This document shows, piece by piece, positions 1 to 64,000 of a stretch of 64,000 nt of DNA (positions within the stretch are counted from its first letter, which is position 1; every line of letters starts with the position of its first letter). A program made the translations under genes and the position numbers. The notes below the pieces were generated by a model that saw only the letters and a program-made list of their open reading frames with translations, was not told where the DNA came from and searched no databases. The stretch comes from Pseudomonas nicosulfuronedens (GTDB lineage Bacteria > Pseudomonadota > Gammaproteobacteria > Pseudomonadales > Pseudomonadaceae). The stretch lies in NCBI RefSeq assembly GCF_005877905.1, contig NZ_SWDV01000001.1, positions 124,001 through 188,000 on the forward strand, read 5' to 3'.

Positions 1-449
1 AGGGCGAAGCCGATGAAGGCCAGCAGACTCCACTCCGGAATGCTCAGGCCAAGCAGGGTCCAGGACACTTCGGCGCAATCGGCCGAGCCGTGGAACATGG
101 TCCAGATGATGTCGGCATAGGGCATGCTTTCCATCATGTATTCCAGCGGCGGCAGACAGGACGGCAGTTGGTCCGGCGGCAACGTCTGCAGCCATACCTG
201 GCGGCCCGCAGTGCCGGCACCGCCCAGGGCACAGAGCAGAATCAGCAGCGAATACACGCGCGGCGCGCGGCCGTGCAGCGCGGCAATCAGCGAGAACAGC
301 CCGCAGCCCGCGAAGAAGATGCGCTGCAGGATGCACAGCGGGCAGGGCTCCAGCCCGACCATGTACTGCAGGTAGAAGCCGGTGCCAAGCATGGCGACAC
401 AGGCGAGGAAGGCGAGGAAGAACAGGGACCGAGGGCTGGCCAGGTTCAT
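1..449 (-). CDS. dsbH: Disulfide bond formation protein DsbB family (DsbH-like), 3' end cut by window edge
   Basis: Inner-membrane quinone reductase family that reoxidises periplasmic DsbA. The visible 149 residues begin MNLASPRSLFF at an ATG (447-449) and contain four membrane spans. The two expected cysteine pairs are present: C36-P-L-C39 after the first helix, and C98 with C125 in the second periplasmic loop. The gene runs off the left edge, so the C-terminus is missing. It lies in front of hemY in the same position as P. aeruginosa dsbH, with the sugar dehydrogenase gene inserted between them here. Family assignment is secure; the DsbH rather than DsbB1 label rests on synteny. Confidence 0.9.
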   Translation of the reverse strand, partial: MNLASPRSLFFLAFLACVAMLGTGFYLQYMVGLEPCPLCILQRIFFAGCGLFSLIAALHGRAPRVYSLLILLCALGGAGTAGRQVWLQTLPPDQLPSCLPPLEYMMESMPYADIIWTMFHGSADCAEVSWTLLGLSIPEWSLLAFIGFA

Positions 450-565
450 GGCGGCTCCGCTGAAAAGCGCTGTTGCAGGAAAGGCCGCTACGGTAGTGGA
501 AACACGGCGATCAGTTCAAGGCGAGTGTCTAGACTGGCCGTGGCACTCATCCGGGAATCCATGCC

Positions 566-1651
566 ATGCGTCGTCATTTCCTGCTTTGCTCGCTGCTTTC
601 CCTGACAGCAGCGCCGGCCATTGCCGCCACCGACCTCAGCCAGATCCGACTCCCTGAGGGCTTCCATATCAGCCTGCTCACCGACCAGGTGCCGGGCGCG
701 CGCGCCATGGCCTGGGGCGAAAACGGCACGCTTTTCGTCGGCAGTCGCTCCTCCGACAAGGTCTACGCGGTGAAGCCGGATGGCCAGGTAAAGGCGCTCG
801 CCGATGGCCTGCAGATGCCCGTTGGCGTGACCTTTCACAAGGGCGACCTGTACGTGTCGTCGATCAACCGTATCGTCGTGCTGCGCGACATCGAGGCGCA
901 CCTTGACGCACCTCCCAAGGCCGAGGAACTGCCGGCGCAGTTTCCGAAGGAGATCGCACATGGCTGGAAATTCATCGCCTTCGGCCCGGACGACAAGCTC
1001 TATGTACCGGTCGGCGCACCGTGCAACATCTGCCGCCCGGACCGTGAGCAATACGCCAACCTGCAGCGCATGAACGCCGACGGCAGCGCGCGGGAGGTGG
1101 TCGCCTACGGCATCCGCAACACCGTCGGCTTCACCTGGCATCCGCAGACGAAGCAACTGTGGTTCACCGACAACGGGCGCGACATGCTCGGCGACGACAA
1201 GCCCGACGATGAACTGAACAAGGTCAGCACGGTGGGCGAGGACTTCGGCTATCCCGACTGCCACCAGGGCGACATCGCCGATCCCGAGGAAGGCAGGAAA
1301 CCCTGCTCCGCATTCACCGCGCCAGTCGCCAAGCTGGGCCCGCACGTCGCCGCGCTGGGACTGCGCTTCTACACCGGTGAGCAGTTCCCTGCCGAGTACC
1401 GCAACAACCTGTTCATCGCCGAGCACGGCTCGTGGAACCGTACGCAGAAGATCGGCTACCGCGTGGCGCGCATCGAGCTCAACGAGGACGGCACGCTGAA
1501 GCGCCAGAGTGTGTTCGCCGAAGGCTGGCTCGACAAGGATGGCGGGGTCAACGGAAGGCCGGCAGACGTGCTGGTGGCCCCGGACGGCTCGCTGCTGGTC
1601 AGTGACGACCAGAACGGCGCGATCTACCGCATCCGCTACGGTAAACCCTGA
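566..1651 (+). CDS. PQQ-dependent sugar (sorbosone-type) dehydrogenase, secreted beta-propeller
   Basis: A 361-residue protein with a Sec signal peptide (residues 1 to about 20, ending AIAA) followed by a six-bladed beta-propeller of the glucose/sorbosone dehydrogenase family. Family hallmarks visible are the YGIRNTVGFTW stretch, the WFTDNGRD blade, the EHGSWNR blade and the C-terminal GRPADVLVAPDGSLLVSDD segment. It probably oxidises a sugar or sugar aldehyde in the periplasm using PQQ; the true substrate cannot be read from sequence. It is transcribed divergently from dsbH and convergently with hemY, sharing a hairpin terminator with the latter. A CxxC (APCNICRP) could form a disulfide. Confidence 0.85.
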   Translation: MRRHFLLCSLLSLTAAPAIAATDLSQIRLPEGFHISLLTDQVPGARAMAWGENGTLFVGSRSSDKVYAVKPDGQVKALADGLQMPVGVTFHKGDLYVSSINRIVVLRDIEAHLDAPPKAEELPAQFPKEIAHGWKFIAFGPDDKLYVPVGAPCNICRPDREQYANLQRMNADGSAREVVAYGIRNTVGFTWHPQTKQLWFTDNGRDMLGDDKPDDELNKVSTVGEDFGYPDCHQGDIADPEEGRKPCSAFTAPVAKLGPHVAALGLRFYTGEQFPAEYRNNLFIAEHGSWNRTQKIGYRVARIELNEDGTLKRQSVFAEGWLDKDGGVNGRPADVLVAPDGSLLVSDDQNGAIYRIRYGKP

Positions 1652-1655
1652 AAAC

Positions 1656-1683
1656 GAACACGGCGCCCAAGGGCGCCGTGTTC
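1656..1683. terminator. Bidirectional hairpin between sugar dehydrogenase and hemY
   Basis: Perfect 13-bp inverted repeat (GAACACGGCGCCC with its complement) around a 2-base loop, lying 4 bases after the dehydrogenase stop and 16 bases from the hemY stop. It has only short T-tracts, but its placement between converging genes supports a shared terminator. Confidence 0.75.
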
Positions 1684-1699
1684 ACTTGCATCGACAGGA

Positions 1700-2932
1700 T
1701 CAGGCGCGCGTCGCAACCGGCAGCGCAACCGGCGGAGCCAGCAGGCCAAGGCCTTCCTGGAACAGCTGGTTGCTGCGCTCGACTTCACCCAGCTGCGCCA
1801 GCAGGCGCGCCAGTTCGGCGCAGGTTTCCGCATTGCGCTGGCGGGCCAGACTGGCCTCCAGGTACTCGCGCGCCTTACCCCACAACTTGTTCTGCAGGCT
1901 CAGGCGGCCGAGGGTCAGCAACAGTTCAGGATCGTCGCCATGCTGCTTCAGCCAACCTTCGGCGGTCTTGAGCTGGTGCGCGCCATCGCGGCCACGGGCG
2001 CGGCCATAGAGGTGCACCAGACGGCTGTCGTAGCCTTCCTTGAGCGCCTTGCGCAGCACTTCCTCAGCCTCTTCCGGCGCGCCCAGGCGCAGCAACTGCT
2101 CGGCGTAGGCAACCACCAGCGGCGGCTGCGCGCGAAGGTTGGAGGGCACGTTCTGCCAGCGCTGGGTCAACGGCTGCAGGCTGCTTTCGCCCTGGCCGAT
2201 GCCTTGCTCGCCGGCCTCCCCCAATGCGGCCATCCAGGTGCGCCGCTCCAGATCCGCCAGCTCGGCGTTCTGCAGCACGCGCTCCTTGCGCAGCTCAGGC
2301 AGCAGCACGCACAGTGCCTGCCATTCGTGAAGGCTGACGTAGAGTTGCTGGAGCAGCCGCAACACAGTTGGATGACGTGGGTGATCCTGGTGCAGCTTGT
2401 CCAGCACCACGCGGGCACGGGTGAAGTCACCACGGTTGATCAGCAATTGCGCACGGGTCAGGCCCACCGCCAGTTCGGAACCGGGCTCGCGCTCCTGGGC
2501 GCGGTCCAGCAGTTCGTCGCATTCCTCGGTCTTGCCCAGCTCGTTGGCCGCGCGGGCAGCGCCCAGGTAGTGCGGCAGCGGGCGGTCGCTCAGCTCGGCG
2601 GCACGTCGCAGATGACGCAGCGCCTGCGCCCAGTGTCCTTCGGCGAGATCGCGCTGGCCGTGTTCCTCGGCCAGTTGCGAGCGGCGGCGACGGTTGAAGC
2701 GCGACCAGGGATTCACCACGCGGCCGGAGACGCCGAGCAGGCGCAGCACCAGACGCACGGCGAGGTAGACCACCCAGAGCACCACCAGCAGGGCAAGGAA
2801 GGTCCACAGGCTGGATTCGTAGCGGAAGCTCTTGTAGGCGATCAGGACATAGCCGGACTGCTCGGCGACGGCCAGCCCGACCAGGGTGGCCGCCAGGACC
2901 ACGGCAAGGATCAGGACGTAGAGACGACTCAT
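1700..2932 (-). CDS. hemY: HemY, heme-biosynthesis-operon TPR membrane protein
   Basis: A 410-residue inner-membrane protein with two N-terminal membrane spans (about 1-25 and 41-65), a short basic stretch (RFNRRRR), then a long helical tetratricopeptide-like domain to the C-terminus. HemY-N family proteins sit at the end of the hemCDXY operon in gammaproteobacteria. The protein is thought to support late heme synthesis as a scaffold, but it has no demonstrated catalytic role and is not the protoporphyrinogen oxidase of the same name in Bacillus. Its ATG overlaps the hemX stop by 4 bases, indicating translational coupling. Confidence 0.9.
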   Translation of the reverse strand: MSRLYVLILAVVLAATLVGLAVAEQSGYVLIAYKSFRYESSLWTFLALLVVLWVVYLAVRLVLRLLGVSGRVVNPWSRFNRRRRSQLAEEHGQRDLAEGHWAQALRHLRRAAELSDRPLPHYLGAARAANELGKTEECDELLDRAQEREPGSELAVGLTRAQLLINRGDFTRARVVLDKLHQDHPRHPTVLRLLQQLYVSLHEWQALCVLLPELRKERVLQNAELADLERRTWMAALGEAGEQGIGQGESSLQPLTQRWQNVPSNLRAQPPLVVAYAEQLLRLGAPEEAEEVLRKALKEGYDSRLVHLYGRARGRDGAHQLKTAEGWLKQHGDDPELLLTLGRLSLQNKLWGKAREYLEASLARQRNAETCAELARLLAQLGEVERSNQLFQEGLGLLAPPVALPVATRA

Positions 2933-4041
2933 GGCTGGGTCCCCGCGTCGGGCGCCACCGCCTCCTGCTGCTGCACCGCGCTTTCGCGGCGCGACAGGTA
3001 AGCCTGCAGCGAACTCAGGGCCGGGCCGAGGTCCGGCGTCTGCACGGTGACAGCCTGGCCGCCCAGCTCATCCAGGCGCGCGACCAGCGCACGGCTGTCA
3101 GCCAGGTCGGCGTTGAAGAAGTCAGCGACGATCTGCTTGGCCTGCTTCAGCGCCTGTTCGTAGACGTCCTGCTTGCCGTTCAGCGCAGCCCACTGGGCCT
3201 GCTCCAGGGCGAGGCTCAGGGCCAGGCGGACACGGTCCAGTTGCTGGCCGGAGAGCAGCGGACGGATGTCCTGCCCAGCATTGAAATCGATGCGTACGTA
3301 GCGCGAGATGCGCTCCCACCACTGGTCCCAGGTACTGCTGCCATCGCCCCAGGCGGTGCTTGGCCCAGTGCCGCCCTCGGAGGGTTTGAACGCCGGGTTC
3401 AGCGGCTGCAGCTGCGCAGCCTGGTCCCGCAGCGCGCCCAGTTGCAGGAACAACCCGGTACGGTCAGGACGGGGCAGCGCGCGCAGCGCCTCGAGGCTCT
3501 TGGCCAGCTGCGCACGCGCTGCGAAGGCGCCCGGATCATTGTTCACACGAAGGATATCGTCCGCGCCCTGGACCAGTTCGGTAGCGCTGTCGATGTCCTG
3601 CAGCGCGGAGAGACGCAACGCGGCCAGGCGCAGCAGATGTTCGGATTCGGCCAGACGCCATTGCTGACGACTCTGCCCCAGCACCTGCTTGACCTGCTTG
3701 GCCAGCTGCTGCTGGTCGCCCTGCAGCTCCACCACCAGACGGCGGCGGGCTTCAAGTTCATCGGCGTTGGGCAGGGTGTCCAGGCGCTTGTTCAAGTCGG
3801 CGTTGGCATTCTGCACGCCCTGCGCCTGGGCGCGGGCATCTTCCAGTTGCGCGGCGCGCTGCTGCTCGGCGCCCTTGAGCTGCTGGACCTGCCAGACGCC
3901 CCAGCCACCGGCGGCAAGGCCGGCGGCGCCGACCAGCAAGGCCAGCAGCGCGATGCCCGTACCGCCCTTGCGCGGGGCCGGCGCGGCGGCCGGGCTGGAC
4001 GATGTTGGTGAAGTCTCTTGGGGAGTGACGGCTTCGCTCAC
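2929..4041 (-). CDS. hemX: HemX, operon-associated membrane protein
   Basis: A 370-residue protein with an N-terminal Pro/Ala/Ser-rich cytoplasmic leader, one membrane span (about 28-50, GIALLALLVGAAGLAAGGWG), a coiled-coil stretch rich in Gln, Ala and Glu (about 55-115), and a helical periplasmic domain. This is the HemX family encoded between hemD and hemY. It was once annotated as uroporphyrinogen III methyltransferase by fusion or homology, but no SAM-binding fold is visible here. It probably organises the pathway at the membrane. It starts 27 bases after hemD. Confidence 0.88.
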   Translation of the reverse strand: MSEAVTPQETSPTSSSPAAAPAPRKGGTGIALLALLVGAAGLAAGGWGVWQVQQLKGAEQQRAAQLEDARAQAQGVQNANADLNKRLDTLPNADELEARRRLVVELQGDQQQLAKQVKQVLGQSRQQWRLAESEHLLRLAALRLSALQDIDSATELVQGADDILRVNNDPGAFAARAQLAKSLEALRALPRPDRTGLFLQLGALRDQAAQLQPLNPAFKPSEGGTGPSTAWGDGSSTWDQWWERISRYVRIDFNAGQDIRPLLSGQQLDRVRLALSLALEQAQWAALNGKQDVYEQALKQAKQIVADFFNADLADSRALVARLDELGGQAVTVQTPDLGPALSSLQAYLSRRESAVQQQEAVAPDAGTQP

Positions 4042-4068
4042 AGATCCATCCTTCGCTCAGAAATTGTT

Positions 4069-4827
4069 CTATTCGGCGCTTCTCAGCGCCTCCATCAGTG
4101 CCACAGCGCTGGCGCCCCGACAATCGATCACCCGCTGCGCACCCATCTCCCGCGCCTGCTCAGCCACACGCGGGCTGGGCACGAACAGCGGCATCGCACT
4201 CACCTGCGGCCAATCCTCCGCCGCAAGCTGTTGCAGGTGCTCCAGCCCCTGCCCACTACTGACCGCAATGGCGTTCAAACGCTCCGACTGAATTCGCCGC
4301 AGCAACTCGCCCTCAGCGTAGGCCGGCATTTCGCGCCGGTAGAGTTCCAGATAGTCGACCGCCACGCCTTGGCCGCGCAGGCGCTCAGCAAGAAATTCTC
4401 GGCCACTCTCGCCGCGCATGATCAGCACCTTCGGATCATGCACCTGCAGGACCTGCTCGAACGCCGGCAGGGCCAGCAAGGCTTCGCTGTCGTCGCCATC
4501 CTGCGGGCAGACCACATCCAGACCGTAGTCTTCGAGGATAGCCGCCGTGGCGGCGCCGACAGTGAACCATCGCTGGGTCAGCGGCGGTTGCGGCCAGTAG
4601 CGGTCGAGCCGCTCCAGGCCCAGGCGCGCCGCCGGCTTGCTGACCACGATAACCGCGCAGTAACGGTCCAGGTCAAGGATCAGGCTGCGCTCGACGGGTG
4701 TCTCTTCGCGCGGCGTGATCGCCAGCAAGGGCAGGCAGTCGCCGTGGATGCCATGCTCGGCGAGGGTGGCGGCGAGCGCCGCGCAATCCTCTTCGGGACG
4801 GGTCAGCAGCAGCCGCCAACGGCTCAC
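4069..4827 (-). CDS. hemD: Uroporphyrinogen-III synthase
   Basis: A 252-residue enzyme that cyclises hydroxymethylbilane to uroporphyrinogen III with inversion of ring D. The start chosen is the GTG at 4825-4827 ([14 protein letters not shown]), which overlaps the hemC stop as GTGA. A longer reading frame upstream would encode only Arg/Gly-rich antisense-like sequence and is rejected. The two-lobed fold is suggested by TRPEED at the N-terminus, the VVSKPAA region, FTVGAATA and SSGQGLEHL. The protein is cytoplasmic and acts directly after HemC in the same operon. Confidence 0.92.
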
Positions 4828-5762
4828 GGGTGACCGGCCTCGCCGTAGACCGCATTGAGAATTTCCTGGGCGCCCTGGCCCAGCAGGTCTTCCGCGACCT
4901 TCACGCCGAGGGTCTCGGCTTCGGCGAAGGGAGCGCGGGCTTCGGCGCGCAGCAGTTCGGTGCCGTCGGGCTGGCCAACCAGGCCGCGCAGCCACAGTTG
5001 GTCGCCTTCAAGGATGGCATAGCAGGCGATGGGCACCTGGCAGCCGCCATTGAGGCGCTTGTTCAGCGCGCGCTCGGCGGTGACGCGCAGGGCGGTCTCG
5101 CGATGATGCAGCGGCTGCAGCAGGGCGTGTATTTCCGCGTCGGCAGTGCGGCACTCGATGCCCACCGCGCCCTGTCCACCGGCCGGCAGGCTGGCTTCGA
5201 CGCTGATGGAGGAGCGGATGCGGTCTTCGAAGCCGAGGCGGATCAGGCCGGCGGCGGCGAGGATGATGGCGTCGTACTCGCCGGCGTCGAGCTTGGCCAG
5301 GCGGGTGTTGACGTTGCCACGCAGGAAGCGGATCTGCAGGTCGGGACGACTGGCCAGCAGCTGGGCCTGGCGGCGCAGGCTGGAGGTGCCGACCACGCTG
5401 CCGGCAGGCAGGTCATCCAGGCTCGCGAAGGTGTTGGAGACGAAGGCGTCACGCGGGTCTTCACGTTCGCAGATGCAGTACAGGCCCAGGCCTTCGGGGA
5501 AGTCCATCGGCACGTCCTTCATGGAGTGCACGGCGATGTCCGCTTCGTTCTCCAGCAGGGCGGTTTCCAGCTCCTTGACGAACAGGCCCTTGCCACCGAT
5601 TTTCGCAAGCGGCGCGTCCAGCAGCTTGTCGCCGCGGCTGGTCATCGGCAGGAGGGTCACGGTCAGGCCGGGATGGGCCTGTTCCAGGCGGGCCTTGACG
5701 TATTCGGCCTGCCAGAGTGCCAGGGCGCTCTGGCGCGTGGCGATACGGATTTCGCGAGACAT
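4824..5762 (-). CDS. hemC: Porphobilinogen deaminase (hydroxymethylbilane synthase)
   Basis: A 312-residue enzyme that joins four porphobilinogens into hydroxymethylbilane using a covalent dipyrromethane cofactor. The cofactor cysteine is C241 in NGGCQVP, the catalytic aspartate is in HSMKDVP (D83), and the [10 protein letters not shown] substrate-binding loop is intact. The start is the ATG giving [18 protein letters not shown], which matches the family's usual start; an in-frame upstream ATG would add only a few residues. It is the first gene of hemC-hemD-hemX-hemY. Confidence 0.97.
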
Positions 5763-5803
5763 GGGCATTTCCAGGCAAAGGAAGCGTGCAAGAAAGTGCC
5801 CGC

Positions 5804-5812
5804 ATGATAACA
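5804..5812 (-). promoter_or_regulatory. Candidate extended -10 promoter of the hemCDXY operon
   Basis: The reverse strand reads TGTTATCAT (TGnTATnnT) about 42 bases upstream of the hemC ATG. No good -35 hexamer lies at the normal distance, consistent with an extended -10 promoter. It is a match by eye only. Confidence 0.4.
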
Positions 5813-5827
5813 GCTCACGCAAACGAA

Positions 5828-5853
5828 AAGCCCGGGGGCCGCCCCCCGGGCTT
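5828..5853 (-). terminator. Rho-independent terminator of fimS-algR
   Basis: An 11-bp GC-rich stem (AAGCCCGGGGG and its complement) with a 4-base loop. On the minus strand it is followed by TTTTCGTTT, 23 bases after the algR stop. It separates algR from the hemC promoter. Confidence 0.85.
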
Positions 5854-5875
5854 CAAGCGCTGCGGCACTGTGTCG

Positions 5876-6622
5876 CTACAGGTTGTGCATCAGTCGCCGG
5901 ACCCCGGCGACATGGCGGCGGCTGACGGTCAGCGCATCGCCATTGAGTCCTTTCAGGTACAGCTGGAAGTGCCCCAGCGGGGTGCGCTGCAGGCGCTCGA
6001 TACGCTCGCGGGAGACCAGCGCGTTGCGGTGGATACGCACGAAGCGGTCACCGAACTCGTCTTCCAGCGCCTTCAGCGGCTCGTCCAGCAGCACTTCGCC
6101 GCCGGCGTGGCGCAGGGTCACGTACTTGTGGTCGGCAATGAAGAAGATCACGTCTTCCAGCGGAATCAGCTCGATCCCCTTGCGGGTCCGCGCGCTGATG
6201 TGGCTGCGCGGGCCGGGGCCGCCAGCCGCCGGGGGCTTGGTCAACGCCGCCAGTTGCACGCGGTTGGGCCGCGAGGCTTTCTTCAAGGCGTCGGCCAGGT
6301 CCTCGCTGCGCACCGGTTTGACCAGGTAGCCGACCGCACTGACCTGGAACGCCTCCAGGGCGAATTCATCATGGGCGGTACAGAAAATCACCGCCGGCGG
6401 GGCTTCGCGCTCGCACAGCTTGGCCGCCACCTGAAGCCCGTCCAGGCCGGGCATGCGGATATCCAGCAGGACGATATCCGGCTTCAGGCTGTCGATCAGC
6501 GTCAGCGCTTCTTCGCCGTTGCTGGCGGATGGCTCGAGGACGCGATAGCCGTCCAGTTGCCCCACCAGCCGGGCCAGGCGCTCTCGCGCCAGGGGTTCGT
6601 CATCGACGATCAGGACATTCAT
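5876..6622 (-). CDS. algR: AlgR, LytTR-family response regulator
   Basis: A 248-residue regulator, the exact length of P. aeruginosa AlgR. The receiver domain (1-115) has the acidic pair D7/D8, phospho-acceptor D54 (VLLDIRMPG) and K in LVKPV. The LytTR DNA-binding domain (about 140-245) follows. In P. aeruginosa AlgR controls alginate production, twitching motility, rhamnolipids and type III secretion. The ATG at 6620-6622 (MNVLIVDDEP) is chosen because upstream in-frame sequence is not receiver-like. It lies 4 bases downstream of fimS, forming a two-gene unit. Confidence 0.96.
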   Translation of the reverse strand: MNVLIVDDEPLARERLARLVGQLDGYRVLEPSASNGEEALTLIDSLKPDIVLLDIRMPGLDGLQVAAKLCEREAPPAVIFCTAHDEFALEAFQVSAVGYLVKPVRSEDLADALKKASRPNRVQLAALTKPPAAGGPGPRSHISARTRKGIELIPLEDVIFFIADHKYVTLRHAGGEVLLDEPLKALEDEFGDRFVRIHRNALVSRERIERLQRTPLGHFQLYLKGLNGDALTVSRRHVAGVRRLMHNL

Positions 6623-6626
6623 AAGC

Positions 6627-7697
6627 TCAGGCTTCCTGCATGAGACGCGCACATGGATAGCGTAGACAGGTGAAGTGCCGTCCGTCACGGCGCTCGACGC
6701 TGAGACTAGCTTTTGGCCCGAAAAGTGCCGCAAGTCGCGCTGCAATATTCTGCAGGGCCTGCTTGGTCCCCTTCGTGGGCAGGGTCTCGGTCGATTCGTC
6801 GTACGGGTTGCTCACACAGAGCTGGAACACACCGTCACGGTAGTCCGCCTCAACTTTCACCAGCCCGCCTTCGATGCGCGGCTGGATGCCATAAATCAAT
6901 GAGTTCTCGAGCAATGGCTGCAGTGTCAGCTGGGGAATCGGCACGCCATCGGGCACGCCGCTCACCTGCCAATCCATCTGCAACCGGTCGCCAAGACGGA
7001 ACTGCTCAATGGAAAGATAGCGTCTGGCCAGCTCAAGTTCCTCTCCCCAGGAAATTAATGTTCCAGGTTTGGCCAGGCTGGCACGAAAAAGGTCCGAAAG
7101 ATTCAGCACCGCCAGCTCGGCCTTGCCCGGATCGATCTCGATCAGGCTGGCGATGCTGTTGAGGCTGTTGAACAGGAAATGCGGACGGATACGCGCCTGC
7201 AGCGATTCGATCCGCGCCCGCAGCTCCGCCTGTTCCTGCCGTCGCCATTGGCTCTGGAGATAAAAGTAGCGTAGCAACAGCGTGGACATGATGAGCGCAA
7301 TCAACGCATGTCGCAGGTAGAGGTTGACCTCACCAGTGCGGTTCATAGGGCCGCCGAGGGAGAAATAATCGGCCACCCAGGTGCAACCCAGCGTCAGCAG
7401 AACTACCAGCGCGCAGCTGAGCAGACCGGAGAACCACGCCGGCCAGCGCGCCATGAACGGCCGCAACTGGCACAACAGGCCGGCCGAGAGCAGCACGATC
7501 CATTGCACGAACAACGAGGACAGCGCCAGGCGCACCCAGTTGAAGCTGGGCGTCATCGGCTCGGCAAGCACCAGCACGAGCACCAGCAACTCGGCGAGCA
7601 GCACCAGGCTGAACAGCGCTTCGGGCTGGCAGAGTTCGGGGATGAAGAAGTCTTCGTTGGGCGCCGGCTTGTCGCCGGTCTTCGTCAGTCTGGGCAT
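6627..7697 (-). CDS. algZ: FimS/AlgZ, LytS-type sensor histidine kinase
   Basis: A 356-residue membrane kinase starting MPRLTKTGDKPAP. Several hydrophobic helices occupy about 28-145, followed by the His_kinase domain with the unorthodox phosphorylation box IRPHFLFNSLNS (H173) and a reduced ATPase region (LQPLLENSLIYGI). It is the cognate partner of AlgR and controls type IV pilus twitching and biofilm functions in P. aeruginosa. The start was chosen at the ATG giving the AlgZ-like N-terminus; the longer frame upstream is Arg-rich and overlaps the argH promoter side. Confidence 0.94.
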   Translation of the reverse strand: MPRLTKTGDKPAPNEDFFIPELCQPEALFSLVLLAELLVLVLVLAEPMTPSFNWVRLALSSLFVQWIVLLSAGLLCQLRPFMARWPAWFSGLLSCALVVLLTLGCTWVADYFSLGGPMNRTGEVNLYLRHALIALIMSTLLLRYFYLQSQWRRQEQAELRARIESLQARIRPHFLFNSLNSIASLIEIDPGKAELAVLNLSDLFRASLAKPGTLISWGEELELARRYLSIEQFRLGDRLQMDWQVSGVPDGVPIPQLTLQPLLENSLIYGIQPRIEGGLVKVEADYRDGVFQLCVSNPYDESTETLPTKGTKQALQNIAARLAALFGPKASLSVERRDGRHFTCLRYPCARLMQEA

Positions 7698-7858
7698 CGA
7701 CGCAGTTTCCGTAAGCGCCTGCACGGCGGCAAGCGCCGCGTGCGACCAAAAGCCAGGAATTGTCGGGCAGCGCAAAGATCGGCCACGGGCCCTGCGACGA
7801 TTCACCGCCACTGCCCTGCCGCAACCCGCCAAAGCGCCGCCGGTTTTGTCCTTCAGCC

Positions 7859-7867
7859 TGCTATTAT
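7859..7867 (+). promoter_or_regulatory. Candidate extended -10 promoter of argH
   Basis: TGCTATTAT sits 63 bases before the argH ATG in the gap shared with divergent algZ. The nearby TTGTCC is only 10 bases away, too close for a -35, so an extended -10 promoter is the better reading. Confidence 0.4.
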
Positions 7868-7930
7868 CGTCGCACTTTGCCCTTCATGCAGGCCGCGCGC
7901 CGCGCCTGCCCGTTTCAGCGAGAGAGATCC

Positions 7931-9325
7931 ATGAGCGTAGAGAAGACCAACCAGTCCTGGGGCGGCCGCTTCAGCGAGCCCGTCGATGCCTTTGTCGCCC
8001 GCTTCACCGCTTCCGTCGACTTCGACAAGCGCCTCTACCGCCACGACATCATGGGCTCCATGGCCCACGCGACCATGCTGGCCAAGGTTGGCGTGCTGAG
8101 CGACGCCGAGCGCGACACCATCATCGACGGCCTCAAGCAGATCCAGAACGAGATCGAGGCCGGCACCTTCGACTGGCGCGTCGACCTGGAAGACGTGCAC
8201 ATGAACATCGAGGCGCGTCTGACCGACCGCATCGGTGTCACCGGCAAGAAACTGCACACCGGCCGTTCGCGCAACGACCAGGTAGCCACCGACATCCGCC
8301 TGTGGCTGCGCGACGAGATCGACCTGATCCTCGCCGAGATCACGCGCCTGCAGCAGGGCCTGCTGGGCCTGGCGGAAGCCGAAGCCGACACCATCATGCC
8401 CGGCTTCACCCACCTGCAGACTGCGCAGCCGGTGACCTTCGGCCACCACCTGCTGGCCTGGTTCGAAATGCTCAGCCGCGACTACGAGCGCCTGGTGGAT
8501 TGCCGCAAGCGCGCCAACCGCATGCCCCTGGGCAGCGCAGCGCTGGCGGGCACCACCTACCCGATCGACCGGACCATCACCTGCGAACTGCTGGGATTCG
8601 AAGCGATCTCCGGCAACTCGCTGGACGGCGTGTCCGACCGTGACTTCGCCATCGAGTTCTGCGCCGCGGCCGCCGTGGCGATGATGCACCTGTCGCGCTT
8701 CTCCGAAGAACTGGTGCTCTGGACCAGCGCCCAGTTCCAGTTCATCGACCTGCCCGACCGCTTCTGCACCGGCTCCTCGATCATGCCGCAGAAGAAGAAC
8801 CCGGACGTACCGGAGCTGGTGCGTGGCAAGTCCGGCCGCGTGTTCGGCCACCTCGCCGGCCTGCTGACCCTGATGAAGGGCCAGCCGCTGGCGTACAACA
8901 AGGACAACCAGGAAGACAAGGAGCCGCTGTTCGACGCTGCCGACACGCTGCGCGACAGCCTGCGCGCCTTCGCCGACATGGTGCCGGCGATCAAGCCCAA
9001 GCGCGAGATCATGCGCGAAGCGGCCCGCCGTGGCTTCTCCACCGCCACCGACCTGGCCGATTACCTGGTGCGCCGCGGCCTGCCGTTCCGTGATTGCCAC
9101 GAGATCGTCGGCCACGCGGTGAAGTACGGCGTGGATAGCGGCAAGGACCTGGCCGAGATGAGCCTGGACGAGCTGCGCCAGTTCAGCGACCAGATCGACG
9201 ACGACGTGTTCGCCGTGCTGACCCTGGAAGGCTCGGTGAACGCCCGCGACCACATCGGCGGCACTGCACCGAACCAGGTCCGCGCCGCCGTGGTTCGTGG
9301 CAAGGAACTGCTGGCCGCGCGCTAA
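7931..9325 (+). CDS. argH: Argininosuccinate lyase
   Basis: A 464-residue cytoplasmic enzyme splitting argininosuccinate into arginine and fumarate, the last step of arginine synthesis. The three conserved regions of the fumarase/aspartase superfamily are visible: [12 protein letters not shown], the PGFTHLQ histidine (H161), and the signature [11 protein letters not shown] with catalytic serine S282. The start is ATG 7931 ([14 protein letters not shown]), preceded by GAGAGA, and gives the family length. It is divergent from algZ, as in P. aeruginosa. Confidence 0.98.
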
Positions 9326-9337
9326 GCGCGTCGCTGC

Positions 9338-10048
9338 ATGTACTACTGGAACCAGGACAACTTCGAAGGACTGGAACGGCTCGCCGATGAACTGGCGAGC
9401 CTGCCCGGCCTGCAGGCGCTGGCGGATTACGCCCGCGCCCGCAGTCGAGGCCTGCGTCGAGAGGCGTTTGCCGCCCTGGAAGGGTTCCTGCGCAATGCCC
9501 CTGCCCCCGATTCCCTGCCAGCCCGCGAGCTGAGCCTGCAGATACTCACGCTGCACAGCCAGACCCGCGAAGCCCACCAGTTCCTCGCCCAGCCGCTGCT
9601 CGCGCGCTTCCTGCTCCCGACGCTACAAACCTGGATCGACGGCGAACCGACGGCGCACGCGCCGCTACGCTGGCTGGGGCTGCTGCAGAATGATGGCGAT
9701 CTCCTGCGCCGGGCGCTGGCGGCCGCCTCGGACGATGTCGCAGTTCGCTACCGACTGATCGATTTCGCCCTGGGCGCGGCGGACTACGCCATGCATCATC
9801 TCGATGAAGGATTCTTCATCGGCGAACCGGCCGAGGCGCGTGCAGCACTTGAAACGGTGACCCAGCTGGTCGAGGAAGCACCGGATGCCCGCCCCTACGT
9901 TCGCCACACCGAGGAAGCGGTGCAACTCGCCGCCATGCTGAACGACTGGCTAGCCTACTCGGCGGCACCCGAAGGCTCCTTCGTCGACTGGTGTATCGAG
10001 CGGCAGCGACCCTACGCGTGGGCGAAGAAGTACTACTACACGTCCTGA
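9338..10048 (+). CDS. Conserved hypothetical protein downstream of argH
   Basis: A 236-residue soluble protein, rich in Ala, Leu and Arg and predicted largely helical, with no signal peptide and a Tyr-rich tail (WAKKYYYTS). It begins 12 bases after the argH stop, so it is probably cotranscribed. P. aeruginosa has a hypothetical gene of similar size in the same place. No catalytic motif is recognised and no function is proposed. Repeated helical pairs could form a TPR- or HEAT-like scaffold, but that is inference. Confidence 0.75.
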   Translation: MYYWNQDNFEGLERLADELASLPGLQALADYARARSRGLRREAFAALEGFLRNAPAPDSLPARELSLQILTLHSQTREAHQFLAQPLLARFLLPTLQTWIDGEPTAHAPLRWLGLLQNDGDLLRRALAAASDDVAVRYRLIDFALGAADYAMHHLDEGFFIGEPAEARAALETVTQLVEEAPDARPYVRHTEEAVQLAAMLNDWLAYSAAPEGSFVDWCIERQRPYAWAKKYYYTS

Positions 10049-10052
10049 ACGC

Positions 10053-11249
10053 TCAGGTCCGACCCAGGTAGCCCAGCTGCGCTGGCGTCAGTTGCAGCAT
10101 GCGCGCGGCCTTGTGATCCTTGAGCCTGGGCAGCTCCTCTTCCGGCAGACGCGCCGCGCTGGCGGCCAGATTGACGATCAACGCCTCGCGGCTGAACACA
10201 CCGTTGTCGATGGCGTAGGCAGCGGCGATCAAGTTGCGCAGCTCCAGCGGCAGGCGCCAGCGGGTGCGCAAGGCGGAGCCGAAGCTCGCACCGTGCTCGT
10301 TCAGGGCCTTGTCCACATCCGCCTCACCCAGCTCACCACCGGCGCTGTGCCAGTCCTGCAGGCTGCGCAACAGCGCGAGATCGCCCAAGCAGTGCAGCAG
10401 GCCGGCGGTGAAGCAACGGTCCGCATCGGCTCCCAGCGACTCGGCCAAGGCAAACGCACCGTCGGCGGTGTGCCGGGACAATTCCCAGAAGCGCTCCGCG
10501 CGCTCTTGCAGCAGCGGATCAGAAAGAGTCGCGGCGCGCTGCAGCGCCACTGCCAGCATCAGGTTCAACGCCTGCGCCACACCCAGTCGCGACAGCGCCT
10601 GCATCAGCGTCTGGCACGGCATGCCGACATGCCGCGCAGCACTGTTAGCGGCGGAGATCAGGCAGGCGGTGATCTGAGGGTCATGGCCGAACTCCTGATC
10701 GAGCATCTCCAGGTTGATGTCGCTGGCCTCCATGCAGCGATTCACCGCCGCACCCACCTCCCCCATCAGCGGCGCACCCTCGGTGGCGTCGCGTTCGGTC
10801 TGCAGGAAACGCTCCAGCGACAGGCTCTGCTCCAGGGTCGGCAGCTCGCATACGACATTCTCGCCCGGCGCCAACAGCAGGGAGCGCAGTCGTTCGCGCA
10901 GGTTCTCGGCGTTGAAGGGCTTGACCAGGTAGGCCGTGGGCGCCAACGGCAAGGCGGCGCGCACGCTGGCGGCATCGGCCTTGGAGCTGATCAGGATGAA
11001 CGGCTGGGCGACCGGCCCGCGGCGGCGCATGCGCACGTGGCGCAACAATTCCAGACCGTCGCTGCCAGGCAGTTCGCGTTCAGCCAGGATCAGGGCGAAC
11101 GGGTAGCGGCGGCAGGCCTCGATGGCCGTGTCACCGTCTTCGCAGTATTCGACGCTTGCGTCGCAACGCACGCTCAGCACCAGTTGGCCGAGCAGCTCGC
11201 GGCTCCAGGGGTCGCTGGCAGCGACCAGCACGCCGGGAGAAACGCTCAT
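10053..11249 (-). CDS. Degenerate response-regulator receiver fused to an HDOD domain
   Basis: A 398-residue cytoplasmic protein. Residues 5-125 have the receiver fold (ELPGSDGLELL, ILISSKAD, AYLVKPF with K110), but the phospho-acceptor aspartate is replaced by Glu57 (LILAEREL) and the N-terminal acidic pair is reduced to S12-D13. It therefore probably cannot be phosphorylated normally and may be locked in one state. Residues about 155-350 form an HDOD domain, a degenerate HD family common in regulators of c-di-GMP signalling and motility. It converges with the hypothetical gene after argH (4-base gap). Confidence 0.82.
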   Translation of the reverse strand: MSVSPGVLVAASDPWSRELLGQLVLSVRCDASVEYCEDGDTAIEACRRYPFALILAERELPGSDGLELLRHVRMRRRGPVAQPFILISSKADAASVRAALPLAPTAYLVKPFNAENLRERLRSLLLAPGENVVCELPTLEQSLSLERFLQTERDATEGAPLMGEVGAAVNRCMEASDINLEMLDQEFGHDPQITACLISAANSAARHVGMPCQTLMQALSRLGVAQALNLMLAVALQRAATLSDPLLQERAERFWELSRHTADGAFALAESLGADADRCFTAGLLHCLGDLALLRSLQDWHSAGGELGEADVDKALNEHGASFGSALRTRWRLPLELRNLIAAAYAIDNGVFSREALIVNLAASAARLPEEELPRLKDHKAARMLQLTPAQLGYLGRT

Positions 11250-11448
11250 GGATCACACCTCGCTCGGGACGTGTGCCGTCGCAGGCGGAAACAACCGATC
11301 CAGAGCCTTCCTTGCCGAGTGCCCGGTCCTTCGGATGCCGCCGGCCAACGGCCTTCGGGTACAGCGCAGCGTAGTCCAAAGCCTACGAGCTTTCCCATGC
11401 GCGCCATCAACTTCGGCGAACAATTCTCACAAGGAAAACACACAAAAG

Positions 11449-11476
11449 AAAAAGGCCCGCTTGCGCGGGCCTTTTT
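11449..11476. terminator. Bidirectional Rho-independent terminator after gabT
   Basis: AAAAAGGCCCGC and its complement pair around TTGC, with A and T tracts at both ends. It ends 24 bases from the gabT stop on the minus strand. Confidence 0.9.
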
Positions 11477-11500
11477 CTTGAACCGTTAGAGCGATGAGGC

Positions 11501-12781
11501 TCAGGCCAGTTCGTCGAAGCACTCAGCCAGGATGGCCAGGCCTTTTTCCAGTTGCGCGTCCGGAATGGTGACGGGCATCAGGAAGCGGATCACGTTGTAG
11601 TAGGTACCGCACGAGAGCAGGATCAGACCTTTCTCACGGGCACGAACCACGATCTTGCTGACCAGTTCAGCGGCCGGCTTGTTGTGATCGCCGCCTTCGA
11701 ACAGCTCGATGGCAATCATCGAACCCAGGCCACGAACGTCGCCGATGACCTTGTGCTTGGCCTGGATGTCGCGCAGACCAGCCTTCAGGCTCTCGCCAAC
11801 GGCTTGCGAACGCTCCAGCAGCTTCTCTTCGTCGAACACTTTCAGCACGGCCAGGGCCGCGGCGCAAGCGATCGGGCTACCGGCGTAGGTGCCGCCCAGA
11901 CCGCCCGGAGCGATGGCGTCCATGATTTCGGCTTTACCGGAAACACCGGAGATCGGGAAGCCACCGCCAACGGACTTGGCGAAGGTGGTCAGGTCCGGAA
12001 CGATGCCCAATTGCTCGGTGGCGAAGAAGGTGCCGGTACGGCCAGCGCCGGTCTGTACTTCGTCAGCGATCAGCAGGATGCCGTGCTCGTCGCACAGGGC
12101 GCGCAGGCGCTGCATGAAGGCCTTGGAGTTGACGTAGAAGCCACCTTCGCCCTGAACCGGCTCGATGATGATGGCAGCGATGTCACGCGGCTGGGCGTCG
12201 TTCTTGAAGATGCGCTCGATGCTGGCGATGGACTCGTCTTCGCTCACGCCGTGCAGTTCGCACGGAGCCAGGGCGCGGAAGATGCCGCCCGGCATCAGGC
12301 CCATGCCAGCGGAGTACGGAACGACCTTGCCGGTCAGGCCCAGGGTCATCATGGTACGGCCGTGGTAGGCGCCGGTGAAGGCGATCACGCCAGCGCGGCC
12401 GGTGGCGGCACGGGCGATCTTGACGGCGTTCTCAACGGCTTCGGAGCCGGAGGTGACCAGCAGGGTCTTCTTCGGGAAGTTGCCCGGAACGCGCTTGGCG
12501 ATTTCTTCGGCCAGCTCGATGTAGGGCTCGTACGCCAGCACCTGGAAGCAGGTGTGGGTCAGCTTGGTCAGTTGCTCCTGAACGGCGGCAACCACTTTCG
12601 GGTGCAGGTGGCCGGTGTTCAGTACGGCAATGCCGCCGGCGAAGTCGATGTACTCACGACCTTCGACGTCCCACACGGTGGAGTTCTCGGCGCGCTCGGC
12701 GACGACCGGGTGGATCTGGCCTACACCGCGCGGTACGGCGGCCTGACGACGTTGCAGCAGGGATTCGTTGGTTTTGCTCAT
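11501..12781 (-). CDS. gabT: 4-aminobutyrate aminotransferase
   Basis: A 426-residue class III PLP-dependent aminotransferase that moves the GABA amino group to 2-oxoglutarate, giving succinic semialdehyde. Visible features are the phosphate-binding SGSEAVENA loop, the IADEVQTGAGRTG motif (D240 binds the PLP pyridine nitrogen) and the PLP lysine K269 in TTFAKSVGGGFP. Its length equals P. aeruginosa GabT. It follows gabD on the same strand after a gap of about 200 bases. A 5-aminovalerate transaminase activity is possible for this family. Confidence 0.94.
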   Translation of the reverse strand: MSKTNESLLQRRQAAVPRGVGQIHPVVAERAENSTVWDVEGREYIDFAGGIAVLNTGHLHPKVVAAVQEQLTKLTHTCFQVLAYEPYIELAEEIAKRVPGNFPKKTLLVTSGSEAVENAVKIARAATGRAGVIAFTGAYHGRTMMTLGLTGKVVPYSAGMGLMPGGIFRALAPCELHGVSEDESIASIERIFKNDAQPRDIAAIIIEPVQGEGGFYVNSKAFMQRLRALCDEHGILLIADEVQTGAGRTGTFFATEQLGIVPDLTTFAKSVGGGFPISGVSGKAEIMDAIAPGGLGGTYAGSPIACAAALAVLKVFDEEKLLERSQAVGESLKAGLRDIQAKHKVIGDVRGLGSMIAIELFEGGDHNKPAAELVSKIVVRAREKGLILLSCGTYYNVIRFLMPVTIPDAQLEKGLAILAECFDELA

Positions 12782-12982
12782 AGCTTCCTCAGTGGCCGCT
12801 CATCGGGCGACCGGATCAAAGGATGAAAGCGGGGAGAAGCCACACACGACAGCATACGATGATCGACTGTCGTGGAACTTGCGGCCCGCCAGACGGGTTG
12901 TCCGGTGCTACCACCGGAAAACGCCGACGCGAAGGTGGCTGTCAGCTCTTGCCTGCCACCCCGCGCCCACGGAAAAAACGGA

Positions 12983-14434
12983 TCAGATACCGCCGAGGCA
13001 GAGGTATTTGACTTCGAGGTAGTCCTCGATGCCGTACTTCGAACCTTCACGGCCCAGGCCCGAGGCCTTGATGCCGCCGAACGGCGCGACTTCGTTGGAG
13101 ATCAGGCCGGTGTTGATGCCCACCATGCCGTATTCCAGCTGCTCGGCGACGCGGAACACGCGGGCCAGGTCGCGGGCGTAGAAGTAGGAAGCCAGGCCGA
13201 ACTCGGTGTCGTTGGACATGGCGATGACTTCGGCCTCGTCCTTGAAGCGGAACACCGGCGCCAGCGGGCCGAAGGTTTCGTCCTTGGACACCAGGGCGCT
13301 CTTCGGTACGTCGACCAGGATGGTCGGCTCGAAGAAGGTGCCGCCCAGGCTGTGCGGCTTGCCGCCGGTGAGGACTTTGGCGCCCTTGGAGACGGCGTCG
13401 GCGATGTGCTCTTCGACCTTGGCAACCGCCTTGGAATCGATCAGCGGGCCGGTAGTGACGCCCTGCTCCAGGCCGTTGCCGATGTTCAGCTTGGCCACGG
13501 CAGCCTTCAGCTTCTCGACGAAGGCGTCGTACACGCCGTCCTGAACGTACAGGCGGTTGGCGCAGACGCAGGTCTGGCCGTTGTTGCGGTACTTGGAGAT
13601 CAGCGCGCCTTCGACGGCGGCGTCCAGGTCGGCATCGTCGAACACGATGAACGGAGCGTTGCCGCCCAGTTCCAGGGACACTTTCTTGATGTCCTTGGCG
13701 CATTCGGCCATCAGTTGGCGACCGATCTCGGTGGAGCCGGTGAAGGTCAGCTTGCGCACGATCGGGTTGCTGGTCAGCTCACCGCCGACTTCGCCGGCGC
13801 TGCCGGTGACGACGCTGAACACGCCCTTCGGAATACCGGCGCGCTCGGCCAGCTCGGCCAGGGCCAGGGCGGAGTACGGGGTCTGCGAGGCAGGCTTGAG
13901 CACCATGGTGCAGCCAGCGGCCAGGGCCGGACCGGCTTTACGGGTGATCATCGCGGACGGGAAGTTCCACGGAGTGATAGCCGCGGTCACGCCGATCGGC
14001 TGCTTGATCACGATGATGCGCTTGTCGGGCTGGTGGCCCGGAATGGTGTCACCGTAGATGCGCTTGGCTTCTTCGCCGAACCACTCGAGGAAGGAGGCGG
14101 CGTAGGCGATCTCGCCCTTGGCTTCGGCCAGCGGCTTGCCCTGTTCGATGGTCATCAGGCGAGCCAGGTCGTCCTGGTTGGCGATCATCAGGTCGAACCA
14201 CTTGCGCAGCTTGTTGGCGCGTTCCTTGGCGGTCAGCGCACGCCAGGCCGGCAGGGCCTTGTCGGCAGCTTCGATGGCACGACGGGTCTCGTCGGCGCCC
14301 ATCTTCGGCACGGTGCCGATGATCTCGTTGGTGGCCGGGTTGTTCACGTTGATGGTCTTGCCGTTGTCGGCGTCGACCCAGGAACCGTCAATGTAAGCCT
14401 GTTGGCGGAACAGCTTGGCATCATTGAGTTGCAT
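12983..14434 (-). CDS. gabD: Succinate-semialdehyde dehydrogenase [NAD(P)+]
   Basis: A 483-residue aldehyde dehydrogenase that oxidises succinic semialdehyde to succinate, completing GABA catabolism begun by GabT. Catalytic residues are E255 (SLELGG) and C289 (GQTCVCANR); the Rossmann FTGSTEIG motif and the TPWNFP region are intact. The start is ATG 14434 (MQLNDAKLFRQQAYIDG) with AAAGGAG upstream, giving the family length; the longer frame adds 34 non-homologous residues. It is the first gene of a gabD-gabT unit. Confidence 0.95.
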   Translation of the reverse strand: MQLNDAKLFRQQAYIDGSWVDADNGKTINVNNPATNEIIGTVPKMGADETRRAIEAADKALPAWRALTAKERANKLRKWFDLMIANQDDLARLMTIEQGKPLAEAKGEIAYAASFLEWFGEEAKRIYGDTIPGHQPDKRIIVIKQPIGVTAAITPWNFPSAMITRKAGPALAAGCTMVLKPASQTPYSALALAELAERAGIPKGVFSVVTGSAGEVGGELTSNPIVRKLTFTGSTEIGRQLMAECAKDIKKVSLELGGNAPFIVFDDADLDAAVEGALISKYRNNGQTCVCANRLYVQDGVYDAFVEKLKAAVAKLNIGNGLEQGVTTGPLIDSKAVAKVEEHIADAVSKGAKVLTGGKPHSLGGTFFEPTILVDVPKSALVSKDETFGPLAPVFRFKDEAEVIAMSNDTEFGLASYFYARDLARVFRVAEQLEYGMVGINTGLISNEVAPFGGIKASGLGREGSKYGIEDYLEVKYLCLGGI

Positions 14435-15091
14435 GACCTGTCTCCTTTCGAGGAAAGCCTGTGGACGGCGGGTCTGCCTCGAGTCCCCGCCTGCCTTGTT
14501 GTCTGGATGGGAGAGACCGCAGTCTCTGCCGTTCATTCGCTCCGGCCGATCAGTATCGACGCCGGAGACGAATGCCGCCTCGGCTGGGAGGCGACGCCAG
14601 GCGAACGGCTCTTAGTTCGCTCGGCATGCGGACACGGAAAAACGCAGGCCGGGGTCATTGCCCGGTCTGGTTGAACTCGTTCACGCACAGGTTCCCAGGC
14701 TCGGCCCAGGAGTACGACTGCCCTACAACCTTCCGGTACGCTGATCGACGGAAGCCGCACGGAGACCTGTCACAAGGGACATGCGGTGGGTGCAACGGAA
14801 GACTGTCATCCCGCAGGCTGATGGCCGGCTGGTGTGATGCCAATTCTCCGGTCTCCTGTTGTTGTGATGGGGAGGCGTTTGAAATCTCAAACGAATCCTA
14901 GGGCCCTCGACTGCAAAGGGCAATAGCTCGTTCGACAAAACCAACGAAGGTATCAGGTTGCAGGGGCTTTTCGGAGGATTTCTACCGACAGGCGGCTGTT
15001 TTCGTTCGATATCGTGAACGAGCGTACCTGCATTGGACGCCTGCACGGGAGATGCGTATGATTGCCGCCTGCCGCGCCAGCCGCGGCATAC
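14435..15091. other. Long intergenic region between gabD and tRNA-Arg
   Basis: About 657 bases without a convincing gene. It must carry the gabDT promoter (minus strand) and the tRNA promoter (plus strand). Open frames across it are short, without ribosome-binding sites, and run through the tRNA on the opposite strand. I see no sigma54 box, large palindrome or repeat-family element. Confidence 0.6.
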
Positions 15092-15168
15092 GCACCAGTA
15101 GCTCAGCTGGATAGAGTACTGCCCTCCGAAGGCAGGGGTCGTGGGTTCGAATCCCGCCTGGTGCGCCA
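15092..15168 (+). tRNA. tRNA-Arg (anticodon CCG)
   Basis: A 77-base cloverleaf with encoded CCA. The acceptor stem GCACCAG pairs with CTGGTGC, the D-loop contains AGCTGGATAGA, and the anticodon stem CTGCC/GGCAG encloses the loop CTCCGAA with anticodon CCG at 15126-15128. The T-arm GGGTTCGAATCCC is standard. It reads CGG codons. Confidence 0.97.
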
Positions 15169-15203
15169 TTCTCTTCGCCTCTCCGTTCAAGAGAGGCCGC
15201 AAA

Positions 15204-15227
15204 AAAGGCCCGCAGATGCGGGCCTTT
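15204..15227. terminator. Bidirectional terminator between tRNA-Arg and the YecR-like gene
   Basis: AAAGGCCCGC and its complement pair around AGAT, with an A-run before and TTTCTGTTTT after. It serves the tRNA on the plus strand and the lipoprotein gene on the minus strand. Confidence 0.85.
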
Positions 15228-15250
15228 CTGTTTTCACCAGTACACCGGAC

Positions 15251-15748
15251 TCACTGGGCCATGATCTGCTGGTAGCGGCGCTGGTATTCCTCGTAGGACA
15301 TCGGCGTCGACTGCAGCATCTGCAGTTGTTGCTGTTGCCATTGGGCTTTGTTCAACGAACCAGAGGCGCTACTTTGGGCTTGTGGCTGCGCCAGCAAAGG
15401 CGCGGGAGCATTCTGGCCGACCTGGTTGCCTAGATTGCCCAAGCACTGGTACTTGACGACGATCTGCGCCGCGATGCAGGTGCCATAGCCATTGAACTGG
15501 TTGCAATGCTGGGTCTGACCGCCAAAGGCCTCGGCATCCTGATAACCCCAAACCTGGCACTTGGACTTGGCGATGGCCTGGGCTTGCGATACGTCAACAA
15601 CGGGCTGTTCGAACTGCTGAACGTCGTAGGCAAGGTCGACAGTGCCGTCTGCACGGCTGCCGCCGGAGGCATAGAAGTTCTTCTTCACGGCGCAGCCACT
15701 GCTGGCAGTGAGCGCAATCAATAGCAGGGCGAGAGAAATACGGCGCAC
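15251..15748 (-). CDS. YecR-like lipoprotein with SHOCT-like C-terminal tail
   Basis: A 165-residue predicted lipoprotein. It starts at GTG with a strong ribosome-binding site (AAGGAGG, 5 bases before) and has a lipobox TASSGC (Cys at about 19). The central part contains a YecR-like cysteine-containing region (SKCQVWGYQDAEAFGG). The C-terminus is Gln-rich and ends in YEEYQRRYQQIMAQ, nearly the same tail as the lipoprotein encoded at 16624-17349. No function is known; YecR in E. coli is FlhDC-regulated, but no direct motility link is shown here. Confidence 0.78.
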   Translation of the reverse strand: MRRISLALLLIALTASSGCAVKKNFYASGGSRADGTVDLAYDVQQFEQPVVDVSQAQAIAKSKCQVWGYQDAEAFGGQTQHCNQFNGYGTCIAAQIVVKYQCLGNLGNQVGQNAPAPLLAQPQAQSSASGSLNKAQWQQQQLQMLQSTPMSYEEYQRRYQQIMAQ

Positions 15749-15994
15749 GGCAACCTCCTTGTCATCGATAGCCTCATTTTGCCATCAGGACTGACCGGGC
15801 GCCATCCAGTCACCTGGCAGAACAGCTTCGCTGATGCCGCAGACCTCCAGGGCGCCTCTGTCGCTATCTCCCCACAGACCGAACGTGCCGACTGGCTTCA
15901 GGGGCGAGGCTACCCTCGACGCCGTGCGATTCCTCTTCACCACCAGAGGCTGTATAAGCCTTGCGCCATCGCGCGAGAAAAGGACAAACCGCCC

Positions 15995-16588
15995 ATGCTC
16001 CGGCTCCTGTTGCCAGCTCTGCTCCTGGCCCTTGCCGGGTGCGCCACCAAGCCCCCGGCGCACCCCGAGAACCTTTGCGAGATCTTTCGCGAAAAGCCGC
16101 AATGGCACGAAGCGGCGCTGAAAGTGCAGAAACGCTGGGGCGGGACCGTGCAGGTGCCGATGGCGATGATGTACCAGGAGTCTTCCTTCAAGCACGACGC
16201 CCTGCCGCCGCGCTATTACTTCCTTGGCTTCATCCCCTGGGGCCGGGTCAGCTCCGCCTACGGCTACGCCCAGGCCAAGGACGAGACGTGGGCGGACTAC
16301 AAGAAGGAGGCGGGAGGCTGGGGCGCCGACCGTGACGACTTCGCCGACGCGCTGGACTTCATGGGCTGGTACATGAACAAGACCTACAGCGTGAATCGCG
16401 TCTCGAAGTGGGATGCCTACGGCCAGTACTTGAACTACCACGAGGGCTGGGGCGGCTATCGCAACCGCAGCTATGACGCCAAGCCGTGGCTGAAGACGAC
16501 TTCACAGAAGGTCCAGGCGCGCGCCTCGCAGTACGGCGCCCAGTACAAGAGCTGCGAGCAGGAGCTGTCGAGCGGCGGCTGGTTCTAG
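15995..16588 (+). CDS. Lipoprotein with lytic-transglycosylase (SLT-like) domain
   Basis: A 197-residue protein beginning MLRLLLPALLLALAGCATKP, with a lipobox (LAGC) that predicts a lipidated, membrane-anchored product. A transglycosylase-type fold is suggested by MMYQESSFKHDA, with the catalytic-type glutamate before SSF, and the following AYGYAQAKDETW. It probably cleaves peptidoglycan glycan strands in the periplasm. The start at 15995 was chosen over an upstream in-frame start because it places the signal sequence at the N-terminus. The converging lipoprotein genes on both sides share a tail motif. Confidence 0.78.
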   Translation: MLRLLLPALLLALAGCATKPPAHPENLCEIFREKPQWHEAALKVQKRWGGTVQVPMAMMYQESSFKHDALPPRYYFLGFIPWGRVSSAYGYAQAKDETWADYKKEAGGWGADRDDFADALDFMGWYMNKTYSVNRVSKWDAYGQYLNYHEGWGGYRNRSYDAKPWLKTTSQKVQARASQYGAQYKSCEQELSSGGWF

Positions 16589-16623
16589 CAGCCGCCGATG
16601 ATCGCTTGATAGCGGACGGCCGT

Positions 16624-17349
16624 TCAGCGCCCCATGATCCGCTGGTACTCGTCGCGGTATTCCTCGTACGGCAGGTTGCGCTGCTGCAACTCCATCAGGC
16701 GCTGCTCCTTGGTCAGGGGCCGAGAGACATGGGCGACGGTCTCCGCTGCGGTGGGCGCCAGCGGTTGCGGGACCGCCTCGGGCGGCTGCGCTGGCGTGGT
16801 GGCAGGACGTGGCGCCGGCAGGCTGCGCGAGGGACGGGCCACCAGCAGGGCGCCGGTGATTTCCTCGACGATCTGCTCGGATACCGCGCTGACTTCGGAA
16901 GCGCTCATGGAGTTGAACAGGTCACCATCGGCTTCGCTTTCGTAGCGGCGGGAGGCAAGCAGTTGGCCGGTCAGGCCATCGTGGTAACGCACAGTGGAGG
17001 TAATCCACTCCTCACCATCGCTGCTCGCGCGATTATTGGCGCTGTGGTCGGCACCGACCTCGATCACCACCAGGGTTGACAGCGTATCGGTGGCGCGCGG
17101 TTCGCCGTCCTGCTCGGTGAGCTGGTAGTCCGCCGATCCTGCCTCGTCGCGCAGCGCCTCGCGCCAGCTGGCCTTCAGCGCGCCCCAGCGCGGATTGGCC
17201 GCCACCGTGGCGTCGGGCTGGAAATTCACCACCATCGCGTGGCGAGTGTCGCGGTAGAGGGAAATGGGCGCGGTGCGGTCATCCCGGCGGACGTCCGAAG
17301 AGCATCCACAGAGCAGGGAAACAGCCAGGGCGAGCGTGACATTGCGCAT
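16624..17349 (-). CDS. Hypothetical lipoprotein with SHOCT-like C-terminal tail
   Basis: A 241-residue predicted lipoprotein with lipobox LLCGC near residue 15. The middle domain (about 30-175) resembles DUF-type lipoproteins with alternating strands (STLVVIEVGAD, STVRYHDGLTGQLLASRRYE). It is followed by a Pro/Ala linker and a C-terminal helix pair (EQRLMELQQRNLPYEEYRD then EYQRIMGR) that resembles the short C-terminal SHOCT motif. It is convergent with the SLT lipoprotein. Function unknown. Confidence 0.75.
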   Translation of the reverse strand: MRNVTLALAVSLLCGCSSDVRRDDRTAPISLYRDTRHAMVVNFQPDATVAANPRWGALKASWREALRDEAGSADYQLTEQDGEPRATDTLSTLVVIEVGADHSANNRASSDGEEWITSTVRYHDGLTGQLLASRRYESEADGDLFNSMSASEVSAVSEQIVEEITGALLVARPSRSLPAPRPATTPAQPPEAVPQPLAPTAAETVAHVSRPLTKEQRLMELQQRNLPYEEYRDEYQRIMGR

Positions 17350-17418
17350 GGTGCTTTCTCTTTATTGTCTGGCCAGCATTCTGCCAGCCAATCATGACGC
17401 CCGGATATCGTCCGAAGG

Positions 17419-17601
17419 TCAGTCCAAATCGTCGTCCAGCCCGGGCTGGTATTCCTCCAGGTCCTCGTCCTCCTCCTCGTGATCGCCGGGCTGGTCCTCG
17501 AAGAACGCCGCATCCTCCTCCAGCAGGCCGTCGAGGTCGTCGTCGAGGTCCAGCAGGTGGTCGTGTTCGGGCTCGTGGAGGTCGAGGTCTTCGTCAGTCA
17601 T
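17419..17601 (-). CDS. Very acidic 60-residue protein
   Basis: A small protein in which 30 of 60 residues are Asp or Glu and none is Lys or Arg (MTDEDLDLHEPEHDHLLDL onward). An in-frame start 13 codons upstream exists, but the acidic composition begins at this ATG. Coding is supported by the uniform acidic composition and GC-rich wobble positions. It could act as a nucleic-acid mimic or counter-ion-type protein; no family is recognised. It may also be a spurious low-complexity frame. Confidence 0.5.
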   Translation of the reverse strand: MTDEDLDLHEPEHDHLLDLDDDLDGLLEEDAAFFEDQPGDHEEEDEDLEEYQPGLDDDLD

Positions 17602-17776
17602 GGCCGGTCTTTCGTGGGGGGAAACAGGGAAGGGAATCACAGTATAAGTCGCGCCGCGGAAGGATGACGCTGCCGTGACGGCGGACGGCGCTTTCCGGCC
17701 TTGCCGGATCGCGTTTCGTCCACGATTCTCTATGAACCACGGGCATCGCGCCGTGAATAACGAACAGGGGGTAGGA

Positions 17777-18211
17777 ATGAAGACTGTGGCTCAGCTGTTG
17801 AACGCCAAGGCGGACCAGCAGGTTTACACCATCGCCCCGGATGCGCTGGTGATCGATGCACTGCGCCTGATGGCGGAGAAGAACCTCGGCGGCCTGCCGG
17901 TGGTGGAAGCCAACCAGCTGGTCGGCTTCTTCAGTGAGCGCGACTACGCCCGGCGCCTGGCGCTCAAGGGGCGCAACTCGGAAGACACGCCGATCAGCGC
18001 GGTGATGACCGCGCCGGTGATCACCGTGGACACCCACCTGAACGTCGACAAGTGCATGGGCATCATGACCGAGCGCCACCTGCGCCACCTGCCGGTGGTG
18101 GAGAACGGCGAGCTGCTCGGGCTGCTGTCCATCGGCGACCTGGTGAAGGCCGCCATCGCCGAACAGGCCGAACTGATCCAGCAACTGGAACAGTACATCC
18201 GCGGCGAGTGA
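17777..18211 (+). CDS. Tandem CBS-domain protein
   Basis: A 144-residue cytoplasmic protein consisting of two CBS domains (about 8-62 and 75-130; motifs GGLPVVEANQLVGFFSERD and LRHLPVVENGELLGLLSIGD). CBS pairs bind adenosyl ligands such as AMP, ATP or SAM and act as energy sensors. The start MKTVAQLLNAK at 17777 has GGGGGTAGGA immediately upstream, which favours it over an earlier in-frame start. It stands alone between the acidic protein and the phosphatase. Confidence 0.88.
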   Translation: MKTVAQLLNAKADQQVYTIAPDALVIDALRLMAEKNLGGLPVVEANQLVGFFSERDYARRLALKGRNSEDTPISAVMTAPVITVDTHLNVDKCMGIMTERHLRHLPVVENGELLGLLSIGDLVKAAIAEQAELIQQLEQYIRGE

Positions 18212-18227
18212 TCGCCCCGGCGGTCGC

Positions 18228-18965
18228 TCAGCGCGCGGCCGCCGTTTCCACTTCACCGCTGTGCATGTCGACAATGCTCAGGCAGCCGTCGGCATAGCCG
18301 CTGCCCGTGTCGATGTAGTGGGTGTTGCCCAGCGGCCGCACGACGCTCTGCGCGGTATGACCGACGTACAGGCGCTCCAGCCCGGCAATGACGGTAGCAT
18401 CTTCCTTCTCGATCCGCGTGCGCGCCCACATGGCCAGGCCAACGGCATTGCGCCGGGCGATATCGCCCAACTCGCCGGCCAGTGCGGCAACGCCGCTGTC
18501 CCAGTCGGGAAAGGCCGGTGAGACCGGCGCCTCGGCATGCACGATGCCGGCGCGCCGCCCCTCTCCCAGTTCGACTTCGATCACCAGCGGCAACTGCTGC
18601 AACCGCCGGGCGATGCGCTCGCGGGTTACCGGCGTGAGCTTGTACAACCAGGTGCCGCCATTTCGGAAGTGCAGGTCGCGGTCATCGCCGGCCAGCACCA
18701 CGTCGATCACCAGCTGCTCGTGGTTGCCGCGCACCGAGGCGAACCAGGGCTTGGCCAGCCAGTCGAGCACCTGCGGCGAATAGGGCCCGCGATCCACCAG
18801 GTCGCCAGCAGCGAACAGGCGGTCAGCGGCCGGATCGAATCCGACCCGGTCGAGCAGACGCTGCAGCAATTCGAAATGGCCGTGCACATCCCCCACCACG
18901 AAATCGCGGCCGCGCAGGTTGCGCGGGAAGCGTTGCAGGGGTTGCTCCGGCAAGAGCGTGTTCAT
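18228..18965 (-). CDS. Calcineurin-like metallophosphoesterase (PrpA/PrpB-type Ser/Thr phosphatase)
   Basis: A 245-residue protein with the full PPP-family metal motif set: GDVHGH (about residue 25), GDLVDRG, GNHE and VHAE, and a C-terminal histidine region (VGHTAQS). Such bacterial enzymes dephosphorylate proteins or diadenosine tetraphosphate-like nucleotides. The ATG at 18965 has GGAG 8 bases upstream; a TTG seven codons earlier is possible. It converges with the CBS protein gene. Confidence 0.88.
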   Translation of the reverse strand: MNTLLPEQPLQRFPRNLRGRDFVVGDVHGHFELLQRLLDRVGFDPAADRLFAAGDLVDRGPYSPQVLDWLAKPWFASVRGNHEQLVIDVVLAGDDRDLHFRNGGTWLYKLTPVTRERIARRLQQLPLVIEVELGEGRRAGIVHAEAPVSPAFPDWDSGVAALAGELGDIARRNAVGLAMWARTRIEKEDATVIAGLERLYVGHTAQSVVRPLGNTHYIDTGSGYADGCLSIVDMHSGEVETAAAR

Positions 18966-19317
18966 TGCCAACTCCAGGGTTTTCAAGAGACCAGCTTATC
19001 AGCTGCACATTGCGTTCCAGCGGCACTGCGACGAAAGCCGTGCAACTCTGCTGCCCCACTGCTGCCCAGGCAGCGACGGCCCAGCATGGAGTGTTGCCCC
19101 AGCAGCACAGCGATCACACCACCCAATAAAATCTCTTTTCTATCAGTAGCTTATCCATCAGCGAGAAAACGGTACGGAAGTTGCGATGTCCCCGGCAGCC
19201 TTTCGGCCTTCATCACGCGTGAGCCAGCACAAGAGCAACGCAATAACAGCTTGATGCCTTGCGGCGACGACCGAGCACCACAGAGCCAGTCGTCCTTTCG
19301 CCGCCCCTGGGGACACC
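18966..19317. other. Intergenic regulatory region before the TonB receptor
   Basis: About 350 bases between divergent genes, without a credible coding sequence. It holds the 18-bp CTGCTGCC-type motif (19048-19065), an AGCAGCAC element at 19101-19108, and an AT-rich tract (AATAAAATCTCTTTTCTAT at 19125-19143) that could include the receptor's promoter. Confidence 0.55.
19048..19065 (+). promoter_or_regulatory. Shared 18-bp motif, copy 1 (before TonB receptor)
   Basis: CTGCTGCCCCACTGCTGC, matching the copy at 24338-24355 at 17 of 18 positions. Each is followed by AGCAGCAC 27-36 bases later, so each site can form CTGCTG/CAGCAG inverted pairs. Its position before both halves of the sulfur cluster suggests a common regulator (for example a CysB-like LysR protein); this is inference. 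Confidence 0.45.
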
Positions 19318-21534
19318 ATGTTCAAACGCAGTACCCTTTCCCTTGCCATCCTGGCGAGCCTGGCCAGCGTCGTCGTCCACGCGACCGACGGCGATACGCC
19401 AAAAACCGAAGAAACCAGCGCCGCGCCGACCCTCGGCAAGGTGGTGGTCACCGCACAGAAGCGCGAGGAGTCGGTGCAGGAAGTACCGGCGCCGATCACC
19501 GTACTCAGCGGCGAGAAGATCCGCGACGCCTCCCTGCAATCGGCCAGCGAAGTCACCCGCTACACCCCCAACGCCTCCGCCGGCACCACCGACGGGCACG
19601 GTCGCCCGCGCTGGTGGATTCGCGGCCTGGGCACCGGTGACCAGGGCGCCAACACGGTCAGCCCGATCGGCATCTACGTCGACGATGTGTACATCGCCAA
19701 CATCAGCGCCACCGGCTTCCCGCTGTTCGACCAGGAGCGCGTGGAAGTACTGCGCGGCCCGCAGGGCACGCTGTGGGGCAAGAACACCACCGGTGGCGCG
19801 ATCAACTTTATTTCGCGCAAGCCGACCTTCAGCCCCGAGGGCTACTTCAAGGTCGACATGGGCAATTACGCCAACCGCATCGTCGAGGGCGCGGTGAGCG
19901 ACGCGCTGGTGGACGACAAGCTCGCCGGGCGCCTGTCCTTCCATCACCAGGGCCGCGACGGCTACACCGAGAACATCAATGACGGCGACGACAAGGGTGC
20001 GCTGGAAGACGACGCCGTGCGCCTGCAACTCGCCGCGCGGGTCAACGACAACCTCGACGCCAACCTCAACGTCCATGCCCGCCACTACCACGACACCGCC
20101 AGCTACAACACCGTGAGCTACGGCACCCGCCCGGATGGCACCAACCAGTTCGGCTATTCCATCGACCCGAAGCTGGGCAAGGCCAACTTCAACGCCAAGT
20201 ACCAGGCCGAGATCGACCAGGCCGGCAGCAACCTCAACCTGGTCTGGCAACTGGGCGACCTGGAACTGACCTCCATCACCGCCTTCGAGCACTTCACCCG
20301 CGACGGCTGGACCGACAGCGACAACACCCCGCTGGAACTGCAGCGCAGCTACAGCTACGCCGACAGCCAGCAGTGGTCGCAGGAACTGCGCCTGGCCTCG
20401 CCGCGCAGCGACCGGCTGAACTGGGTGCTGGGCTTCCACTACTTCAACGAAGACCTGCAGTCGAAGAACGCCAACGCGGCGCTGCCCAACGTCTACGTCC
20501 CCAGCTACTACAACAACGTCAGCTACGACCAGAAGACCGAGAGCTACGCCATCTTCGGCAGCACCACCTACAACTTCACCGACGACTTCAACGTCACTGC
20601 CGGCCTGCGCTGGACCCGCGAGACCAAGGACATCGACCTGGAGCGCCTGGTCAACCGCGGCGCCGCCAGCTTCGGCGACGGCCACTGGTGGCAGCCGGGC
20701 AACATCGACTCGCCGCTGATCGTCAATGCCACCCAGGACGAGAGCAACACCTGGAGCGACTACAGCTGGGACCTGACGCCGGAGTACCGGATTTCCGACA
20801 ACGCCCGCGCCTACTTCCGCTATGCCCGTGGCTTCCGCTCCGGCGGCTACAACGCCGGCGTCACTAGCCAGGCCACAGTGGCCAAGGTCGATCCGGAATA
20901 CCTAACCTCCTACGAGCTGGGCCTGAAGTCGGAGTGGTTCGACGGTCGCCTGAATGCCAACGCCAGCGTCTTCTACTACGACTACAAGGACATCCAGCTC
21001 AACATCGTCACCGCGGTGAACAACCAGACCGTTTCGCGCCTGGCCAACGGCGCCCAGGGCGAAGCCTACGGCGCCGAGTTCGAACTGGAAGCCATCCCGG
21101 TGCAGAACCTCCACGTCAACTTCGGCCTGGGCCTGCTGCACACCGAGTTCACCGACTACACCTCGGGCAATGACGACTACTCCGGCAACCACTTCGTCCG
21201 CGCGCCCAGCGTCTCGGCGGTGATCGGCGCCGACTACCGCATCCCGCTGAACGTCGGCGGCGCGGTGATCCTCGGCACCGACTGGAACACCCGTAGTCGC
21301 CAGTACTTCTTCACCAACGACCAGAGCGCCAACATGCGCACCGGCGGCTACACCCTGGGCAACGCGCGGGTGACCTACGAACTGCCCGGCGAGACCACGC
21401 GCATCACTGCCTACGTGAACAACCTCACCGACAAGGAATACCGCAACCACACCCTGCCCACTGGCTACCAGACGGCGGCCGTCATGTACGGCGACCCGCG
21501 CACCTTCGGCGTCTCGGTCACCACCGACTTCTGA
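19318..21534 (+). CDS. TonB-dependent outer-membrane receptor of the organosulfur cluster
   Basis: A 738-residue receptor with a signal peptide (about 1-22), a plug domain (about 45-165, beginning LGKVVVTAQKREE and including LRGPQGTLWGKNTTGGAIN) and a 22-strand barrel ending in aromatic VSVTTDF. It imports a bulky ligand across the outer membrane using TonB energy. Because the next gene is a sulfonate-type binding protein and the rest of the cluster is for organosulfur, the ligand is probably a sulfonate or sulfate ester rather than a siderophore. Confidence 0.92.
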   Translation: MFKRSTLSLAILASLASVVVHATDGDTPKTEETSAAPTLGKVVVTAQKREESVQEVPAPITVLSGEKIRDASLQSASEVTRYTPNASAGTTDGHGRPRWWIRGLGTGDQGANTVSPIGIYVDDVYIANISATGFPLFDQERVEVLRGPQGTLWGKNTTGGAINFISRKPTFSPEGYFKVDMGNYANRIVEGAVSDALVDDKLAGRLSFHHQGRDGYTENINDGDDKGALEDDAVRLQLAARVNDNLDANLNVHARHYHDTASYNTVSYGTRPDGTNQFGYSIDPKLGKANFNAKYQAEIDQAGSNLNLVWQLGDLELTSITAFEHFTRDGWTDSDNTPLELQRSYSYADSQQWSQELRLASPRSDRLNWVLGFHYFNEDLQSKNANAALPNVYVPSYYNNVSYDQKTESYAIFGSTTYNFTDDFNVTAGLRWTRETKDIDLERLVNRGAASFGDGHWWQPGNIDSPLIVNATQDESNTWSDYSWDLTPEYRISDNARAYFRYARGFRSGGYNAGVTSQATVAKVDPEYLTSYELGLKSEWFDGRLNANASVFYYDYKDIQLNIVTAVNNQTVSRLANGAQGEAYGAEFELEAIPVQNLHVNFGLGLLHTEFTDYTSGNDDYSGNHFVRAPSVSAVIGADYRIPLNVGGAVILGTDWNTRSRQYFFTNDQSANMRTGGYTLGNARVTYELPGETTRITAYVNNLTDKEYRNHTLPTGYQTAAVMYGDPRTFGVSVTTDF

Positions 21535-21548
21535 GCGAGGTAATCTCC

Positions 21549-22625
21549 ATGAACCTTCTGCATCGCGCGTTGCGCCGGTTGCTACCAGCCGCCGCCGCGC
21601 TGCTCGCGGGCCACGCCCTGGCCGCCGAGCAACCGACCACCCTGCGCATCGCCACGGTGGCCTACGCCAACGCGGGCCAGATCACCTTCAACGGCCCCGC
21701 CTCGGTGATCGACCGCGACAAATGGCTGGAGCAGCAACTGGCCCAACGCAACATCAAGCTGGAATGGGTGCCCGCCACCACCGGCTCGGTGGGCACCTTC
21801 GTCAACGAGGAGTTCGCCAACAAACGCATCGACTTCGCCTTCTACGGCGACCTGCCGTCGATCATCGCCAACGCCTCGGGCGTGAACACCCAGTTGATCG
21901 TCCCCGGAGGCATCGGCAACAACGTCTACCTGGTGGTGCCACCGGGCTCCACGGCGAAATCCATCGCCGACCTCAAGGGCCAGCGCATCGCCCTGCACCG
22001 GGGTCGGCCTTGGGAGCTGTCGTTCGCCAAGCTGCTGGAAGCCAACCACCTGGGCTTCGAAGACTTCCGCATCTTCAACCTCAACCCGCAGGCCGGCGCC
22101 GCCGCGCTGAGCGCCGGGCGGGTGGACGCCTTCTTCACCCTGAGCGATGCCTTCCTGCTGGAAGACAAGCAGGTCGGCCGCGTGATCTGGTCGAGCAAGC
22201 AAGCGCCGGCCGACTGGAAGATGCGCGCCGAAGTCTGGGGTGCGCGGGATTTCGTCAAGGACCACCCCGACCTCACCCAACTGGTGGTGGACGCCTACCT
22301 GAAGGCCGCCTGGTGGGTCTCCCAGGACGCCAACCAGGCGGCGTACCAGGAAGCCCAGTCGCGCTCCGGCGTGCCGTTGAGCGTGCTGCAGCGCGAGGTC
22401 TCCGGCGAGCCGTGGCCCGCGCACTTCTCCCCCCTCTACGACGACGCCCTGCGCCAGCACTACACCGACGGCATCGCCTACAGCCTGAAGGCGAAACTCA
22501 TCCGTAACGCGGTGAAGGTGGATGATCTGCTGGAACCGAAGTTCGTCGAGCAGGGATTGAAGAACCTGCAGTTGGAGAGTTTCTGGCAGCGCAGCGCGGG
22601 GCCCTCCGTCGCCGCCAAACCATGA
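21549..22625 (+). CDS. ABC transporter periplasmic substrate-binding protein, SsuA/aliphatic-sulfonate type
   Basis: A 358-residue protein with a Sec signal peptide (1 to about 26, HALAAEQ) and a type II periplasmic-binding fold of the NMT1/SsuA family (RIATVAYANAG, IDFAFYGDLPS, LKGQRIALHRGRPWE). It starts 14 bases after the receptor stop with a GAGGTAATCTCC ribosome-binding region, so the two are cotranscribed. It is the only secreted binding protein in the cluster and most likely feeds the permeases and ATPase encoded at 29081-31434. Confidence 0.88.
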   Translation: MNLLHRALRRLLPAAAALLAGHALAAEQPTTLRIATVAYANAGQITFNGPASVIDRDKWLEQQLAQRNIKLEWVPATTGSVGTFVNEEFANKRIDFAFYGDLPSIIANASGVNTQLIVPGGIGNNVYLVVPPGSTAKSIADLKGQRIALHRGRPWELSFAKLLEANHLGFEDFRIFNLNPQAGAAALSAGRVDAFFTLSDAFLLEDKQVGRVIWSSKQAPADWKMRAEVWGARDFVKDHPDLTQLVVDAYLKAAWWVSQDANQAAYQEAQSRSGVPLSVLQREVSGEPWPAHFSPLYDDALRQHYTDGIAYSLKAKLIRNAVKVDDLLEPKFVEQGLKNLQLESFWQRSAGPSVAAKP

Positions 22626-22632
22626 CCTGTGC

Positions 22633-22704
22633 GTAGGAGCGGACTCCGTCCGCGATGAGTCCGCATCGCGCTGGATGCCGATTGCGGACGGAGTTCGCTC
22701 CTAC
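22633..22704. repeat. REP-type palindrome after the sulfonate-binding protein gene
   Basis: A 72-base inverted repeat. GTAGGAGCGGACTCCGTCCG at the left is mirrored by CGGACGGAGTTCGCTCCTAC at the right, with a short central segment. It is typical of Pseudomonas intergenic REP/BIME elements and belongs to the same GTAGGAGCG family as 34541-34564 and 62772-62842. Confidence 0.85.
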
Positions 22705-22750
22705 AGGAAATCTCGAGGGTTCACTCGGATCGTGGGCGGGTCACGGACAG

Positions 22751-22779
22751 AAAATGCTATCATTCAGCGATAGCATTTT
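22751..22779. promoter_or_regulatory. Perfect inverted repeat, probable HicB operator over the hicAB promoter
   Basis: An 11-bp perfect inverted repeat (AAAATGCTATC and its complement) separated by 7 bases, ending 3 bases before the hicA ATG. It is the only AT-rich tract in the gap and overlaps possible -10 sequences (TATCAT). Toxin-antitoxin operons are commonly autorepressed at such palindromes by a ribbon-helix-helix antitoxin. Confidence 0.75.
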
Positions 22780-22782
22780 CGA

Positions 22783-23037
22783 ATGCAGAACCGCCATCGA
22801 AAAACCCTCACCATGATCTTTCGCACGCCAACCAGTGCGGCAATAGTCTTTGCGGATATCGAAGCCCTGATCCGCCACTTGGGCGGCATTGTCGAAGAGC
22901 GGGAGGGTTCACGGATCAAGCTGGTTCTGCAAGGACAGACCTGGCGCTGCCATCGCCCGCATCCGGGCAAGGAAGCCAAGCGCTACCAGGTCGAGGAAGC
23001 CCGGGAATTCCTGCGCCGGGCCGGAGTGGAAGCATGA
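22783..23037 (+). CDS. hicA: HicA-family mRNA interferase toxin
   Basis: An 84-residue protein with the small dsRBD-like HicA fold. It starts MQNRHRKTLTMIF, a typical family N-terminus, which fixes the start despite a weak ribosome-binding site. The usual GSH catalytic motif appears as GSR (EGSRIKLVL), while the downstream CHRPHPGKEAKRYQV region is kept, as in a known HicA sub-branch. It would cleave mRNA when free of HicB. It overlaps hicB by 4 bases. Confidence 0.85.
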   Translation: MQNRHRKTLTMIFRTPTSAAIVFADIEALIRHLGGIVEEREGSRIKLVLQGQTWRCHRPHPGKEAKRYQVEEAREFLRRAGVEA

Positions 23038-23378
23038 GCCAAATGACCTACAAGGGTTACACCGCCCGAATCGAGTTCGACGACCGCGACGATCTCTTCG
23101 TCGGCCGTCTGCTGGGGGTGCACGACATCGTCAGCTTCCATGCCGATAGCGTGGGCGGACTGCACCATGCCTTGCAGGAGGCAGTAGAAGACTACCTCGC
23201 CGATTGTGCAGCGCGCGGCGTTGAACCCGAGAAGCCGGCGTCCGGCAAGATCATGCTGCGCATCCGGCCGGAAGTTCACGCCGCCGCCGCGATTGCGGCG
23301 AAGGCCTCCGGCAAGAGCCTGAACCAGTGGGCGGAGAGCGTTTTCGAGCGTGCCGCACGGAGGCGCGCTGGCGGCTGA
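23034..23378 (+). CDS. hicB: HicB-family antitoxin
   Basis: A 114-residue antitoxin. The N-terminal HicB domain (YKGYTARIEFDDRDDLFVGRL, about 5-60) binds the toxin. The C-terminal ribbon-helix-helix (KIMLRIRPEVHAAAAIAA, then KSLNQWAESVFERAA, about 76-108) should bind DNA, probably the palindrome upstream of hicA. The ATGA overlap with hicA indicates coupled translation. Confidence 0.9.
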   Translation: MSQMTYKGYTARIEFDDRDDLFVGRLLGVHDIVSFHADSVGGLHHALQEAVEDYLADCAARGVEPEKPASGKIMLRIRPEVHAAAAIAAKASGKSLNQWAESVFERAARRRAGG

Positions 23379-23384
23379 GTTTCC

Positions 23385-23416
23385 ATGAAAAAGCCCTCGC
23401 AAGAGGGCTTTTTCAT
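23385..23416. terminator. Bidirectional terminator between hicB and the aldolase gene
   Basis: A 14-bp perfect stem (ATGAAAAAGCCCTC and its complement) with loop GCAA. Runs of A and T at the stem base make it functional on both strands; it lies 6 bases after hicB and 13 bases from the aldolase stop. Confidence 0.92.
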
Positions 23417-23429
23417 GCCGGGCAGAAAC

Positions 23430-24161
23430 TCAGGCCGCTGCACCCAGCAGCTTCTGGCCCTGCTCCCAGAGGCCGGTCATCTTCCACTGCTGTTCCAGCA
23501 CGCCGGGGCCGAATTCCTGAGAGCCGCCGAGGCCTTCGGCCAGGCCCTGGAAGTAGGCGCCTTCCTCGATCAGCAGGATCAGCTTGGAGGCCTTGATCAG
23601 GTCTTCACCCCAGAAGGTCGCGCCGCCGTTGGCTTCGAGGATGGCCGGGATGTGCGGGTTCTCGGCGAGCTTGTCGAGGATGAACAGCGGCTCGGGCTGG
23701 CGACGGTCGATGTAGATCGGCAGCTCACGGGCCAGTGTCACGCGCTGCGAGGCGGCATAGCGGATCGGCAGCACGCGGTGGGCGCTGGCCCAGCCGCCGA
23801 GGTAGGCCGTGTGCACGTGGATCACCACGTTAACTTCCGGGCGCGCCTGGAAGATCGCTGCGTAGCGCTTGCCGTTGCCCCCTGCGCCACGGCCGCTGAG
23901 CGGGGTCGCGCCGGGGATGCTTTCGTCGAGGATCACGTCGCCGTCATAGGTCGCGACCACTGCGCGGATCTCCTGGTCGTCGGCCCAGGGATTGGGCGCA
24001 TGGACGGCGATCACCTGGTCGCTGTCGGGCACCCGCACGTAGGCCTGGTAGGTATTGGTGGCGGTGAGGGTGCGGCTTTCCTTGAGCACACGGAAGGCCT
24101 TGGCGAAGTCGCGACGGACCTGTTCGAGCTGGTTGGCGAGTTTCGGGTCGAGGGTGGACAT
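23430..24161 (-). CDS. Class II aldolase/adducin-family protein
   Basis: A 243-residue protein of the zinc-dependent class II aldolase/adducin family (L-fuculose/L-ribulose-phosphate aldolase-like). The metal-binding HVHTAYLGG motif (about residue 120) is present, as is the ATNTYQAYVRVPDSD entry. The ATG at 24161 has GGAGG 5 bases upstream. The substrate is unknown. Its position, reversed inside the organosulfur cluster and with a sigma54-type promoter, suggests a role in processing a carbon fragment of a sulfur compound, but this is inference. Confidence 0.82.
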   Translation of the reverse strand: MSTLDPKLANQLEQVRRDFAKAFRVLKESRTLTATNTYQAYVRVPDSDQVIAVHAPNPWADDQEIRAVVATYDGDVILDESIPGATPLSGRGAGGNGKRYAAIFQARPEVNVVIHVHTAYLGGWASAHRVLPIRYAASQRVTLARELPIYIDRRQPEPLFILDKLAENPHIPAILEANGGATFWGEDLIKASKLILLIEEGAYFQGLAEGLGGSQEFGPGVLEQQWKMTGLWEQGQKLLGAAA

Positions 24162-24218
24162 GGAATGCCTCCTGGCAGTCGGGGGTGGGTGAACCGCGCG
24201 GCGGTGTTCCGGTGACTG

Positions 24219-24234
24219 AGCAGGACTTGTGCCA
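24219..24234 (-). promoter_or_regulatory. Sigma54-type promoter of the class II aldolase gene
   Basis: The minus strand reads TGGCACAAGTCCTGCT, matching TGGCAC-N5-TTGCT with a single mismatch and the required 10-base GG-GC spacing. Transcription would begin near 24208, giving a leader of about 47 bases. Pseudomonas uses sigma54 activators (SfnR type) in some sulfur-limitation operons. Confidence 0.6.
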
Positions 24235-24337
24235 CCCAAAAATACTTAACCAAATCAGCCAATTACGGATCACTAGGACAATCAGGAAGGCTGAAACGGC
24301 CCGAACACCGGCGAAATTGCTGCCCGCCCAGCATCCC

Positions 24338-24355
24338 CTGCTGCCGCACTGCTGC
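24338..24355 (+). promoter_or_regulatory. Shared 18-bp motif, copy 2 (before SsuD-like gene)
   Basis: CTGCTGCCGCACTGCTGC, one base different from the copy before the TonB receptor, and followed by AGCAGCAC at 24382-24389. It is probably the binding site that coordinates the two halves of the sulfur cluster. Confidence 0.45.
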
Positions 24356-24500
24356 TGTACAGACAAACGCCCTGCTGCCAGAGCAGCACGCCAGCCTGAA
24401 AGCCTCGTCCCGCGCGGCCTTCAGCCTTTGGGCACAGCCCTTGCTCAAGACCTTGCACGAGCAGCACGACGCTGCCCCCGCCAAGCAAAGGAGCAAGCCC

Positions 24501-25655
24501 ATGAGCACCGAATTCTTCTGGCGACTGCCGCTGGGCAGCGACGGTCCCTATCTCGCCTCGGACAAGAACAACCGCGGCAGCCACATCGAGCGCCCCGGCA
24601 ACATCGCCCCGGGCCGCCTGCCCAATGGCGAGCCGGACGGCTTCACCTATATCGACTACATCGCCCAGGTGGCCAAGGCCGCCGAGATCGCCGGTTTCGA
24701 GGGCGCGCTGCTGCCCACCGGCCCGGAGCCGTGGATCGCCGCCGCCGCCCTGGCCCGCGAGACCCGCCGGATCAAGTTCCTGATCGCCTTCCAGGCCGCC
24801 TGGACCCTGCCGGCCTACGCCGCGCAGCAGGCAGCGATCCTCCAGCACCTGTCCCGCGACCGCCTGGAGTGGAACATCATCACCGGCGGCAACCCCGCCA
24901 GCCAGCGTGCCAACGGCGACTTCCTCGAGCACGACAAGCGCTACCAGCGTACCGGCGAGTTCCTCGACATCATCGACGGCCTGTGGAAGAACGAGCAGTT
25001 CTCCTACCAGGGCGATATCTACCAGCTGGAGAGCGGTTCGCTGCCCATCGCGCTGCGCAACGTGCGCAAGCCGGGCGTGTACTTCTCCGGCTTCTCCGAC
25101 CCGGCGCTGGACGTCGCGGCGAAACACGCCGACGTCTACCTGAACTGGGCCGAGCCCATCGACAAGCTCAAACCGCACCTGGAGCGCGTGCGCGAGCTGG
25201 CCGACAAGCAAGGCCGCGAAATCCGCTTCGGCATCCGCATCGACCTGTTCGCCCGCGAGACCGAAGAGGCCGCCTGGAGCGAACTGCGCCGCCAGTACGA
25301 GCGCATCGACGCGCGCACCAGCGCCTTCATCAAGAACTTCGCCACCGGCTCGGATTCTGTCGGTGCCGCACGGCAGACCGCCTACCACCAGAACGTCGAG
25401 CGCTTCGACGACCTGATCCTCGGCCCCAACCTCTGGGCCGGCTTCGGCAAGGCCAAGCCGGGACCGACCATAGGTCTCGTCGGCAGCCACGAGAACGTCG
25501 CCGAACGCCTCGCCGAATACCGCGACGCCGGCTTTTCCACCTTCATCCTCGCCGGCAATCCGCACCTGGAAGAAGCCCTGCGCATCGGCCAGGAAGTGTT
25601 GCCGCTGGTGCAGGGCAAACGCGCCGACGTCCACGAACTCAAGGCCCGCGCCTGA
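24501..25655 (+). CDS. SsuD-like FMNH2-dependent sulfonate monooxygenase (LLM family)
   Basis: A 384-residue bacterial-luciferase-like monooxygenase closest in layout to SsuD: FFWRLPLGSDGPYL at the N-terminus, RIKFLIAFQ, NIITGGNP, PNLWAGFG and GNPHLEEALRIG near the end. It should release sulfite from a sulfonate, or open a sulfone, using reduced flavin. The SsuD active-site cysteine region (SCEDAW) is replaced by GPEPWIAA, so substrate preference probably differs. No flavin reductase (ssuE/msuE) is in the cluster. The start has AAAGGAG 8 bases before the ATG. Confidence 0.85.
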   Translation: MSTEFFWRLPLGSDGPYLASDKNNRGSHIERPGNIAPGRLPNGEPDGFTYIDYIAQVAKAAEIAGFEGALLPTGPEPWIAAAALARETRRIKFLIAFQAAWTLPAYAAQQAAILQHLSRDRLEWNIITGGNPASQRANGDFLEHDKRYQRTGEFLDIIDGLWKNEQFSYQGDIYQLESGSLPIALRNVRKPGVYFSGFSDPALDVAAKHADVYLNWAEPIDKLKPHLERVRELADKQGREIRFGIRIDLFARETEEAAWSELRRQYERIDARTSAFIKNFATGSDSVGAARQTAYHQNVERFDDLILGPNLWAGFGKAKPGPTIGLVGSHENVAERLAEYRDAGFSTFILAGNPHLEEALRIGQEVLPLVQGKRADVHELKARA

Positions 25656-25672
25656 CCCACAAGGAGCTGCAC

Positions 25673-26731
25673 ATGTCCCGTCCCCTCGATACCCTCTGGT
25701 ACACCCGTTGCCCGGTTCCCACGGGCCTTGGCATCGCCGTGCAGAAAGGCTGGCTGGAAGAGTCCCTGGCCGAGCAGGGCACGCAGATCAAGTCGCTGCG
25801 CGAGTCTTCCGACCAGGCGGTGCGCGAGTCGCACTTCGACCATACCCTGCAGAACTCGGTACGCCACGGCGGCAATATCCCGGCCATCTGGGCCCGTGCC
25901 AGCGGCCGCGAAACCCGCGTGATCGGCCTGTCCTGGGCCGATGAAGCACAACTGATCCTGACCACCGCCGAGAGCGGCATCCGTAGCGTGCGCGACCTGA
26001 AAGGCCGGCGCTTCGGCCTGCCGGACTGGAGCGGCGCGCAGATCGACTTCACCCGCGCCCAGGCCATCCGCGGCCTGGAAAACGCCCTGCGCCTGGAAGG
26101 CCTGGAAGTGCGCGACCTGGAACTGGTGGACTTCAGCCTGAAGGGCACCTTCAGCGACGAGGCACCGGGCAACATCGTCGGCATCACCGGCCACGGCGGC
26201 AGCCGCCGGCGCAATGGGCAGAACCCAGAGCTGGTCGGCCTGCTGCGTGGCGAAGTGGACGCGATCTTCCTCAAGGGTGCCCACGCCGTGCAGCTGGCGC
26301 AGCAGTTCGGCCTGCACACGGTGATCGACACCGGCGCGCATCCGGAGCCGCTGATCCGCTCCAACAACGGCACGCCGCGCACCCTGAGCGTCGACCTCAA
26401 CCTGCTGGAGCAACACCCCGACGCCGCCACCGCGATCCTCGCCTCGGTACTGCGCGCCGAGGACTGGGCGCACCAGCACCCGGACGACACCCGCCGCTAC
26501 CTGGCGCGGGAGACCAACAGCAGCGAATTCTGGGTCGCCAGCGCCTATGGCGAGGATGCCCACCTGCGCCTGCGCACCAACCTGGACGAAGGCTCGATCC
26601 TCGCCCTGCAGGACTTCACCGACTTCCTGCAGCGCTGGAACTTCATCCCGGCGCGCTTCGACGTGCGCGAATGGATCGACCCGCGCCCGCTGGAAGCCCT
26701 GCGCAGCCGCCTGGCACAGAAAACCGGCTGA
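25673..26731 (+). CDS. DszB-like sulfinate desulfinase (catalytic triad intact)
   Basis: A 352-residue protein with a periplasmic-binding-type fold but no signal peptide, so cytoplasmic. It resembles DszB (2'-hydroxybiphenyl-2-sulfinate desulfinase): CPVPTGLG near the N-terminus and SVRHGGNIPAIWARA later. The DszB triad Cys27/His60/Arg70 is matched by C13, H54 and R64, with the His-Arg spacing conserved. It probably removes sulfite from a sulfinate made by a flavin monooxygenase. It starts 17 bases after the SsuD-like gene with AAGGAG upstream. Automated annotation may call it a binding protein. Confidence 0.78.
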   Translation: MSRPLDTLWYTRCPVPTGLGIAVQKGWLEESLAEQGTQIKSLRESSDQAVRESHFDHTLQNSVRHGGNIPAIWARASGRETRVIGLSWADEAQLILTTAESGIRSVRDLKGRRFGLPDWSGAQIDFTRAQAIRGLENALRLEGLEVRDLELVDFSLKGTFSDEAPGNIVGITGHGGSRRRNGQNPELVGLLRGEVDAIFLKGAHAVQLAQQFGLHTVIDTGAHPEPLIRSNNGTPRTLSVDLNLLEQHPDAATAILASVLRAEDWAHQHPDDTRRYLARETNSSEFWVASAYGEDAHLRLRTNLDEGSILALQDFTDFLQRWNFIPARFDVREWIDPRPLEALRSRLAQKTG

Positions 26732-26750
26732 TCAACGTCACGAGGGCGAG

Positions 26751-26800
26751 CCCTCTCCCCCAGCCCCTCTCCGCCCTCTCAACAAGCTGGGGGGAGAGGG
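26751..26800. repeat. C/G-rich inverted repeat between the DszB-like paralogues
   Basis: CCTCTCCCCCAGC at the left is complemented by GCTGGGGGGAGAGG at the right (one extra G) around a pyrimidine-rich loop, in the 92-base gap between the two genes. It could attenuate transcription or protect the upstream mRNA from 3' decay. Confidence 0.6.
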
Positions 26801-26823
26801 GAGCCATTGAACTCCGAGTCCCC

Positions 26824-27879
26824 ATGAGCACACCGCTGGAAACCCTCTGGTACACCCACAGCCCCGTTCCCACGGGCCTCGGCATTGCCGTCGAATCCGG
26901 GCGCCTGGCCCAGGCCTTCCGCCCGTTCGGCACGCGCATCCAGTCGCTGCGCGAGTCGTCCGAGCGCGAGGTGCGCGAAGCGCATTTCGACCATCACCTG
27001 CCCTACTCCGTCCGCCACGGTGGCAACATCCCGGCCCTCTGGGCCCGCGCCAGCGGCGCACGCACGCGGGTGGTCGGGCTGTCGTGGAGCGACGAGGTGC
27101 AGTTGATCGTCAGCGCGCCGGACAGCGGCGTGCGCAGCATCCGCGACCTGCGCCACCGGCGCTTCGGCCTGCCGAAGTGGGCCAACGTGCAGATCGACTT
27201 CACCCGCGCCCAGAGCCTGCGCGGCCTGGAAAACGCCCTGCGCCTGGAAGGCCTGGAGGTGCGCGACGTCGAGCTGGTGGACTACCCCTACGGCGGCACC
27301 TTCAGCGACGATCCGGTGCGCCACGTGTTCGGCGCCCAGGTGGCGCTCAAGGGCAACCGCGTGGTGCAGCGCAACAACGAGCTGATCGGCCTGCTGCGCG
27401 GCGACATCGACGCGATCTTCCTCAAGGGCGCCCACGGCCTGCAGCTGGCCCACGAATTCGGCCTGCACGTGGTGATGGACGTCGGCTCGCACCCCGAGCC
27501 ATTGGTGCGCTCCAACATCGGCACGCCACGCACCCTGACCGTCGACCAGCAACTGCTGGACGAGCACTTCGACGCCGCCGTGCTGGTGCTCGATACCGTG
27601 CTGCGCGCCGAGCAATGGGCCTGGGCACACCCGGAAGAAACCCGTCGTTTCCTCGCCCGCGAGCTGAACACCAGCGAGTTCTGGGTCGCCAGCGCCTACG
27701 GCGAAGACGCGCACCTGCGCCTGCAGACCAACCTCGCCGAGCGCTCGATCAACGCGCTACGCGATCTCACCGCGTTCCTCCAGCGCTGGGAATTCATCGG
27801 CGACAACTTCAGCGTCGACGACTGGATCGACCCGCGCCCGCTGGAAGCCCTGCTGGGGAAGATCGATGTCGCCATCTAG
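26824..27879 (+). CDS. DszB-like paralogue lacking the catalytic cysteine
   Basis: A 351-residue paralogue of the preceding protein, alignable almost without gaps (LETLWYTHSPVPTGLGIA; HFDHHLPYSVRHGGNIPALWARASGA). Position 13 is Ser where the active paralogue and DszB have Cys, while H54 and R64 are kept. It has no signal peptide, so it is unlikely to be a periplasmic binding protein. It may be a cytoplasmic pseudo-enzyme, a heterodimer partner, a sulfinate sensor, or an enzyme using Ser. The next gene overlaps its end by 14 bases. Confidence 0.75.
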   Translation: MSTPLETLWYTHSPVPTGLGIAVESGRLAQAFRPFGTRIQSLRESSEREVREAHFDHHLPYSVRHGGNIPALWARASGARTRVVGLSWSDEVQLIVSAPDSGVRSIRDLRHRRFGLPKWANVQIDFTRAQSLRGLENALRLEGLEVRDVELVDYPYGGTFSDDPVRHVFGAQVALKGNRVVQRNNELIGLLRGDIDAIFLKGAHGLQLAHEFGLHVVMDVGSHPEPLVRSNIGTPRTLTVDQQLLDEHFDAAVLVLDTVLRAEQWAWAHPEETRRFLARELNTSEFWVASAYGEDAHLRLQTNLAERSINALRDLTAFLQRWEFIGDNFSVDDWIDPRPLEALLGKIDVAI

Positions 27880-29077
27880 CGCGGCGCGGCCTGGCGCCTT
27901 CCTGCTCAACTTCATGCTGCTGGCGGCCTTCAGTGGCGCCACCATCGGCATGGCGAAGATCGTCACCACGCTCTACGCCATCAGCATCGGTGCCAACGCC
28001 ATGCAGATCGGCATCATCTCGGCCATGGAGGCCCTCGGCATGGTGATCCTGACCCTGCCGGCCGGCTTCGTCATTGCGCGCTTCGGCGCGCGCCGGGTGT
28101 ACTTCCTCGCCAGCCTCGGGCCGATGCTGCTGAACCTGGCCATCCCGCTGTTCGGCGGCTGGTTGTGGCTGGCCGCTGCGCGCCTGCTGATCGGCCTGTG
28201 CATCCCGTTCCGCATTGTCGCCATGAACAGCGCCTTCCTGCGTCAGCTCAAGCGCATCGGCAACGACAAGGCCGGCTGGTATCGCGGCTCGCTGACCCTC
28301 GGCATGGGCCTGCTCGGACCGCTGCTGGGCAACTGGCTGAGCGGCACGGCGAGCTTCACCTGGGGCTTTGCTGCCATCGGCCTGTGCTTTGGCCTGATGG
28401 CTTTCTACAGCCTCGGTTTCTGGGAAGGCGAAGCGCCCAGTGAAGACATCCCCGTGGCCGCCGCCACCGGCGGATTGCTGCAACAGGTCGGCGTCATGCT
28501 GGCCAACGTCGAGATCGCCGAGAGTTGCCTGGTCGAACTGCTCAGCGCTGCCACCAGCGCGCTGTTCGGCACCTTCATCCTGCTGCTGGCGATGGAAGTC
28601 GCCGGCCTCTCGCAAGGCCAGGCGGTGAGCCTGGTGATGATCCAGGGCCTGGCCTCGGTGCTCGGCCTGTTCGGCTTCGGCTACCTGATCGAACGCAGCG
28701 GCCGCAAGCTGGCCTATGTCGGCAGTCTCGGCGCGGCGCTCGCCGCCCTGCTGCTGCTGGGCATTGCCCGCGATTACTGGCTACTGGCCCTGGGCGGCGT
28801 ACTGCTCAGCGCGGCGGCGGCGCTGATCCACCTGGTGAACATGGCCCAACTGGGCGAGCACGCCATGGACAAGAGCAAGATTTCCGGGCTGTTCAACCTG
28901 GCGTCCATGTCTGGCAGTTTTTCCGGCGCGCTGCTTGGCGGGGCGATCAGCCATTTCGTCGGGCTGGGCAACCTGTTCCTCTGCTGGATTCCCCTGGTGC
29001 TGCTGGCCGCGCTGTTCTGCTGGCAACGCAAGCTGCGCCGGCAAACCACCGAGCCGCTGCTCGGCCAGGAGGGCTGA
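27866..29077 (+). CDS. MFS transporter in the organosulfur operon
   Basis: A 403-residue membrane protein with about 12 hydrophobic helices and the MFS loop 2-3 pattern (GFVIARFGARRVYF). It starts within the end of the DszB-like paralogue (14-base overlap, GGGGAAG ribosome-binding site), so it is translationally linked. Encoded among sulfur genes, it may export a desulfurised product or sulfite, or import an alternative sulfur source. The substrate cannot be told from sequence. Confidence 0.85.
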   Translation: MSPSSAARPGAFLLNFMLLAAFSGATIGMAKIVTTLYAISIGANAMQIGIISAMEALGMVILTLPAGFVIARFGARRVYFLASLGPMLLNLAIPLFGGWLWLAAARLLIGLCIPFRIVAMNSAFLRQLKRIGNDKAGWYRGSLTLGMGLLGPLLGNWLSGTASFTWGFAAIGLCFGLMAFYSLGFWEGEAPSEDIPVAAATGGLLQQVGVMLANVEIAESCLVELLSAATSALFGTFILLLAMEVAGLSQGQAVSLVMIQGLASVLGLFGFGYLIERSGRKLAYVGSLGAALAALLLLGIARDYWLLALGGVLLSAAAALIHLVNMAQLGEHAMDKSKISGLFNLASMSGSFSGALLGGAISHFVGLGNLFLCWIPLVLLAALFCWQRKLRRQTTEPLLGQEG

Positions 29078-29080
29078 TCG

Positions 29081-29839
29081 ATGACCCACCTACTGGATCG
29101 CCTGAGCTGGTTCGTCTCGCCCCTGCTCCTGCTGCTGGCCTGGTTCGTCGCCGCCCGCGCCGGCTGGTTCCCGCCGCAACTGCTGGTGCCGCCAGCGGAA
29201 GTCTGGGCCAGTTTCCGTGACCTGCTGGCCAGCGGCGAGCTGCGCGAGCACGTGGTGAACAGCCTGTCGCGCCTGGCCATCGGTTTCTCCATCGGTGCCG
29301 TCGGCGGGCTGCTGTTCGGCACCGCCATGGCGCTGTCGAAGACCGTGGAAGCCTACTGCGCGCCGCTGTTCCACACCCTGCGCCAGGTGCCGTCGATCGC
29401 GCTGATCCCGATGTTCATCCTGTTCTTCGGTGTGGAAGAAACCTTCAAGGTACTGATCGTCACCAAGGCCGCCTTCTTTCCCGTGGCGCTGGCCGCCAGC
29501 GAAGGCGTGAAGGGCATTCCGCGCGGCTACTTCGAAGTCGCCAGCGTGTACCGCCTGCCGCTGTGGAGCCTGCTGCGCGACGTCGCCTTCCCGGCCGCCG
29601 CACCGCCCATCGTCACTGGCCTGCGTATCAGCCTGAGCCGCGCCTGGATGGTACTGGTGGCCGCCGAGCTGCTCGCCGCCGACAGCGGCCTGGGGCAGAT
29701 GATCGAACTGAGCCGGCAGATGCTGCGCATCGACATCGTGATGGTCGGCGTGGTGGCCACCGGCGCCATCGGCTTCATTCTCGATTTCGCCTTCCGCCTG
29801 CTGGAGAGGCGCCTGCTGCGCTGGAGACCGACGCCATGA
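29081..29839 (+). CDS. ABC transporter permease, SsuC/TauC type (first of two)
   Basis: A 252-residue inner-membrane permease of the BPD_transp_1 family with about six helices. The EAA-type cytoplasmic loop is visible (EGVKGIPRGYFEVASVYRLP). It starts 3 bases after the MFS stop, and its own stop overlaps the next permease (ATGA). Two different permeases in one nitrate/sulfonate/taurine-type transporter is unusual for Ssu systems, which use a homodimer. Confidence 0.88.
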   Translation: MTHLLDRLSWFVSPLLLLLAWFVAARAGWFPPQLLVPPAEVWASFRDLLASGELREHVVNSLSRLAIGFSIGAVGGLLFGTAMALSKTVEAYCAPLFHTLRQVPSIALIPMFILFFGVEETFKVLIVTKAAFFPVALAASEGVKGIPRGYFEVASVYRLPLWSLLRDVAFPAAAPPIVTGLRISLSRAWMVLVAAELLAADSGLGQMIELSRQMLRIDIVMVGVVATGAIGFILDFAFRLLERRLLRWRPTP

Positions 29840-30597
29840 TCCGTACGCTCAAATCGCTGCGTGGGCTGCTGCTGCCGGCCCTGCTGATCGCCGCCTGGCA
29901 CTGGCAGTCGCAACAGGGCGCCAGCGCCGCCTATGCCTTCGTGCCGCTGGAGCGCATAGGCGCCGGCTTCGCCGAGCTGATCCGTACCGGCGAGCTGTGG
30001 CTGAGCGTGTCCGCCAGCCTGCAACGCACCTGCCTGGGACTGCTGCTGGGCGTACTCAGCGGCTTCGTGCTGGGCGCCGGCATGGCCTTGTCGAAGCCCC
30101 TGGAGCGGCTGTTCGCGCCGCTGTACCACACGATCCGCCAGGTGCCGATCCTCGGCCTGATCCCACTGATCGCCCTGTGGTTCGGCAGTGGCGAGCCATC
30201 CAAGGTGCTGATCGTCAGTCTTGCCGCCTTCTACCCGATGACGCTGAACGCCTTCGAGGGCTTCCGCGACGTGGAGAAGCGCTACCGCGAGGTCGGCCGG
30301 CTGTATGCCTTCGGCCCCTGGCAGCAGTTCCGCGAAGTGCTGCTGCCCGGTGCGCTGCCCAGCCTGAGCAACGGCGTGCTGCATGCGCTGGCCTTTGCCT
30401 GGGTCAGTTCGGTGGGCTGCGAGTTGTTCCTCTCCACCGGCATGGGCCTGGGCAACCTGATGATGAACGCCGAGACCGGCTCGCGCATGGAGGTCGTGGT
30501 GATCGGCGTACTCAGCATCGGCCTGCTCGGCTACGCCATGAACCAGCTGTTCGCCCGCCTCGCGCGCCACCTGCTGCGCTGGCGCAACCTGCGCTAG
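29836..30597 (+). CDS. ABC transporter permease, SsuC/TauC type (second of two)
   Basis: A 253-residue paralogue of the preceding permease with the EAA loop EGFRDVEKRYREVGRLYAFG. The start at ATG 29836 overlaps the previous stop by 4 bases; a longer in-frame extension is rejected because it runs inside the first permease gene. With the first permease it probably forms a heterodimeric channel. Confidence 0.88.
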   Translation: MIRTLKSLRGLLLPALLIAAWHWQSQQGASAAYAFVPLERIGAGFAELIRTGELWLSVSASLQRTCLGLLLGVLSGFVLGAGMALSKPLERLFAPLYHTIRQVPILGLIPLIALWFGSGEPSKVLIVSLAAFYPMTLNAFEGFRDVEKRYREVGRLYAFGPWQQFREVLLPGALPSLSNGVLHALAFAWVSSVGCELFLSTGMGLGNLMMNAETGSRMEVVVIGVLSIGLLGYAMNQLFARLARHLLRWRNLR

Positions 30598-30624
30598 GGC
30601 TTTCTCCCATTCGGCCTACCTGCC

Positions 30625-31434
30625 ATGAGTGCTTCGATCATGAACGCGATCCTCGACCCCGCCATCCTTCCCACCCAGCAGGCGCAATCGGGCGCGCTGG
30701 CCATCCAGGGCCTGAGCAAGGCCTACTCCATCGACGGTCGCAGCCTTCCGGTGCTGGAGAACATCAACTTGGACGTGCGCCCCGGCGAATTCGTCAGCAT
30801 CGTCGGCGCCAGCGGATGCGGCAAATCCTCGCTACTGCGGCTGATCGTCGGCCTGGAGAATGACTACCACGGGCGCATCCTGCTCGACGGCCAGACCGTC
30901 ACCGGCACCGGGCTGGAGCGCGGCATCGTGTTCCAGGACCACCGTCTGTTCCCCTGGAAGACCGTGGAAGAGAACGTCGCCCTGGCGCTGAAGCAACAGA
31001 AACTCAGCCGCGCCGAGAAGCGCGAGCTCGTGGCCGATCACCTGGAGCTGGTGGGCCTGACCGGTTTCGAGCAGGCCTACCCGCACCAGCTTTCCGGCGG
31101 CATGGCGCAGCGCGCCGCCATCGCCCGCGCGCTGATCACCCGGCCCAAGGTGCTGTTGCTGGATGAACCCTTCGGCGCCCTCGACGCCCTCACCCGCGTG
31201 CGCCTGCAGCACGAGCTGCAACGCATCTGGGTGCAGCATCGCAGCACCATGATCATGGTCACCCATGACGTGGAAGAGGCGCTGTACCTGGGCGACCGGG
31301 TGATCGTCATGGACGCGCGGCCGGGGCGGATCCGCCACGAGGTACGGGTCGACCTGTCGCATCCGCGCGAGCGTGGCGCACCGCTACTGACGAAGTTGAA
31401 GGAAGAACTGCTGGCGGAACTGATGCACGGCTGA
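30625..31434 (+). CDS. ABC transporter ATP-binding protein, SsuB/TauB type
   Basis: A 269-residue ATPase with Walker A GASGCGKSS (61-69), a Q-loop (VFQDHRLFPW), signature LSGGM (156-160), Walker B VLLLDEPFGALD and the switch histidine in MVTHDVEEAL. It energises the two permeases just upstream. The last gene of the operon, it is followed by a palindromic repeat rather than a clear terminator. Confidence 0.92.
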   Translation: MSASIMNAILDPAILPTQQAQSGALAIQGLSKAYSIDGRSLPVLENINLDVRPGEFVSIVGASGCGKSSLLRLIVGLENDYHGRILLDGQTVTGTGLERGIVFQDHRLFPWKTVEENVALALKQQKLSRAEKRELVADHLELVGLTGFEQAYPHQLSGGMAQRAAIARALITRPKVLLLDEPFGALDALTRVRLQHELQRIWVQHRSTMIMVTHDVEEALYLGDRVIVMDARPGRIRHEVRVDLSHPRERGAPLLTKLKEELLAELMHG

Positions 31435-31441
31435 TGATCGC

Positions 31442-31475
31442 GTAGGGCGCATAACCCCGAACGGGTTATGCGCCA
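31442..31475. repeat. GTAGGGCG/ATAAC palindromic repeat, copy 1
   Basis: GTAGGGCGCATAACCC mirrored by GGGTTATGCGCC around GAAC. It is the same family as 34591-34626 and 63701-63782: an intergenic REP-like hairpin, here directly after the ABC ATPase gene, where it may end or stabilise the transcript. Confidence 0.8.
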
Positions 31476-31505
31476 TCGGCCATCGGCCATCGGGAGAGCG
31501 TCAAC

Positions 31506-31582
31506 GTAGGATGGCGTGGAGCGCAGCGATACCCATCGGTTTGTCCCACCGTTGACGATGGGTATCGCAAGCTCCACCCATC

Positions 31583-31586
<4 letters not shown>
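31506..31586. repeat. GTAGGATGG...CCATCCTAC long inverted repeat overlapping the sulP stop codon
   Basis: An 81-base imperfect palindrome. GTAGGATGG with GTGGAGC and CGATACCCATCG on the left mirrors CGATGGGTATCG, GCTCCACCCATCCTAC on the right. Its outer end includes 31583-31585, which is the TAG stop of the SulP gene on the minus strand. It is a typical Pseudomonas intergenic repeat. Confidence 0.8.
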
Positions 31587-33241
<1,655 letters not shown>

Positions 33242-33713
33242 CACAGTCTCCGACGGGATAACGATGCTGGATGCTAGCAGGACCGGCAGCGGAACGAACG
33301 GGCGCAGGTCATGAGTGTGGCGTGCTGTCGCAGGCAGAACAGAGTGAACAGAATATTGCACAAGCTTGATGACACGCAGGGTCCAGCAGGGTTCTCAGGT
33401 GCCTGTTCATGGGCATCCATGACTTGAATCAAGGCGATCGATTTGCCAGCGAAACGGGAAATTGGCACAATGTGTTCATTATGTTGAACATCAAGGCTCT
33501 GCCTCTCTCCACTTCCCGCCTGGTTTCGCGCGAGCGTCACTGGACCGGCGACCTCTAGCTCCTCCCTTCGGCTGCTACCTGAGCGTGGCGCCAAGCGCGG
33601 CCAACACTCAACAGTGATTGCCGCCCGAGTCGGCGCCACCGACCCCGAACCGAAACCGCCGCAAGGATGCTCTTAGCGAGACTGCGCGCGGCTGCCCGTG
33701 GGAGGGCTTTACC
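33242..33713. other. Divergent intergenic region between sulP and mdtJI
   Basis: About 470 bases without a gene. It includes the inverted repeat TGTTCA-N6-TGAACA (33473-33490) and a GC-rich stretch with several small stems (for example GTCGG/CCGAC near 33629), which could be a structured leader of the SMR genes. I could not match it to a known riboswitch by eye. Confidence 0.5.
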
Positions 33714-34085
33714 ATGCGTTCCTGGATCTATCTGTTTACCGCCATCGGCTTCGAAGTCATTGGCACCACCTCGATGAAATTCACCCACACGCTGTTCCCG
33801 ATCGCCGGGCTGCTGGTGATGTACCTGATGATCGGCCTGTCGTACTACTTCCTGTCGCTGGCCGTGAAACGCGTTCCGGTCGGCGTGGCCTACGCCCTGT
33901 GGGAAGGCATCGGGATCGTACTGATCACCCTGGTCAGCGCCTTCTTCCTCGGCGAGCACCTGAGCCTGGACAAGGCCCTGGGCCTGGCCGTGATGATTGC
34001 CGGCATCCTGCTGGTGAAGTCCGGCACCCGGACCGCCAAGCCCGAAGAAGGCCGTGAACTGAAGGGGGAGGTCGCGACATGCTGA
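33714..34085 (+). CDS. SMR-family exporter subunit (MdtJ-like)
   Basis: A 123-residue protein with four membrane helices. It carries the small-multidrug-resistance glutamate in helix 1 ([17 protein letters not shown]) and a [11 protein letters not shown] segment. With the overlapping next gene it makes a two-subunit SMR pair of the MdtJI type, known in E. coli for spermidine export. The ATG at 33714 follows GGAGGG; longer in-frame starts are not supported. Confidence 0.85.
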
Positions 34086-34408
34086 ACCATGACCTGATTC
34101 CGATGGCCTGGCTGGGCCTGGCCATCGTCCTGGAAGTGATCGCCAACCTGCTGCTGAAGTATTCCGACGGCTTCCGCAAGCGCCTGATCGGCGTCGCCTC
34201 GATCCTCTGCGTACTGGGCGCGTTCACCGCGCTGGCGCAGGCGGTGCGCGGTATCGAACTGTCTGTGGCCTACGCCATCTGGGGCGGCTTCGGCATCCTC
34301 GCCACCGTCGCCATGGGCTGGGCCCTGTTTGGCCAACGCCTGGTGTGGCGCGGCTGGGCCGGCCTGGCGATGCTGGTGTTGGGCATGGGCCTGCTGAAGC
34401 TGGCGTGA
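34079..34408 (+). CDS. SMR-family exporter subunit (MdtI-like)
   Basis: A 109-residue, four-helix SMR protein with conserved Glu in helix 1 ([20 protein letters not shown]) and [11 protein letters not shown]. It overlaps mdtJ-like by 7 bases and should dimerise with it. Substrate could be polyamines or cationic compounds. Confidence 0.85.
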
Positions 34409-34425
34409 TCGGCGAATGAAACGAG

Positions 34426-34453
34426 AAAGGCGGAGCTGCGCTCCGCCTTTTTT
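34426..34453 (+). terminator. Rho-independent terminator after the SMR gene pair
   Basis: An 11-bp stem (AAAGGCGGAGC and its complement) with a 3-base loop and a run of six T, beginning 18 bases after the MdtI-like stop. Confidence 0.93.
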
Positions 34454-34480
34454 GTTGTGTCGAAGTTGGCTGCCGTGCGG

Positions 34481-34564
34481 TTCGCGAGCAAGAACTGGGC
34501 GTCCCCCTCGATCCTACGAAGAGCACGCCGCGCCCGACCTGTAGGAGCGAGCTTGCTCGCGAAC
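34481..34564. repeat. GTAGGAGCGAGC REP pair, copy at the left flank of the flagellar locus
   Basis: Left arm TTCGCGAGCAAG (degenerate) and right arm GTAGGAGCGAGCTTGCTCGC (34541-34560) around a spacer containing GCGTCCCCCT and CCTACGAAGAGC. The spacer words recur in the 62772-62842 copy in rearranged order, showing common descent. Confidence 0.8.
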
Positions 34565-34590
34565 AGCCCTTGCACTGCCGCATCCTGAAC

Positions 34591-34626
34591 GTAGGGCGGA
34601 TAACGCTGGCGCGTTATGCGCCCTAC
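34591..34626. repeat. GTAGGGCG/ATAAC palindromic repeat, copy 2
   Basis: A 36-base inverted repeat: GTAGGGCGGATAACGC mirrored by GCGTTATGCGCCCTAC. It lies 31 bases from the lafW-like stop. Confidence 0.8.
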
Positions 34627-34656
34627 CAGAACCGCGCGCTTCCTATCGTGGAGAAC

Positions 34657-35703
34657 TCAGGCCAACAGGCTCACCACCGCGAAGCGGCTGAGATTGGCCT
34701 GCGCCACCACCGTCTGAGCCGCCGCGCTGTAATGCGTAGCGCTACGCCCCATGCGGTCGAGCATGGAAGCGGCGAAGGTGTGCGCCCATTCGCGCTCGTC
34801 CTCGCTGGCATGGCGGTCGAGGAAGTCGCGGATGTCGTCCTGGCGATGGCGCAGTTGATCGCGCAGGCCGCCGATGCGATCCAGCGCCGAGACGACCGAA
34901 TCGAGCAACTGACGCTGCTCGCGGAAAGCATCGGTGCTGATCTCGGTGGGGAACGCCAGCAGCCCCTCCTCCTGGCTTTTCAGCCGGGTGTTCTTGCCCT
35001 TGGCGAACAGCTTGCCCTCGCCCTGCACCGCCAGTTGGCCTTTGAGCTGCTGCCAGTCGGCCTCGGGCGCGGAGAACTTCAACGCACCGTCGCTATCGAG
35101 TTCGGCACGGATGCCGGCCTGGCCCAGCGTGGCATTGAAGCGGCGCAGTACCTGCTCGGTGCTCATGCCATCGTCCAGCACCACCGCGGCCGGCTCGGCG
35201 AGCTGTCGCCCGGCGCTGAACAGCAGGGTTTCCGTGCCCGAACGCTGGATGTCCTGCACCGATTCCAGGCCTTCAAGGCTGAAGCGACTGCGCACCGGTT
35301 CGTTGAGGCGCAGGCGGAAGTTGGCGTCCAGGCTGCCGTCCGAGCGCTGGGCGCGCTGCTCCAGCAGCTCGTTGACCTGCCGGGTGGCCTGGCGCACGCC
35401 TTCGCGGTCCTGGGATTGTGGCGCGCTGAGTTCGCGGCTGAGATTGAGCTTGAGGCCGCCGAGACGGTCCTGCAGGTCGCCCAGGTAGCTGTCGGCCGAC
35501 TGTATGGAGGACAACTGCTGGTTGAGTTGCAGGTTGAAGCTGCCGCTCTTCTGCGCGCCGCGCGCCATCTGTGCGGCGTTCTCGCCTTTTTCCTCACCTT
35601 TGCGCAGGGCGTTCTGCCGCTCCCCCGTGGAGGGCAGGATGACGTCGCGGCGGGCGCTGGGATCGAAGACGGCAGCGGCCGGCAGTTGCTTGATGACCTT
35701 CAT
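34657..35703 (-). CDS. LafW-like hook-associated protein of a lateral flagellar system
   Basis: A 348-residue soluble protein located directly after flgL, the place occupied by lafW in enterobacterial Flag-2 loci. It has no signal peptide. N-terminal residues MKVIKQLPAAAVFDPSARR are followed by long Gln- and Arg-rich helices (about 40-125) and a C-terminal helical segment (about 270-345) ending FAVVSLLA, consistent with a filament or axial-type protein. The identity rests mainly on position. Start is ATG 35703; an earlier in-frame codon adds 12 residues. Confidence 0.6.
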   Translation of the reverse strand: MKVIKQLPAAAVFDPSARRDVILPSTGERQNALRKGEEKGENAAQMARGAQKSGSFNLQLNQQLSSIQSADSYLGDLQDRLGGLKLNLSRELSAPQSQDREGVRQATRQVNELLEQRAQRSDGSLDANFRLRLNEPVRSRFSLEGLESVQDIQRSGTETLLFSAGRQLAEPAAVVLDDGMSTEQVLRRFNATLGQAGIRAELDSDGALKFSAPEADWQQLKGQLAVQGEGKLFAKGKNTRLKSQEEGLLAFPTEISTDAFREQRQLLDSVVSALDRIGGLRDQLRHRQDDIRDFLDRHASEDEREWAHTFAASMLDRMGRSATHYSAAAQTVVAQANLSRFAVVSLLA

Positions 35704-35844
35704 GGTGACCTCTGCACCGGATGTGCTTCCGCCCGGCATCTGGGCCGGGCGGAGGCGGGATAAAAAGTAGGGAAACCGGGCACTGCTCCGCCGATTGGCG
35801 TCCAGACCTCCTTGCGGCGCGGCCCGGCTCCCCTACGAAGAAAC

Positions 35845-36759
35845 TTACAGGCGGCTGAACAGCGACAGGTCGTTGAGCTTCAGGTAGGTCTTCTGCGTGG
35901 CCTGCAGCGCCAGCTGGTAGGTGTTCAGGTCGATGCTCGCGCCGGCATAGTCCAGCTGCGACAGTTCGCCGTTGATCTTCTGGTTCACCAGCGAGACTTC
36001 CTCGTTGCTCGAGTTGAGCATGGTCAGGGTGTTCTGCCGGCCGCCCAGCTCGGTGATGGCGCCGAGCACGCCGTCGTGGGCGCTGTCGAGGCTGTCGATG
36101 GTCGCCGCGATCTGCGCGTGTACCGCAGGGTCGGCGACATCCAGCGCCGGGTCCTTGAGCATCTTCACCGTGGCATGCAACTGGTTGAGGAAGTCCATGT
36201 TGTTGCCGAACACGCCCAGCGCGGTGACGTTCTCTTCCACCTGAACGCCGTTGGCCACGGCCGCCTGGCGCGACTTGTCGTTGCCGGTGGCGACGTAAGT
36301 ATCGGTCAGCGGTTCGTAGGTCACCGCGGCGGTGTCGCTCAGGGTGCCGGAGAACAGGTAGCGGCCCTCCTCGTCACGCACGTTGACGAAACTGACGAGG
36401 GTCTTCTCGATGTTCTCCAGCTCCCCGGCCATGGCGTTGAGATCGCCGCTGGTGTTGGAGCCGTTGGCCGCCCAGAGCAGCAGGTCGCGCACATTGAGCA
36501 TCGCATCCGAGGTCGCCTGCAGGTTGGTTTCCTGGGTCGACAGGTTGCCCGAGACGTTGCCGATGTTGGTGCGGTACTGCGCCAGGCTCGCTTCCTCGCG
36601 CTGGATGCGCAGCATGCGCACGCTGGCGATAGGGTCGTCGGAAGGCTGGAGGATGCGCTGCCCGCTGGACATCTGCTGCATCAGCTTGCCCAGGGCCGCC
36701 GAGTTGCTGTTCATCGAGCCGCCCATCAGCGCGGTGATCTGTGCATTGGTAATGCGCAT
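35845..36759 (-). CDS. flgL: Flagellar hook-filament junction protein FlgL
   Basis: A 304-residue axial protein with flagellin-like ends: MRITNAQITALMGGSMNSNS and KLMQQMSSGQRILQPSDDP at the N-terminus, LNTYQLALQATQKTYLKLNDLSLF at the C-terminus (given here in parts). It forms the junction between FlgK and the filament and is exported by the flagellar type III apparatus. It lies 23 bases after flgK. Confidence 0.93.
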   Translation of the reverse strand: MRITNAQITALMGGSMNSNSAALGKLMQQMSSGQRILQPSDDPIASVRMLRIQREEASLAQYRTNIGNVSGNLSTQETNLQATSDAMLNVRDLLLWAANGSNTSGDLNAMAGELENIEKTLVSFVNVRDEEGRYLFSGTLSDTAAVTYEPLTDTYVATGNDKSRQAAVANGVQVEENVTALGVFGNNMDFLNQLHATVKMLKDPALDVADPAVHAQIAATIDSLDSAHDGVLGAITELGGRQNTLTMLNSSNEEVSLVNQKINGELSQLDYAGASIDLNTYQLALQATQKTYLKLNDLSLFSRL

Positions 36760-36782
36760 GCTGCTTTCCTTCGCAATGGCCC

Positions 36783-38144
36783 TTAGAAGGCCGCGAGCAT
36801 CGAGTCGAACAGCTCCTTGGCGGTGCTGATGACTTTCATGTTGGCCTGGTAGGCCTGCTGGTAGGTGATCAGGTTGACCGCCTCTTCATCCAGGCTCACC
36901 GCGCTGACGCTGTCGCGGCTGGCCTGTGCCTGGCTGGCCACGGTGGTGGCGGTCTTCTGGTCGGCCTGATTCTGCCGGCTGGCGCTGGCCACTTTGCCGA
37001 GAAGGCCGGCGAACGCGTCGTTGAGGGTCACCTGGCTGCCGTCGAGGGTGATCGACTGGCCCTTGAGATCGAGCAGCGCCAGCAGGTTCACGTTGTTGCC
37101 GGACTCCCCCGCGGTATCCGACAACGCCAGTTCCTCCGGCTTGAGGTCGTTGACGCTGAGCATCGCCGTGGTGCTGCCGGCGTTGTAGGTGAGCAGCGCC
37201 TGGCCGGGGTTGCCGTTGAGATCGAAACCACTGGCGAGGGTATCGTTGACCATCTGCGCGAACTGCCCCGCCATCTCGTGCAGGGCGCTCTGGTTCGGCC
37301 GCAGGGTGTCGTACTCGGTGTCGTACAGCGCACCGAGGGAACCGCCCATGCCGTCCTGGGCCAGCGGGAAGCTGGTGCCGGCGAAGGTCAGGGCGATTGC
37401 CTGCTCGCCGCTGGCGGTACGGCTGATCGCCAGCTGCCCGGCAGAATTGCCGGCCACCAGCGGCTGGCCGTTGGCGAGGGAAACGGTCAGCGAGCCATCG
37501 GCTACTTCGTTGACGCGAATAGAAGCGTACTTGGACAGGTCCTGCACCAGGCTTTCGCGGTGGTCGCGCAGTGCCGTGGTATCGCCGCCGGACGAACCGA
37601 CCTCGACGATCTGCTTGTTCAGCGCAGCGAGGTTGGAGGTCAGGCCGTTGATCTCGCCGACCATGGAGCCGCGCTGCTCCTGCAGGGCACGCAGCTGGCT
37701 GTCGATGTTGCCGGACAGGCCGTTGAAGCGCTGGGCGAGGTTCTTGGTCTCGTTGACGATCTGCTGGCGCAGGGCGACGGACCCAGGGGTGGCGGTGGCC
37801 TCGCTGAGCGCGGCGAAGAAGTTGTCCAGGCCGACACTGATGCTCGAACCTTCGCCGCCCATCAGGCCTTCCAGCGCGGACAGGTACTGCTGGCCGCTGT
37901 CGTAGTAGCTCTGCTCGGTGGTAGCGCGCCACAGCTGTTGGTTCTGGAAGTCGTTGGCCATGCGCCGGATGCTGGTCACCGTCACGCCGCCGCCGACGTT
38001 CAGGCCACCTTCACCGGCCAGCGAGGCGAGCACCGGGCTCAGCCGGCTGAAACCGGGGGTGTTGGCGTTGGCGACGTTCTGGCCGGAGGTGGCCAGGGCG
38101 ATCTGCGCCGCACGCAGGCCGCTGTAGCCGATCTGGCTCAACAT
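36783..38144 (-). CDS. flgK: Flagellar hook-filament junction protein FlgK
   Basis: A 453-residue hook-associated protein 1. The N-terminal rod/hook motif (GYSGLRAAQIALATSGQNVA then NANTPGFSR) and C-terminal SLDEEAVNLITYQQAYQANM are diagnostic. ATG 38144 is chosen; a TTG two codons earlier overlaps the flgJ stop as TTGA and could also be used. It is short for FlgK (usual range 450-680), as expected for lateral systems. Confidence 0.93.
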   Translation of the reverse strand: MLSQIGYSGLRAAQIALATSGQNVANANTPGFSRLSPVLASLAGEGGLNVGGGVTVTSIRRMANDFQNQQLWRATTEQSYYDSGQQYLSALEGLMGGEGSSISVGLDNFFAALSEATATPGSVALRQQIVNETKNLAQRFNGLSGNIDSQLRALQEQRGSMVGEINGLTSNLAALNKQIVEVGSSGGDTTALRDHRESLVQDLSKYASIRVNEVADGSLTVSLANGQPLVAGNSAGQLAISRTASGEQAIALTFAGTSFPLAQDGMGGSLGALYDTEYDTLRPNQSALHEMAGQFAQMVNDTLASGFDLNGNPGQALLTYNAGSTTAMLSVNDLKPEELALSDTAGESGNNVNLLALLDLKGQSITLDGSQVTLNDAFAGLLGKVASASRQNQADQKTATTVASQAQASRDSVSAVSLDEEAVNLITYQQAYQANMKVISTAKELFDSMLAAF

Positions 38145-38146
38145 AC

Positions 38147-39187
38147 TCAAGAGGCATTCTCCTTCGACTCGAGGCGGATCGGCTGGGCAAACGCCGCCGA
38201 GGCCGGTCGGGAAACAAATTCGGGCTGTTGTCCCTGATAGGCGACGGAATCTGCGTGGCGCTTAAATCCTTCCTGCGGCGCATGCTTCAGGCCGCTCTCC
38301 GGCGACAGCCCGCTGCCAGGCATCCGTGCCGGCGCCTGGGCCTCGCGCACCCGACGCAGCACACCGAGGGTGTAGTCGCGGGTTTCGTCGTAGGGGATGC
38401 TGCGCACCCAGTCGGCCATGCCGATCTGTCCGCTGCGTGGGTCGCCGTTGTTCTTCAGCCACTCGTCCACCTTGCCGGGCCCGGCGTTGTAGGCGGCCAG
38501 GGCGAGCACGTGCTGGCCGTCGTAGCGGTCGAGCATCTTGCCCAGGTAGGCGCTGCCCAGCGCCTTGTTGTAGGCCGGATCGCTGGTCAGGCGCTGCTCG
38601 TCGTAGGGCAGGCCGAGCTCGCCGGCCACTTCACGCGCGGTATCGGGCATCAGCTGCATCAGGCCGCGCGCGCCCTTGGGCGAGACGGCGGCAGCGTCGC
38701 CACCGGACTCCTGGCCGATTACGCTGTCCACCAGGGTGCGGAAACCGGCGCTGCCCTGCTGCCAGGCGTGGGCGAGGCGGTCGACGCCGCGCTGCCAGGT
38801 GTCCACCAGCGGGTTGCGGCTGGACACCGAGGGGCGGCGCAAGGCTTCACCCACATCGGCGAGGGCAACCGGTTGCGAGGTATCGGTGGGTTCGGCGGAA
38901 AGCTGGCGCACCAGCAGGGCGGCGATGCCGGTCTGCTTGCGCGAGGCCAGGTGCTCAGCCAGTGCTTCGTCGTAGAAGTCGCGCATCGTATCGAGGTCAC
39001 GGCTGCGCAGCGGGCTGCCGGCGGAGAGCACGTCGCCGGCCTTGCGCATCTGCTTGAGGATCTGTTGCAGGAACATCGCCTCGAACTGCTCGGAGGCCGC
39101 CTGCAACTGCTCGCGGCGCACCTGTTCGGGTGACTCGCCCGGCTGGCCGGTGGGAACGATGGGGCGATTGAGCGAGGTGATGCTCAT
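38147..39187 (-). CDS. flgJ: FlgJ with a lytic-transglycosylase (SLT) domain
   Basis: A 346-residue protein. Residues about 25-100 are the rod-binding FlgJ domain (EQFEAMFLQQILKQMRKA; TMRDFYDEALAEHLA). Residues about 150-285 are an SLT/GH23 transglycosylase domain, with catalytic-type Glu in SVIGQESGGD, then GARGLMQLMP and LALAAYNAGPGKVDEW. Classical FlgJ of Salmonella and polar Pseudomonas systems carries a GH73 glucosaminidase instead. It locally opens peptidoglycan for rod passage. Start is ATG 39187, overlapping the flgI stop (TGATG). Confidence 0.92.
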   Translation of the reverse strand: MSITSLNRPIVPTGQPGESPEQVRREQLQAASEQFEAMFLQQILKQMRKAGDVLSAGSPLRSRDLDTMRDFYDEALAEHLASRKQTGIAALLVRQLSAEPTDTSQPVALADVGEALRRPSVSSRNPLVDTWQRGVDRLAHAWQQGSAGFRTLVDSVIGQESGGDAAAVSPKGARGLMQLMPDTAREVAGELGLPYDEQRLTSDPAYNKALGSAYLGKMLDRYDGQHVLALAAYNAGPGKVDEWLKNNGDPRSGQIGMADWVRSIPYDETRDYTLGVLRRVREAQAPARMPGSGLSPESGLKHAPQEGFKRHADSVAYQGQQPEFVSRPASAAFAQPIRLESKENAS

Positions 39188-40305
39188 CAGATCACCACCA
39201 GCTCGGCGTTCAGTGCGCCGGCCTGCTCCAGCGCCTGGAGGATGCTCATCACATCGTCCGGCGTAGCGCCCAGGCTGTTCACCGTGTTGATGATGCTCTC
39301 CAGGCTGGTGCCCTCGGGCCACTTGAACATCGGTTTCTTGTCCTGGCTGACCGACACGTCCGACTGCGGGGTGACTGCCGTGGTGCCGTTGGAGAAGGCC
39401 CCCGGCTGGCTGACCTGGGGGTTCTCACTGATGGTCACGGTGAGCGTGCCGTGGGCCACCGCCGCGGCTTTCACGCGCACGCCCTGGCCAACCACCACGG
39501 TGCCGGTGCGGCTGTTGAACACTACCTTGGGTCGGGTGCGGCCTTCCTGCACTTCCATGCCTTCGAGCATGGCCATGAAGCTGGTGCGCTGGGCCAGGCT
39601 GACCGGAGCACGCACCGACACCTTGGTACCGTCCAGTGCGGTGGCGGTGCCGGAACCGAAGCGCTGGTTGACCGCGTTCATCACCTGGGTGGCGGTCTGG
39701 AAGCTCGGCTTGCGCACGTTGAGCATCACGTCCGGGCGCTGGGTGAAATCGCTGGGAATCATCCGTTCGATGGTCGCGCCGTTGGGAATCAGGCCGCTGT
39801 TGGCGCTGTTGATCGACACGCTGGAGCCGCTCTGGCCCTGGGCGTGCAGGCCACCCACCACGAGATTGCCCTGGGCCAGCGCATACACCTCGCCATCCAC
39901 GCCCTGCAACGGCGTCATCAGCAGCAGGCCGCCGCGCAGGCTCTTGGCGTCGCCCAGCGAGGACACGGTGACGTCGATGGTCTGCCCGGCGCTGTAGGAC
40001 GGCGGCACGCTGGCGGTGACGCTCACGGCGGCGACGTTCTTCAGTTTCGGGTCGACGTTCGGCGGCAGGTTCACGCCGAACTGCTTGAGCATGTTGGCCA
40101 CCGACTGGTTGGTGAACTTCACCTGGTTCTTGTCGCCGGTGCCATCCAGGCCGACCACCAGGCCGTAGCCGATCAGCTGGTTCTCGCGCACGCCTTCGAT
40201 GTCCACGAGGTCCAGCAAGGGGATGGCCAGCACCTCGGCCTGCCAGAACAGGCAGAGGGTCGCCAGCAGGCGGCCAAGGGTTCTACACATGAGTGTTCTA
40301 CGCAT
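39187..40305 (-). CDS. flgI: Flagellar P-ring protein FlgI
   Basis: A 372-residue periplasmic protein with a signal peptide (cleavage after about residue 27, EVLA-IP) and family motifs [20 protein letters not shown] (about 32-51) and LDGTGDK. It forms the P-ring bushing in peptidoglycan. The start gives a slightly long signal; the ATG five codons later is an alternative. Confidence 0.95.
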
Positions 40306-40320
40306 GGAGGGCTCGCCTGC

Positions 40321-40983
40321 TTACATCGGGAACAGCGGATGGGTGAAGAAGCGCGTCAGCCAGCCGGCCGAATTGCTGTCGTTGAGCACGCCGCGCCCGG
40401 CGTAGGAGATCTTCGCGTTGGCGACATTCTGCGAGGACACCTGGTTGGAGCGGTTGATGTCGTCGATGCGCACAAGGCCCGTGAGGCGGATGAACTCATC
40501 ACCCTGGTTCAGGCGCAGGGATTTCTCGCCCTTGACCAGCAGCACGCCGCCGGGCAGCACCTTGTGCACGGTCACGGCGATGGAGCCGGTGAGAGTGTTC
40601 TGCTGCGAGCTTTTCGCCGAGCCGTCGAAGTCGCGGTTTGCCGTGGCGGAGCTTTCCAGGCCGCCGTATTCCTTGGTCAGGATGGTCGGCACCGGCACGT
40701 CCAGGCTGGATTTCTTGCCGAAGCTGGTACCCGCGCTCTTGCTCGACTGGGTGGACTCGCTGAGCACCACGGTGACGATGTCGCCGACGCCGATGGCGCG
40801 CTTGTCGCGCAGCAGCGAACCGCCGTAGCCGGAACGGAACAGGCCGCCACTGGTGGGCGGCGGCTGGCTGTAGTCCAGCTCCGGGGGCTGGTAGGTCGAG
40901 GAGTCCTCGTCCGGCAGCATCTCCTCGAAGCTCTGGCAGCCGGCGAGCAGCGCCAGGGCGAGCAGCAGGGCAAGGCGCGTCAT
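40321..40983 (-). CDS. flgH: Flagellar L-ring lipoprotein FlgH
   Basis: A 220-residue outer-membrane lipoprotein with lipobox LLAGC (Cys16) and conserved RAIGVGDIVTVVLSE and NVANAKISYAGRG segments near the C-terminus. It forms the L-ring with the P-ring of FlgI. It lies 3 bases after flgG. Confidence 0.95.
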   Translation of the reverse strand: MTRLALLLALALLAGCQSFEEMLPDEDSSTYQPPELDYSQPPPTSGGLFRSGYGGSLLRDKRAIGVGDIVTVVLSESTQSSKSAGTSFGKKSSLDVPVPTILTKEYGGLESSATANRDFDGSAKSSQQNTLTGSIAVTVHKVLPGGVLLVKGEKSLRLNQGDEFIRLTGLVRIDDINRSNQVSSQNVANAKISYAGRGVLNDSNSAGWLTRFFTHPLFPM

Positions 40984-40985
40984 CG

Positions 40986-41771
40986 TCAGACCGTCTGGTT
41001 GAGGAACTGCTGCATGCCCGACGCGGCGTCGAGCACCTTGGCGTTGGCTTCGTAGGCGCGCTGGATGGCGATCATGTTCACCATCGCCTCGACCACCTGC
41101 ACGTTGGAGCCTTCCAGTACGCCCTGCTTGAGGGTGCCCAGGCCTTCCTCGCCCGGCGTGCCTTCCTGCGGCTCACCGCTGGCGGCGGTTTCCTTGTAGA
41201 GGTTGCCGCCGATGGCTTCCAGGCCCGCCGGGTTGGTGAAGCTGACCAGGGTGATCTGGCCCAGCTCGGTGGGCAGGGTCTCGCCCGGCAGCACAGCGGT
41301 GACGATGCCGTCACTGCCCACGGTGAAGCGGCTGGCTCCGGCCGGCACTTCGATGTTCGGCGTCAGCGGCAGGCCCTGGGCGTTGACCACGATGCCTTCG
41401 TTGTTCAGTTGCAGCTGGCCGTTCTCGGTGTAGTAGGTGTCGCCGTTGGGCGCCTCGACCTGGAAGAAGCCGCTGCCGACGATGGCCAGGTCCATCGGCT
41501 GGCCGGTGGTCTGCATGCTGCCTTCGGTGAACACCTTCTGCGTGCCGACGACGCGCACGCCGCTGCCCAGCTGGATGCCCGAAGGCACGGTGTTGACCTG
41601 GTCCGCCTGGGCGCCGGGCTGCAGCTGCACCTGATAGAACAGGTCCTCGAACACCGCACGGTCGCTCTTGAAACCGACGGTGTTGACGTTGGCCAGGTTG
41701 TTGGCCACGGTGGACATCGCAGTGTCCTGGGCTGCCAGGCCGGTCTTGCTGACCCAAAGTGCCGAACTCAT
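40986..41771 (-). CDS. flgG: Flagellar distal rod protein FlgG
   Basis: A 261-residue axial protein. The N-terminus has the rod signature (TGLAAQDTAMSTVANNLANV, then NTVGFKSDR); the C-terminus is EAMVNMIAIQRAYEANAKV. It forms the distal rod crossing the P- and L-rings. Confidence 0.95.
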   Translation of the reverse strand: MSSALWVSKTGLAAQDTAMSTVANNLANVNTVGFKSDRAVFEDLFYQVQLQPGAQADQVNTVPSGIQLGSGVRVVGTQKVFTEGSMQTTGQPMDLAIVGSGFFQVEAPNGDTYYTENGQLQLNNEGIVVNAQGLPLTPNIEVPAGASRFTVGSDGIVTAVLPGETLPTELGQITLVSFTNPAGLEAIGGNLYKETAASGEPQEGTPGEEGLGTLKQGVLEGSNVQVVEAMVNMIAIQRAYEANAKVLDAASGMQQFLNQTV

Positions 41772-41798
41772 GTTGTGCTCCTGTCTGCGCGCCGCGCG

Positions 41799-42527
41799 TT
41801 AGCCGCCACGGATCATGCGGTCGCCGGCCTCGGCGAGATCCGAGGCGGCCTTCATCATCTTCACCTGGGCCTCGAACCGCCGGTTCAGGCTCATGGTGCC
41901 CACCAGCTGGTCGATGGCCGAGACGTTGCTCTGCTCCAGGTGCCCGGAGACCAGACGCACATCGTCGCTGGCTGCGACGTTCTGGCCGTCCTTGCTCACC
42001 AGCAGGCCCTGGGCGTTCTTCACCAGCGACGCAGCCGGGGCATCCACCAATTTGAGGCGGTCGACGTCGGTCATCATGAAATCGCCGCGCGGCATCACCG
42101 AAATGGTGCCGTCGCTGCCGATGGCAATGGCGTCGTATTCGGGCAGGGTGATCGGGCCGCCTTCGCCGAGCACGGCGCGGCCGTTGATCATCAGCTGGCG
42201 GTCGGCATCGATCTCCAGGTTGCCCTGGCGCGTGTACGCCTCGCCGGTGCCGCTCTGCACGGCGAGCAGGCCTTGACCCTGGATGGCAACGTCGAGGTCG
42301 CGCCCGGTGGCCATCAGGGTGCCGGCGCTCATGTCCACGCCGCTGCTTTCGATGCGCGCGAGGTGGCGGCTGTCGTAGCCGGCGCCGCTCACGTCCACGG
42401 CCGTTGCGTGCTCCAGGTCGGCACGGAAGCCGGGGGTGTTGACGTTGGCGAGGTTGTTCGCACGCACGTCCAGCGCCGCCATGCTGCGGCTGGCGGCGGT
42501 CATTGCGGTGTAGCCGAGGCGATCCAT
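41799..42527 (-). CDS. flgF: Flagellar proximal rod protein FlgF
   Basis: A 242-residue axial protein starting MDRLGYTAMTAASRSMAALD, with the N-terminal ANNLANVNTPGFRAD motif and C-terminal SLNRRFEAQVKMMKAASDLA. It lies 9 bases after flgE. Confidence 0.93.
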   Translation of the reverse strand: MDRLGYTAMTAASRSMAALDVRANNLANVNTPGFRADLEHATAVDVSGAGYDSRHLARIESSGVDMSAGTLMATGRDLDVAIQGQGLLAVQSGTGEAYTRQGNLEIDADRQLMINGRAVLGEGGPITLPEYDAIAIGSDGTISVMPRGDFMMTDVDRLKLVDAPAASLVKNAQGLLVSKDGQNVAASDDVRLVSGHLEQSNVSAIDQLVGTMSLNRRFEAQVKMMKAASDLAEAGDRMIRGG

Positions 42528-42536
42528 GGCGAGTCC

Positions 42537-43724
42537 TTAGATGGCCGAGAACAGGACCTGGGTGAGTTCCTTGTCGGTGGTCATCACCTTGGTGTTCGCC
42601 TGGTAGTTGCGCTGGCCTTCCATGAGGCCCACCAGTTGCTGGGTGATGTCGACGTTGGAACCTTCCAGGTTGCCGGCCGACAGCGAGCCGAACTGGCCGA
42701 TGCCGGGCACGCCGATCAGCGGGGCGCCGGACGCGGAGGTCTCGGTCCAGGCGGTGCCGCTCTGGTTCTGCAGGCCGCCGGTGTTGATGAAGTTCGCCAG
42801 GGCGACCTGGCCCTGCAGCATGCGCTGGCCGTTGCTGTAGTTGACGTAGACCTTGCCGTCGTTCTCCACCGCGATACCGGTCTGCTCGCCGGCGGCGTAG
42901 CCGGTGGTGCGGTTGGTGGTGACGACGAAGTCCGAGCCGTACTGGCTGGTGCCGGTGTAGTCCAGCGCGATGTTCATCGGATCGACGCCCGGCAGGGTGA
43001 AGCTCACCGGTACGGAAGCGATCGGCGAGGACAGCGAGCCGTCCGGGGCGAAGGTCAGCGACTGGGTGGCGCCGACGGCATTGCCGTCCACCGCGTAGTG
43101 CGCGTCCCAGGTGTTGGTGCCGGTCAGCACGAAGTACTGGGTCAGGGTGTGTTCCTTGCCCTGGGAATCGTAGATCTTGCTGGTGTAGGTGGAGTTGTAG
43201 GTCTCCACCTTCTGCGGATCGAACGGCGCGACGCTCGGCACCTTCTCGTTGGAGTCGAGGTTGGCGACGAACTCCAGCTTGTCGGTGGCCTTGGCCGGCA
43301 GGTTGGCGGTCTTCACCTGCAGGTCGGAGACGGTGCCCACCAGCAGGTTGCCGGCAGCGTCGGTCGGGTAGCCCTGCAGGCGCTGGCCGGTGGCGTTGAT
43401 CAGGTAGTTGGCGTTGTCCTGGCTGAACACGCCGGCACGGGTGTACTGGGTGTCGCCGTTGCCGCTCTTGACCACGAAGAAGCCGCCGCCGGAGATGGCC
43501 AGGTCCAGTGCACGATTGGTCGACACCAGCGAACCGCCCTGGCTGATGCTCTGGGTGGTGCCGGCGACTTCCACGCCCATACCCTTGCTGTCGGCATAGA
43601 CGCTGCCGAACTCGGTGCGCGAGGACTTGAAGCCGACGGTACCGGAGTTGGCGATGTTGTTGCTGATGGTGTCCAGCTGCTGGGTGACGGCGTTCAGGCC
43701 GGTCAGGGCGATGTTGAAGCTCAT
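42537..43724 (-). CDS. flgE: Flagellar hook protein FlgE
   Basis: A 395-residue hook protein with the N-terminal motif (TGLNAVTQQLDTISNNIANS then GTVGFKSS) and C-terminal GLMEGQRNYQANTKVMTTDK. The central variable domain is short compared with polar hook proteins (usually more than 400 residues), suiting a lateral-type hook. Confidence 0.95.
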   Translation of the reverse strand: MSFNIALTGLNAVTQQLDTISNNIANSGTVGFKSSRTEFGSVYADSKGMGVEVAGTTQSISQGGSLVSTNRALDLAISGGGFFVVKSGNGDTQYTRAGVFSQDNANYLINATGQRLQGYPTDAAGNLLVGTVSDLQVKTANLPAKATDKLEFVANLDSNEKVPSVAPFDPQKVETYNSTYTSKIYDSQGKEHTLTQYFVLTGTNTWDAHYAVDGNAVGATQSLTFAPDGSLSSPIASVPVSFTLPGVDPMNIALDYTGTSQYGSDFVVTTNRTTGYAAGEQTGIAVENDGKVYVNYSNGQRMLQGQVALANFINTGGLQNQSGTAWTETSASGAPLIGVPGIGQFGSLSAGNLEGSNVDITQQLVGLMEGQRNYQANTKVMTTDKELTQVLFSAI

Positions 43725-43759
43725 GGCGTTAGCTCATCCTAGGAGGGGGGAACAGGCGC

Positions 43760-44431
43760 TCAGGCGGCCTGGCCCTGACTGAATTCGACGATCTTGTAGA
43801 AGGGCACCGAGCCTGCGCCCTCGACTTCCAGCACCGGGCCGTCGGCGCTGACGCGAACGTTGTGCACCAGGCCGGAAACCTCGATGCCCGGCGTCTCGCC
43901 GCTCTCGGTCTTGACCGCCAGGCTGTACTTGCCGGGCTTCAGGCCGAGCGCTTCGGGGTCCACGGTGAAGGGCACGGAGCCGGCTTCCTGCGGGCCGAGA
44001 GTGATGTCGGTGCGCACGCCGTTGGCGTCGGTGAGCTGCAGCACGGTGGTGGCCGAGGCGTGCTCCAGGGTGATCTGCCCGCTGACCTTGTCGCCGTCCA
44101 GCTGCAGGCTGTCGGCGCTGACCTTCACTTCCTGGCCGACCAGGCCGGCAGCGGTGAGGGTCTGCAGGTTGTCCATCAGCACCAGGTTGTTCTGCTGCAG
44201 GGTGGTCATGTTCTGCATGCTCTTCACCTGCGCCATCGCCGAGTACTGGTTGATGAACTCGGTGCTGTCCACCGGCTTCGTCGGGTCCTGGTACTGCACC
44301 TGGGCGACCAGCAGGGTGATGAAGCTGTTCTCCATGTCGGTCAGCTCGCCGAGGTTGACCGCCTGCTTGGGCGTGTCGGACGAAGTGCTGCTGGTGCCGC
44401 TGGAGCTGGTGTCGTTGTTGACCGTGCTCAT
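43760..44431 (-). CDS. flgD: Flagellar hook-capping protein FlgD
   Basis: A 223-residue scaffolding cap. Residues 25-75 contain the FlgD motif (NSFITLLVAQVQYQDPTKPV, DSTEFINQYSAM), followed by FlgD Tudor-like and Ig-like domains (about 90-205). The cap is discarded after hook assembly. It overlaps the flgC stop by 1 base. Confidence 0.94.
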   Translation of the reverse strand: MSTVNNDTSSSGTSSTSSDTPKQAVNLGELTDMENSFITLLVAQVQYQDPTKPVDSTEFINQYSAMAQVKSMQNMTTLQQNNLVLMDNLQTLTAAGLVGQEVKVSADSLQLDGDKVSGQITLEHASATTVLQLTDANGVRTDITLGPQEAGSVPFTVDPEALGLKPGKYSLAVKTESGETPGIEVSGLVHNVRVSADGPVLEVEGAGSVPFYKIVEFSQGQAA

Positions 44432-44859
44432 CAGGCGTCTCCCAGTTTCAACAGGCTGGACTGCATGCTCTTCACGCGGTTGAGCACTTCCACGCCGGTC
44501 TCGAAACTGCGGGTGGCGGACATCATGTCGGTCATTTCCTCGATCTCGTTGACGTCGGGGTAGTAGACGTAGCCGGTGGCATCGGCCAGCGGGCTGCCGG
44601 GCTCGTAGCGGCGTTGCGGCGAGCGGCCGGAGGTCACCACGTCGAGCACCTGCACATGGGCCCCGCCCATGCCGGCGCCACGGGTGAGCTGGTCGTTCTC
44701 GTAGACGGCGGCGAACATCGGCTTGCGCGCCTGGTACACGGTGTCCGGGCTGTTGGCGGCAGAGTCGGCGTTGGCCAGGTTGCTGGCCACGGTGTTCAGG
44801 CGCACGGTCTGTGCGTTCATCGACGAGCCGGCGATGCGGTAGATGGAATCGAATGCCAT
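44431..44859 (-). CDS. flgC: Flagellar proximal rod protein FlgC
   Basis: A 142-residue axial protein with N-terminal SSMNAQTVRLNTVASNLANA and C-terminal MMSATRSFETGVEVLNRVKS. It is exported through the flagellar apparatus to form the rod. Confidence 0.94.
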   Translation of the reverse strand: MAFDSIYRIAGSSMNAQTVRLNTVASNLANADSAANSPDTVYQARKPMFAAVYENDQLTRGAGMGGAHVQVLDVVTSGRSPQRRYEPGSPLADATGYVYYPDVNEIEEMTDMMSATRSFETGVEVLNRVKSMQSSLLKLGDA

Positions 44860-44863
44860 GGCG

Positions 44864-45229
44864 TCAGCGTCCCTCGATGGCCTGCTTGAGGCCGCGGAAT
44901 TTCAGGGTCAGGAAGGTCAGGCTGGTCTGGAAATCCATCGCGTTGCGCGAGAACTCCGCCTGCTCGGTGGACAGCTCCACGCTGTTGCCGTCCTGCGAGG
45001 GCTGGTTGGGGATGCGGTACTTCAGGTCCGGGCGCGCGGCGCTGGTGCTGGCCAGCAGGACGCTGGAGGTGTCCTGGCGCTGCATCTCGGCGGCGAAATC
45101 GATGTCCCGTGCCTTGAAGCCGGGGGTGTCTTCGTTGGCCAGGTTGGAGGCCAGGATTTCGCTGCGCTGCATGTGCAGCGAGAGGGCTCTCTCGTGGATA
45201 CCCAGGGTGTCGTCAAACCGTATACTCAT
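44864..45229 (-). CDS. flgB: Flagellar proximal rod protein FlgB
   Basis: A 121-residue rod protein with N-terminal MSIRFDDTLGIHERALSLH and RSEILASNLANEDTPGFKA. It is the first gene of the flgB-to-lafW operon. The start ATG 45229 is preferred because the longer frame adds 19 basic residues before it and overlaps the probable promoter. Confidence 0.93.
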   Translation of the reverse strand: MSIRFDDTLGIHERALSLHMQRSEILASNLANEDTPGFKARDIDFAAEMQRQDTSSVLLASTSAARPDLKYRIPNQPSQDGNSVELSTEQAEFSRNAMDFQTSLTFLTLKFRGLKQAIEGR

Positions 45230-45281
45230 TCGCGCAACCCTCTCTCGTCGTTCGGCCGTCTTTCGGTGTGCGCAGCGACAG

Positions 45282-45297
45282 AGCACAAAGCATGCCC
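45282..45297 (-). promoter_or_regulatory. Candidate sigma54 promoter of the flgB operon
   Basis: The minus strand reads GGGCATGCTTTGTGCT, with the GG and GC doublets 10 bases apart as required (compare TGGCACGNNNNTTGCT; four mismatches). Transcription would start near 45271, about 42 bases before the flgB ATG. It is weaker than the fliD site. Confidence 0.42.
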
Positions 45298-45315
45298 ATC
45301 CTGGAATATCGCTTC

Positions 45316-46113
45316 ATGTCGTTGATTTACAAGGCTTTACTCAAAGAGCAGAGCAGTGCGTGCAACGCGGCTTTTCCGCTTTCGACGCACCGCGCGCCAG
45401 GATGCGGAAAGGCCCTTTCCGCCTGCTTCCTCCTGCTGCTTCCCGCTCTCGCGCACGCCCAGGATGCACGCGTGCAACTCGACGCCGCCGCGCAGCAGCA
45501 GGTCGCCGCCGAGCTGAAGGAAGCCGCACGCAAGGCCGGCTGGAAAGGCATGACTTTCACGGTGAACAACAACCTGCCCAACAGCCTGGGCAAACTCACC
45601 GCCTGCCCTGGCGGCCCGCAGCTGCGCATACTCGAAGCCCCCGCTGCGGTTACCGCGCGACGACGCTTCGAAGCCTCCTGCGCGGGCCAATCCGGCTGGC
45701 CGGTGACCTTTATCAGCCAACCCACCGTGTACCTGCCAACGGTGGTCGCCAGCGGCGAGATCGAGCGCGGCCAGACGCTGGACAGGGCGCAGCTCAAGCT
45801 CGCACCGGTGGAAATCGGCAAGAGTTCGCGGGGTTACTTCACCGACATCGCCGAGGTGGCCGGCAAGACGGCCCGCCGCCGCATCCGCGCCGACCAGCCG
45901 CTGACGCCTGCGCTGCTCGATGGCGCGATGCTGGTGCGTCGCGGCCAGCAGGTGAAGATCGTCGCCTGCCAGGACGGCATCCAGGCCAGCGCCGTCGGCG
46001 AGGCAATGGCCAACGGCAAGCAGGACGAAGTGATCCGTGTAAGGAACCTGCGCAGCCAGAAGGTCATCGAGGCGAAGGTGACGGCATCAGGCGAGGTGAG
46101 CAGCATCTTCTGA
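45316..46113 (+). CDS. flgA: Flagellar P-ring assembly chaperone FlgA
   Basis: Periplasmic chaperone that guides FlgI into the P-ring. From ATG 45316 it is 265 residues with a long n-region then a hydrophobic stretch (ALSACFLLLLPALAHA) ending at a likely signal cleavage site. The C-terminal SAF domain (LPTVVASGEIERGQTLDRAQ then ARRRIRADQPLTPALL; GQQVKIVACQDGIQASAVG) is conserved. Earlier in-frame starts (45268 GTG, 45292 ATG) are possible; none has a good ribosome-binding site. It is divergent from flgB. Confidence 0.88.
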   Translation: MSLIYKALLKEQSSACNAAFPLSTHRAPGCGKALSACFLLLLPALAHAQDARVQLDAAAQQQVAAELKEAARKAGWKGMTFTVNNNLPNSLGKLTACPGGPQLRILEAPAAVTARRRFEASCAGQSGWPVTFISQPTVYLPTVVASGEIERGQTLDRAQLKLAPVEIGKSSRGYFTDIAEVAGKTARRRIRADQPLTPALLDGAMLVRRGQQVKIVACQDGIQASAVGEAMANGKQDEVIRVRNLRSQKVIEAKVTASGEVSSIF

Positions 46114-46204
46114 TGCTGCCCTCGCTCACGGCTGAACGCCTCTACAGGAGCGCGCCAAGCGCCCCATCACGGGCGGGATCCGCTTCTGCCGGGAGACGCG
46201 TCAG

Positions 46205-47266
46205 TCAGCCGAGCGGTTGCGAAGCGACGCTGCCCTGAGAGCCCGGCAGCACAATAACGGGATCGGGCGAAGCCGCCGGCGCGGCAAAGGTGGTCACCTC
46301 CACCAGCCGCCGCGCGTGGATGCTCGGCGCGGGCAGCACGGACGCATCCAGCGGCGCCTCGCGGAAGCAGCGCAGGTGATTGGCGACCATGTCGTAGCCG
46401 GAAAGATGGCTGAAGGCAATCCCTCCGGAGAAGCGTGGGTTGACGTCCATCAGCAACGCCTCGCCGTCTTGCACGAGGAATTCCACGTTGATGCAGCCGT
46501 TCACGCCCAGCACGCGGGCGACCTGACCGGCCATCTCGACCAGCCGAACGTCGGCCAGCATTCGTACGGTCAGACCCGCCCCGGTCGGCGTGCGCACCAG
46601 CTCCTGGCGCGCCATGGCCGCCCAGGCTCCACTGCTCTGCTGGCGCACCACGTCCACCACGCAGACATCGCCCGGCAGCAGCGGCTGCACGATGTAGTCG
46701 CGGTCCGAGAAGCGCCGGCGCACGTAGTGCAGGAAATCCGCATCGCGCACCTGCATCAAGCCTTCGCAATTGCGCCCGTCACGTGGCTTGGCGATCAGCG
46801 GCAGGTCCAGCCCTGCCATGGGCAGATCCTCCAGGCGCCAGGTGGGAATGGTGCGGATCAGCGGATCATTACCGAAGGCCTGGTGCACCCGCCACTTGTC
46901 GCGGGCAACACGAATGGTCTCCAGCGGCTGCATGCACAGCGTGATGCCGCGTTCGGTAAAGGCTTCGTGGTGCAGCGCGAAGGCATCGACCTCGGGGTCG
47001 ATCAGCGGCAGCACATGGGTCACCTGCTCGGCCTCGCAGATCCTGAGGATGCGTTCCACATACTCGGTAACATTTCTCGCCGCCGGAACCCGATGGAAGG
47101 TATCCAGCAAGGCCGAGGTGGCGCACCAGTCGCGGGGCTGGGTATTGGTCCCCACCACCCGCGCGCCCCAGTGCTCGCGTAACGATGCGATCACCGATTC
47201 GGCAGAGTACGAGCCGATGGCGGTAACCAGGCAGGTGAACGGAAAACTACCCGCCGAGCCGCTCAA
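46205..47266 (-). CDS. ATP-grasp domain protein (CarB-like ligase)
   Basis: A 353-residue soluble protein. The N-terminal part (about 10-110) is a Rossmann-like pre-ATP-grasp domain (TAIGSYSAESVIASLREHWG; VLPLIDPEVDAF), followed by an ATP-grasp region (about 115-310, LPLIAKPRDGRNCEG; NVEFLVQDGEALLMDVNPRFSGG). Such enzymes join a carboxylate to an amine or thiol via an acyl phosphate. The start appears to be TTG, as no ATG or GTG is available in frame before the homology begins. Substrate unknown. Confidence 0.78.
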   Translation of the reverse strand: MSGSAGSFPFTCLVTAIGSYSAESVIASLREHWGARVVGTNTQPRDWCATSALLDTFHRVPAARNVTEYVERILRICEAEQVTHVLPLIDPEVDAFALHHEAFTERGITLCMQPLETIRVARDKWRVHQAFGNDPLIRTIPTWRLEDLPMAGLDLPLIAKPRDGRNCEGLMQVRDADFLHYVRRRFSDRDYIVQPLLPGDVCVVDVVRQQSSGAWAAMARQELVRTPTGAGLTVRMLADVRLVEMAGQVARVLGVNGCINVEFLVQDGEALLMDVNPRFSGGIAFSHLSGYDMVANHLRCFREAPLDASVLPAPSIHARRLVEVTTFAAPAASPDPVIVLPGSQGSVASQPLG

Positions 47267-47453
47267 GACGCGGCCCCGCCGGTGACTCGCGGAAAGAGAG
47301 TGTCCATTGCTTCATGGCCCCGTAAAGATTCGACTGCTTACGCCCAAACACTCCGTTGCCATACGACACTTCCGAGGGAATAGAGCAAGCGTAGCTGCGA
47401 ACCGGCGCTCCGGAGTGGTTACCCCGGAGCGCTGGGGGGATTTCCGACGGGGC

Positions 47454-48383
47454 TCAGGTCCACCAGTAGCGGACGAAGTGGAAGAACACCGGAGCGGCGA
47501 AGCACACCGAATCCAGGCGGTCGAGCATGCCGCCGTGGCCTTCGATCATGTGGCCCCAGTCCTTCACCCCGCGGTCGCGCTTGATCGCCGACATCACCAG
47601 CCCGCCGAAGAAGCCGAGGATGTTGATCATCAGGGCGATCAGCAGCGCCTGCCAGAAGGTGAAGGGCGTGATCCACCACAGCGCGCCACCGATCAGCGTG
47701 GCCAGCGCCACACCGCCGATGAAGCCTTCGAGGGTCTTGGACGGCGACAGGTTCGGCGCGATCTTGCGCTTGCCCATGAGCTTGCCGCAGACGTACTGCA
47801 GCACGTCGGACAGCTGCACGACGATCACCAGGAAGGCGATCAGCAGCAGGTTGCGTCCTTCGTAGCCGGCGATCTCCAGGGTCAGCAGCGCCGGCACGTA
47901 GGAGATGCAGAACACCGCCAGCATCAGCGCCCACTGCACCTTCGAAGCTCGCTCGAGGAAGTGCTTGGAGTCGCCACCCAGCGAGGCGAGGATCGGCAGC
48001 AGCAGGAACACGTAGACCGGGATGAAGATGGAGAACAGCCCGTACCAGCCGATGCCGATCAGCAGGTACTGCATCGGCAGCACGAAGTAGAACGCCGCCA
48101 CCAGCGCCGGATAGTCGCTGCGGCGCGTCGGCATCAGGGTGAGGAATTCGCGCAGGGCGTAGAACGAGACCCCGTAGAAGAGCAGGATCACTGCCCAGTA
48201 GCCGAGGGCGAAGGCGCAGCCGATCACCGCGACCATCACCCACCAGGCGTTGATCCGCGCGTTGAGGTTGTCGATCACCGCGTGGGGGCCGGGCGGCGCC
48301 CGCCAGCGCAGCACTGCGCCCACCAACGAGGCGAGGACCAGGATGGCGCCGATACCACCGAAGAGCAGCCAGGTCTGGTTCAT
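47454..48383 (-). CDS. CDP-diacylglycerol synthase-like protein (CdsA/YnbB type)
   Basis: A 309-residue membrane protein with about eight helices and the C-terminal cytidylyltransferase signature region (NLSPSKTLEGFIGGVALAT; KDWGHMIEGHGGMLDRLDS), the two parts of the CDP-DAG synthase motif. It would make CDP-diacylglycerol from phosphatidate and CTP. E. coli YnbB has the same size and fold. It is the last gene of the lipid operon; its ATG is 2 bases beyond the acyltransferase stop, so the genes are tightly linked. Confidence 0.88.
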   Translation of the reverse strand: MNQTWLLFGGIGAILVLASLVGAVLRWRAPPGPHAVIDNLNARINAWWVMVAVIGCAFALGYWAVILLFYGVSFYALREFLTLMPTRRSDYPALVAAFYFVLPMQYLLIGIGWYGLFSIFIPVYVFLLLPILASLGGDSKHFLERASKVQWALMLAVFCISYVPALLTLEIAGYEGRNLLLIAFLVIVVQLSDVLQYVCGKLMGKRKIAPNLSPSKTLEGFIGGVALATLIGGALWWITPFTFWQALLIALMINILGFFGGLVMSAIKRDRGVKDWGHMIEGHGGMLDRLDSVCFAAPVFFHFVRYWWT

Positions 48384-48384
48384 C

Positions 48385-49014
48385 TCAGCGACCCTCCGGC
48401 GCGGCAAGCCTGAGCAGCGCCTCGCGGGCACGTTCGAGGAAGGCTTCCTTGGCCTCGCCCTCCTCCACCACCAGCGGTGCGCCGAAGCTCAGGGTGCACA
48501 GCAGCGGCAACGGTAGCGCGCGGCCCTTGGGCATCACACGGCTTAGGTTGTCCAGCCACACCGGCACCAGCTCCACCTGCGGATGGGCCTTGGACAGGTG
48601 GAAGATGCCGCTCTTGAACGGCAGCAGGCGCACTTCCTCGTCGAGGTTTCGGGTGCCTTCGGGGAAGAGGATCAGCGAGTCGCCATCGGCCAGGGCGCGC
48701 TCCACCGGCTCCAGTGGGTTGCCGCCCTCGGCGCCGCGGGTGCGGTCGATCAGCACGCCATGGAACACGCGGTTGATGATGAAGCCACGCAGGCCGCCCT
48801 TGCCCCAGTAGTCCATGCCCGCCACCGGCCGCGTACGCGAGCGCAGCTCCGGCGGCAGCGAGGCCCAGAGCAGGACGAAATCGCCATGGCTGCTGTGATT
48901 GGCGTAGTAGATGCGCTGCGCCGGGGTCGGAGTGGTACCGATCCACAGGCTGCGCAGACCGGTCACCGCACGGGCGCCGGCGATGATGGCGTAGGCGCAG
49001 AGTCTTTCCAGCAT
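48385..49014 (-). CDS. PlsC-like 1-acylglycerol-3-phosphate acyltransferase
   Basis: A 209-residue acyltransferase with the catalytic HX4D motif (H40-SSHG-D45) and the FPEGTR substrate motif (117-122). It transfers an acyl chain to lysophosphatidate or a related lysolipid. It stands between the CdsA-like gene and a small membrane-protein gene, so it probably supplies the phosphatidate for the operon's pathway. The start ATG 49014 is preferred over a longer frame with a Cys-rich leader. Confidence 0.88.
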   Translation of the reverse strand: MLERLCAYAIIAGARAVTGLRSLWIGTTPTPAQRIYYANHSSHGDFVLLWASLPPELRSRTRPVAGMDYWGKGGLRGFIINRVFHGVLIDRTRGAEGGNPLEPVERALADGDSLILFPEGTRNLDEEVRLLPFKSGIFHLSKAHPQVELVPVWLDNLSRVMPKGRALPLPLLCTLSFGAPLVVEEGEAKEAFLERAREALLRLAAPEGR

Positions 49015-49028
49015 TGCGAGTAGGTTCC

Positions 49029-49475
49029 TCAGGATTGGAAGGTCAGGGTGATCAGGCACAGCAGCGCAACGAGCCACTGCACCGCACACAGCACTACCTG
49101 CCGACGCAGGAGCTTCAGCGCGCCACGGCTGCGCTCGCTCCAGGTGCGACCGGACATTTCTTCCGGCACACCCACATAGGTGGCCAGTGCGTCATCCAGC
49201 TGACGGGTTTTTTCCGGCAGCGCCTCGCCGGCATTGGCCATGGCCTCGAACAGGTCCGCATCCAGCGCTACACGCATGGCATAGAACTTCTGCACCAGCC
49301 CGAGCAGCACCAGCAATGCCATGCTCAGGCTGAACGCCAGGGTGGCACTGGCCATCAGCACGCCGTAGAAGCCGAGCGCCAGCGCCAGCACGGTCAGCGC
49401 CGAGGACAGGCCATTGAGGCTGCTGCCGCGCCGCAACAGGCTGGCCACCAGGATCAGGCCCGGATCAACCGACAT
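49029..49475 (-). CDS. Small membrane protein of the lipid operon
   Basis: A 148-residue protein with hydrophobic helices at about 22-42, 45-65 and 125-145 and a soluble middle part (about 70-120). Not recognised as a known family. It overlaps the end of the phosphatase gene by 11 bases, so it belongs to the operon. E. coli ynbABCD has no obvious counterpart. Confidence 0.7.
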   Translation of the reverse strand: MSVDPGLILVASLLRRGSSLNGLSSALTVLALALGFYGVLMASATLAFSLSMALLVLLGLVQKFYAMRVALDADLFEAMANAGEALPEKTRQLDDALATYVGVPEEMSGRTWSERSRGALKLLRRQVVLCAVQWLVALLCLITLTFQS

Positions 49476-50814
49476 GACTCACCTCCTGTGACAGGTTCGG
49501 CTGGCCGGCGATCTGCGCCAGCACCGCCAGTTGTTCGGCCTTCAGCACCACCTGCGGACGGGCGCGGCGAATCTGCGCCAGCGCATCCTCGAGCGTGGCC
49601 GCACGGCCGGATATCAGCAGCCACGCCGCCACCAGCGTGGCGCTGCGCGAGTAGCCCAGTGCGCAGCACACCAGCAACGGGCCTTCGGCGTGCATTCGCT
49701 GGATCAGGTCCGCGCCTTGCCGGCATTGCTCGACACTCGGAGCTACCAGGTCGAGCAGCGGCAGGCATTCGTAGCGACGGGTCAGCGCGGTGCAGGGCAG
49801 CTCGGCGCACAGGTCGAGGATTGACAGGCTCGGCAGGTGCCGGGGCTTGTACCAGTCCGGCAGGCGCCCGAGCCAGAGACCCGGCAGCACTTCGTCCGGC
49901 TGCGGATGGCGGCGCGTCCACCAGCACGCGTTGAGCCACGCGCCCAACCAGTAGGGCGCCAGCAACCAGGAGACCGCCACGGAATGGCGACCGTCCAGGC
50001 GCTTCTGGAACCCCACCGTGCCGATCCCGAGGTAGCAGAGTGCAACCAGCGCCAGGGATACAGCCGGCCAGCCCAACCAGAGCCACAGGCCGCCGCCGGC
50101 CAGCGCCAGCACCAGGCACAGCAGCGCCCCGACACCATAGATTGCCGCCAGCCGACGCCGCTGCGGATCAGCGCTGAGGCTCCACGCCTGCAGCGGCGAG
50201 CGCACCTCCCGCGGCCACAGCCAGACACAGAGGAAGCCCAGCAGCGCACCGGTCGGCACGTCGATGAAATGGTGTTGCCAGGTGGTCAGCACCGACAGGC
50301 CGATCAGCGCGAACCAGCCGTGCAGCAACCAGCGCCATGCTCCGCTGGCGTAGCGACCATAGGCGACCCAGAGGATCACCAGCAGGGCGATATGCAGCGA
50401 GGGCGCCTGGTTGAACGGCTTGTCGAAACCCATCAACAGGTCGAACAGCACGCCGAAGAAGCCCTCCTGCATCGGTCGCTCGAAGCTGAATCGCAGCGGG
50501 AACAGCAGGAAGCAGGCTACCGCGACGACCTGTGCGGTGAGCAGGCGCAAGGCGTGGCAATCCAGCCCGCGCTTGGTGCGCGGCAGCAGGAAGGACAGCC
50601 CGTACAGCAGGTCGATGGACCAGTACGGGATGATCGTCCACGGCCACAGCGGCGTGCCGCGCTCCCAGTCGAACACCAGCACGCCGACCGATTCGCGTTG
50701 CGCCGCTACCCAGTTGGCGAAGCCGTAGCTGAGGAAGAAGAACGGCCCGAGGAACAGCAGCCAGATGACCGCGCGCCGCAGGACACCGGGATCACGCGCT
50801 GGCAGCGGCGTCAT
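49465..50814 (-). CDS. PAP2 phosphatase fused to dual-specificity phosphatase (YnbD-like)
   Basis: A 449-residue protein. The N-terminal membrane domain (about 1-300) has PAP2-like motifs (KPFNQAPSLHIALL; TTWQHHFIDVPTG). The C-terminal part (about 310-440) is a dual-specificity protein/lipid phosphatase with the C-X5-R loop (VCCALGYSRSA). The arrangement and length match E. coli YnbD (430 residues). It could dephosphorylate a phosphatidylglycerophosphate-like or phosphoinositide-like intermediate made by the upstream transferase. Its ATG overlaps the stop of the preceding gene by 1 base. Confidence 0.88.
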   Translation of the reverse strand: MTPLPARDPGVLRRAVIWLLFLGPFFFLSYGFANWVAAQRESVGVLVFDWERGTPLWPWTIIPYWSIDLLYGLSFLLPRTKRGLDCHALRLLTAQVVAVACFLLFPLRFSFERPMQEGFFGVLFDLLMGFDKPFNQAPSLHIALLVILWVAYGRYASGAWRWLLHGWFALIGLSVLTTWQHHFIDVPTGALLGFLCVWLWPREVRSPLQAWSLSADPQRRRLAAIYGVGALLCLVLALAGGGLWLWLGWPAVSLALVALCYLGIGTVGFQKRLDGRHSVAVSWLLAPYWLGAWLNACWWTRRHPQPDEVLPGLWLGRLPDWYKPRHLPSLSILDLCAELPCTALTRRYECLPLLDLVAPSVEQCRQGADLIQRMHAEGPLLVCCALGYSRSATLVAAWLLISGRAATLEDALAQIRRARPQVVLKAEQLAVLAQIAGQPNLSQEVSHVG

Positions 50815-52571
50815 CAGCTGCGCTCCCGGCGAGCCAGGGAGACGGTGAAGATGCCGTCCTCGTCGATGCGCTGGGCCAGTTTGCGGAAGCCGGCAGAAGC
50901 CACCAGTTGGTCCATCTCCAGTTGCGTGCGGCGGCGCATTACCCAGGCCTGACCGGCACGGTGGCTGGTCAGGGCACGGGCGATCAGTTCGAGTTGCGGG
51001 TGCCAGGGCTGCCCGGTGTAGATCAGGTAGCCGCCCTCTTCCACCGCCTCGCCCAGGCCGGCCAGCGAGCCGCTGACCATGGCGTTGTCGGCGAACAGCT
51101 CATAGAGACCGGAGACCACCGCCAGCGTCGGTTTCGGCTCCACGGCGGCGAGGTCGGCGCCATCGAAGGCGTCGCCCTGCACGAAACGGGCGCGCTCCTT
51201 CAGGCCCAGGCGCTCGATCAGCGCCGAGCCTTCGCGCACGTTCAGCTCGCTGTAGTCGCGCAGCAGTACGCTTTCGGGCAGCGCCTCGAGGCCTTGCAGC
51301 GCTTCGAGGATGTAGCGCCCGTGGCCGGCGGCAATGTCGAGGATGCGTACTTCGCGGCCCTGCTCGCGCAGGCTGGCCATGGCCAGACGGAGCAATTCCT
51401 CGATGTTGACCTTGCGCTGGCGGATGCCGCGCCAGCCGGCGGACTCCAGGTAGGTGCGGTCGATCATTCGCCCCACCGGCCCCGCGCCGGCGGGCTGGTT
51501 GCGGTAGACGTAGTCCAGGGTGCTGCCGGAGTCGAAGCCGGTCTGGAAGCCAAGATTGATGCCGTCGGAAAGCAACCGGCCGAGGCGCATGTTGGCGCGC
51601 GTGGCGCGCCAGTAGAGATCGCGAAGCGACCAGGTGGGCAATGGCGTCGCCAGGGCTTCCGCCTCGGCGCAGGTGTAGCCGAAACGGTCGGCATTGCGCA
51701 GGTCCGCACGCTCGGGTTCACGGACGAAGCACTCGAGGATGAAGCGCCGCGCCCGCGTGGTCGCCTGCTCGCGATTCAGTTCGCCGAGGGTGTCGTGGAA
51801 GAAGCCGGGCAGGATGTGCAGCTCCTTGCGCGCCGTGCCGAGGTTGTCGAAGAAGCGTTGCTGCGGCTTGCGGTGCACCACGAAATCGGAGCCGGAGATC
51901 AGCAGTTGTGTCGGCACCTGGATCGCCTGGGCGTCGGCTACAACGCGGTCGGCCGCCTCATACAGGCCCAACAGCACGTTCACTGAAATGGCCTTGGCGA
52001 TCAGCGGGTCGCTGTCGTACGAGGTGATGCGCTCGGGATCGTGGGTGAGGAATTTCGCCTTCACATAGCTGTTGACGAAGAAGTTGCCGCGCCACCAGCG
52101 CGCCAGCTTCAGGCCCGGCCGGGCGAAGGGCACGTAGAGCTTGACCTTGAATGCCGGCGAGGCGAGCACCAGGCTGCGGATCGGCGGCGCGTAGTCATGC
52201 ACCCAGGTGGAGGCAACCACCGCGCCGACACTCTGCGCCACCACCGCCATCTCGCTGATGGCGATGCCGTAGGTCGAAGCGATGTGCTCGACGAAGGTCT
52301 GCACGTCGCGCACGCTGGTGCCGAAACTCGGGCTGTCGCCGCGCGCGCCAGGTGACTGGCCGTGGCCGCGGGCATCCCAGGCGAAAACGTCGAAGCCGGG
52401 CAGCTCGAGCTCGTCGGCCAGGTGGCCGATGCGCCCGGAATGCTCATGGCCACGATGGAACAGCAATACGGCGCGGCGCGGCTCCTCGCTGCCGGCAGCA
52501 GCCGGCCAGTGGCGGTAGAACAGCTCGACGCCGTCATGGGTAACGAAGTGGTGATTCGAAGACTCGCGCAT
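50814..52571 (-). CDS. Alpha/beta hydrolase fused to SAM-dependent methyltransferase (YnbC-like)
   Basis: A 585-residue fusion, the length of E. coli YnbC. The N-terminal lysophospholipase-like hydrolase (about 1-290) has oxyanion FHRGHEHSG, DARGHG and nucleophile VVAQSVGAV. The C-terminal class I methyltransferase (about 390-580) has the SAM-binding motif VRILDIAAGHGRYI. It may deacylate and methylate a lipid. ATG 52571 (MRESSNHHFVTHDG) has AGAGGAAG upstream and agrees with the YnbC start, so the earlier ATG 52622 is rejected. Confidence 0.9.
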   Translation of the reverse strand: MRESSNHHFVTHDGVELFYRHWPAAAGSEEPRRAVLLFHRGHEHSGRIGHLADELELPGFDVFAWDARGHGQSPGARGDSPSFGTSVRDVQTFVEHIASTYGIAISEMAVVAQSVGAVVASTWVHDYAPPIRSLVLASPAFKVKLYVPFARPGLKLARWWRGNFFVNSYVKAKFLTHDPERITSYDSDPLIAKAISVNVLLGLYEAADRVVADAQAIQVPTQLLISGSDFVVHRKPQQRFFDNLGTARKELHILPGFFHDTLGELNREQATTRARRFILECFVREPERADLRNADRFGYTCAEAEALATPLPTWSLRDLYWRATRANMRLGRLLSDGINLGFQTGFDSGSTLDYVYRNQPAGAGPVGRMIDRTYLESAGWRGIRQRKVNIEELLRLAMASLREQGREVRILDIAAGHGRYILEALQGLEALPESVLLRDYSELNVREGSALIERLGLKERARFVQGDAFDGADLAAVEPKPTLAVVSGLYELFADNAMVSGSLAGLGEAVEEGGYLIYTGQPWHPQLELIARALTSHRAGQAWVMRRRTQLEMDQLVASAGFRKLAQRIDEDGIFTVSLARRERS

Positions 52572-52634
52572 AACTTCCTCTGTTCGATGGCTTGCGGGAC
52601 TGTCCGGTCCCGGTCCTGACATGGCGGCCCTGGC

Positions 52635-53255
52635 TCAGCCGGCCGTTTGTTCCTTCTGCTCGGCCAGCCCCTGGCGCACCCGGTTGACGATAGTCAGCAC
52701 CAGCAGCAGTGCCAGCAGCACCAGCAACGGGTCGAGCCAGCTCAGCGGCAACAGTCCGCTGGCCACACCGGCACCGAAGACACCGAAGCACAGCGCGCGG
52801 TCGCTCTTTCCCATGGGGCCGTCGTAGCGCCGCGAAGCCCCCACCATCACCCCGAGCACGCCGGCGTACTCGCTGATGACTGCCAGCAGGACCACCAGCA
52901 CCACCAGCGCCGGCATCACGCCCGGCAGCAGGGCGAACGGCAGGTACAGCGCGCTGTCGGCGATCACGTCGGTGAGCTCGTTGAGGTAGGCGCCCAGCTT
53001 CGACTGCTGGCCGAATTCACGGGCAAGCATGCCGTCCATGGCGTTGAGTGCCATGCGCAGGAACATCCACAGGGGGATCAGCAGGAATATCCAGGCGTGG
53101 CCGGCCAGCAGCGCGACGGTGAGCGCCACCAGCAGCGAAAGGCCGCAGGCGGCCAGCGTCACCTGGTTGGCCGTGACGCCGCGCTCGTACAGGCGGGTGA
53201 CCAGGGGGCGGAGCAGGTTCTGGAAACGGGACTTGAGCTGGTAGACGGAGATCAT
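52635..53255 (-). CDS. CDP-alcohol phosphatidyltransferase family protein (YnbA-like)
   Basis: A 206-residue membrane protein with about six helices and the CDP-alcohol phosphotransferase signature shape (N71-AM-D74-G-ML-A-R79, then G88-AYL-N92-ELT-D96). Asn replaces the first and third metal-binding aspartates of the usual D-xx-DG-xx-AR-x8-G-xxx-D-xxx-D pattern. It would transfer phosphatidyl from CDP-diacylglycerol to an unknown alcohol. Similar in size and motif to E. coli YnbA. It is the first gene of the lipid operon. Confidence 0.88.
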   Translation of the reverse strand: MISVYQLKSRFQNLLRPLVTRLYERGVTANQVTLAACGLSLLVALTVALLAGHAWIFLLIPLWMFLRMALNAMDGMLAREFGQQSKLGAYLNELTDVIADSALYLPFALLPGVMPALVVLVVLLAVISEYAGVLGVMVGASRRYDGPMGKSDRALCFGVFGAGVASGLLPLSWLDPLLVLLALLLVLTIVNRVRQGLAEQKEQTAG

Positions 53256-53575
53256 GAGGTTCCTTTCTCAAGGTTCGGAGCACAAAGCCCGGAACAAGGC
53301 GTTCGGACGAACAATCCACAGCCTTGTGGACCCAGGGAGCTTAGCCGCACCCCGGCGCCAGGGCTGTCAGATATGTCTCAACAACATAGATGACCGCTCC
53401 TGAGCAAAAGGACACATGCGGCAAGACGGCGATGTCTGCGCGGCGCCGGCCGGTATCGCCGGAATTCCCGCGCCAAATTTTTTCCCTCCGCTCTTAATCC
53501 TTCCCCGCGAGCTGTCGCCTTACCCCTTCAGCAGGCACAACGCCGGCTTCATTCAGCTCATACAGGAAGTCCACC
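53256..53575. other. Divergent promoter region between the lipid operon and flagellin
   Basis: About 320 bases without a gene. The ATG of flagellin has AGGAAG 7 bases upstream. An AT-rich tract (CAAATTTTTTCC near 53474) stands out in the otherwise GC-rich gap. No exact sigma28 or sigma54 promoter was found for flagellin; partial matches had wrong spacing. Confidence 0.5.
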
Positions 53576-54457
53576 ATGGCCTTGTCGATTCAAACCAACT
53601 ACTCCTCCCTGATCACCCAGACCAACCTGGGCAAGACCAACAACCTGCTGGCCACCAACCAGCAGCGCCTGGGCACCGGCCTGCGCATCAACTCCGCTGC
53701 CGACGACGCCGCCGGCCTGCAGATCGCCACCCGCCTGAACGCCCAGTCCCGCGGCATGGACGTGGCCATGCGCAACACCAGCGACGCCATCTCCCTGATG
53801 CAGACCGCCGACGGCGCCTTCAGCGAACTGACCGACATCACCCAGCGCATGAAGGACCTGTCCACCCAGGCCGCCAACGGCACCAACACCACCGACGACG
53901 GCAAGGCCCTGTCCGCCGAGTTCAACGAACTGGGCAAGGAACTGAAGAACATCATTGCCAACACCAAGTTCGGTGGCGATGCGCTGTTCGGCGTCGATGG
54001 CGCCAGCGGCAAGTTCGGCGCCACCGGTGGCGTGACCTTCCAGATCGGTTCGGACAAGGCCGAGACCCTGAACGTCGACGTCACCACTGAACTGAAAGCC
54101 GTAACCGACGCCTTCACCGCCCTGACCAGCCAGTTCCAGGCCACCAGCGCTGACGGCAACGAGCTGGAAACCATCACTGGCGCCAACGGCTCCATCGACC
54201 TGGCCAACGATGCCCTGGACGCCATCGGCAGCCTGCGCGCGCAGTTCGGTGCGAACATCAACCGCCTGCAGCACACCTCCAACAACCTGGCCAACATGAA
54301 GGACAACACCGACCTGTCCAAGGGCCGCATCATGGACGCCGACTTCGCCGTCGAAAGCGCCAACATGAGCAAGAACTCCATGCTGATGCAGTCGGGCATC
54401 TCCATGCTCAAGCAAGCTGGCCAGATGCCCAGCATGATCATGGGCCTGCTGGGCTAA
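53576..54457 (+). CDS. Flagellin (LafA-like, short)
   Basis: A 293-residue filament protein with conserved D0/D1 ends (N-terminus MALSIQTNYSSLITQTNLGK, then LGTGLRINSAADDAAGLQI; C-terminus NMSKNSMLMQSGISMLKQAG, then MPSMIMGLLG) and a very short variable centre. That length is typical of lateral flagellins and short for polar Pseudomonas flagellins, which usually exceed 390 residues. It stands alone with a promoter region upstream and a hairpin downstream. Confidence 0.95.
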   Translation: MALSIQTNYSSLITQTNLGKTNNLLATNQQRLGTGLRINSAADDAAGLQIATRLNAQSRGMDVAMRNTSDAISLMQTADGAFSELTDITQRMKDLSTQAANGTNTTDDGKALSAEFNELGKELKNIIANTKFGGDALFGVDGASGKFGATGGVTFQIGSDKAETLNVDVTTELKAVTDAFTALTSQFQATSADGNELETITGANGSIDLANDALDAIGSLRAQFGANINRLQHTSNNLANMKDNTDLSKGRIMDADFAVESANMSKNSMLMQSGISMLKQAGQMPSMIMGLLG

Positions 54458-54505
54458 GCCCCAGCCAGCGTGAGGCGCCCCCCGCGTCGCGCGCCCTGAT
54501 CCGCC

Positions 54506-54529
54506 AACGCCCCGCCCCGGTGGGGCGTT
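54506..54529 (+). terminator. Hairpin terminator after flagellin
   Basis: An 8-bp stem (AACGCCCC and its complement) with an 8-base loop, beginning 49 bases after the flagellin stop. It is followed by TTGTGCTGT, a weak T-rich tail, so termination may be partial. Confidence 0.6.
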
Positions 54530-54621
54530 GTGCTGTCTGCGGGTACGCTGACAGACGGCGTTGCGACCACCGGTCGCGGCGCAGCCCCTCTACGCCAGTG
54601 GTTTCGAGGCTCGTGTGAAAA

Positions 54622-54656
54622 TTGCAAGCACGAGTGTGCAAAATTCAGAACTTGCA
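54622..54656 (+). promoter_or_regulatory. Three TTGCA/TGCAA boxes spaced at 15 bases before the lafZ-like gene
   Basis: TTGCA at 54622, TGCAA at 54637 and TTGCA at 54652, each 15 bases apart (about one and a half helix turns), 94 to 128 bases before the regulator's ATG. The regular spacing suggests an operator, possibly for autoregulation. Confidence 0.35.
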
Positions 54657-54749
54657 CCCACATTTTTCTGACGTCAAAATAATGCCTCTGCCTCCATGGA
54701 CAAATGGAGTTTCCCCGCGACCGTCAAGGGAGCGGCTCGCAAGGGCAAG

Positions 54750-55589
54750 ATGAACACACTCACTTCCACGCCAACGGACAGTCGGCCGATCGCCTGCCTG
54801 ACCCTCCGCACCGGGCGTTCCGATTGCGTCGCGCAGTTCTATCCCGCGCTCTATCAACTCGACCTCGACCGTGACGGCCAGGTGGAGCGTATCGACCTGG
54901 GCTTTTCCGGCAGCCGCGTGCTCGAACGCCTGCTGCAGAGTCCGGGAGACGTGGTGGCCCGCGATGAACTGCTGACCCATGCGTGGTCCGATCGGGTGGT
55001 CGGCCAGGGCAGCCTGAACCAGCAGATCTATACCCTGCGCCAGGTGCTGGCGGACGAGAAGCAGCGGCAGATCATCCAGACGCTGCCGCGCCGCGGCTAC
55101 ATGTTCAACCCGCAGTACCTGATCGACCAGGCCAGCGAGCCGGACGCGGAGGTCGCCGACGCGACTCCGGAAGTCATTCCGCTGGAGAGCGTCGCTCCCT
55201 CCCCCGGACTGCGACCGCCGAATCTACGGCGCCTGAAACTCGCCGCCGCGAGCCTCTGCATCCTCGGCCTGCTGGTCCTCTCCGGCGCCATCTACTACAC
55301 CCAGGTCCGCAGTCCGGTCCTGACCGCCGAACAGAATGTCGGCTCCCTGCAGATCACCTACGTCGAAGACAACGAACAGGACCTGCAACGGCTGATCAGC
55401 AACACTCGCCCCCTGGCCCATCAACTGGCCGACCTGGCCAGCCGCCCCATCGGCCTCATGCTGCACATGACCTCGGGCTTCTATGAGCTGGTCTGCGTGC
55501 AACCCGAAGGCAATTCCAACTGGCTGCTGATCCATGAGAGCCAGGTCGCCCGGACTCCCCAGGAGCAGTTGCGCAAGTGCCTGAACTGA
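54750..55589 (+). CDS. LafZ/CadC-like membrane transcription regulator
   Basis: A 279-residue one-component regulator. An OmpR/PhoB-type winged-helix DNA-binding domain (about 28-122; SRVLERLLQSPGDVVARDEL, then RQIIQTLPRRGYMFNP) is followed by a linker, one membrane span (about 162-182) and a periplasmic domain of about 95 residues. This ToxR/CadC layout and location beside the lateral flagellin match LafZ. ATG 54750 has AAGGG closely upstream; the ATG at 54696 lacks a ribosome-binding site. Confidence 0.78.
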   Translation: MNTLTSTPTDSRPIACLTLRTGRSDCVAQFYPALYQLDLDRDGQVERIDLGFSGSRVLERLLQSPGDVVARDELLTHAWSDRVVGQGSLNQQIYTLRQVLADEKQRQIIQTLPRRGYMFNPQYLIDQASEPDAEVADATPEVIPLESVAPSPGLRPPNLRRLKLAAASLCILGLLVLSGAIYYTQVRSPVLTAEQNVGSLQITYVEDNEQDLQRLISNTRPLAHQLADLASRPIGLMLHMTSGFYELVCVQPEGNSNWLLIHESQVARTPQEQLRKCLN

Positions 55590-56065
55590 ACCTACGCCGC
55601 CAGGTCGGCGCGGCCCGCCGCTGCCTGGTGGTTTCGCTGTTCGGCGTCGCCTGCCTGACCCTGGCGCTGGGCATGCTGTGGAGGCACGCCCACAGCACCT
55701 CGGCCATCGATGGCCGCTACGCCTCTTCCGGGCAGGTGGTGCTGGGCAATGGCAAGGTGCTGGAAATCGCCCAGACCACCATGTTCCACGAGGGGCGTTT
55801 CTACTCGATGATCCAGCAGGACGCCAACATCCTCGAAGTTTCCGGCCTGGTCGGCAGCGACCTGGGCGGGCGTTTCCAGCTGCAGGTGGAGGAGAACAGC
55901 ATCAGCAACCTGCAGGCCGACAGCGGCCTGGACAGCGAACTGATCTTCAACCTGCTCTATGGCCGCCAGCGCGGCGCCCGCATCACCCTCGAACCCCTGG
56001 GCGGCTGCCTCTACGGCGTGGAGACACGCCAGGTTTTCTGTCCGCGCCATCCGCGCAACCGCTGA
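55577..56065 (+). CDS. Small single-span membrane protein cotranscribed with lafZ-like regulator
   Basis: A 162-residue protein starting at GTG inside the end of the regulator gene (13-base overlap). It has one N-terminal membrane span (about 17-35) then a soluble periplasmic-type domain with two Cys near the end (GGCLYGVETRQVFCP). The arrangement recalls ToxR/ToxS pairs, in which the small partner stabilises the regulator. No sequence family is recognised, so this role is inferred from layout only. Confidence 0.7.
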   Translation: MPELNLRRQVGAARRCLVVSLFGVACLTLALGMLWRHAHSTSAIDGRYASSGQVVLGNGKVLEIAQTTMFHEGRFYSMIQQDANILEVSGLVGSDLGGRFQLQVEENSISNLQADSGLDSELIFNLLYGRQRGARITLEPLGGCLYGVETRQVFCPRHPRNR

Positions 56066-56070
56066 GCCCC

Positions 56071-57123
56071 TCACAGCTTCAACGTCGGCTCCGCCTTCGC
56101 CGCGGGAGCTGGTGCCTCGACTGCCGCTGACGTGGGCGCCTGTGCCTGCTGTGGCTGTGGCTGTGGCTGTGGCTGTGGCTGTGGCTCGACGAGTTTCGCG
56201 CCCGACGCCGAATAGTGCACCTGGGCATAACTCTCGCCGAAGATTTCCCGGTACAGACTCTCCGCGCGCTGGGTCAGCAGGAGGATCTCGATCCGCCGGT
56301 TGGCGCCGTTCTCCGGGTCTTCCGGGCGCAGCGGCATGACGTCGGCCTGGGCCGCCACCTGCAGCACATGCGCGGCCGGCAGGCCACTGTCGACCATCAC
56401 GTTGCGTGCGCGCAGGGCGCGGTCGCCGGAGAGGTTCCAGTTGTTGTAACCATCGGGACGGCGGTACTGCACGGCGTCGGTATGGCCACTCAAGATCAGC
56501 TTGTTCTGCACCTTCGCCAGCACACCGGACAACGCGCCAAGCAGGGTCTGGAAATGCGGGTCGAGGGTGGCCTGGCCACGGGCGAACATGAAGCGCTGCT
56601 GGTCGTCCTTGATCAGGATACGCAGCCCCTGCGGGACCACGGTCACCTCGATGTTGGCCAGCGCATCGACCTTGCCGGACACCTCGCGGATCAACTCGGC
56701 CAGCTCGCGCAGGTCTTCGTTGCTGTCGTACTGGCGGCCCTCGCCGTCCTGCTGCACGCTCGAATCCTTCGCCTGCTCGCCAGCCTTGCCTTGCTTACCA
56801 GAGTCGAGTGCGAGCTGCGGCGCGGGCTTTTCCGGGGTCTTGACCGGCTGCGGCATGCCATCCAGCTCGATGGGCGTGCGGCTGGCACCGTCGAACACGC
56901 CGGCACCGCCATCCACCACCGGGTTGGCGTCCTGGTCGCCCACCGCCACCGGCTGCGGCTCGGTCTGCGGGTGAACGATCCACAGCACCATGAACAGCGC
57001 CATCATCGCCAGGGTGAAGTCGGCGAAGGCTACCTTCCAGGCGCCGCCGTGCTCGTCATCGTGGCCCTTCTTGCTGCGGCGCTTGATGATGACTTCGCTG
57101 TGCTTGTCAGCGCGTTTCTTCAT
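56071..57123 (-). CDS. motB: Flagellar stator protein MotB (LafU-like)
   Basis: A 350-residue stator protein. It has one membrane span with the proton-binding aspartate (FADFTLAMMALFMVLWIV, D35), a plug-linker, and an OmpA-like peptidoglycan-binding domain (about 215-300, LSGHTDAVQYRRPDGYNNW; NRRIEILL). The C-terminus is longer than usual, with a (PQ)n run encoded by a hexanucleotide repeat. Asp in the span is standard for both ion types. It overlaps motA by 4 bases. Confidence 0.93.
   Translation of the reverse strand: MKKRADKHSEVIIKRRSKKGHDDEHGGAWKVAFADFTLAMMALFMVLWIVHPQTEPQPVAVGDQDANPVVDGGAGVFDGASRTPIELDGMPQPVKTPEKPAPQLALDSGKQGKAGEQAKDSSVQQDGEGRQYDSNEDLRELAELIREVSGKVDALANIEVTVVPQGLRILIKDDQQRFMFARGQATLDPHFQTLLGALSGVLAKVQNKLILSGHTDAVQYRRPDGYNNWNLSGDRALRARNVMVDSGLPAAHVLQVAAQADVMPLRPEDPENGANRRIEILLLTQRAESLYREIFGESYAQVHYSASGAKLVEPQPQPQPQPQPQQAQAPTSAAVEAPAPAAKAEPTLKL
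56151..56186. repeat. Tandem GTGGCT hexanucleotide repeat in motB
   Basis: Six perfect copies of the hexamer GTGGCT (plus strand), encoding consecutive Pro-Gln dipeptides in the C-terminal tail of MotB. Copy-number change would alter tail length without breaking the frame. Confidence 0.95.
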
Positions 57124-57992
57124 GCTGCGTCCCGCTCTTCCTCATAGCGGGTGACCCAGGTCTCCAGCTGCTTGAAGGCCGGTTTCACGTCCTGTTCGAT
57201 CAGCTTGCGACCGGCGTCCACCGCCAGCAGCGTAGGCTTGCCGGCGACATGGGCAACCAGCGTGGTACGCACGCATTCCAGCGCCGACAGTTCGGTCTTC
57301 ACCCGCTGCGACATGGCGTTGGACAGCGGGTCCATCAGGCAGTAGCAGACGAAGATGCCGAAGAAGGTACCCACCAGCGCAGCGGCCACGTGGGCGCCGA
57401 TCTCGGCCACCGAGCCACCGATGTTGCCCATGGTGATGATGATGCCGAGGATCGCCGCGAGGATGCCGAAGCCGGGCATCGCCTCGCCGACCTTGTGCAG
57501 CGACTTGGACGGCTGCAGCAGGGCGTGCTCCATGGCATCCAGTTCCTGTTCGAGGAAGCCTTCCAGCTCATGGGCGCTGATCTTGCCCATGGCCATCAGG
57601 CGGAAGTTGTCGGCGATGAATGCCATCAGGTTCTTTTCCTGCAGGATCAGCGGGTAGCGAGCGAACAGGTCGCTCTGCTCCGGCTCCTCGATGTGCGCGT
57701 CGAGGACCTTCAGTCCGCCGACGTCGACCATCTCCAGCAGTTCGTAGAGCAGCATCAGCAGCTGGCGCTGGAACTCCTCGCCACGGCGCTTGAAGACGAA
57801 CACGCCCTTGATCTGCGAGCACATCTCCAGCAGTACTTCGCGCGGGTTGGCGACGACCAGGGTGCCCAGGCCGGCGCCGAGGATGATGATCATCTCCGCC
57901 GGCTGCCAGAGCGCGCGTAATTCGCCGTGGGCCATGGCGTAGCCGCCGAGCACGCAGGCGATGATGATCAGGGCGCCGATGATTTTCTGCAT
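57120..57992 (-). CDS. motA: Flagellar stator protein MotA (LafT-like)
   Basis: A 290-residue inner-membrane protein with four helices. It starts MQKIIGALIIIACVLGGYAM and has the conserved cytoplasmic-loop region (FKRRGEEFQRQLLMLLYELL) and the PGFGILAAILGIIITMG helix. With MotB it forms the proton-driven stator. It lies 14 bases after fliA in the fliD operon. Confidence 0.94.
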   Translation of the reverse strand: MQKIIGALIIIACVLGGYAMAHGELRALWQPAEMIIILGAGLGTLVVANPREVLLEMCSQIKGVFVFKRRGEEFQRQLLMLLYELLEMVDVGGLKVLDAHIEEPEQSDLFARYPLILQEKNLMAFIADNFRLMAMGKISAHELEGFLEQELDAMEHALLQPSKSLHKVGEAMPGFGILAAILGIIITMGNIGGSVAEIGAHVAAALVGTFFGIFVCYCLMDPLSNAMSQRVKTELSALECVRTTLVAHVAGKPTLLAVDAGRKLIEQDVKPAFKQLETWVTRYEEERDAA

Positions 57993-58005
57993 AGGTCAGG
58001 ATTCT

Positions 58006-58767
58006 TCAGGGGGTGTCGGGGTCTTGGAGGAAACGGCTGCACTTGCCGATCGCCTGCTTCATCAGCTGGCAGATGCGCGCATCGGTCAGCTCCAGCACTA
58101 GGGCGATTTCCTTCAGGTTGAGTTCGTGCTGGTAGTACAGATTGAGGATCAGCCGCTCGCGCTCGTTGAGGCGCTCCAGCGCCTGGGCCAGCAGGCGCTC
58201 CTTGAGCACACGTTCTTCCAGCGCGTCGCCGCTGCCCTGCACGCCGTCGTGGCCGTTCTGCAAAAGCGCGTCGAAGCTCTCAATAGCCTCGGAGGATTCG
58301 GCGCGCAGGTAATCCTGGTAGCCCGCCTCGTCAAGGCCGGTAGCAGCGAACACTTCCTCGTCGCTGGGCACGCGGCCGAGTTGGCGTGCCAGGGAACGGA
58401 TCGCATCACGCACTTTGTGCGCCTGCTGCCGTACCTGGCGCGGGCGCCAGTCCTGGCGACGCAATTCGTCGAGGATCGCGCCGCGAATGCGCAGCGCGGC
58501 AAAGCGGCCGAACTGCTCGTCCGGCTCGCCATAGCGGCGCAACCCTTCGAGCAGGCCCATCAGGCCGATCTGCTCCATGTCCTCGCGATCCAGCACCTGG
58601 TTGGCCTGCAGCGACAGCTGGCTGACGATGCGCCGAACCAGCGGCAGGTACTGCATCATCCAGCGCTGCTCGGCCGCCGGCGACAGGCGCGCATGGCCGC
58701 CGTCGGGGCTGGCGTAGCCGCCGACACCACTGGCATAGCTGAGGGCAGGATCGCGAAAGGCGTGCAT
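58006..58767 (-). CDS. fliA: Flagellar sigma factor FliA (LafS-like, sigma28)
   Basis: A 253-residue sigma factor with regions 2 (YLPLVRRIVSQLSLQANQVL; GRFAALRIRGAILDELRRQD), 3 (QLGRVPSDEEVFAATGL) and 4 (LNLKEIALVLELTDARICQL). It should direct late flagellar promoters such as flagellin and be held by the FlgM encoded at 63323-63607. It lies within the fliD-to-motB operon, not with flagellar export genes, a lateral-system feature. Confidence 0.93.
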   Translation of the reverse strand: MHAFRDPALSYASGVGGYASPDGGHARLSPAAEQRWMMQYLPLVRRIVSQLSLQANQVLDREDMEQIGLMGLLEGLRRYGEPDEQFGRFAALRIRGAILDELRRQDWRPRQVRQQAHKVRDAIRSLARQLGRVPSDEEVFAATGLDEAGYQDYLRAESSEAIESFDALLQNGHDGVQGSGDALEERVLKERLLAQALERLNERERLILNLYYQHELNLKEIALVLELTDARICQLMKQAIGKCSRFLQDPDTP

Positions 58768-58773
58768 GACGGC

Positions 58774-59262
58774 TTACTGGACGATCATCTTGCTGAGCAT
58801 CACGTGCTCGAAGGGCACCACCACCTTGCGCGCGGCGAAGTCGTCGATCACCGCTTTTTCCAGGCGCGCCTGCACATCGCCGATGGGCATCGCCCGCAGC
58901 ACTTCGAACTTCTCCGGCGTCAGGTTGGCGACCACCGAACTGCGCACCATCGGCGCGACGCTCTCCAGCTTCTTGCGCTCCTGATCGGCCTTGGCCTGCA
59001 GCACCAGGTCGATCACGAAATAGTGCTCACGGTCCTCGCCACGAGAGCTGACGATGATCTTCTCCACGGGCACGAAGAGGTATTCGGCGCTCTCCTGCTC
59101 TTCCTCCTCCTTGCCGTCTTCCTTGCCGCCCTCCTTGTCGGAGGCAGCGGCGGCCGGGTTGAGGCTGGCGGACTTGATCATCTGGTAGTTGACGAACACG
59201 CCACCCAGCACGACGGCGATATTCACGATGAGCATCAGTAGAACGAGACGCGGCGTGGTCAT
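58774..59262 (-). CDS. fliL: Flagellar basal-body protein FliL
   Basis: A 162-residue single-span protein (helix about 5-26) with a Lys/Glu-rich linker and a periplasmic stomatin-like domain ending in VPFEHVMLSKMIVQ. It surrounds the stator and supports torque. It lies 6 bases before fliA. Confidence 0.9.
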   Translation of the reverse strand: MTTPRLVLLMLIVNIAVVLGGVFVNYQMIKSASLNPAAAASDKEGGKEDGKEEEEQESAEYLFVPVEKIIVSSRGEDREHYFVIDLVLQAKADQERKKLESVAPMVRSSVVANLTPEKFEVLRAMPIGDVQARLEKAVIDDFAARKVVVPFEHVMLSKMIVQ

Positions 59263-59306
59263 GGGGTTTCTCGAAAAATCCTGTGGGAGTGCGGGCCGCT
59301 GGCGGC

Positions 59307-60470
59307 CTACACGGTAATCAGCACGTCGCTGTCGCCTCGGGGCGCGGAACGATCGCTCGCCTGCGCATCGCGTGGGTTGGCGGCCACCGCAAGCTGCTCC
59401 TCGGCGAAGCGCTGGCGGTTCTGCTGGCCCTGCTGGCCGGACTGCGCATCGGACGAAACCTGCACGTTGACCTGCAGGAAGTTCTGCCCGACCAGTTCCT
59501 GGCGCAGGCGCTCGCTGGTGTTCTGCAGCATGCGCACCACGTCGCCATTGGACGCGGAGATCTGCACGTTGAGCTGGCCAGCCTCATGGCGCACCAGGAT
59601 CTCCAGGGCGCCCAGTTCCGGCGGATCGAGGCGGATCGTGGCGTTCTGCACGCGCTGGCCAAGCTGCAACTCGACGTTGTCGCGCAGCGCACTGACCATC
59701 TGCTCGCCCCAGTGGGCCTCGTTGTTGCCCTTGAGGTGCAGCGGCCTGTCGAACAACGGCGAGGCCGGCGTCGTGGCGGAGGGCTGGGCGTTGCCGTCAG
59801 CGGCGGCGGGCAGGCGCGGATCGAGCGCGGCGGCCGGCAGTGCAGGCACGCTGGAGTCCGGTGCCTGCACGGCAGCGGCCAGGTGCTGTTGCAGCAGCGT
59901 CTGCGCCTGGCTCTGGGTCGCCTCGCGGGGTGCCGGCGCGGTGGCCTTGGCGGGCTCCTCGGAAAGCTCGGCAGGCGGCAGCAACATATCCTCCGGCTTC
60001 ACGGCGGAGGGCGTCGGCTGCGCAGACGAACCGGCCGCCTGGGTGGCGAACCCGGCCACGCGGGCGCTGGTCTGCTCGGACGGATTGTCCCGCGCCTGTA
60101 CCACCAGGCCCGCCTGGCTGAGCATGCCGGCGAGCCAGCTCTCGGCCCCGGAAGGCGAAGCTTCTTCCGCCTGCTGGCCCTGCACATCGCTGTCGCGGCT
60201 ATCCGCGGGCAGCGCCTCCGGCAGGACGGGCAAGGCAAGGCTGGGCTGCGGCAGCGATTCATCGACCTGTGCCGTATCGAACTGCGCAAGGAACGACTGC
60301 ACGGTAATAGTCCGCTCGCCAGCATTCGGTTGGGCCGGCTGTGGCGCGCGGAAACCGGAGGCACTGGCAACGCCGGCGTCATCACGGCGCGAATCCTGCG
60401 GACGTGCGTCGGCCACCGGAGGCGTATCGCGCACGGTGGTCGGCAGGGATTGGGTCGGTAGCTGGATCAC
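59307..60470 (-). CDS. fliK: Flagellar hook-length control protein FliK
   Basis: A 387-residue protein starting at GTG, with a variable Ala/Pro/Gln-rich N-terminal ruler and a conserved C-terminal Flg_hook domain (about 270-350; QLGQRVQNATIRLDPPELGA, then LEILVRHEAGQLNVQ). It measures the hook and switches export specificity. Its start lies 4 bases after fliT. Confidence 0.9.
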   Translation of the reverse strand: MIQLPTQSLPTTVRDTPPVADARPQDSRRDDAGVASASGFRAPQPAQPNAGERTITVQSFLAQFDTAQVDESLPQPSLALPVLPEALPADSRDSDVQGQQAEEASPSGAESWLAGMLSQAGLVVQARDNPSEQTSARVAGFATQAAGSSAQPTPSAVKPEDMLLPPAELSEEPAKATAPAPREATQSQAQTLLQQHLAAAVQAPDSSVPALPAAALDPRLPAAADGNAQPSATTPASPLFDRPLHLKGNNEAHWGEQMVSALRDNVELQLGQRVQNATIRLDPPELGALEILVRHEAGQLNVQISASNGDVVRMLQNTSERLRQELVGQNFLQVNVQVSSDAQSGQQGQQNRQRFAEEQLAVAANPRDAQASDRSAPRGDSDVLITV

Positions 60471-60473
60471 GGT

Positions 60474-60791
60474 CTATCGACCCTCCTGGTACGTATCCAC
60501 CTGCATGTACGCCGAGCGTCCTTCGGCATACTCCAGGTGCGAGAGCAGGAGGCGGCGCAGACGCTCGCACTCCTCGGCACAGGCCTGCGACGCTTGCTCG
60601 TGCAGGCGCTTGAGGTGCTTTTTGGCCAGCAGCACATCGGCTGCCAGCCCGGCCTGCGACGACATAGCCACCAGCTGCGCGCGGATCGCCAGGTCGACCT
60701 GACCCATGGCTTTCCAGTCCTTGCGCTGCAGCGCACTACCCAGCCGTTCGTACAGCTGCAGCAGGCGCTGGCGATCATCCACGGGCGGCAC
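60474..60791 (-). CDS. fliT: FliT-like export chaperone (LafD-like)
   Basis: A 105-residue helical protein starting at GTG and overlapping the fliS stop by 17 bases. FliT sequences are poorly conserved; the call rests on small size, helical content (LLQLYERLGSALQRKDWKAM) and the slot between fliS and fliK, where lafD lies in Flag-2 loci. It should be the FliD chaperone. Confidence 0.75.
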   Translation of the reverse strand: MPPVDDRQRLLQLYERLGSALQRKDWKAMGQVDLAIRAQLVAMSSQAGLAADVLLAKKHLKRLHEQASQACAEECERLRRLLLSHLEYAEGRSAYMQVDTYQEGR

Positions 60792-61173
60792 TCACGCCCT
60801 CCCAGCCTTCACGCAGAATGCCCAGCAGGCGCACCACTTCGTCGATGCCAGCGACCTCCAGCGACACGCTGACATCGGAGAGACGGTAGATGCAGTAGTC
60901 GTAGAGACGCGCCAGGCCCTGCACGGTCTCGCCGCCGCTCTCGTAGTCGAGCGCGCCGTTCAGGCCATTGAGGATGTTCAGGCACTTCTCCAGGGAGCGG
61001 CCCTTCTGCTGGTAGCGCTTGTGCTCGATGTGTCCGCGGGCGCGGGCCAGTTCGTCGAGCAGGCCGTCGAACAGCACCAGCACCAGTTCATAGGGCGAGG
61101 ACGAGGCGGCCTTGGATTCCAGGTCGATCATCCGGTAACTGTCGTAGTTTTCGTTCATGCCGTAGGCGGTCAT
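60775..61173 (-). CDS. fliS: Flagellin export chaperone FliS
   Basis: A 132-residue chaperone with the typical helical pattern (SSPYELVLVLFDGLLDELAR; ARLYDYCIYRLSDVSVS). It binds the flagellin C-terminus before export. It overlaps the fliD stop as ATGA. Confidence 0.93.
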   Translation of the reverse strand: MTAYGMNENYDSYRMIDLESKAASSSPYELVLVLFDGLLDELARARGHIEHKRYQQKGRSLEKCLNILNGLNGALDYESGGETVQGLARLYDYCIYRLSDVSVSLEVAGIDEVVRLLGILREGWEGVSAARG

Positions 61174-62519
61174 CCGAACATCCCGCTGGTCTGGTCCATC
61201 GACTGCATGGTCTGCATCATCGAGGTGTATTGCTTGAGGTAGCGCGCGTAGTAGGTGTCGTACTGCTTCTGCAGGTTGTCGTAGTCGTCGTCGACGCGGC
61301 GCAGGCTGTTGTTCAGGGCGTCCTTGCGGTTCTTCATGACGCCGTTGGTGCTGTTGGTGTAGACGGCAACACCCTTGTCCAGGCTGTCGAGCAGGTTGCC
61401 CTTGCCCATGAACAGCTTGTCCAGGGCCTCGGGGTCGCTGGCGATGGCCTTCTCGAAGCGGGTGGCGTCGAGGGTCAGCTTGCCGCTGCGGTCGGCGCTG
61501 ATGCCCAGGTTGATCAGGTTGGCGCCGCCGAAGCTGGTGCGAACCATCTGGTTCAGCGCGTTCTCGATGGAACGCACGCTGGAGTCGCCGGCCAGGGCAC
61601 CGCGGGCGTTGCCGTTCTGGTCGCCGGCGGCAGTCAGGCTGTCGATGGTGCTGGCCAGGGCGTTGAAGGCGTCGATGAAGGTCTGCACCTTCTTCTTGGT
61701 CTCGCTCTGGTCCTGGGCGACGGTCAGGCGGATGGCCTGTTCACCGGACTTCTGCGCCTGGGTGAAGGTGGCGCTGACGCCGTCGATGATGTTGTCGAAG
61801 GTGTTACTGGCGTTGGTCAGCAGCATGCCGTTCTCGCCGCCGAGACGGACGCGGGCGTCCTGCGCCTTGGACAGTTCCTGCGGGTTGCCGATGGCGTTCT
61901 CGAAAGCGCTGCTGGCGCTGTCGGTACCGCTGAGCGAGAGGCTGATGGCGTTGTCCGCGCCGGATTTCTCGGCACCCAGCACCAGCGATACCTGGCCATT
62001 GCTGCGCACCAGGGTGGCCTTCACGCCCGTGTTGTCGGTGGCCTTGTTGATCGCGGCGGCCAGCTCGTCCAGCGAATTGGCGCCATCGCCGTCGGTGTCG
62101 ATCTTGCTCAGGTCGATGTCGAAGGACTTGCCGTTCTGGGTCAGGGTCAGGGTGCCCTGGGTGTCGATATCGCCGGACTGCAGCCCGGAGAAGGACAGCT
62201 GGTGGCTGGTGGCGAGCTGCTCGACGAAGAAGTCGTAGCTGCCGGGTACGGCGTTCTTGTCCACCTTGGCGGTCAGGTAGCCGTCCTTGCTGGTGGTGGC
62301 GCTGTTCACCAGCATGCTGGTGTTGCTGCCGGTCACGCCCTGCAGGCTCTTCACCGCCGAGGAGAAGGTCTTGAGCGCCGACTCCAGGGAAGTCACGGCA
62401 GTCAGTTGGGACTGGTACGAGGACTTGTTGCGGTCAGCCTTGTTCAGGCCGTTCTGCACTTCGTACGTGGCCAGCTGCTGGGCCATGCTTTTGACGTAAT
62501 CGGAATCTATGGTCGCCAT
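61170..62519 (-). CDS. fliD: Flagellar filament cap protein FliD
   Basis: A 449-residue hook-associated protein 2. The N-terminal coiled coil (DSDYVKSMAQQLATYEVQNG) and C-terminal coiled coil (YARYLKQYTSMMQTMQSMDQ) flank FliD_N and FliD_C domains (about 20-110 and 220-425). It helps insert flagellin at the filament tip. It is the first gene of the fliD-S-T-K-L-A-motA-motB operon, with AGAGGTGG ribosome-binding site and a sigma54 promoter directly upstream. Confidence 0.95.
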   Translation of the reverse strand: MATIDSDYVKSMAQQLATYEVQNGLNKADRNKSSYQSQLTAVTSLESALKTFSSAVKSLQGVTGSNTSMLVNSATTSKDGYLTAKVDKNAVPGSYDFFVEQLATSHQLSFSGLQSGDIDTQGTLTLTQNGKSFDIDLSKIDTDGDGANSLDELAAAINKATDNTGVKATLVRSNGQVSLVLGAEKSGADNAISLSLSGTDSASSAFENAIGNPQELSKAQDARVRLGGENGMLLTNASNTFDNIIDGVSATFTQAQKSGEQAIRLTVAQDQSETKKKVQTFIDAFNALASTIDSLTAAGDQNGNARGALAGDSSVRSIENALNQMVRTSFGGANLINLGISADRSGKLTLDATRFEKAIASDPEALDKLFMGKGNLLDSLDKGVAVYTNSTNGVMKNRKDALNNSLRRVDDDYDNLQKQYDTYYARYLKQYTSMMQTMQSMDQTSGMFG

Positions 62520-62545
62520 CTGAATCCACCTCTTTGGGTCGGAAG

Positions 62546-62561
62546 AGCAATTACGGTGCCA
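62546..62561 (-). promoter_or_regulatory. Sigma54 promoter of the fliD operon
   Basis: The minus strand reads TTGGCACCGTAATTGCT, an exact TGGCAC-N5-TTGCT match (the outer T lies at 62562). The start point would be near 62536, giving a leader of about 17 bases that contains the fliD ribosome-binding site. It implies control by a LafK/FlrA/FleQ-type activator, not encoded in the window. Confidence 0.8.
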
Positions 62562-62771
62562 ATGCCGGAAGGCCCGTCATATGGGGCTTTTCGGGATTAG
62601 CGGGGAGAAGTTTCACTTCCGCCCGGCATGCTTTGGCGCGCAGCGGGAAGCGGTGTTTCCGCCTGCCGGAAATGCGCCTTGATGCAGGGAAAGGGCGACC
62701 GTGGGGAGGGATTCGTTAAGCCGTTTTGGTGGGATGTTTTCGCGTGCAATGGCCGGGATGGGTGCCGCGCG

Positions 62772-62842
62772 GTTCGCGAGCAAGCTCGCTCCTACGAAGA
62801 GCGCGTCGGCGTCCCCCTGTAGGAGCGAGCTTGCTCGCGAAC
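62772..62842. repeat. GTAGGAGCGAGC REP pair, right-flank copy
   Basis: Two inverted arms (left GTTCGCGAGCAAGCTCGCTC, right GTAGGAGCGAGCTTGCTCGC) around GAAGAGCGCGTCGGCGTCCC. It is a near-intact version of the element at 34481-34564. Confidence 0.88.
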
Positions 62843-62885
62843 AGAGCCCACCCGGGAAAACCGCGCCCGAAAGATGAAGCGCGGA

Positions 62886-63326
62886 TCAGTAGGGCTGCCG
62901 CGAATACACCGACTGTTCGCGCGGATCGCCCATGAGCTGGCTGAGGATGTCGTGGTGCATCGCCAGCAGCTTGCCGTTGCGCTCGTTGAGGCGCTTGCAC
63001 TGGGCAGTGAGCTGGCCCAGTTGCTGCCATTCCTGCTGCAGCTCTTCGCGACGCGGCGGCTGGTAGTTGGACAGCAGCGTGCGCATGCCGTCGGCGTCCA
63101 TGGGCAGATGGAAGGCACGGAGCACGCGGCTGCGGCGCTGGGCACGGCCGGCGACGGATTCGAGCAGTGCCTGGATGTCCGGGTTCAGCGCTTCGATCTG
63201 TGCGCTGTCCCGCGCCAGCAGGTGGCGATACAGCTCCTGCAGGCGCTCGCGCAGCGCCAGGCAATCGCGGCCATCCTGCTGGATGTCCTGCTCGATCACC
63301 TGCAGCAGCCGCGCGCGCTGGGTCAT
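62886..63326 (-). CDS. flgN: FlgN-like chaperone for FlgK/FlgL
   Basis: A 146-residue helical protein (LLQVIEQDIQQDGRDCLALR at the start; CKRLNERNGKLLAMHHDILS near the end, the FlgN C-terminal motif). It binds hook-associated proteins before export. It overlaps flgM by 4 bases (ATGA). Confidence 0.85.
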   Translation of the reverse strand: MTQRARLLQVIEQDIQQDGRDCLALRERLQELYRHLLARDSAQIEALNPDIQALLESVAGRAQRRSRVLRAFHLPMDADGMRTLLSNYQPPRREELQQEWQQLGQLTAQCKRLNERNGKLLAMHHDILSQLMGDPREQSVYSRQPY

Positions 63327-63607
63327 GCGTCGCTGCCGCGATGGTAGGAGAGGATGCTGGTGGCCAGCACGCTGGTGTCGTTCTGCAGCTCGCCATTCAT
63401 CAGTGCGCGGCGGATTTCGGCGACGCGGTTCTGGTCCACGTCGGGCATGGCGCGCAGGGTTTCCTGCATTTCGTCCAGACGCAGCGAATCGTTGACCGGC
63501 GCGCTCGCGCTGGTCTCCGCCACCGGGGCGGCGCGCTCGCTGCGCGCGGTCTTGGCGGACTCGCCGGTGGCCAGCGCAAGGCTGGTCAGTTGCCGGGTGA
63601 TTTCCAT
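63323..63607 (-). CDS. flgM: Anti-sigma28 factor FlgM
   Basis: A 94-residue protein with an unstructured N-terminal half and the FlgM sigma-binding C-terminus (DQNRVAEIRRALMNGELQND, then LATSILSYHR). It holds FliA until the hook is completed and it is exported. With flgN it forms a two-gene unit, but here it is far from flgA, unlike in enterobacterial Flag-2. Confidence 0.9.
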   Translation of the reverse strand: MEITRQLTSLALATGESAKTARSERAAPVAETSASAPVNDSLRLDEMQETLRAMPDVDQNRVAEIRRALMNGELQNDTSVLATSILSYHRGSDA

Positions 63608-63700
63608 GGTGGGTATCCGAATATTTTCTGGGCTTTCCCTCAGAGGGCGACCGCCCCGGAGGAAAACTTAAATGCCGGGTCTCGTGCTCGCCGAACAGAC

Positions 63701-63782
63701 GGCGGATAACCGCAAGCGGTTATTCGCCCTACAGATCGCCTCCCCGACGTAGGGCGCATAACTCGGAACGAGTTATCCGCCA
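63701..63782. repeat. Two GTAGGGCG/ATAAC palindromic repeats, copies 3 and 4
   Basis: Two hairpins: GGCGGATAACCGC mirrored by GCGGTTATTCGCC (63701-63728), and GTAGGGCGCATAACTCG mirrored by CGAGTTATCCGCC (63749-63782). They fill the gap between the fliJ-like stop and flgM, where they may end the upstream transcript. Confidence 0.8.
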
Positions 63783-63788
63783 TTGCCA

Positions 63789-64000
63789 TCACGCCCGCGC
63801 GCGCCACCAGGACTGCGCGGCGAGGCCATCCTGGATTTTCTGCTCCTGCTGCGCAAGCTGCGCCTGCCATTGGCCGACCTTGGCCTCGATCACCTGGGTG
63901 AGCACCTTCTCGCTGCGCAAGGCCGCCATCAGCTCGCCCTGGATACGCGCCAGGGTCTGTTCGGCAACCTCCAGCTCGCGGCGCTGCAACTGCAGCATCT
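63789..64000 (-). CDS. FliJ-like flagellar export protein, 5' end cut by window edge
   Basis: Only the last 70 residues are in the window. They are helical and Gln/Glu/Arg-rich (RRELEVAEQTLARIQGELMA; VGQWQAQLAQQEQKIQDGL), compatible with the coiled-coil of FliJ, a component of the flagellar export ATPase complex. FliJ also precedes flgN-flgM in Flag-2 loci, which supports the call. The first visible Met is probably internal. Could be another coiled-coil flagellar protein. Confidence 0.55.
   Translation of the reverse strand, partial: MLQLQRRELEVAEQTLARIQGELMAALRSEKVLTQVIEAKVGQWQAQLAQQEQKIQDGLAAQSWWRARA

What the first reader, a model, noticed from the sequence alone, without database searches (positions are those of the whole stretch)
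46205..53255. A ynbABCD-like phospholipid operon nested inside a flagellar locus
The operon encodes a CDP-alcohol phosphatidyltransferase, a hydrolase-methyltransferase fusion, a PAP2-DSP phosphatase fusion, a small membrane protein, PlsC and a CdsA-like enzyme. These match the sizes and domain fusions of E. coli YnbA, YnbC, YnbD and YnbB, a set whose product is unknown, and add PlsC and a novel membrane protein. It contains acylation, CDP-activation, head-group transfer, phosphate removal, methylation and deacylation steps: a self-contained route to an unidentified, possibly methylated phospholipid. It separates flgA from flagellin.
Basis: partly seen in the sequence, partly recalled or inferred. 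Interest (0 to 1): 0.75.

Follow-up and report, generated by a model that had tools for sequence, protein, structure and literature searches.

The report
Conserved phospholipid operon with odd synthase
This is an intact copy of a widespread but unexplained bacterial set of membrane-lipid genes, whose central head-group enzyme lacks two of the four acidic residues that its family normally uses to hold the catalytic metals.

Summary
The six genes are real and tightly packed in a Pseudomonas nitroreducens-group genome: ynbA, ynbC, ynbD, a small membrane protein ("X"), plsC, ynbB. PlsC and X are not additions: all six genes stand in this order in 78 of 80 Pseudomonas loci, so E. coli K-12 ynbABCD is a reduced, reordered version. 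The flagellar setting is local (6 of 101 loci) and the ATP-grasp gene incidental (3 of 101).

New here: YnbA has Asn at the first and third "absolutely conserved" aspartates of the CDP-alcohol phosphotransferase signature, in 99 of 99 aligned rows (96 distinct sequences) and in single homologs from Cyanobacteriota and Fusobacteriota. Of 398 Pseudomonadota genomes 36 hold YnbA; 26 of these hold YnbC and 25 full-length YnbD. In 8 of the other 10, YnbB and PlsC flank YnbA, so A-B-P may be the core.

Most likely it makes, then modifies, a minor phospholipid (PlsC, YnbB, YnbA, then YnbC and YnbD). The head group is unidentified; home-made inositol is unlikely (inositol-phosphate synthase in 0 of 26 genomes). 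All function is inferred.

The parts
52635..53255 (-). ynbA-type CDP-alcohol phosphatidyltransferase, 206 aa; Asn71 and Asn92 in place of signature Asp 1 and Asp 3; Asp74 and Asp96 kept
   Evidence: Pfam CDP-OH_P_transf 31.8 bits, cut-off 22; residues in 99 of 99 rows, 96 distinct
50814..52622 (-). ynbC-type protein: monoglyceride-lipase-like hydrolase fused to Methyltransf_20; likely true start near 52571 (585 aa)
   Evidence: Pfam 494.8 and 247 bits; Ser, Asp, His triad and the SAM-motif Asp each in 101 of 101 rows; PDB profile match to monoacylglycerol lipases 1.9e-21
49465..50814 (-). ynbD-type protein: PAP2-like membrane domain, two further helices, then a dual-specificity-phosphatase domain, 449 aa
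   Evidence: Pfam DSPc 36.4 bits over cut-off 33.5; PAP2_3 17.1 bits, below its cut-off of 27; AlphaFold model pLDDT 82.2; catalytic residues 99 of 99 rows
49029..49475 (-). X: 148-aa small membrane protein, directly after ynbD
   Evidence: no Pfam or NCBIfam match; found by tblastn in 80 of 80 Pseudomonas loci and by profile in 20 of 23 chosen diverse loci
48385..49014 (-). PlsC-type acyltransferase, 209 aa from ATG near 49014
   Evidence: Pfam Acyltransferase 59.7 bits, cut-off 23; HX4D His and Asp in 95 of 96 rows, one row has X
47454..48383 (-). ynbB-type CdsA paralogue, 309 aa from ATG near 48383
   Evidence: Pfam CTP_transf_1 249 bits, cut-off 24; a second CTP_transf_1 gene on contig C12 of the same genome

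Best explanation
A dedicated set for making and then modifying a minor membrane phospholipid. PlsC acylates a lysolipid to phosphatidic acid (or a like lipid); YnbB activates it with CTP to CDP-diacylglycerol; YnbA moves the phosphatidyl group onto a small, ubiquitous, probably phosphorylated polyol, using an active site with two Asn in place of metal-binding Asp. These three are the likely core. YnbC then methylates and/or trims the product (monoglyceride-lipase-like domain plus Methyltransf_20), and YnbD dephosphorylates or processes it, its DSP domain on the cytoplasmic side and its PAP2 domain on the periplasmic side. Shown by sequence: the domains, the catalytic residues, the gene order and its conservation. 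Shown by others for E. coli only: YnbB makes CDP-DAG in vitro (review PMC7018664, passages). Inferred: every other reaction, their order, the sidedness, the acceptor and the final product.
For: Domains. Six-gene order in 78 of 80 Pseudomonas loci, in a Shinella replicon, and all six positions on a Citrobacter plasmid in another order, X there by position only. Co-occurrence in 398 genomes: YnbA in 36, YnbC-type in 26, full-length YnbD in 25, nested (the genomes are related, so the Fisher values are not independent tests). YnbB and PlsC beside YnbA in 8 of 10 genomes without YnbC. Catalytic residues of hydrolase, methyltransferase, DSP and PlsC kept. YnbA's best named relatives are archaetidylinositol-phosphate synthase (67.6 bits) and PIP synthase (48.6 bits), which use a phosphorylated acceptor (PMC4634129 passages). 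YnbA Lys150, Arg153 and Arg192 are invariant near where PIP synthases bind the acceptor phosphate. The DSP part of YnbD also matches a 540-568-aa protein in 13 genomes, consistent with the NCBIfam model PRK12361, which I recall as a DSP-diacylglycerol-kinase fusion.
Against: Two of four signature Asp are missing, so activity of YnbA cannot be assumed. The PIP-synthase and AIPS scores are far below their cut-offs (170 and 180). The Arg153 alignment is one column off the PIP-synthase Arg. Not every locus has every gene: of 20 fetched genome loci P and B are absent locally from 3 (L121, L122, L127), D from 2 (L127, L128; G202 has a D about 43 kb away). Fusobacterium shows only C-A-B within 7 kb. 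The published ynbB knockout had no change in MPIase or growth (PMC6362211). No acceptor-making gene was found beside the operon.
Confidence: 0.5

Rival explanations
1. A remodelling or repair cycle, not new synthesis: YnbC strips acyl chains from damaged or foreign lipids, PlsC re-acylates, and YnbB, YnbA and YnbD recycle the rest.
For: Lipase-like domain with intact triad and an acyltransferase in one operon; Moraxella plasmid neighbourhood with a patatin-like phospholipase.
Against: A-B-P without any hydrolase in 8 of 10 YnbC-less genomes; the Pseudanabaena locus has the methyltransferase without the hydrolase domain.
Confidence: 0.17
2. A backup for MPIase synthesis: YnbB makes GlcNAc-PP-DAG, the other genes being loosely related.
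For: YnbB overproduction raised MPIase in E. coli and YnbB could not replace CdsA for phospholipids (PMC6362211 and review PMC7018664, passages).
Against: MPIase was not significantly changed in the ynbB knockout (same paper); it leaves YnbA, YnbC, YnbD, X and PlsC, conserved together, without a role.
Confidence: 0.12
3. A prokaryotic inositol-lipid pathway: YnbA is a PIP synthase and the YnbD phosphatase makes PI.
For: Closest named families are inositol-phosphate acceptor enzymes, with a phosphatase in the operon.
Against: Inositol-1-phosphate synthase (PF07994) in 0 of 26 genomes that carry the operon; the control search rang in 5 of 14 named genomes, E. coli not among them. Scores below the equivalog cut-offs. 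Import of inositol phosphate is not excluded.
Confidence: 0.06
4. YnbA is not a transferase but a CDP-DAG- or lipid-binding pseudoenzyme that organises YnbB, PlsC and YnbC.
For: Two of four metal-ligand Asp replaced in 99 of 99 rows.
Against: Asp 2, Asp 4 (the base) and the rest of the signature, with the GxxGKSDR motif and Arg192, are invariant in the same rows, which suggests catalysis under selection.
Confidence: 0.12

Closest known systems
E. coli K-12 ynbABCD
   Same: All four proteins have a clear counterpart with the same fusions (41-55% identity); YnbA of K-12 has the same two Asn.
   Different: K-12 order is A-B-C-D without PlsC or X; here A-C-D-X-P-B.
Class I CDP-alcohol phosphotransferases, nearest PIP and archaetidylinositol-phosphate synthases
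   Same: Pfam domain over cut-off; Asp 2, Asp 4 and the Gly/Ala/Arg positions kept in the aligned rows; PDB match to mycobacterial PIP synthase 7.5e-11 with the family profile.
   Different: Asp 1 and Asp 3 are Asn; an extra invariant NE and GxxGKSDRA; NCBIfam equivalog cut-offs not reached.
PAP2 lipid phosphatases (PgpB type)
   Same: Catalytic His141, His181 and Asp185 invariant.
   Different: The Lys of motif C1 is Pro and the Arg of motif C3 is Val, Thr or Ile in 99 of 99 rows; E. coli YnbD did not complement C55-PP or PGP phosphatase mutants (PMC7413402 passages).
CdsA / phosphatidate cytidylyltransferase
   Same: CTP_transf_1 249 bits.
   Different: 91.6 bits against the NCBIfam CdsA model, cut-off 385; a second CTP_transf_1 gene is elsewhere in the genome.

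Membership tests
ynb gene set (E. coli ynbABCD) | homologs of YnbA, YnbB, YnbC and YnbD together with the same fusions | tested here: met
ynb gene set (E. coli ynbABCD) | gene order A-B-C-D | tested here: not met
   order A-C-D-X-P-B in the window and in 78 of 80 Pseudomonas loci
class I CDP-alcohol phosphotransferase | CDP-OH_P_transf domain over Pfam's cut-off | tested here: met
   31.8 bits, cut-off 22
class I CDP-alcohol phosphotransferase | eight signature residues D1xxD2G1xxAR...G2xxxD3xxxD4 (PMC4634129) | tested here: not met
   D1 and D3 are Asn in 99 of 99 rows
class I CDP-alcohol phosphotransferase | transfer from a CDP-linked donor to an alcohol | not testable with these tools
   needs an enzyme assay
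PIP or archaetidylinositol-phosphate synthase | NCBIfam equivalog cut-off | tested here: not met
   48.6 against 170, 67.6 against 180 bits
PIP or archaetidylinositol-phosphate synthase | inositol-1-phosphate synthase in the genome | tested here: not met
   PF07994 in 0 of 26 genomes
PAP2 phosphatase | His and Asp of motifs C2 and C3 | tested here: met
   99 of 99 rows
PAP2 phosphatase | Lys of motif C1 and Arg of motif C3 | tested here: not met
   Pro, and Val, Thr or Ile, in 99 of 99 rows
dual-specificity phosphatase | CX5R loop | tested here: met
   Cys384 and Arg390 in 99 of 99 rows; DSPc over cut-off
PlsC acyltransferase | HX4D and Pfam domain | tested here: met
   95 of 96 rows, one row X; 59.7 bits; but TIGR00530 43.7 is below its cut-off of 102.95
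MPIase synthesis (YnbB role) | GlcNAc-PP-DAG synthesis | not testable with these tools
   literature for E. coli only (PMC6362211)

The most novel reading that the evidence does not exclude
YnbA founds a mechanistically distinct class of CDP-alcohol phosphotransferase, with the carboxylate metal site halved (NxxDG...GxxxNExxD) and a GxxGKSDRA acceptor motif, which together with its own CdsA and PlsC makes a phospholipid not yet described, in Pseudomonas, in most E. coli genomes and beyond; YnbC, YnbD and X are a separable module that methylates and processes it.
Probability: 0.4. Interest if true: 0.75.

Novelty: new variant of a known kind. Interest (0 to 1): 0.52.

Why it matters
A match to the four-gene set was found in 4579 of 5426 complete E. 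coli genomes (4242 with at least 80% of it covered), yet no product of the operon turned up in the literature searches made here. Lipid chemistry in the best-studied bacterium may be incomplete. The Asn-for-Asp exchange, constant across the family members seen here, makes a sharp, testable question of enzyme mechanism, and the A-B-P subset gives a three-gene system to test first.

Tried and rejected
Inositol lipid: sought inositol-1-phosphate synthase in the own genome and in all 26 genomes with Methyltransf_20, none found; kept as a low rival. Flagellar link: 6 of 101 loci; 77 upstream flanks fell into 10 clusters and 75 downstream flanks into 13, so the place is not conserved. ATP-grasp gene: 3 of 101. 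Phage origin: no YnbC match in 50,697 phage records. Head-group clue from neighbours in the ten YnbA-only genomes and in two lower-scoring loci: nothing that makes an acceptor was recognised; two loci have a homologous small membrane protein after PlsC, one with a VTT-domain match below cut-off. A YnbD-X pair rule: first thought strict, then weakened, because G202 has a YnbD away from the cluster and K-12 has D without X. Fold searches: the 50 rows shown for YnbD were all DSP-type matches, and nearly all of those for YnbC were hydrolases, so neither informed on the PAP2 or methyltransferase domain; the VIA library was not available. A PDB sequence search with the methyltransferase part gave only E 0.17 or worse. 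Promoter scan: no sigma-70-like site; terminator-like sites no more than in shuffles. Literature: one search found no paper with five of six domain names; some searches gave scattered mentions only.

Papers: passages only (find) of PMC6362211, PMC7018664, PMC8609368, PMC2435150, PMC13313352, PMC12871917, PMC7413402, PMC6506517, PMC4634129, PMC13031359, PMC10134817; others were seen as search listings only. Sato 2019 (BBRC) and Salscheider 2014 (NAR) were seen only as cited by those papers. The PROSITE-like motif of CdsA, the DSP-kinase nature of PRK12361 and the lysophospholipase L2 chemistry are recalled.
Full report
What is there. The window lies in a 6.68-Mb genome whose nearest loci are from the Pseudomonas nitroreducens group. 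On the minus strand, 53255 to 47454, six genes follow each other: ynbA, ynbC, ynbD, a 148-aa small membrane protein (X), plsC and ynbB. Neighbours overlap or lie within 14 bp. The ATP-grasp gene (46205-47266) follows but is found in only 3 of 101 loci.

Conservation. A scan for YnbC relatives confirmed 309 and kept the best 80, all Pseudomonas, so this set is not a random sample. All six genes stand in one order and on one strand in 78 of 80; L071 shows only C-D-X, and L080 is cut by its contig end. Six of 101 loci have flagellar genes beside the set, and flanking DNA of the Pseudomonas loci falls into many groups. PlsC and X are thus standard, and the flagellar place is particular to one clade.

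Spread. In 398 Pseudomonadota genomes Methyltransf_20 was found in 26. A YnbA profile found 36 genomes at E 3.7e-49 or better, with a wide gap to the next at 2.5e-20; these include all 26. A YnbD profile found 25 full-length proteins, all within the 26; G294 lacks it. The remaining 14 of its 39 genomes match only part of it: one the PAP2 part, 13 the DSP part. Of 20 loci fetched with YnbC, YnbA is in 20, YnbD in 18, PlsC and YnbB in 17. X was found by tblastn in 7 of those 20, and by profile in 20 of 23 diverse loci chosen from all sources, weakly in L121. In the ten genomes with YnbA but no Methyltransf_20, YnbB and PlsC lie beside YnbA in 8; L187 is a broken remnant of A joined to B; L188 has neither.

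Outside. Plasmid records (32 of 72,556 matched) include a Shinella replicon with all six, a Burkholderia plasmid with P and B turned round, a Citrobacter IncF plasmid with A-B-P-C-D and a small gene at the place of X beside a Tn3-family transposase and a recombinase, and an E. coli IncF plasmid on which only the start of D aligns. Pseudanabaena, a cyanobacterium, has A-B-P and the methyltransferase without the hydrolase domain. Fusobacterium vincentii has C-A-B only within 7 kb. A Kosakonia locus has a YnbC relative beside fatty-acid-synthesis genes and no YnbA within 7 kb. Phage records gave none.

The odd active site. [quoted passage not shown] in the M. tuberculosis enzyme all four Asp hold two metal ions (PMC6506517, passages). 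In YnbA positions 71 and 92, aligned with D1 and D3, are Asn in 99 of 99 rows, of which 96 are distinct; Asp74, Asp96, the Gly, Ala and Arg positions and a GxxGKSDR motif are kept. Most rows are Pseudomonas, so they are not independent. But both Asn are also in E. coli K-12, in the Shinella, Burkholderia, Citrobacter, E. coli-plasmid and Pseudanabaena copies, and in the Moraxella and Fusobacterium copies by eye. Of the ten YnbA-only genomes nine have both Asn; L188 has Ala and Asn. Two loci that scored only near 1e-20 (L189, L190) also show N and NE at these places, again with PlsC and CdsA. The three other family members of this genome have Asp at D1 and D2, two of them at all four. The arrangement is therefore old and selected rather than decay. 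Whether it uses fewer metals or other chemistry is not known.

The PAP2 part of YnbD also departs: His141, His181 and Asp185 are kept, but the Lys of motif C1 is Pro and the Arg of motif C3 is Val, Thr or Ile, in 99 of 99 rows. E. coli YnbD failed to replace C55-PP or PGP phosphatases (PMC7413402, passages). It may act on a phosphodiester or a special substrate; that is inference. The DSP loop is intact. The model of YnbD (pLDDT 82) has a helical membrane part followed by the DSP fold; that the two active sites face opposite sides of the membrane is inferred from loop charges read by eye.

Likely working. PlsC to phosphatidic acid, YnbB to CDP-DAG, YnbA to a phosphatidyl-polyol (phosphate), then YnbC and YnbD. 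The acceptor is unidentified. The nearest relatives of YnbA use inositol phosphate, but its synthase was found in 0 of 26 operon-bearing genomes. With no acceptor-making gene recognised near any copy, a common metabolite is likelier. PGP as product is disfavoured by the YnbD complementation result.

What is known. YnbB of E. [quoted passage not shown] A ynbC disruption raised polyphosphate in one E. coli background, but the Keio deletion did not (PMC2435150, passages). ynbB was a candidate in an ECA-PG transposon screen, then reported not needed for ECA-PG synthesis (PMC8609368, passages). ynbA appears in tables of c-di-GMP and stress studies (PMC13031359, PMC12871917, PMC10134817, passages). 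No paper found or 99 names the product of the operon or the Asn exchange; subscription journals are largely outside that library.

Verdict. The locus is an ordinary member of a known but unexplained gene set; its fuller gene content is standard for its genus. The interest lies in the YnbA active site and in the A-B-P core.

Noticed in passing
window 39187-46113 and 53576-60470; G000:C3:218906: The window's flagellar cluster appears to be a second flagellar system: the genome has two FlgI genes, one here and one on contig C3.
   Followed up: partly
window 46205-47266: ATP-grasp enzyme (PylC-like N-terminus, ATPgrasp_Ter match) between ynbB and flgA, found in 3 of 101 loci.
   Followed up: partly
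window 54696-55589: A regulator with an N-terminal Trans_reg_C DNA-binding domain stands after the flagellin gene; its homolog is beside flagellin in all six flagellar-context loci.
   Followed up: no
L140 2943-8668: A Kosakonia YnbC relative (37% identity) follows an acyl-carrier, ketosynthase, MaoC and FabG set, with no YnbA found within 7 kb: perhaps Methyltransf_20 acts on acyl chains there.
   Followed up: partly
L143 1-9418: A ynb set beside a Tn3-family transposase and recombinase on a Citrobacter IncF plasmid.
   Followed up: no
L125 10008-12161: A WG-repeat protein of 717 aa sits between ynbC and ynbD in one genome.
   Followed up: no
L182 858-1397 and L185 10536-11219: Homologous small membrane proteins (judged by eye) follow PlsC in two YnbA-only loci; one has a VTT-domain match just below cut-off.
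   Followed up: partly
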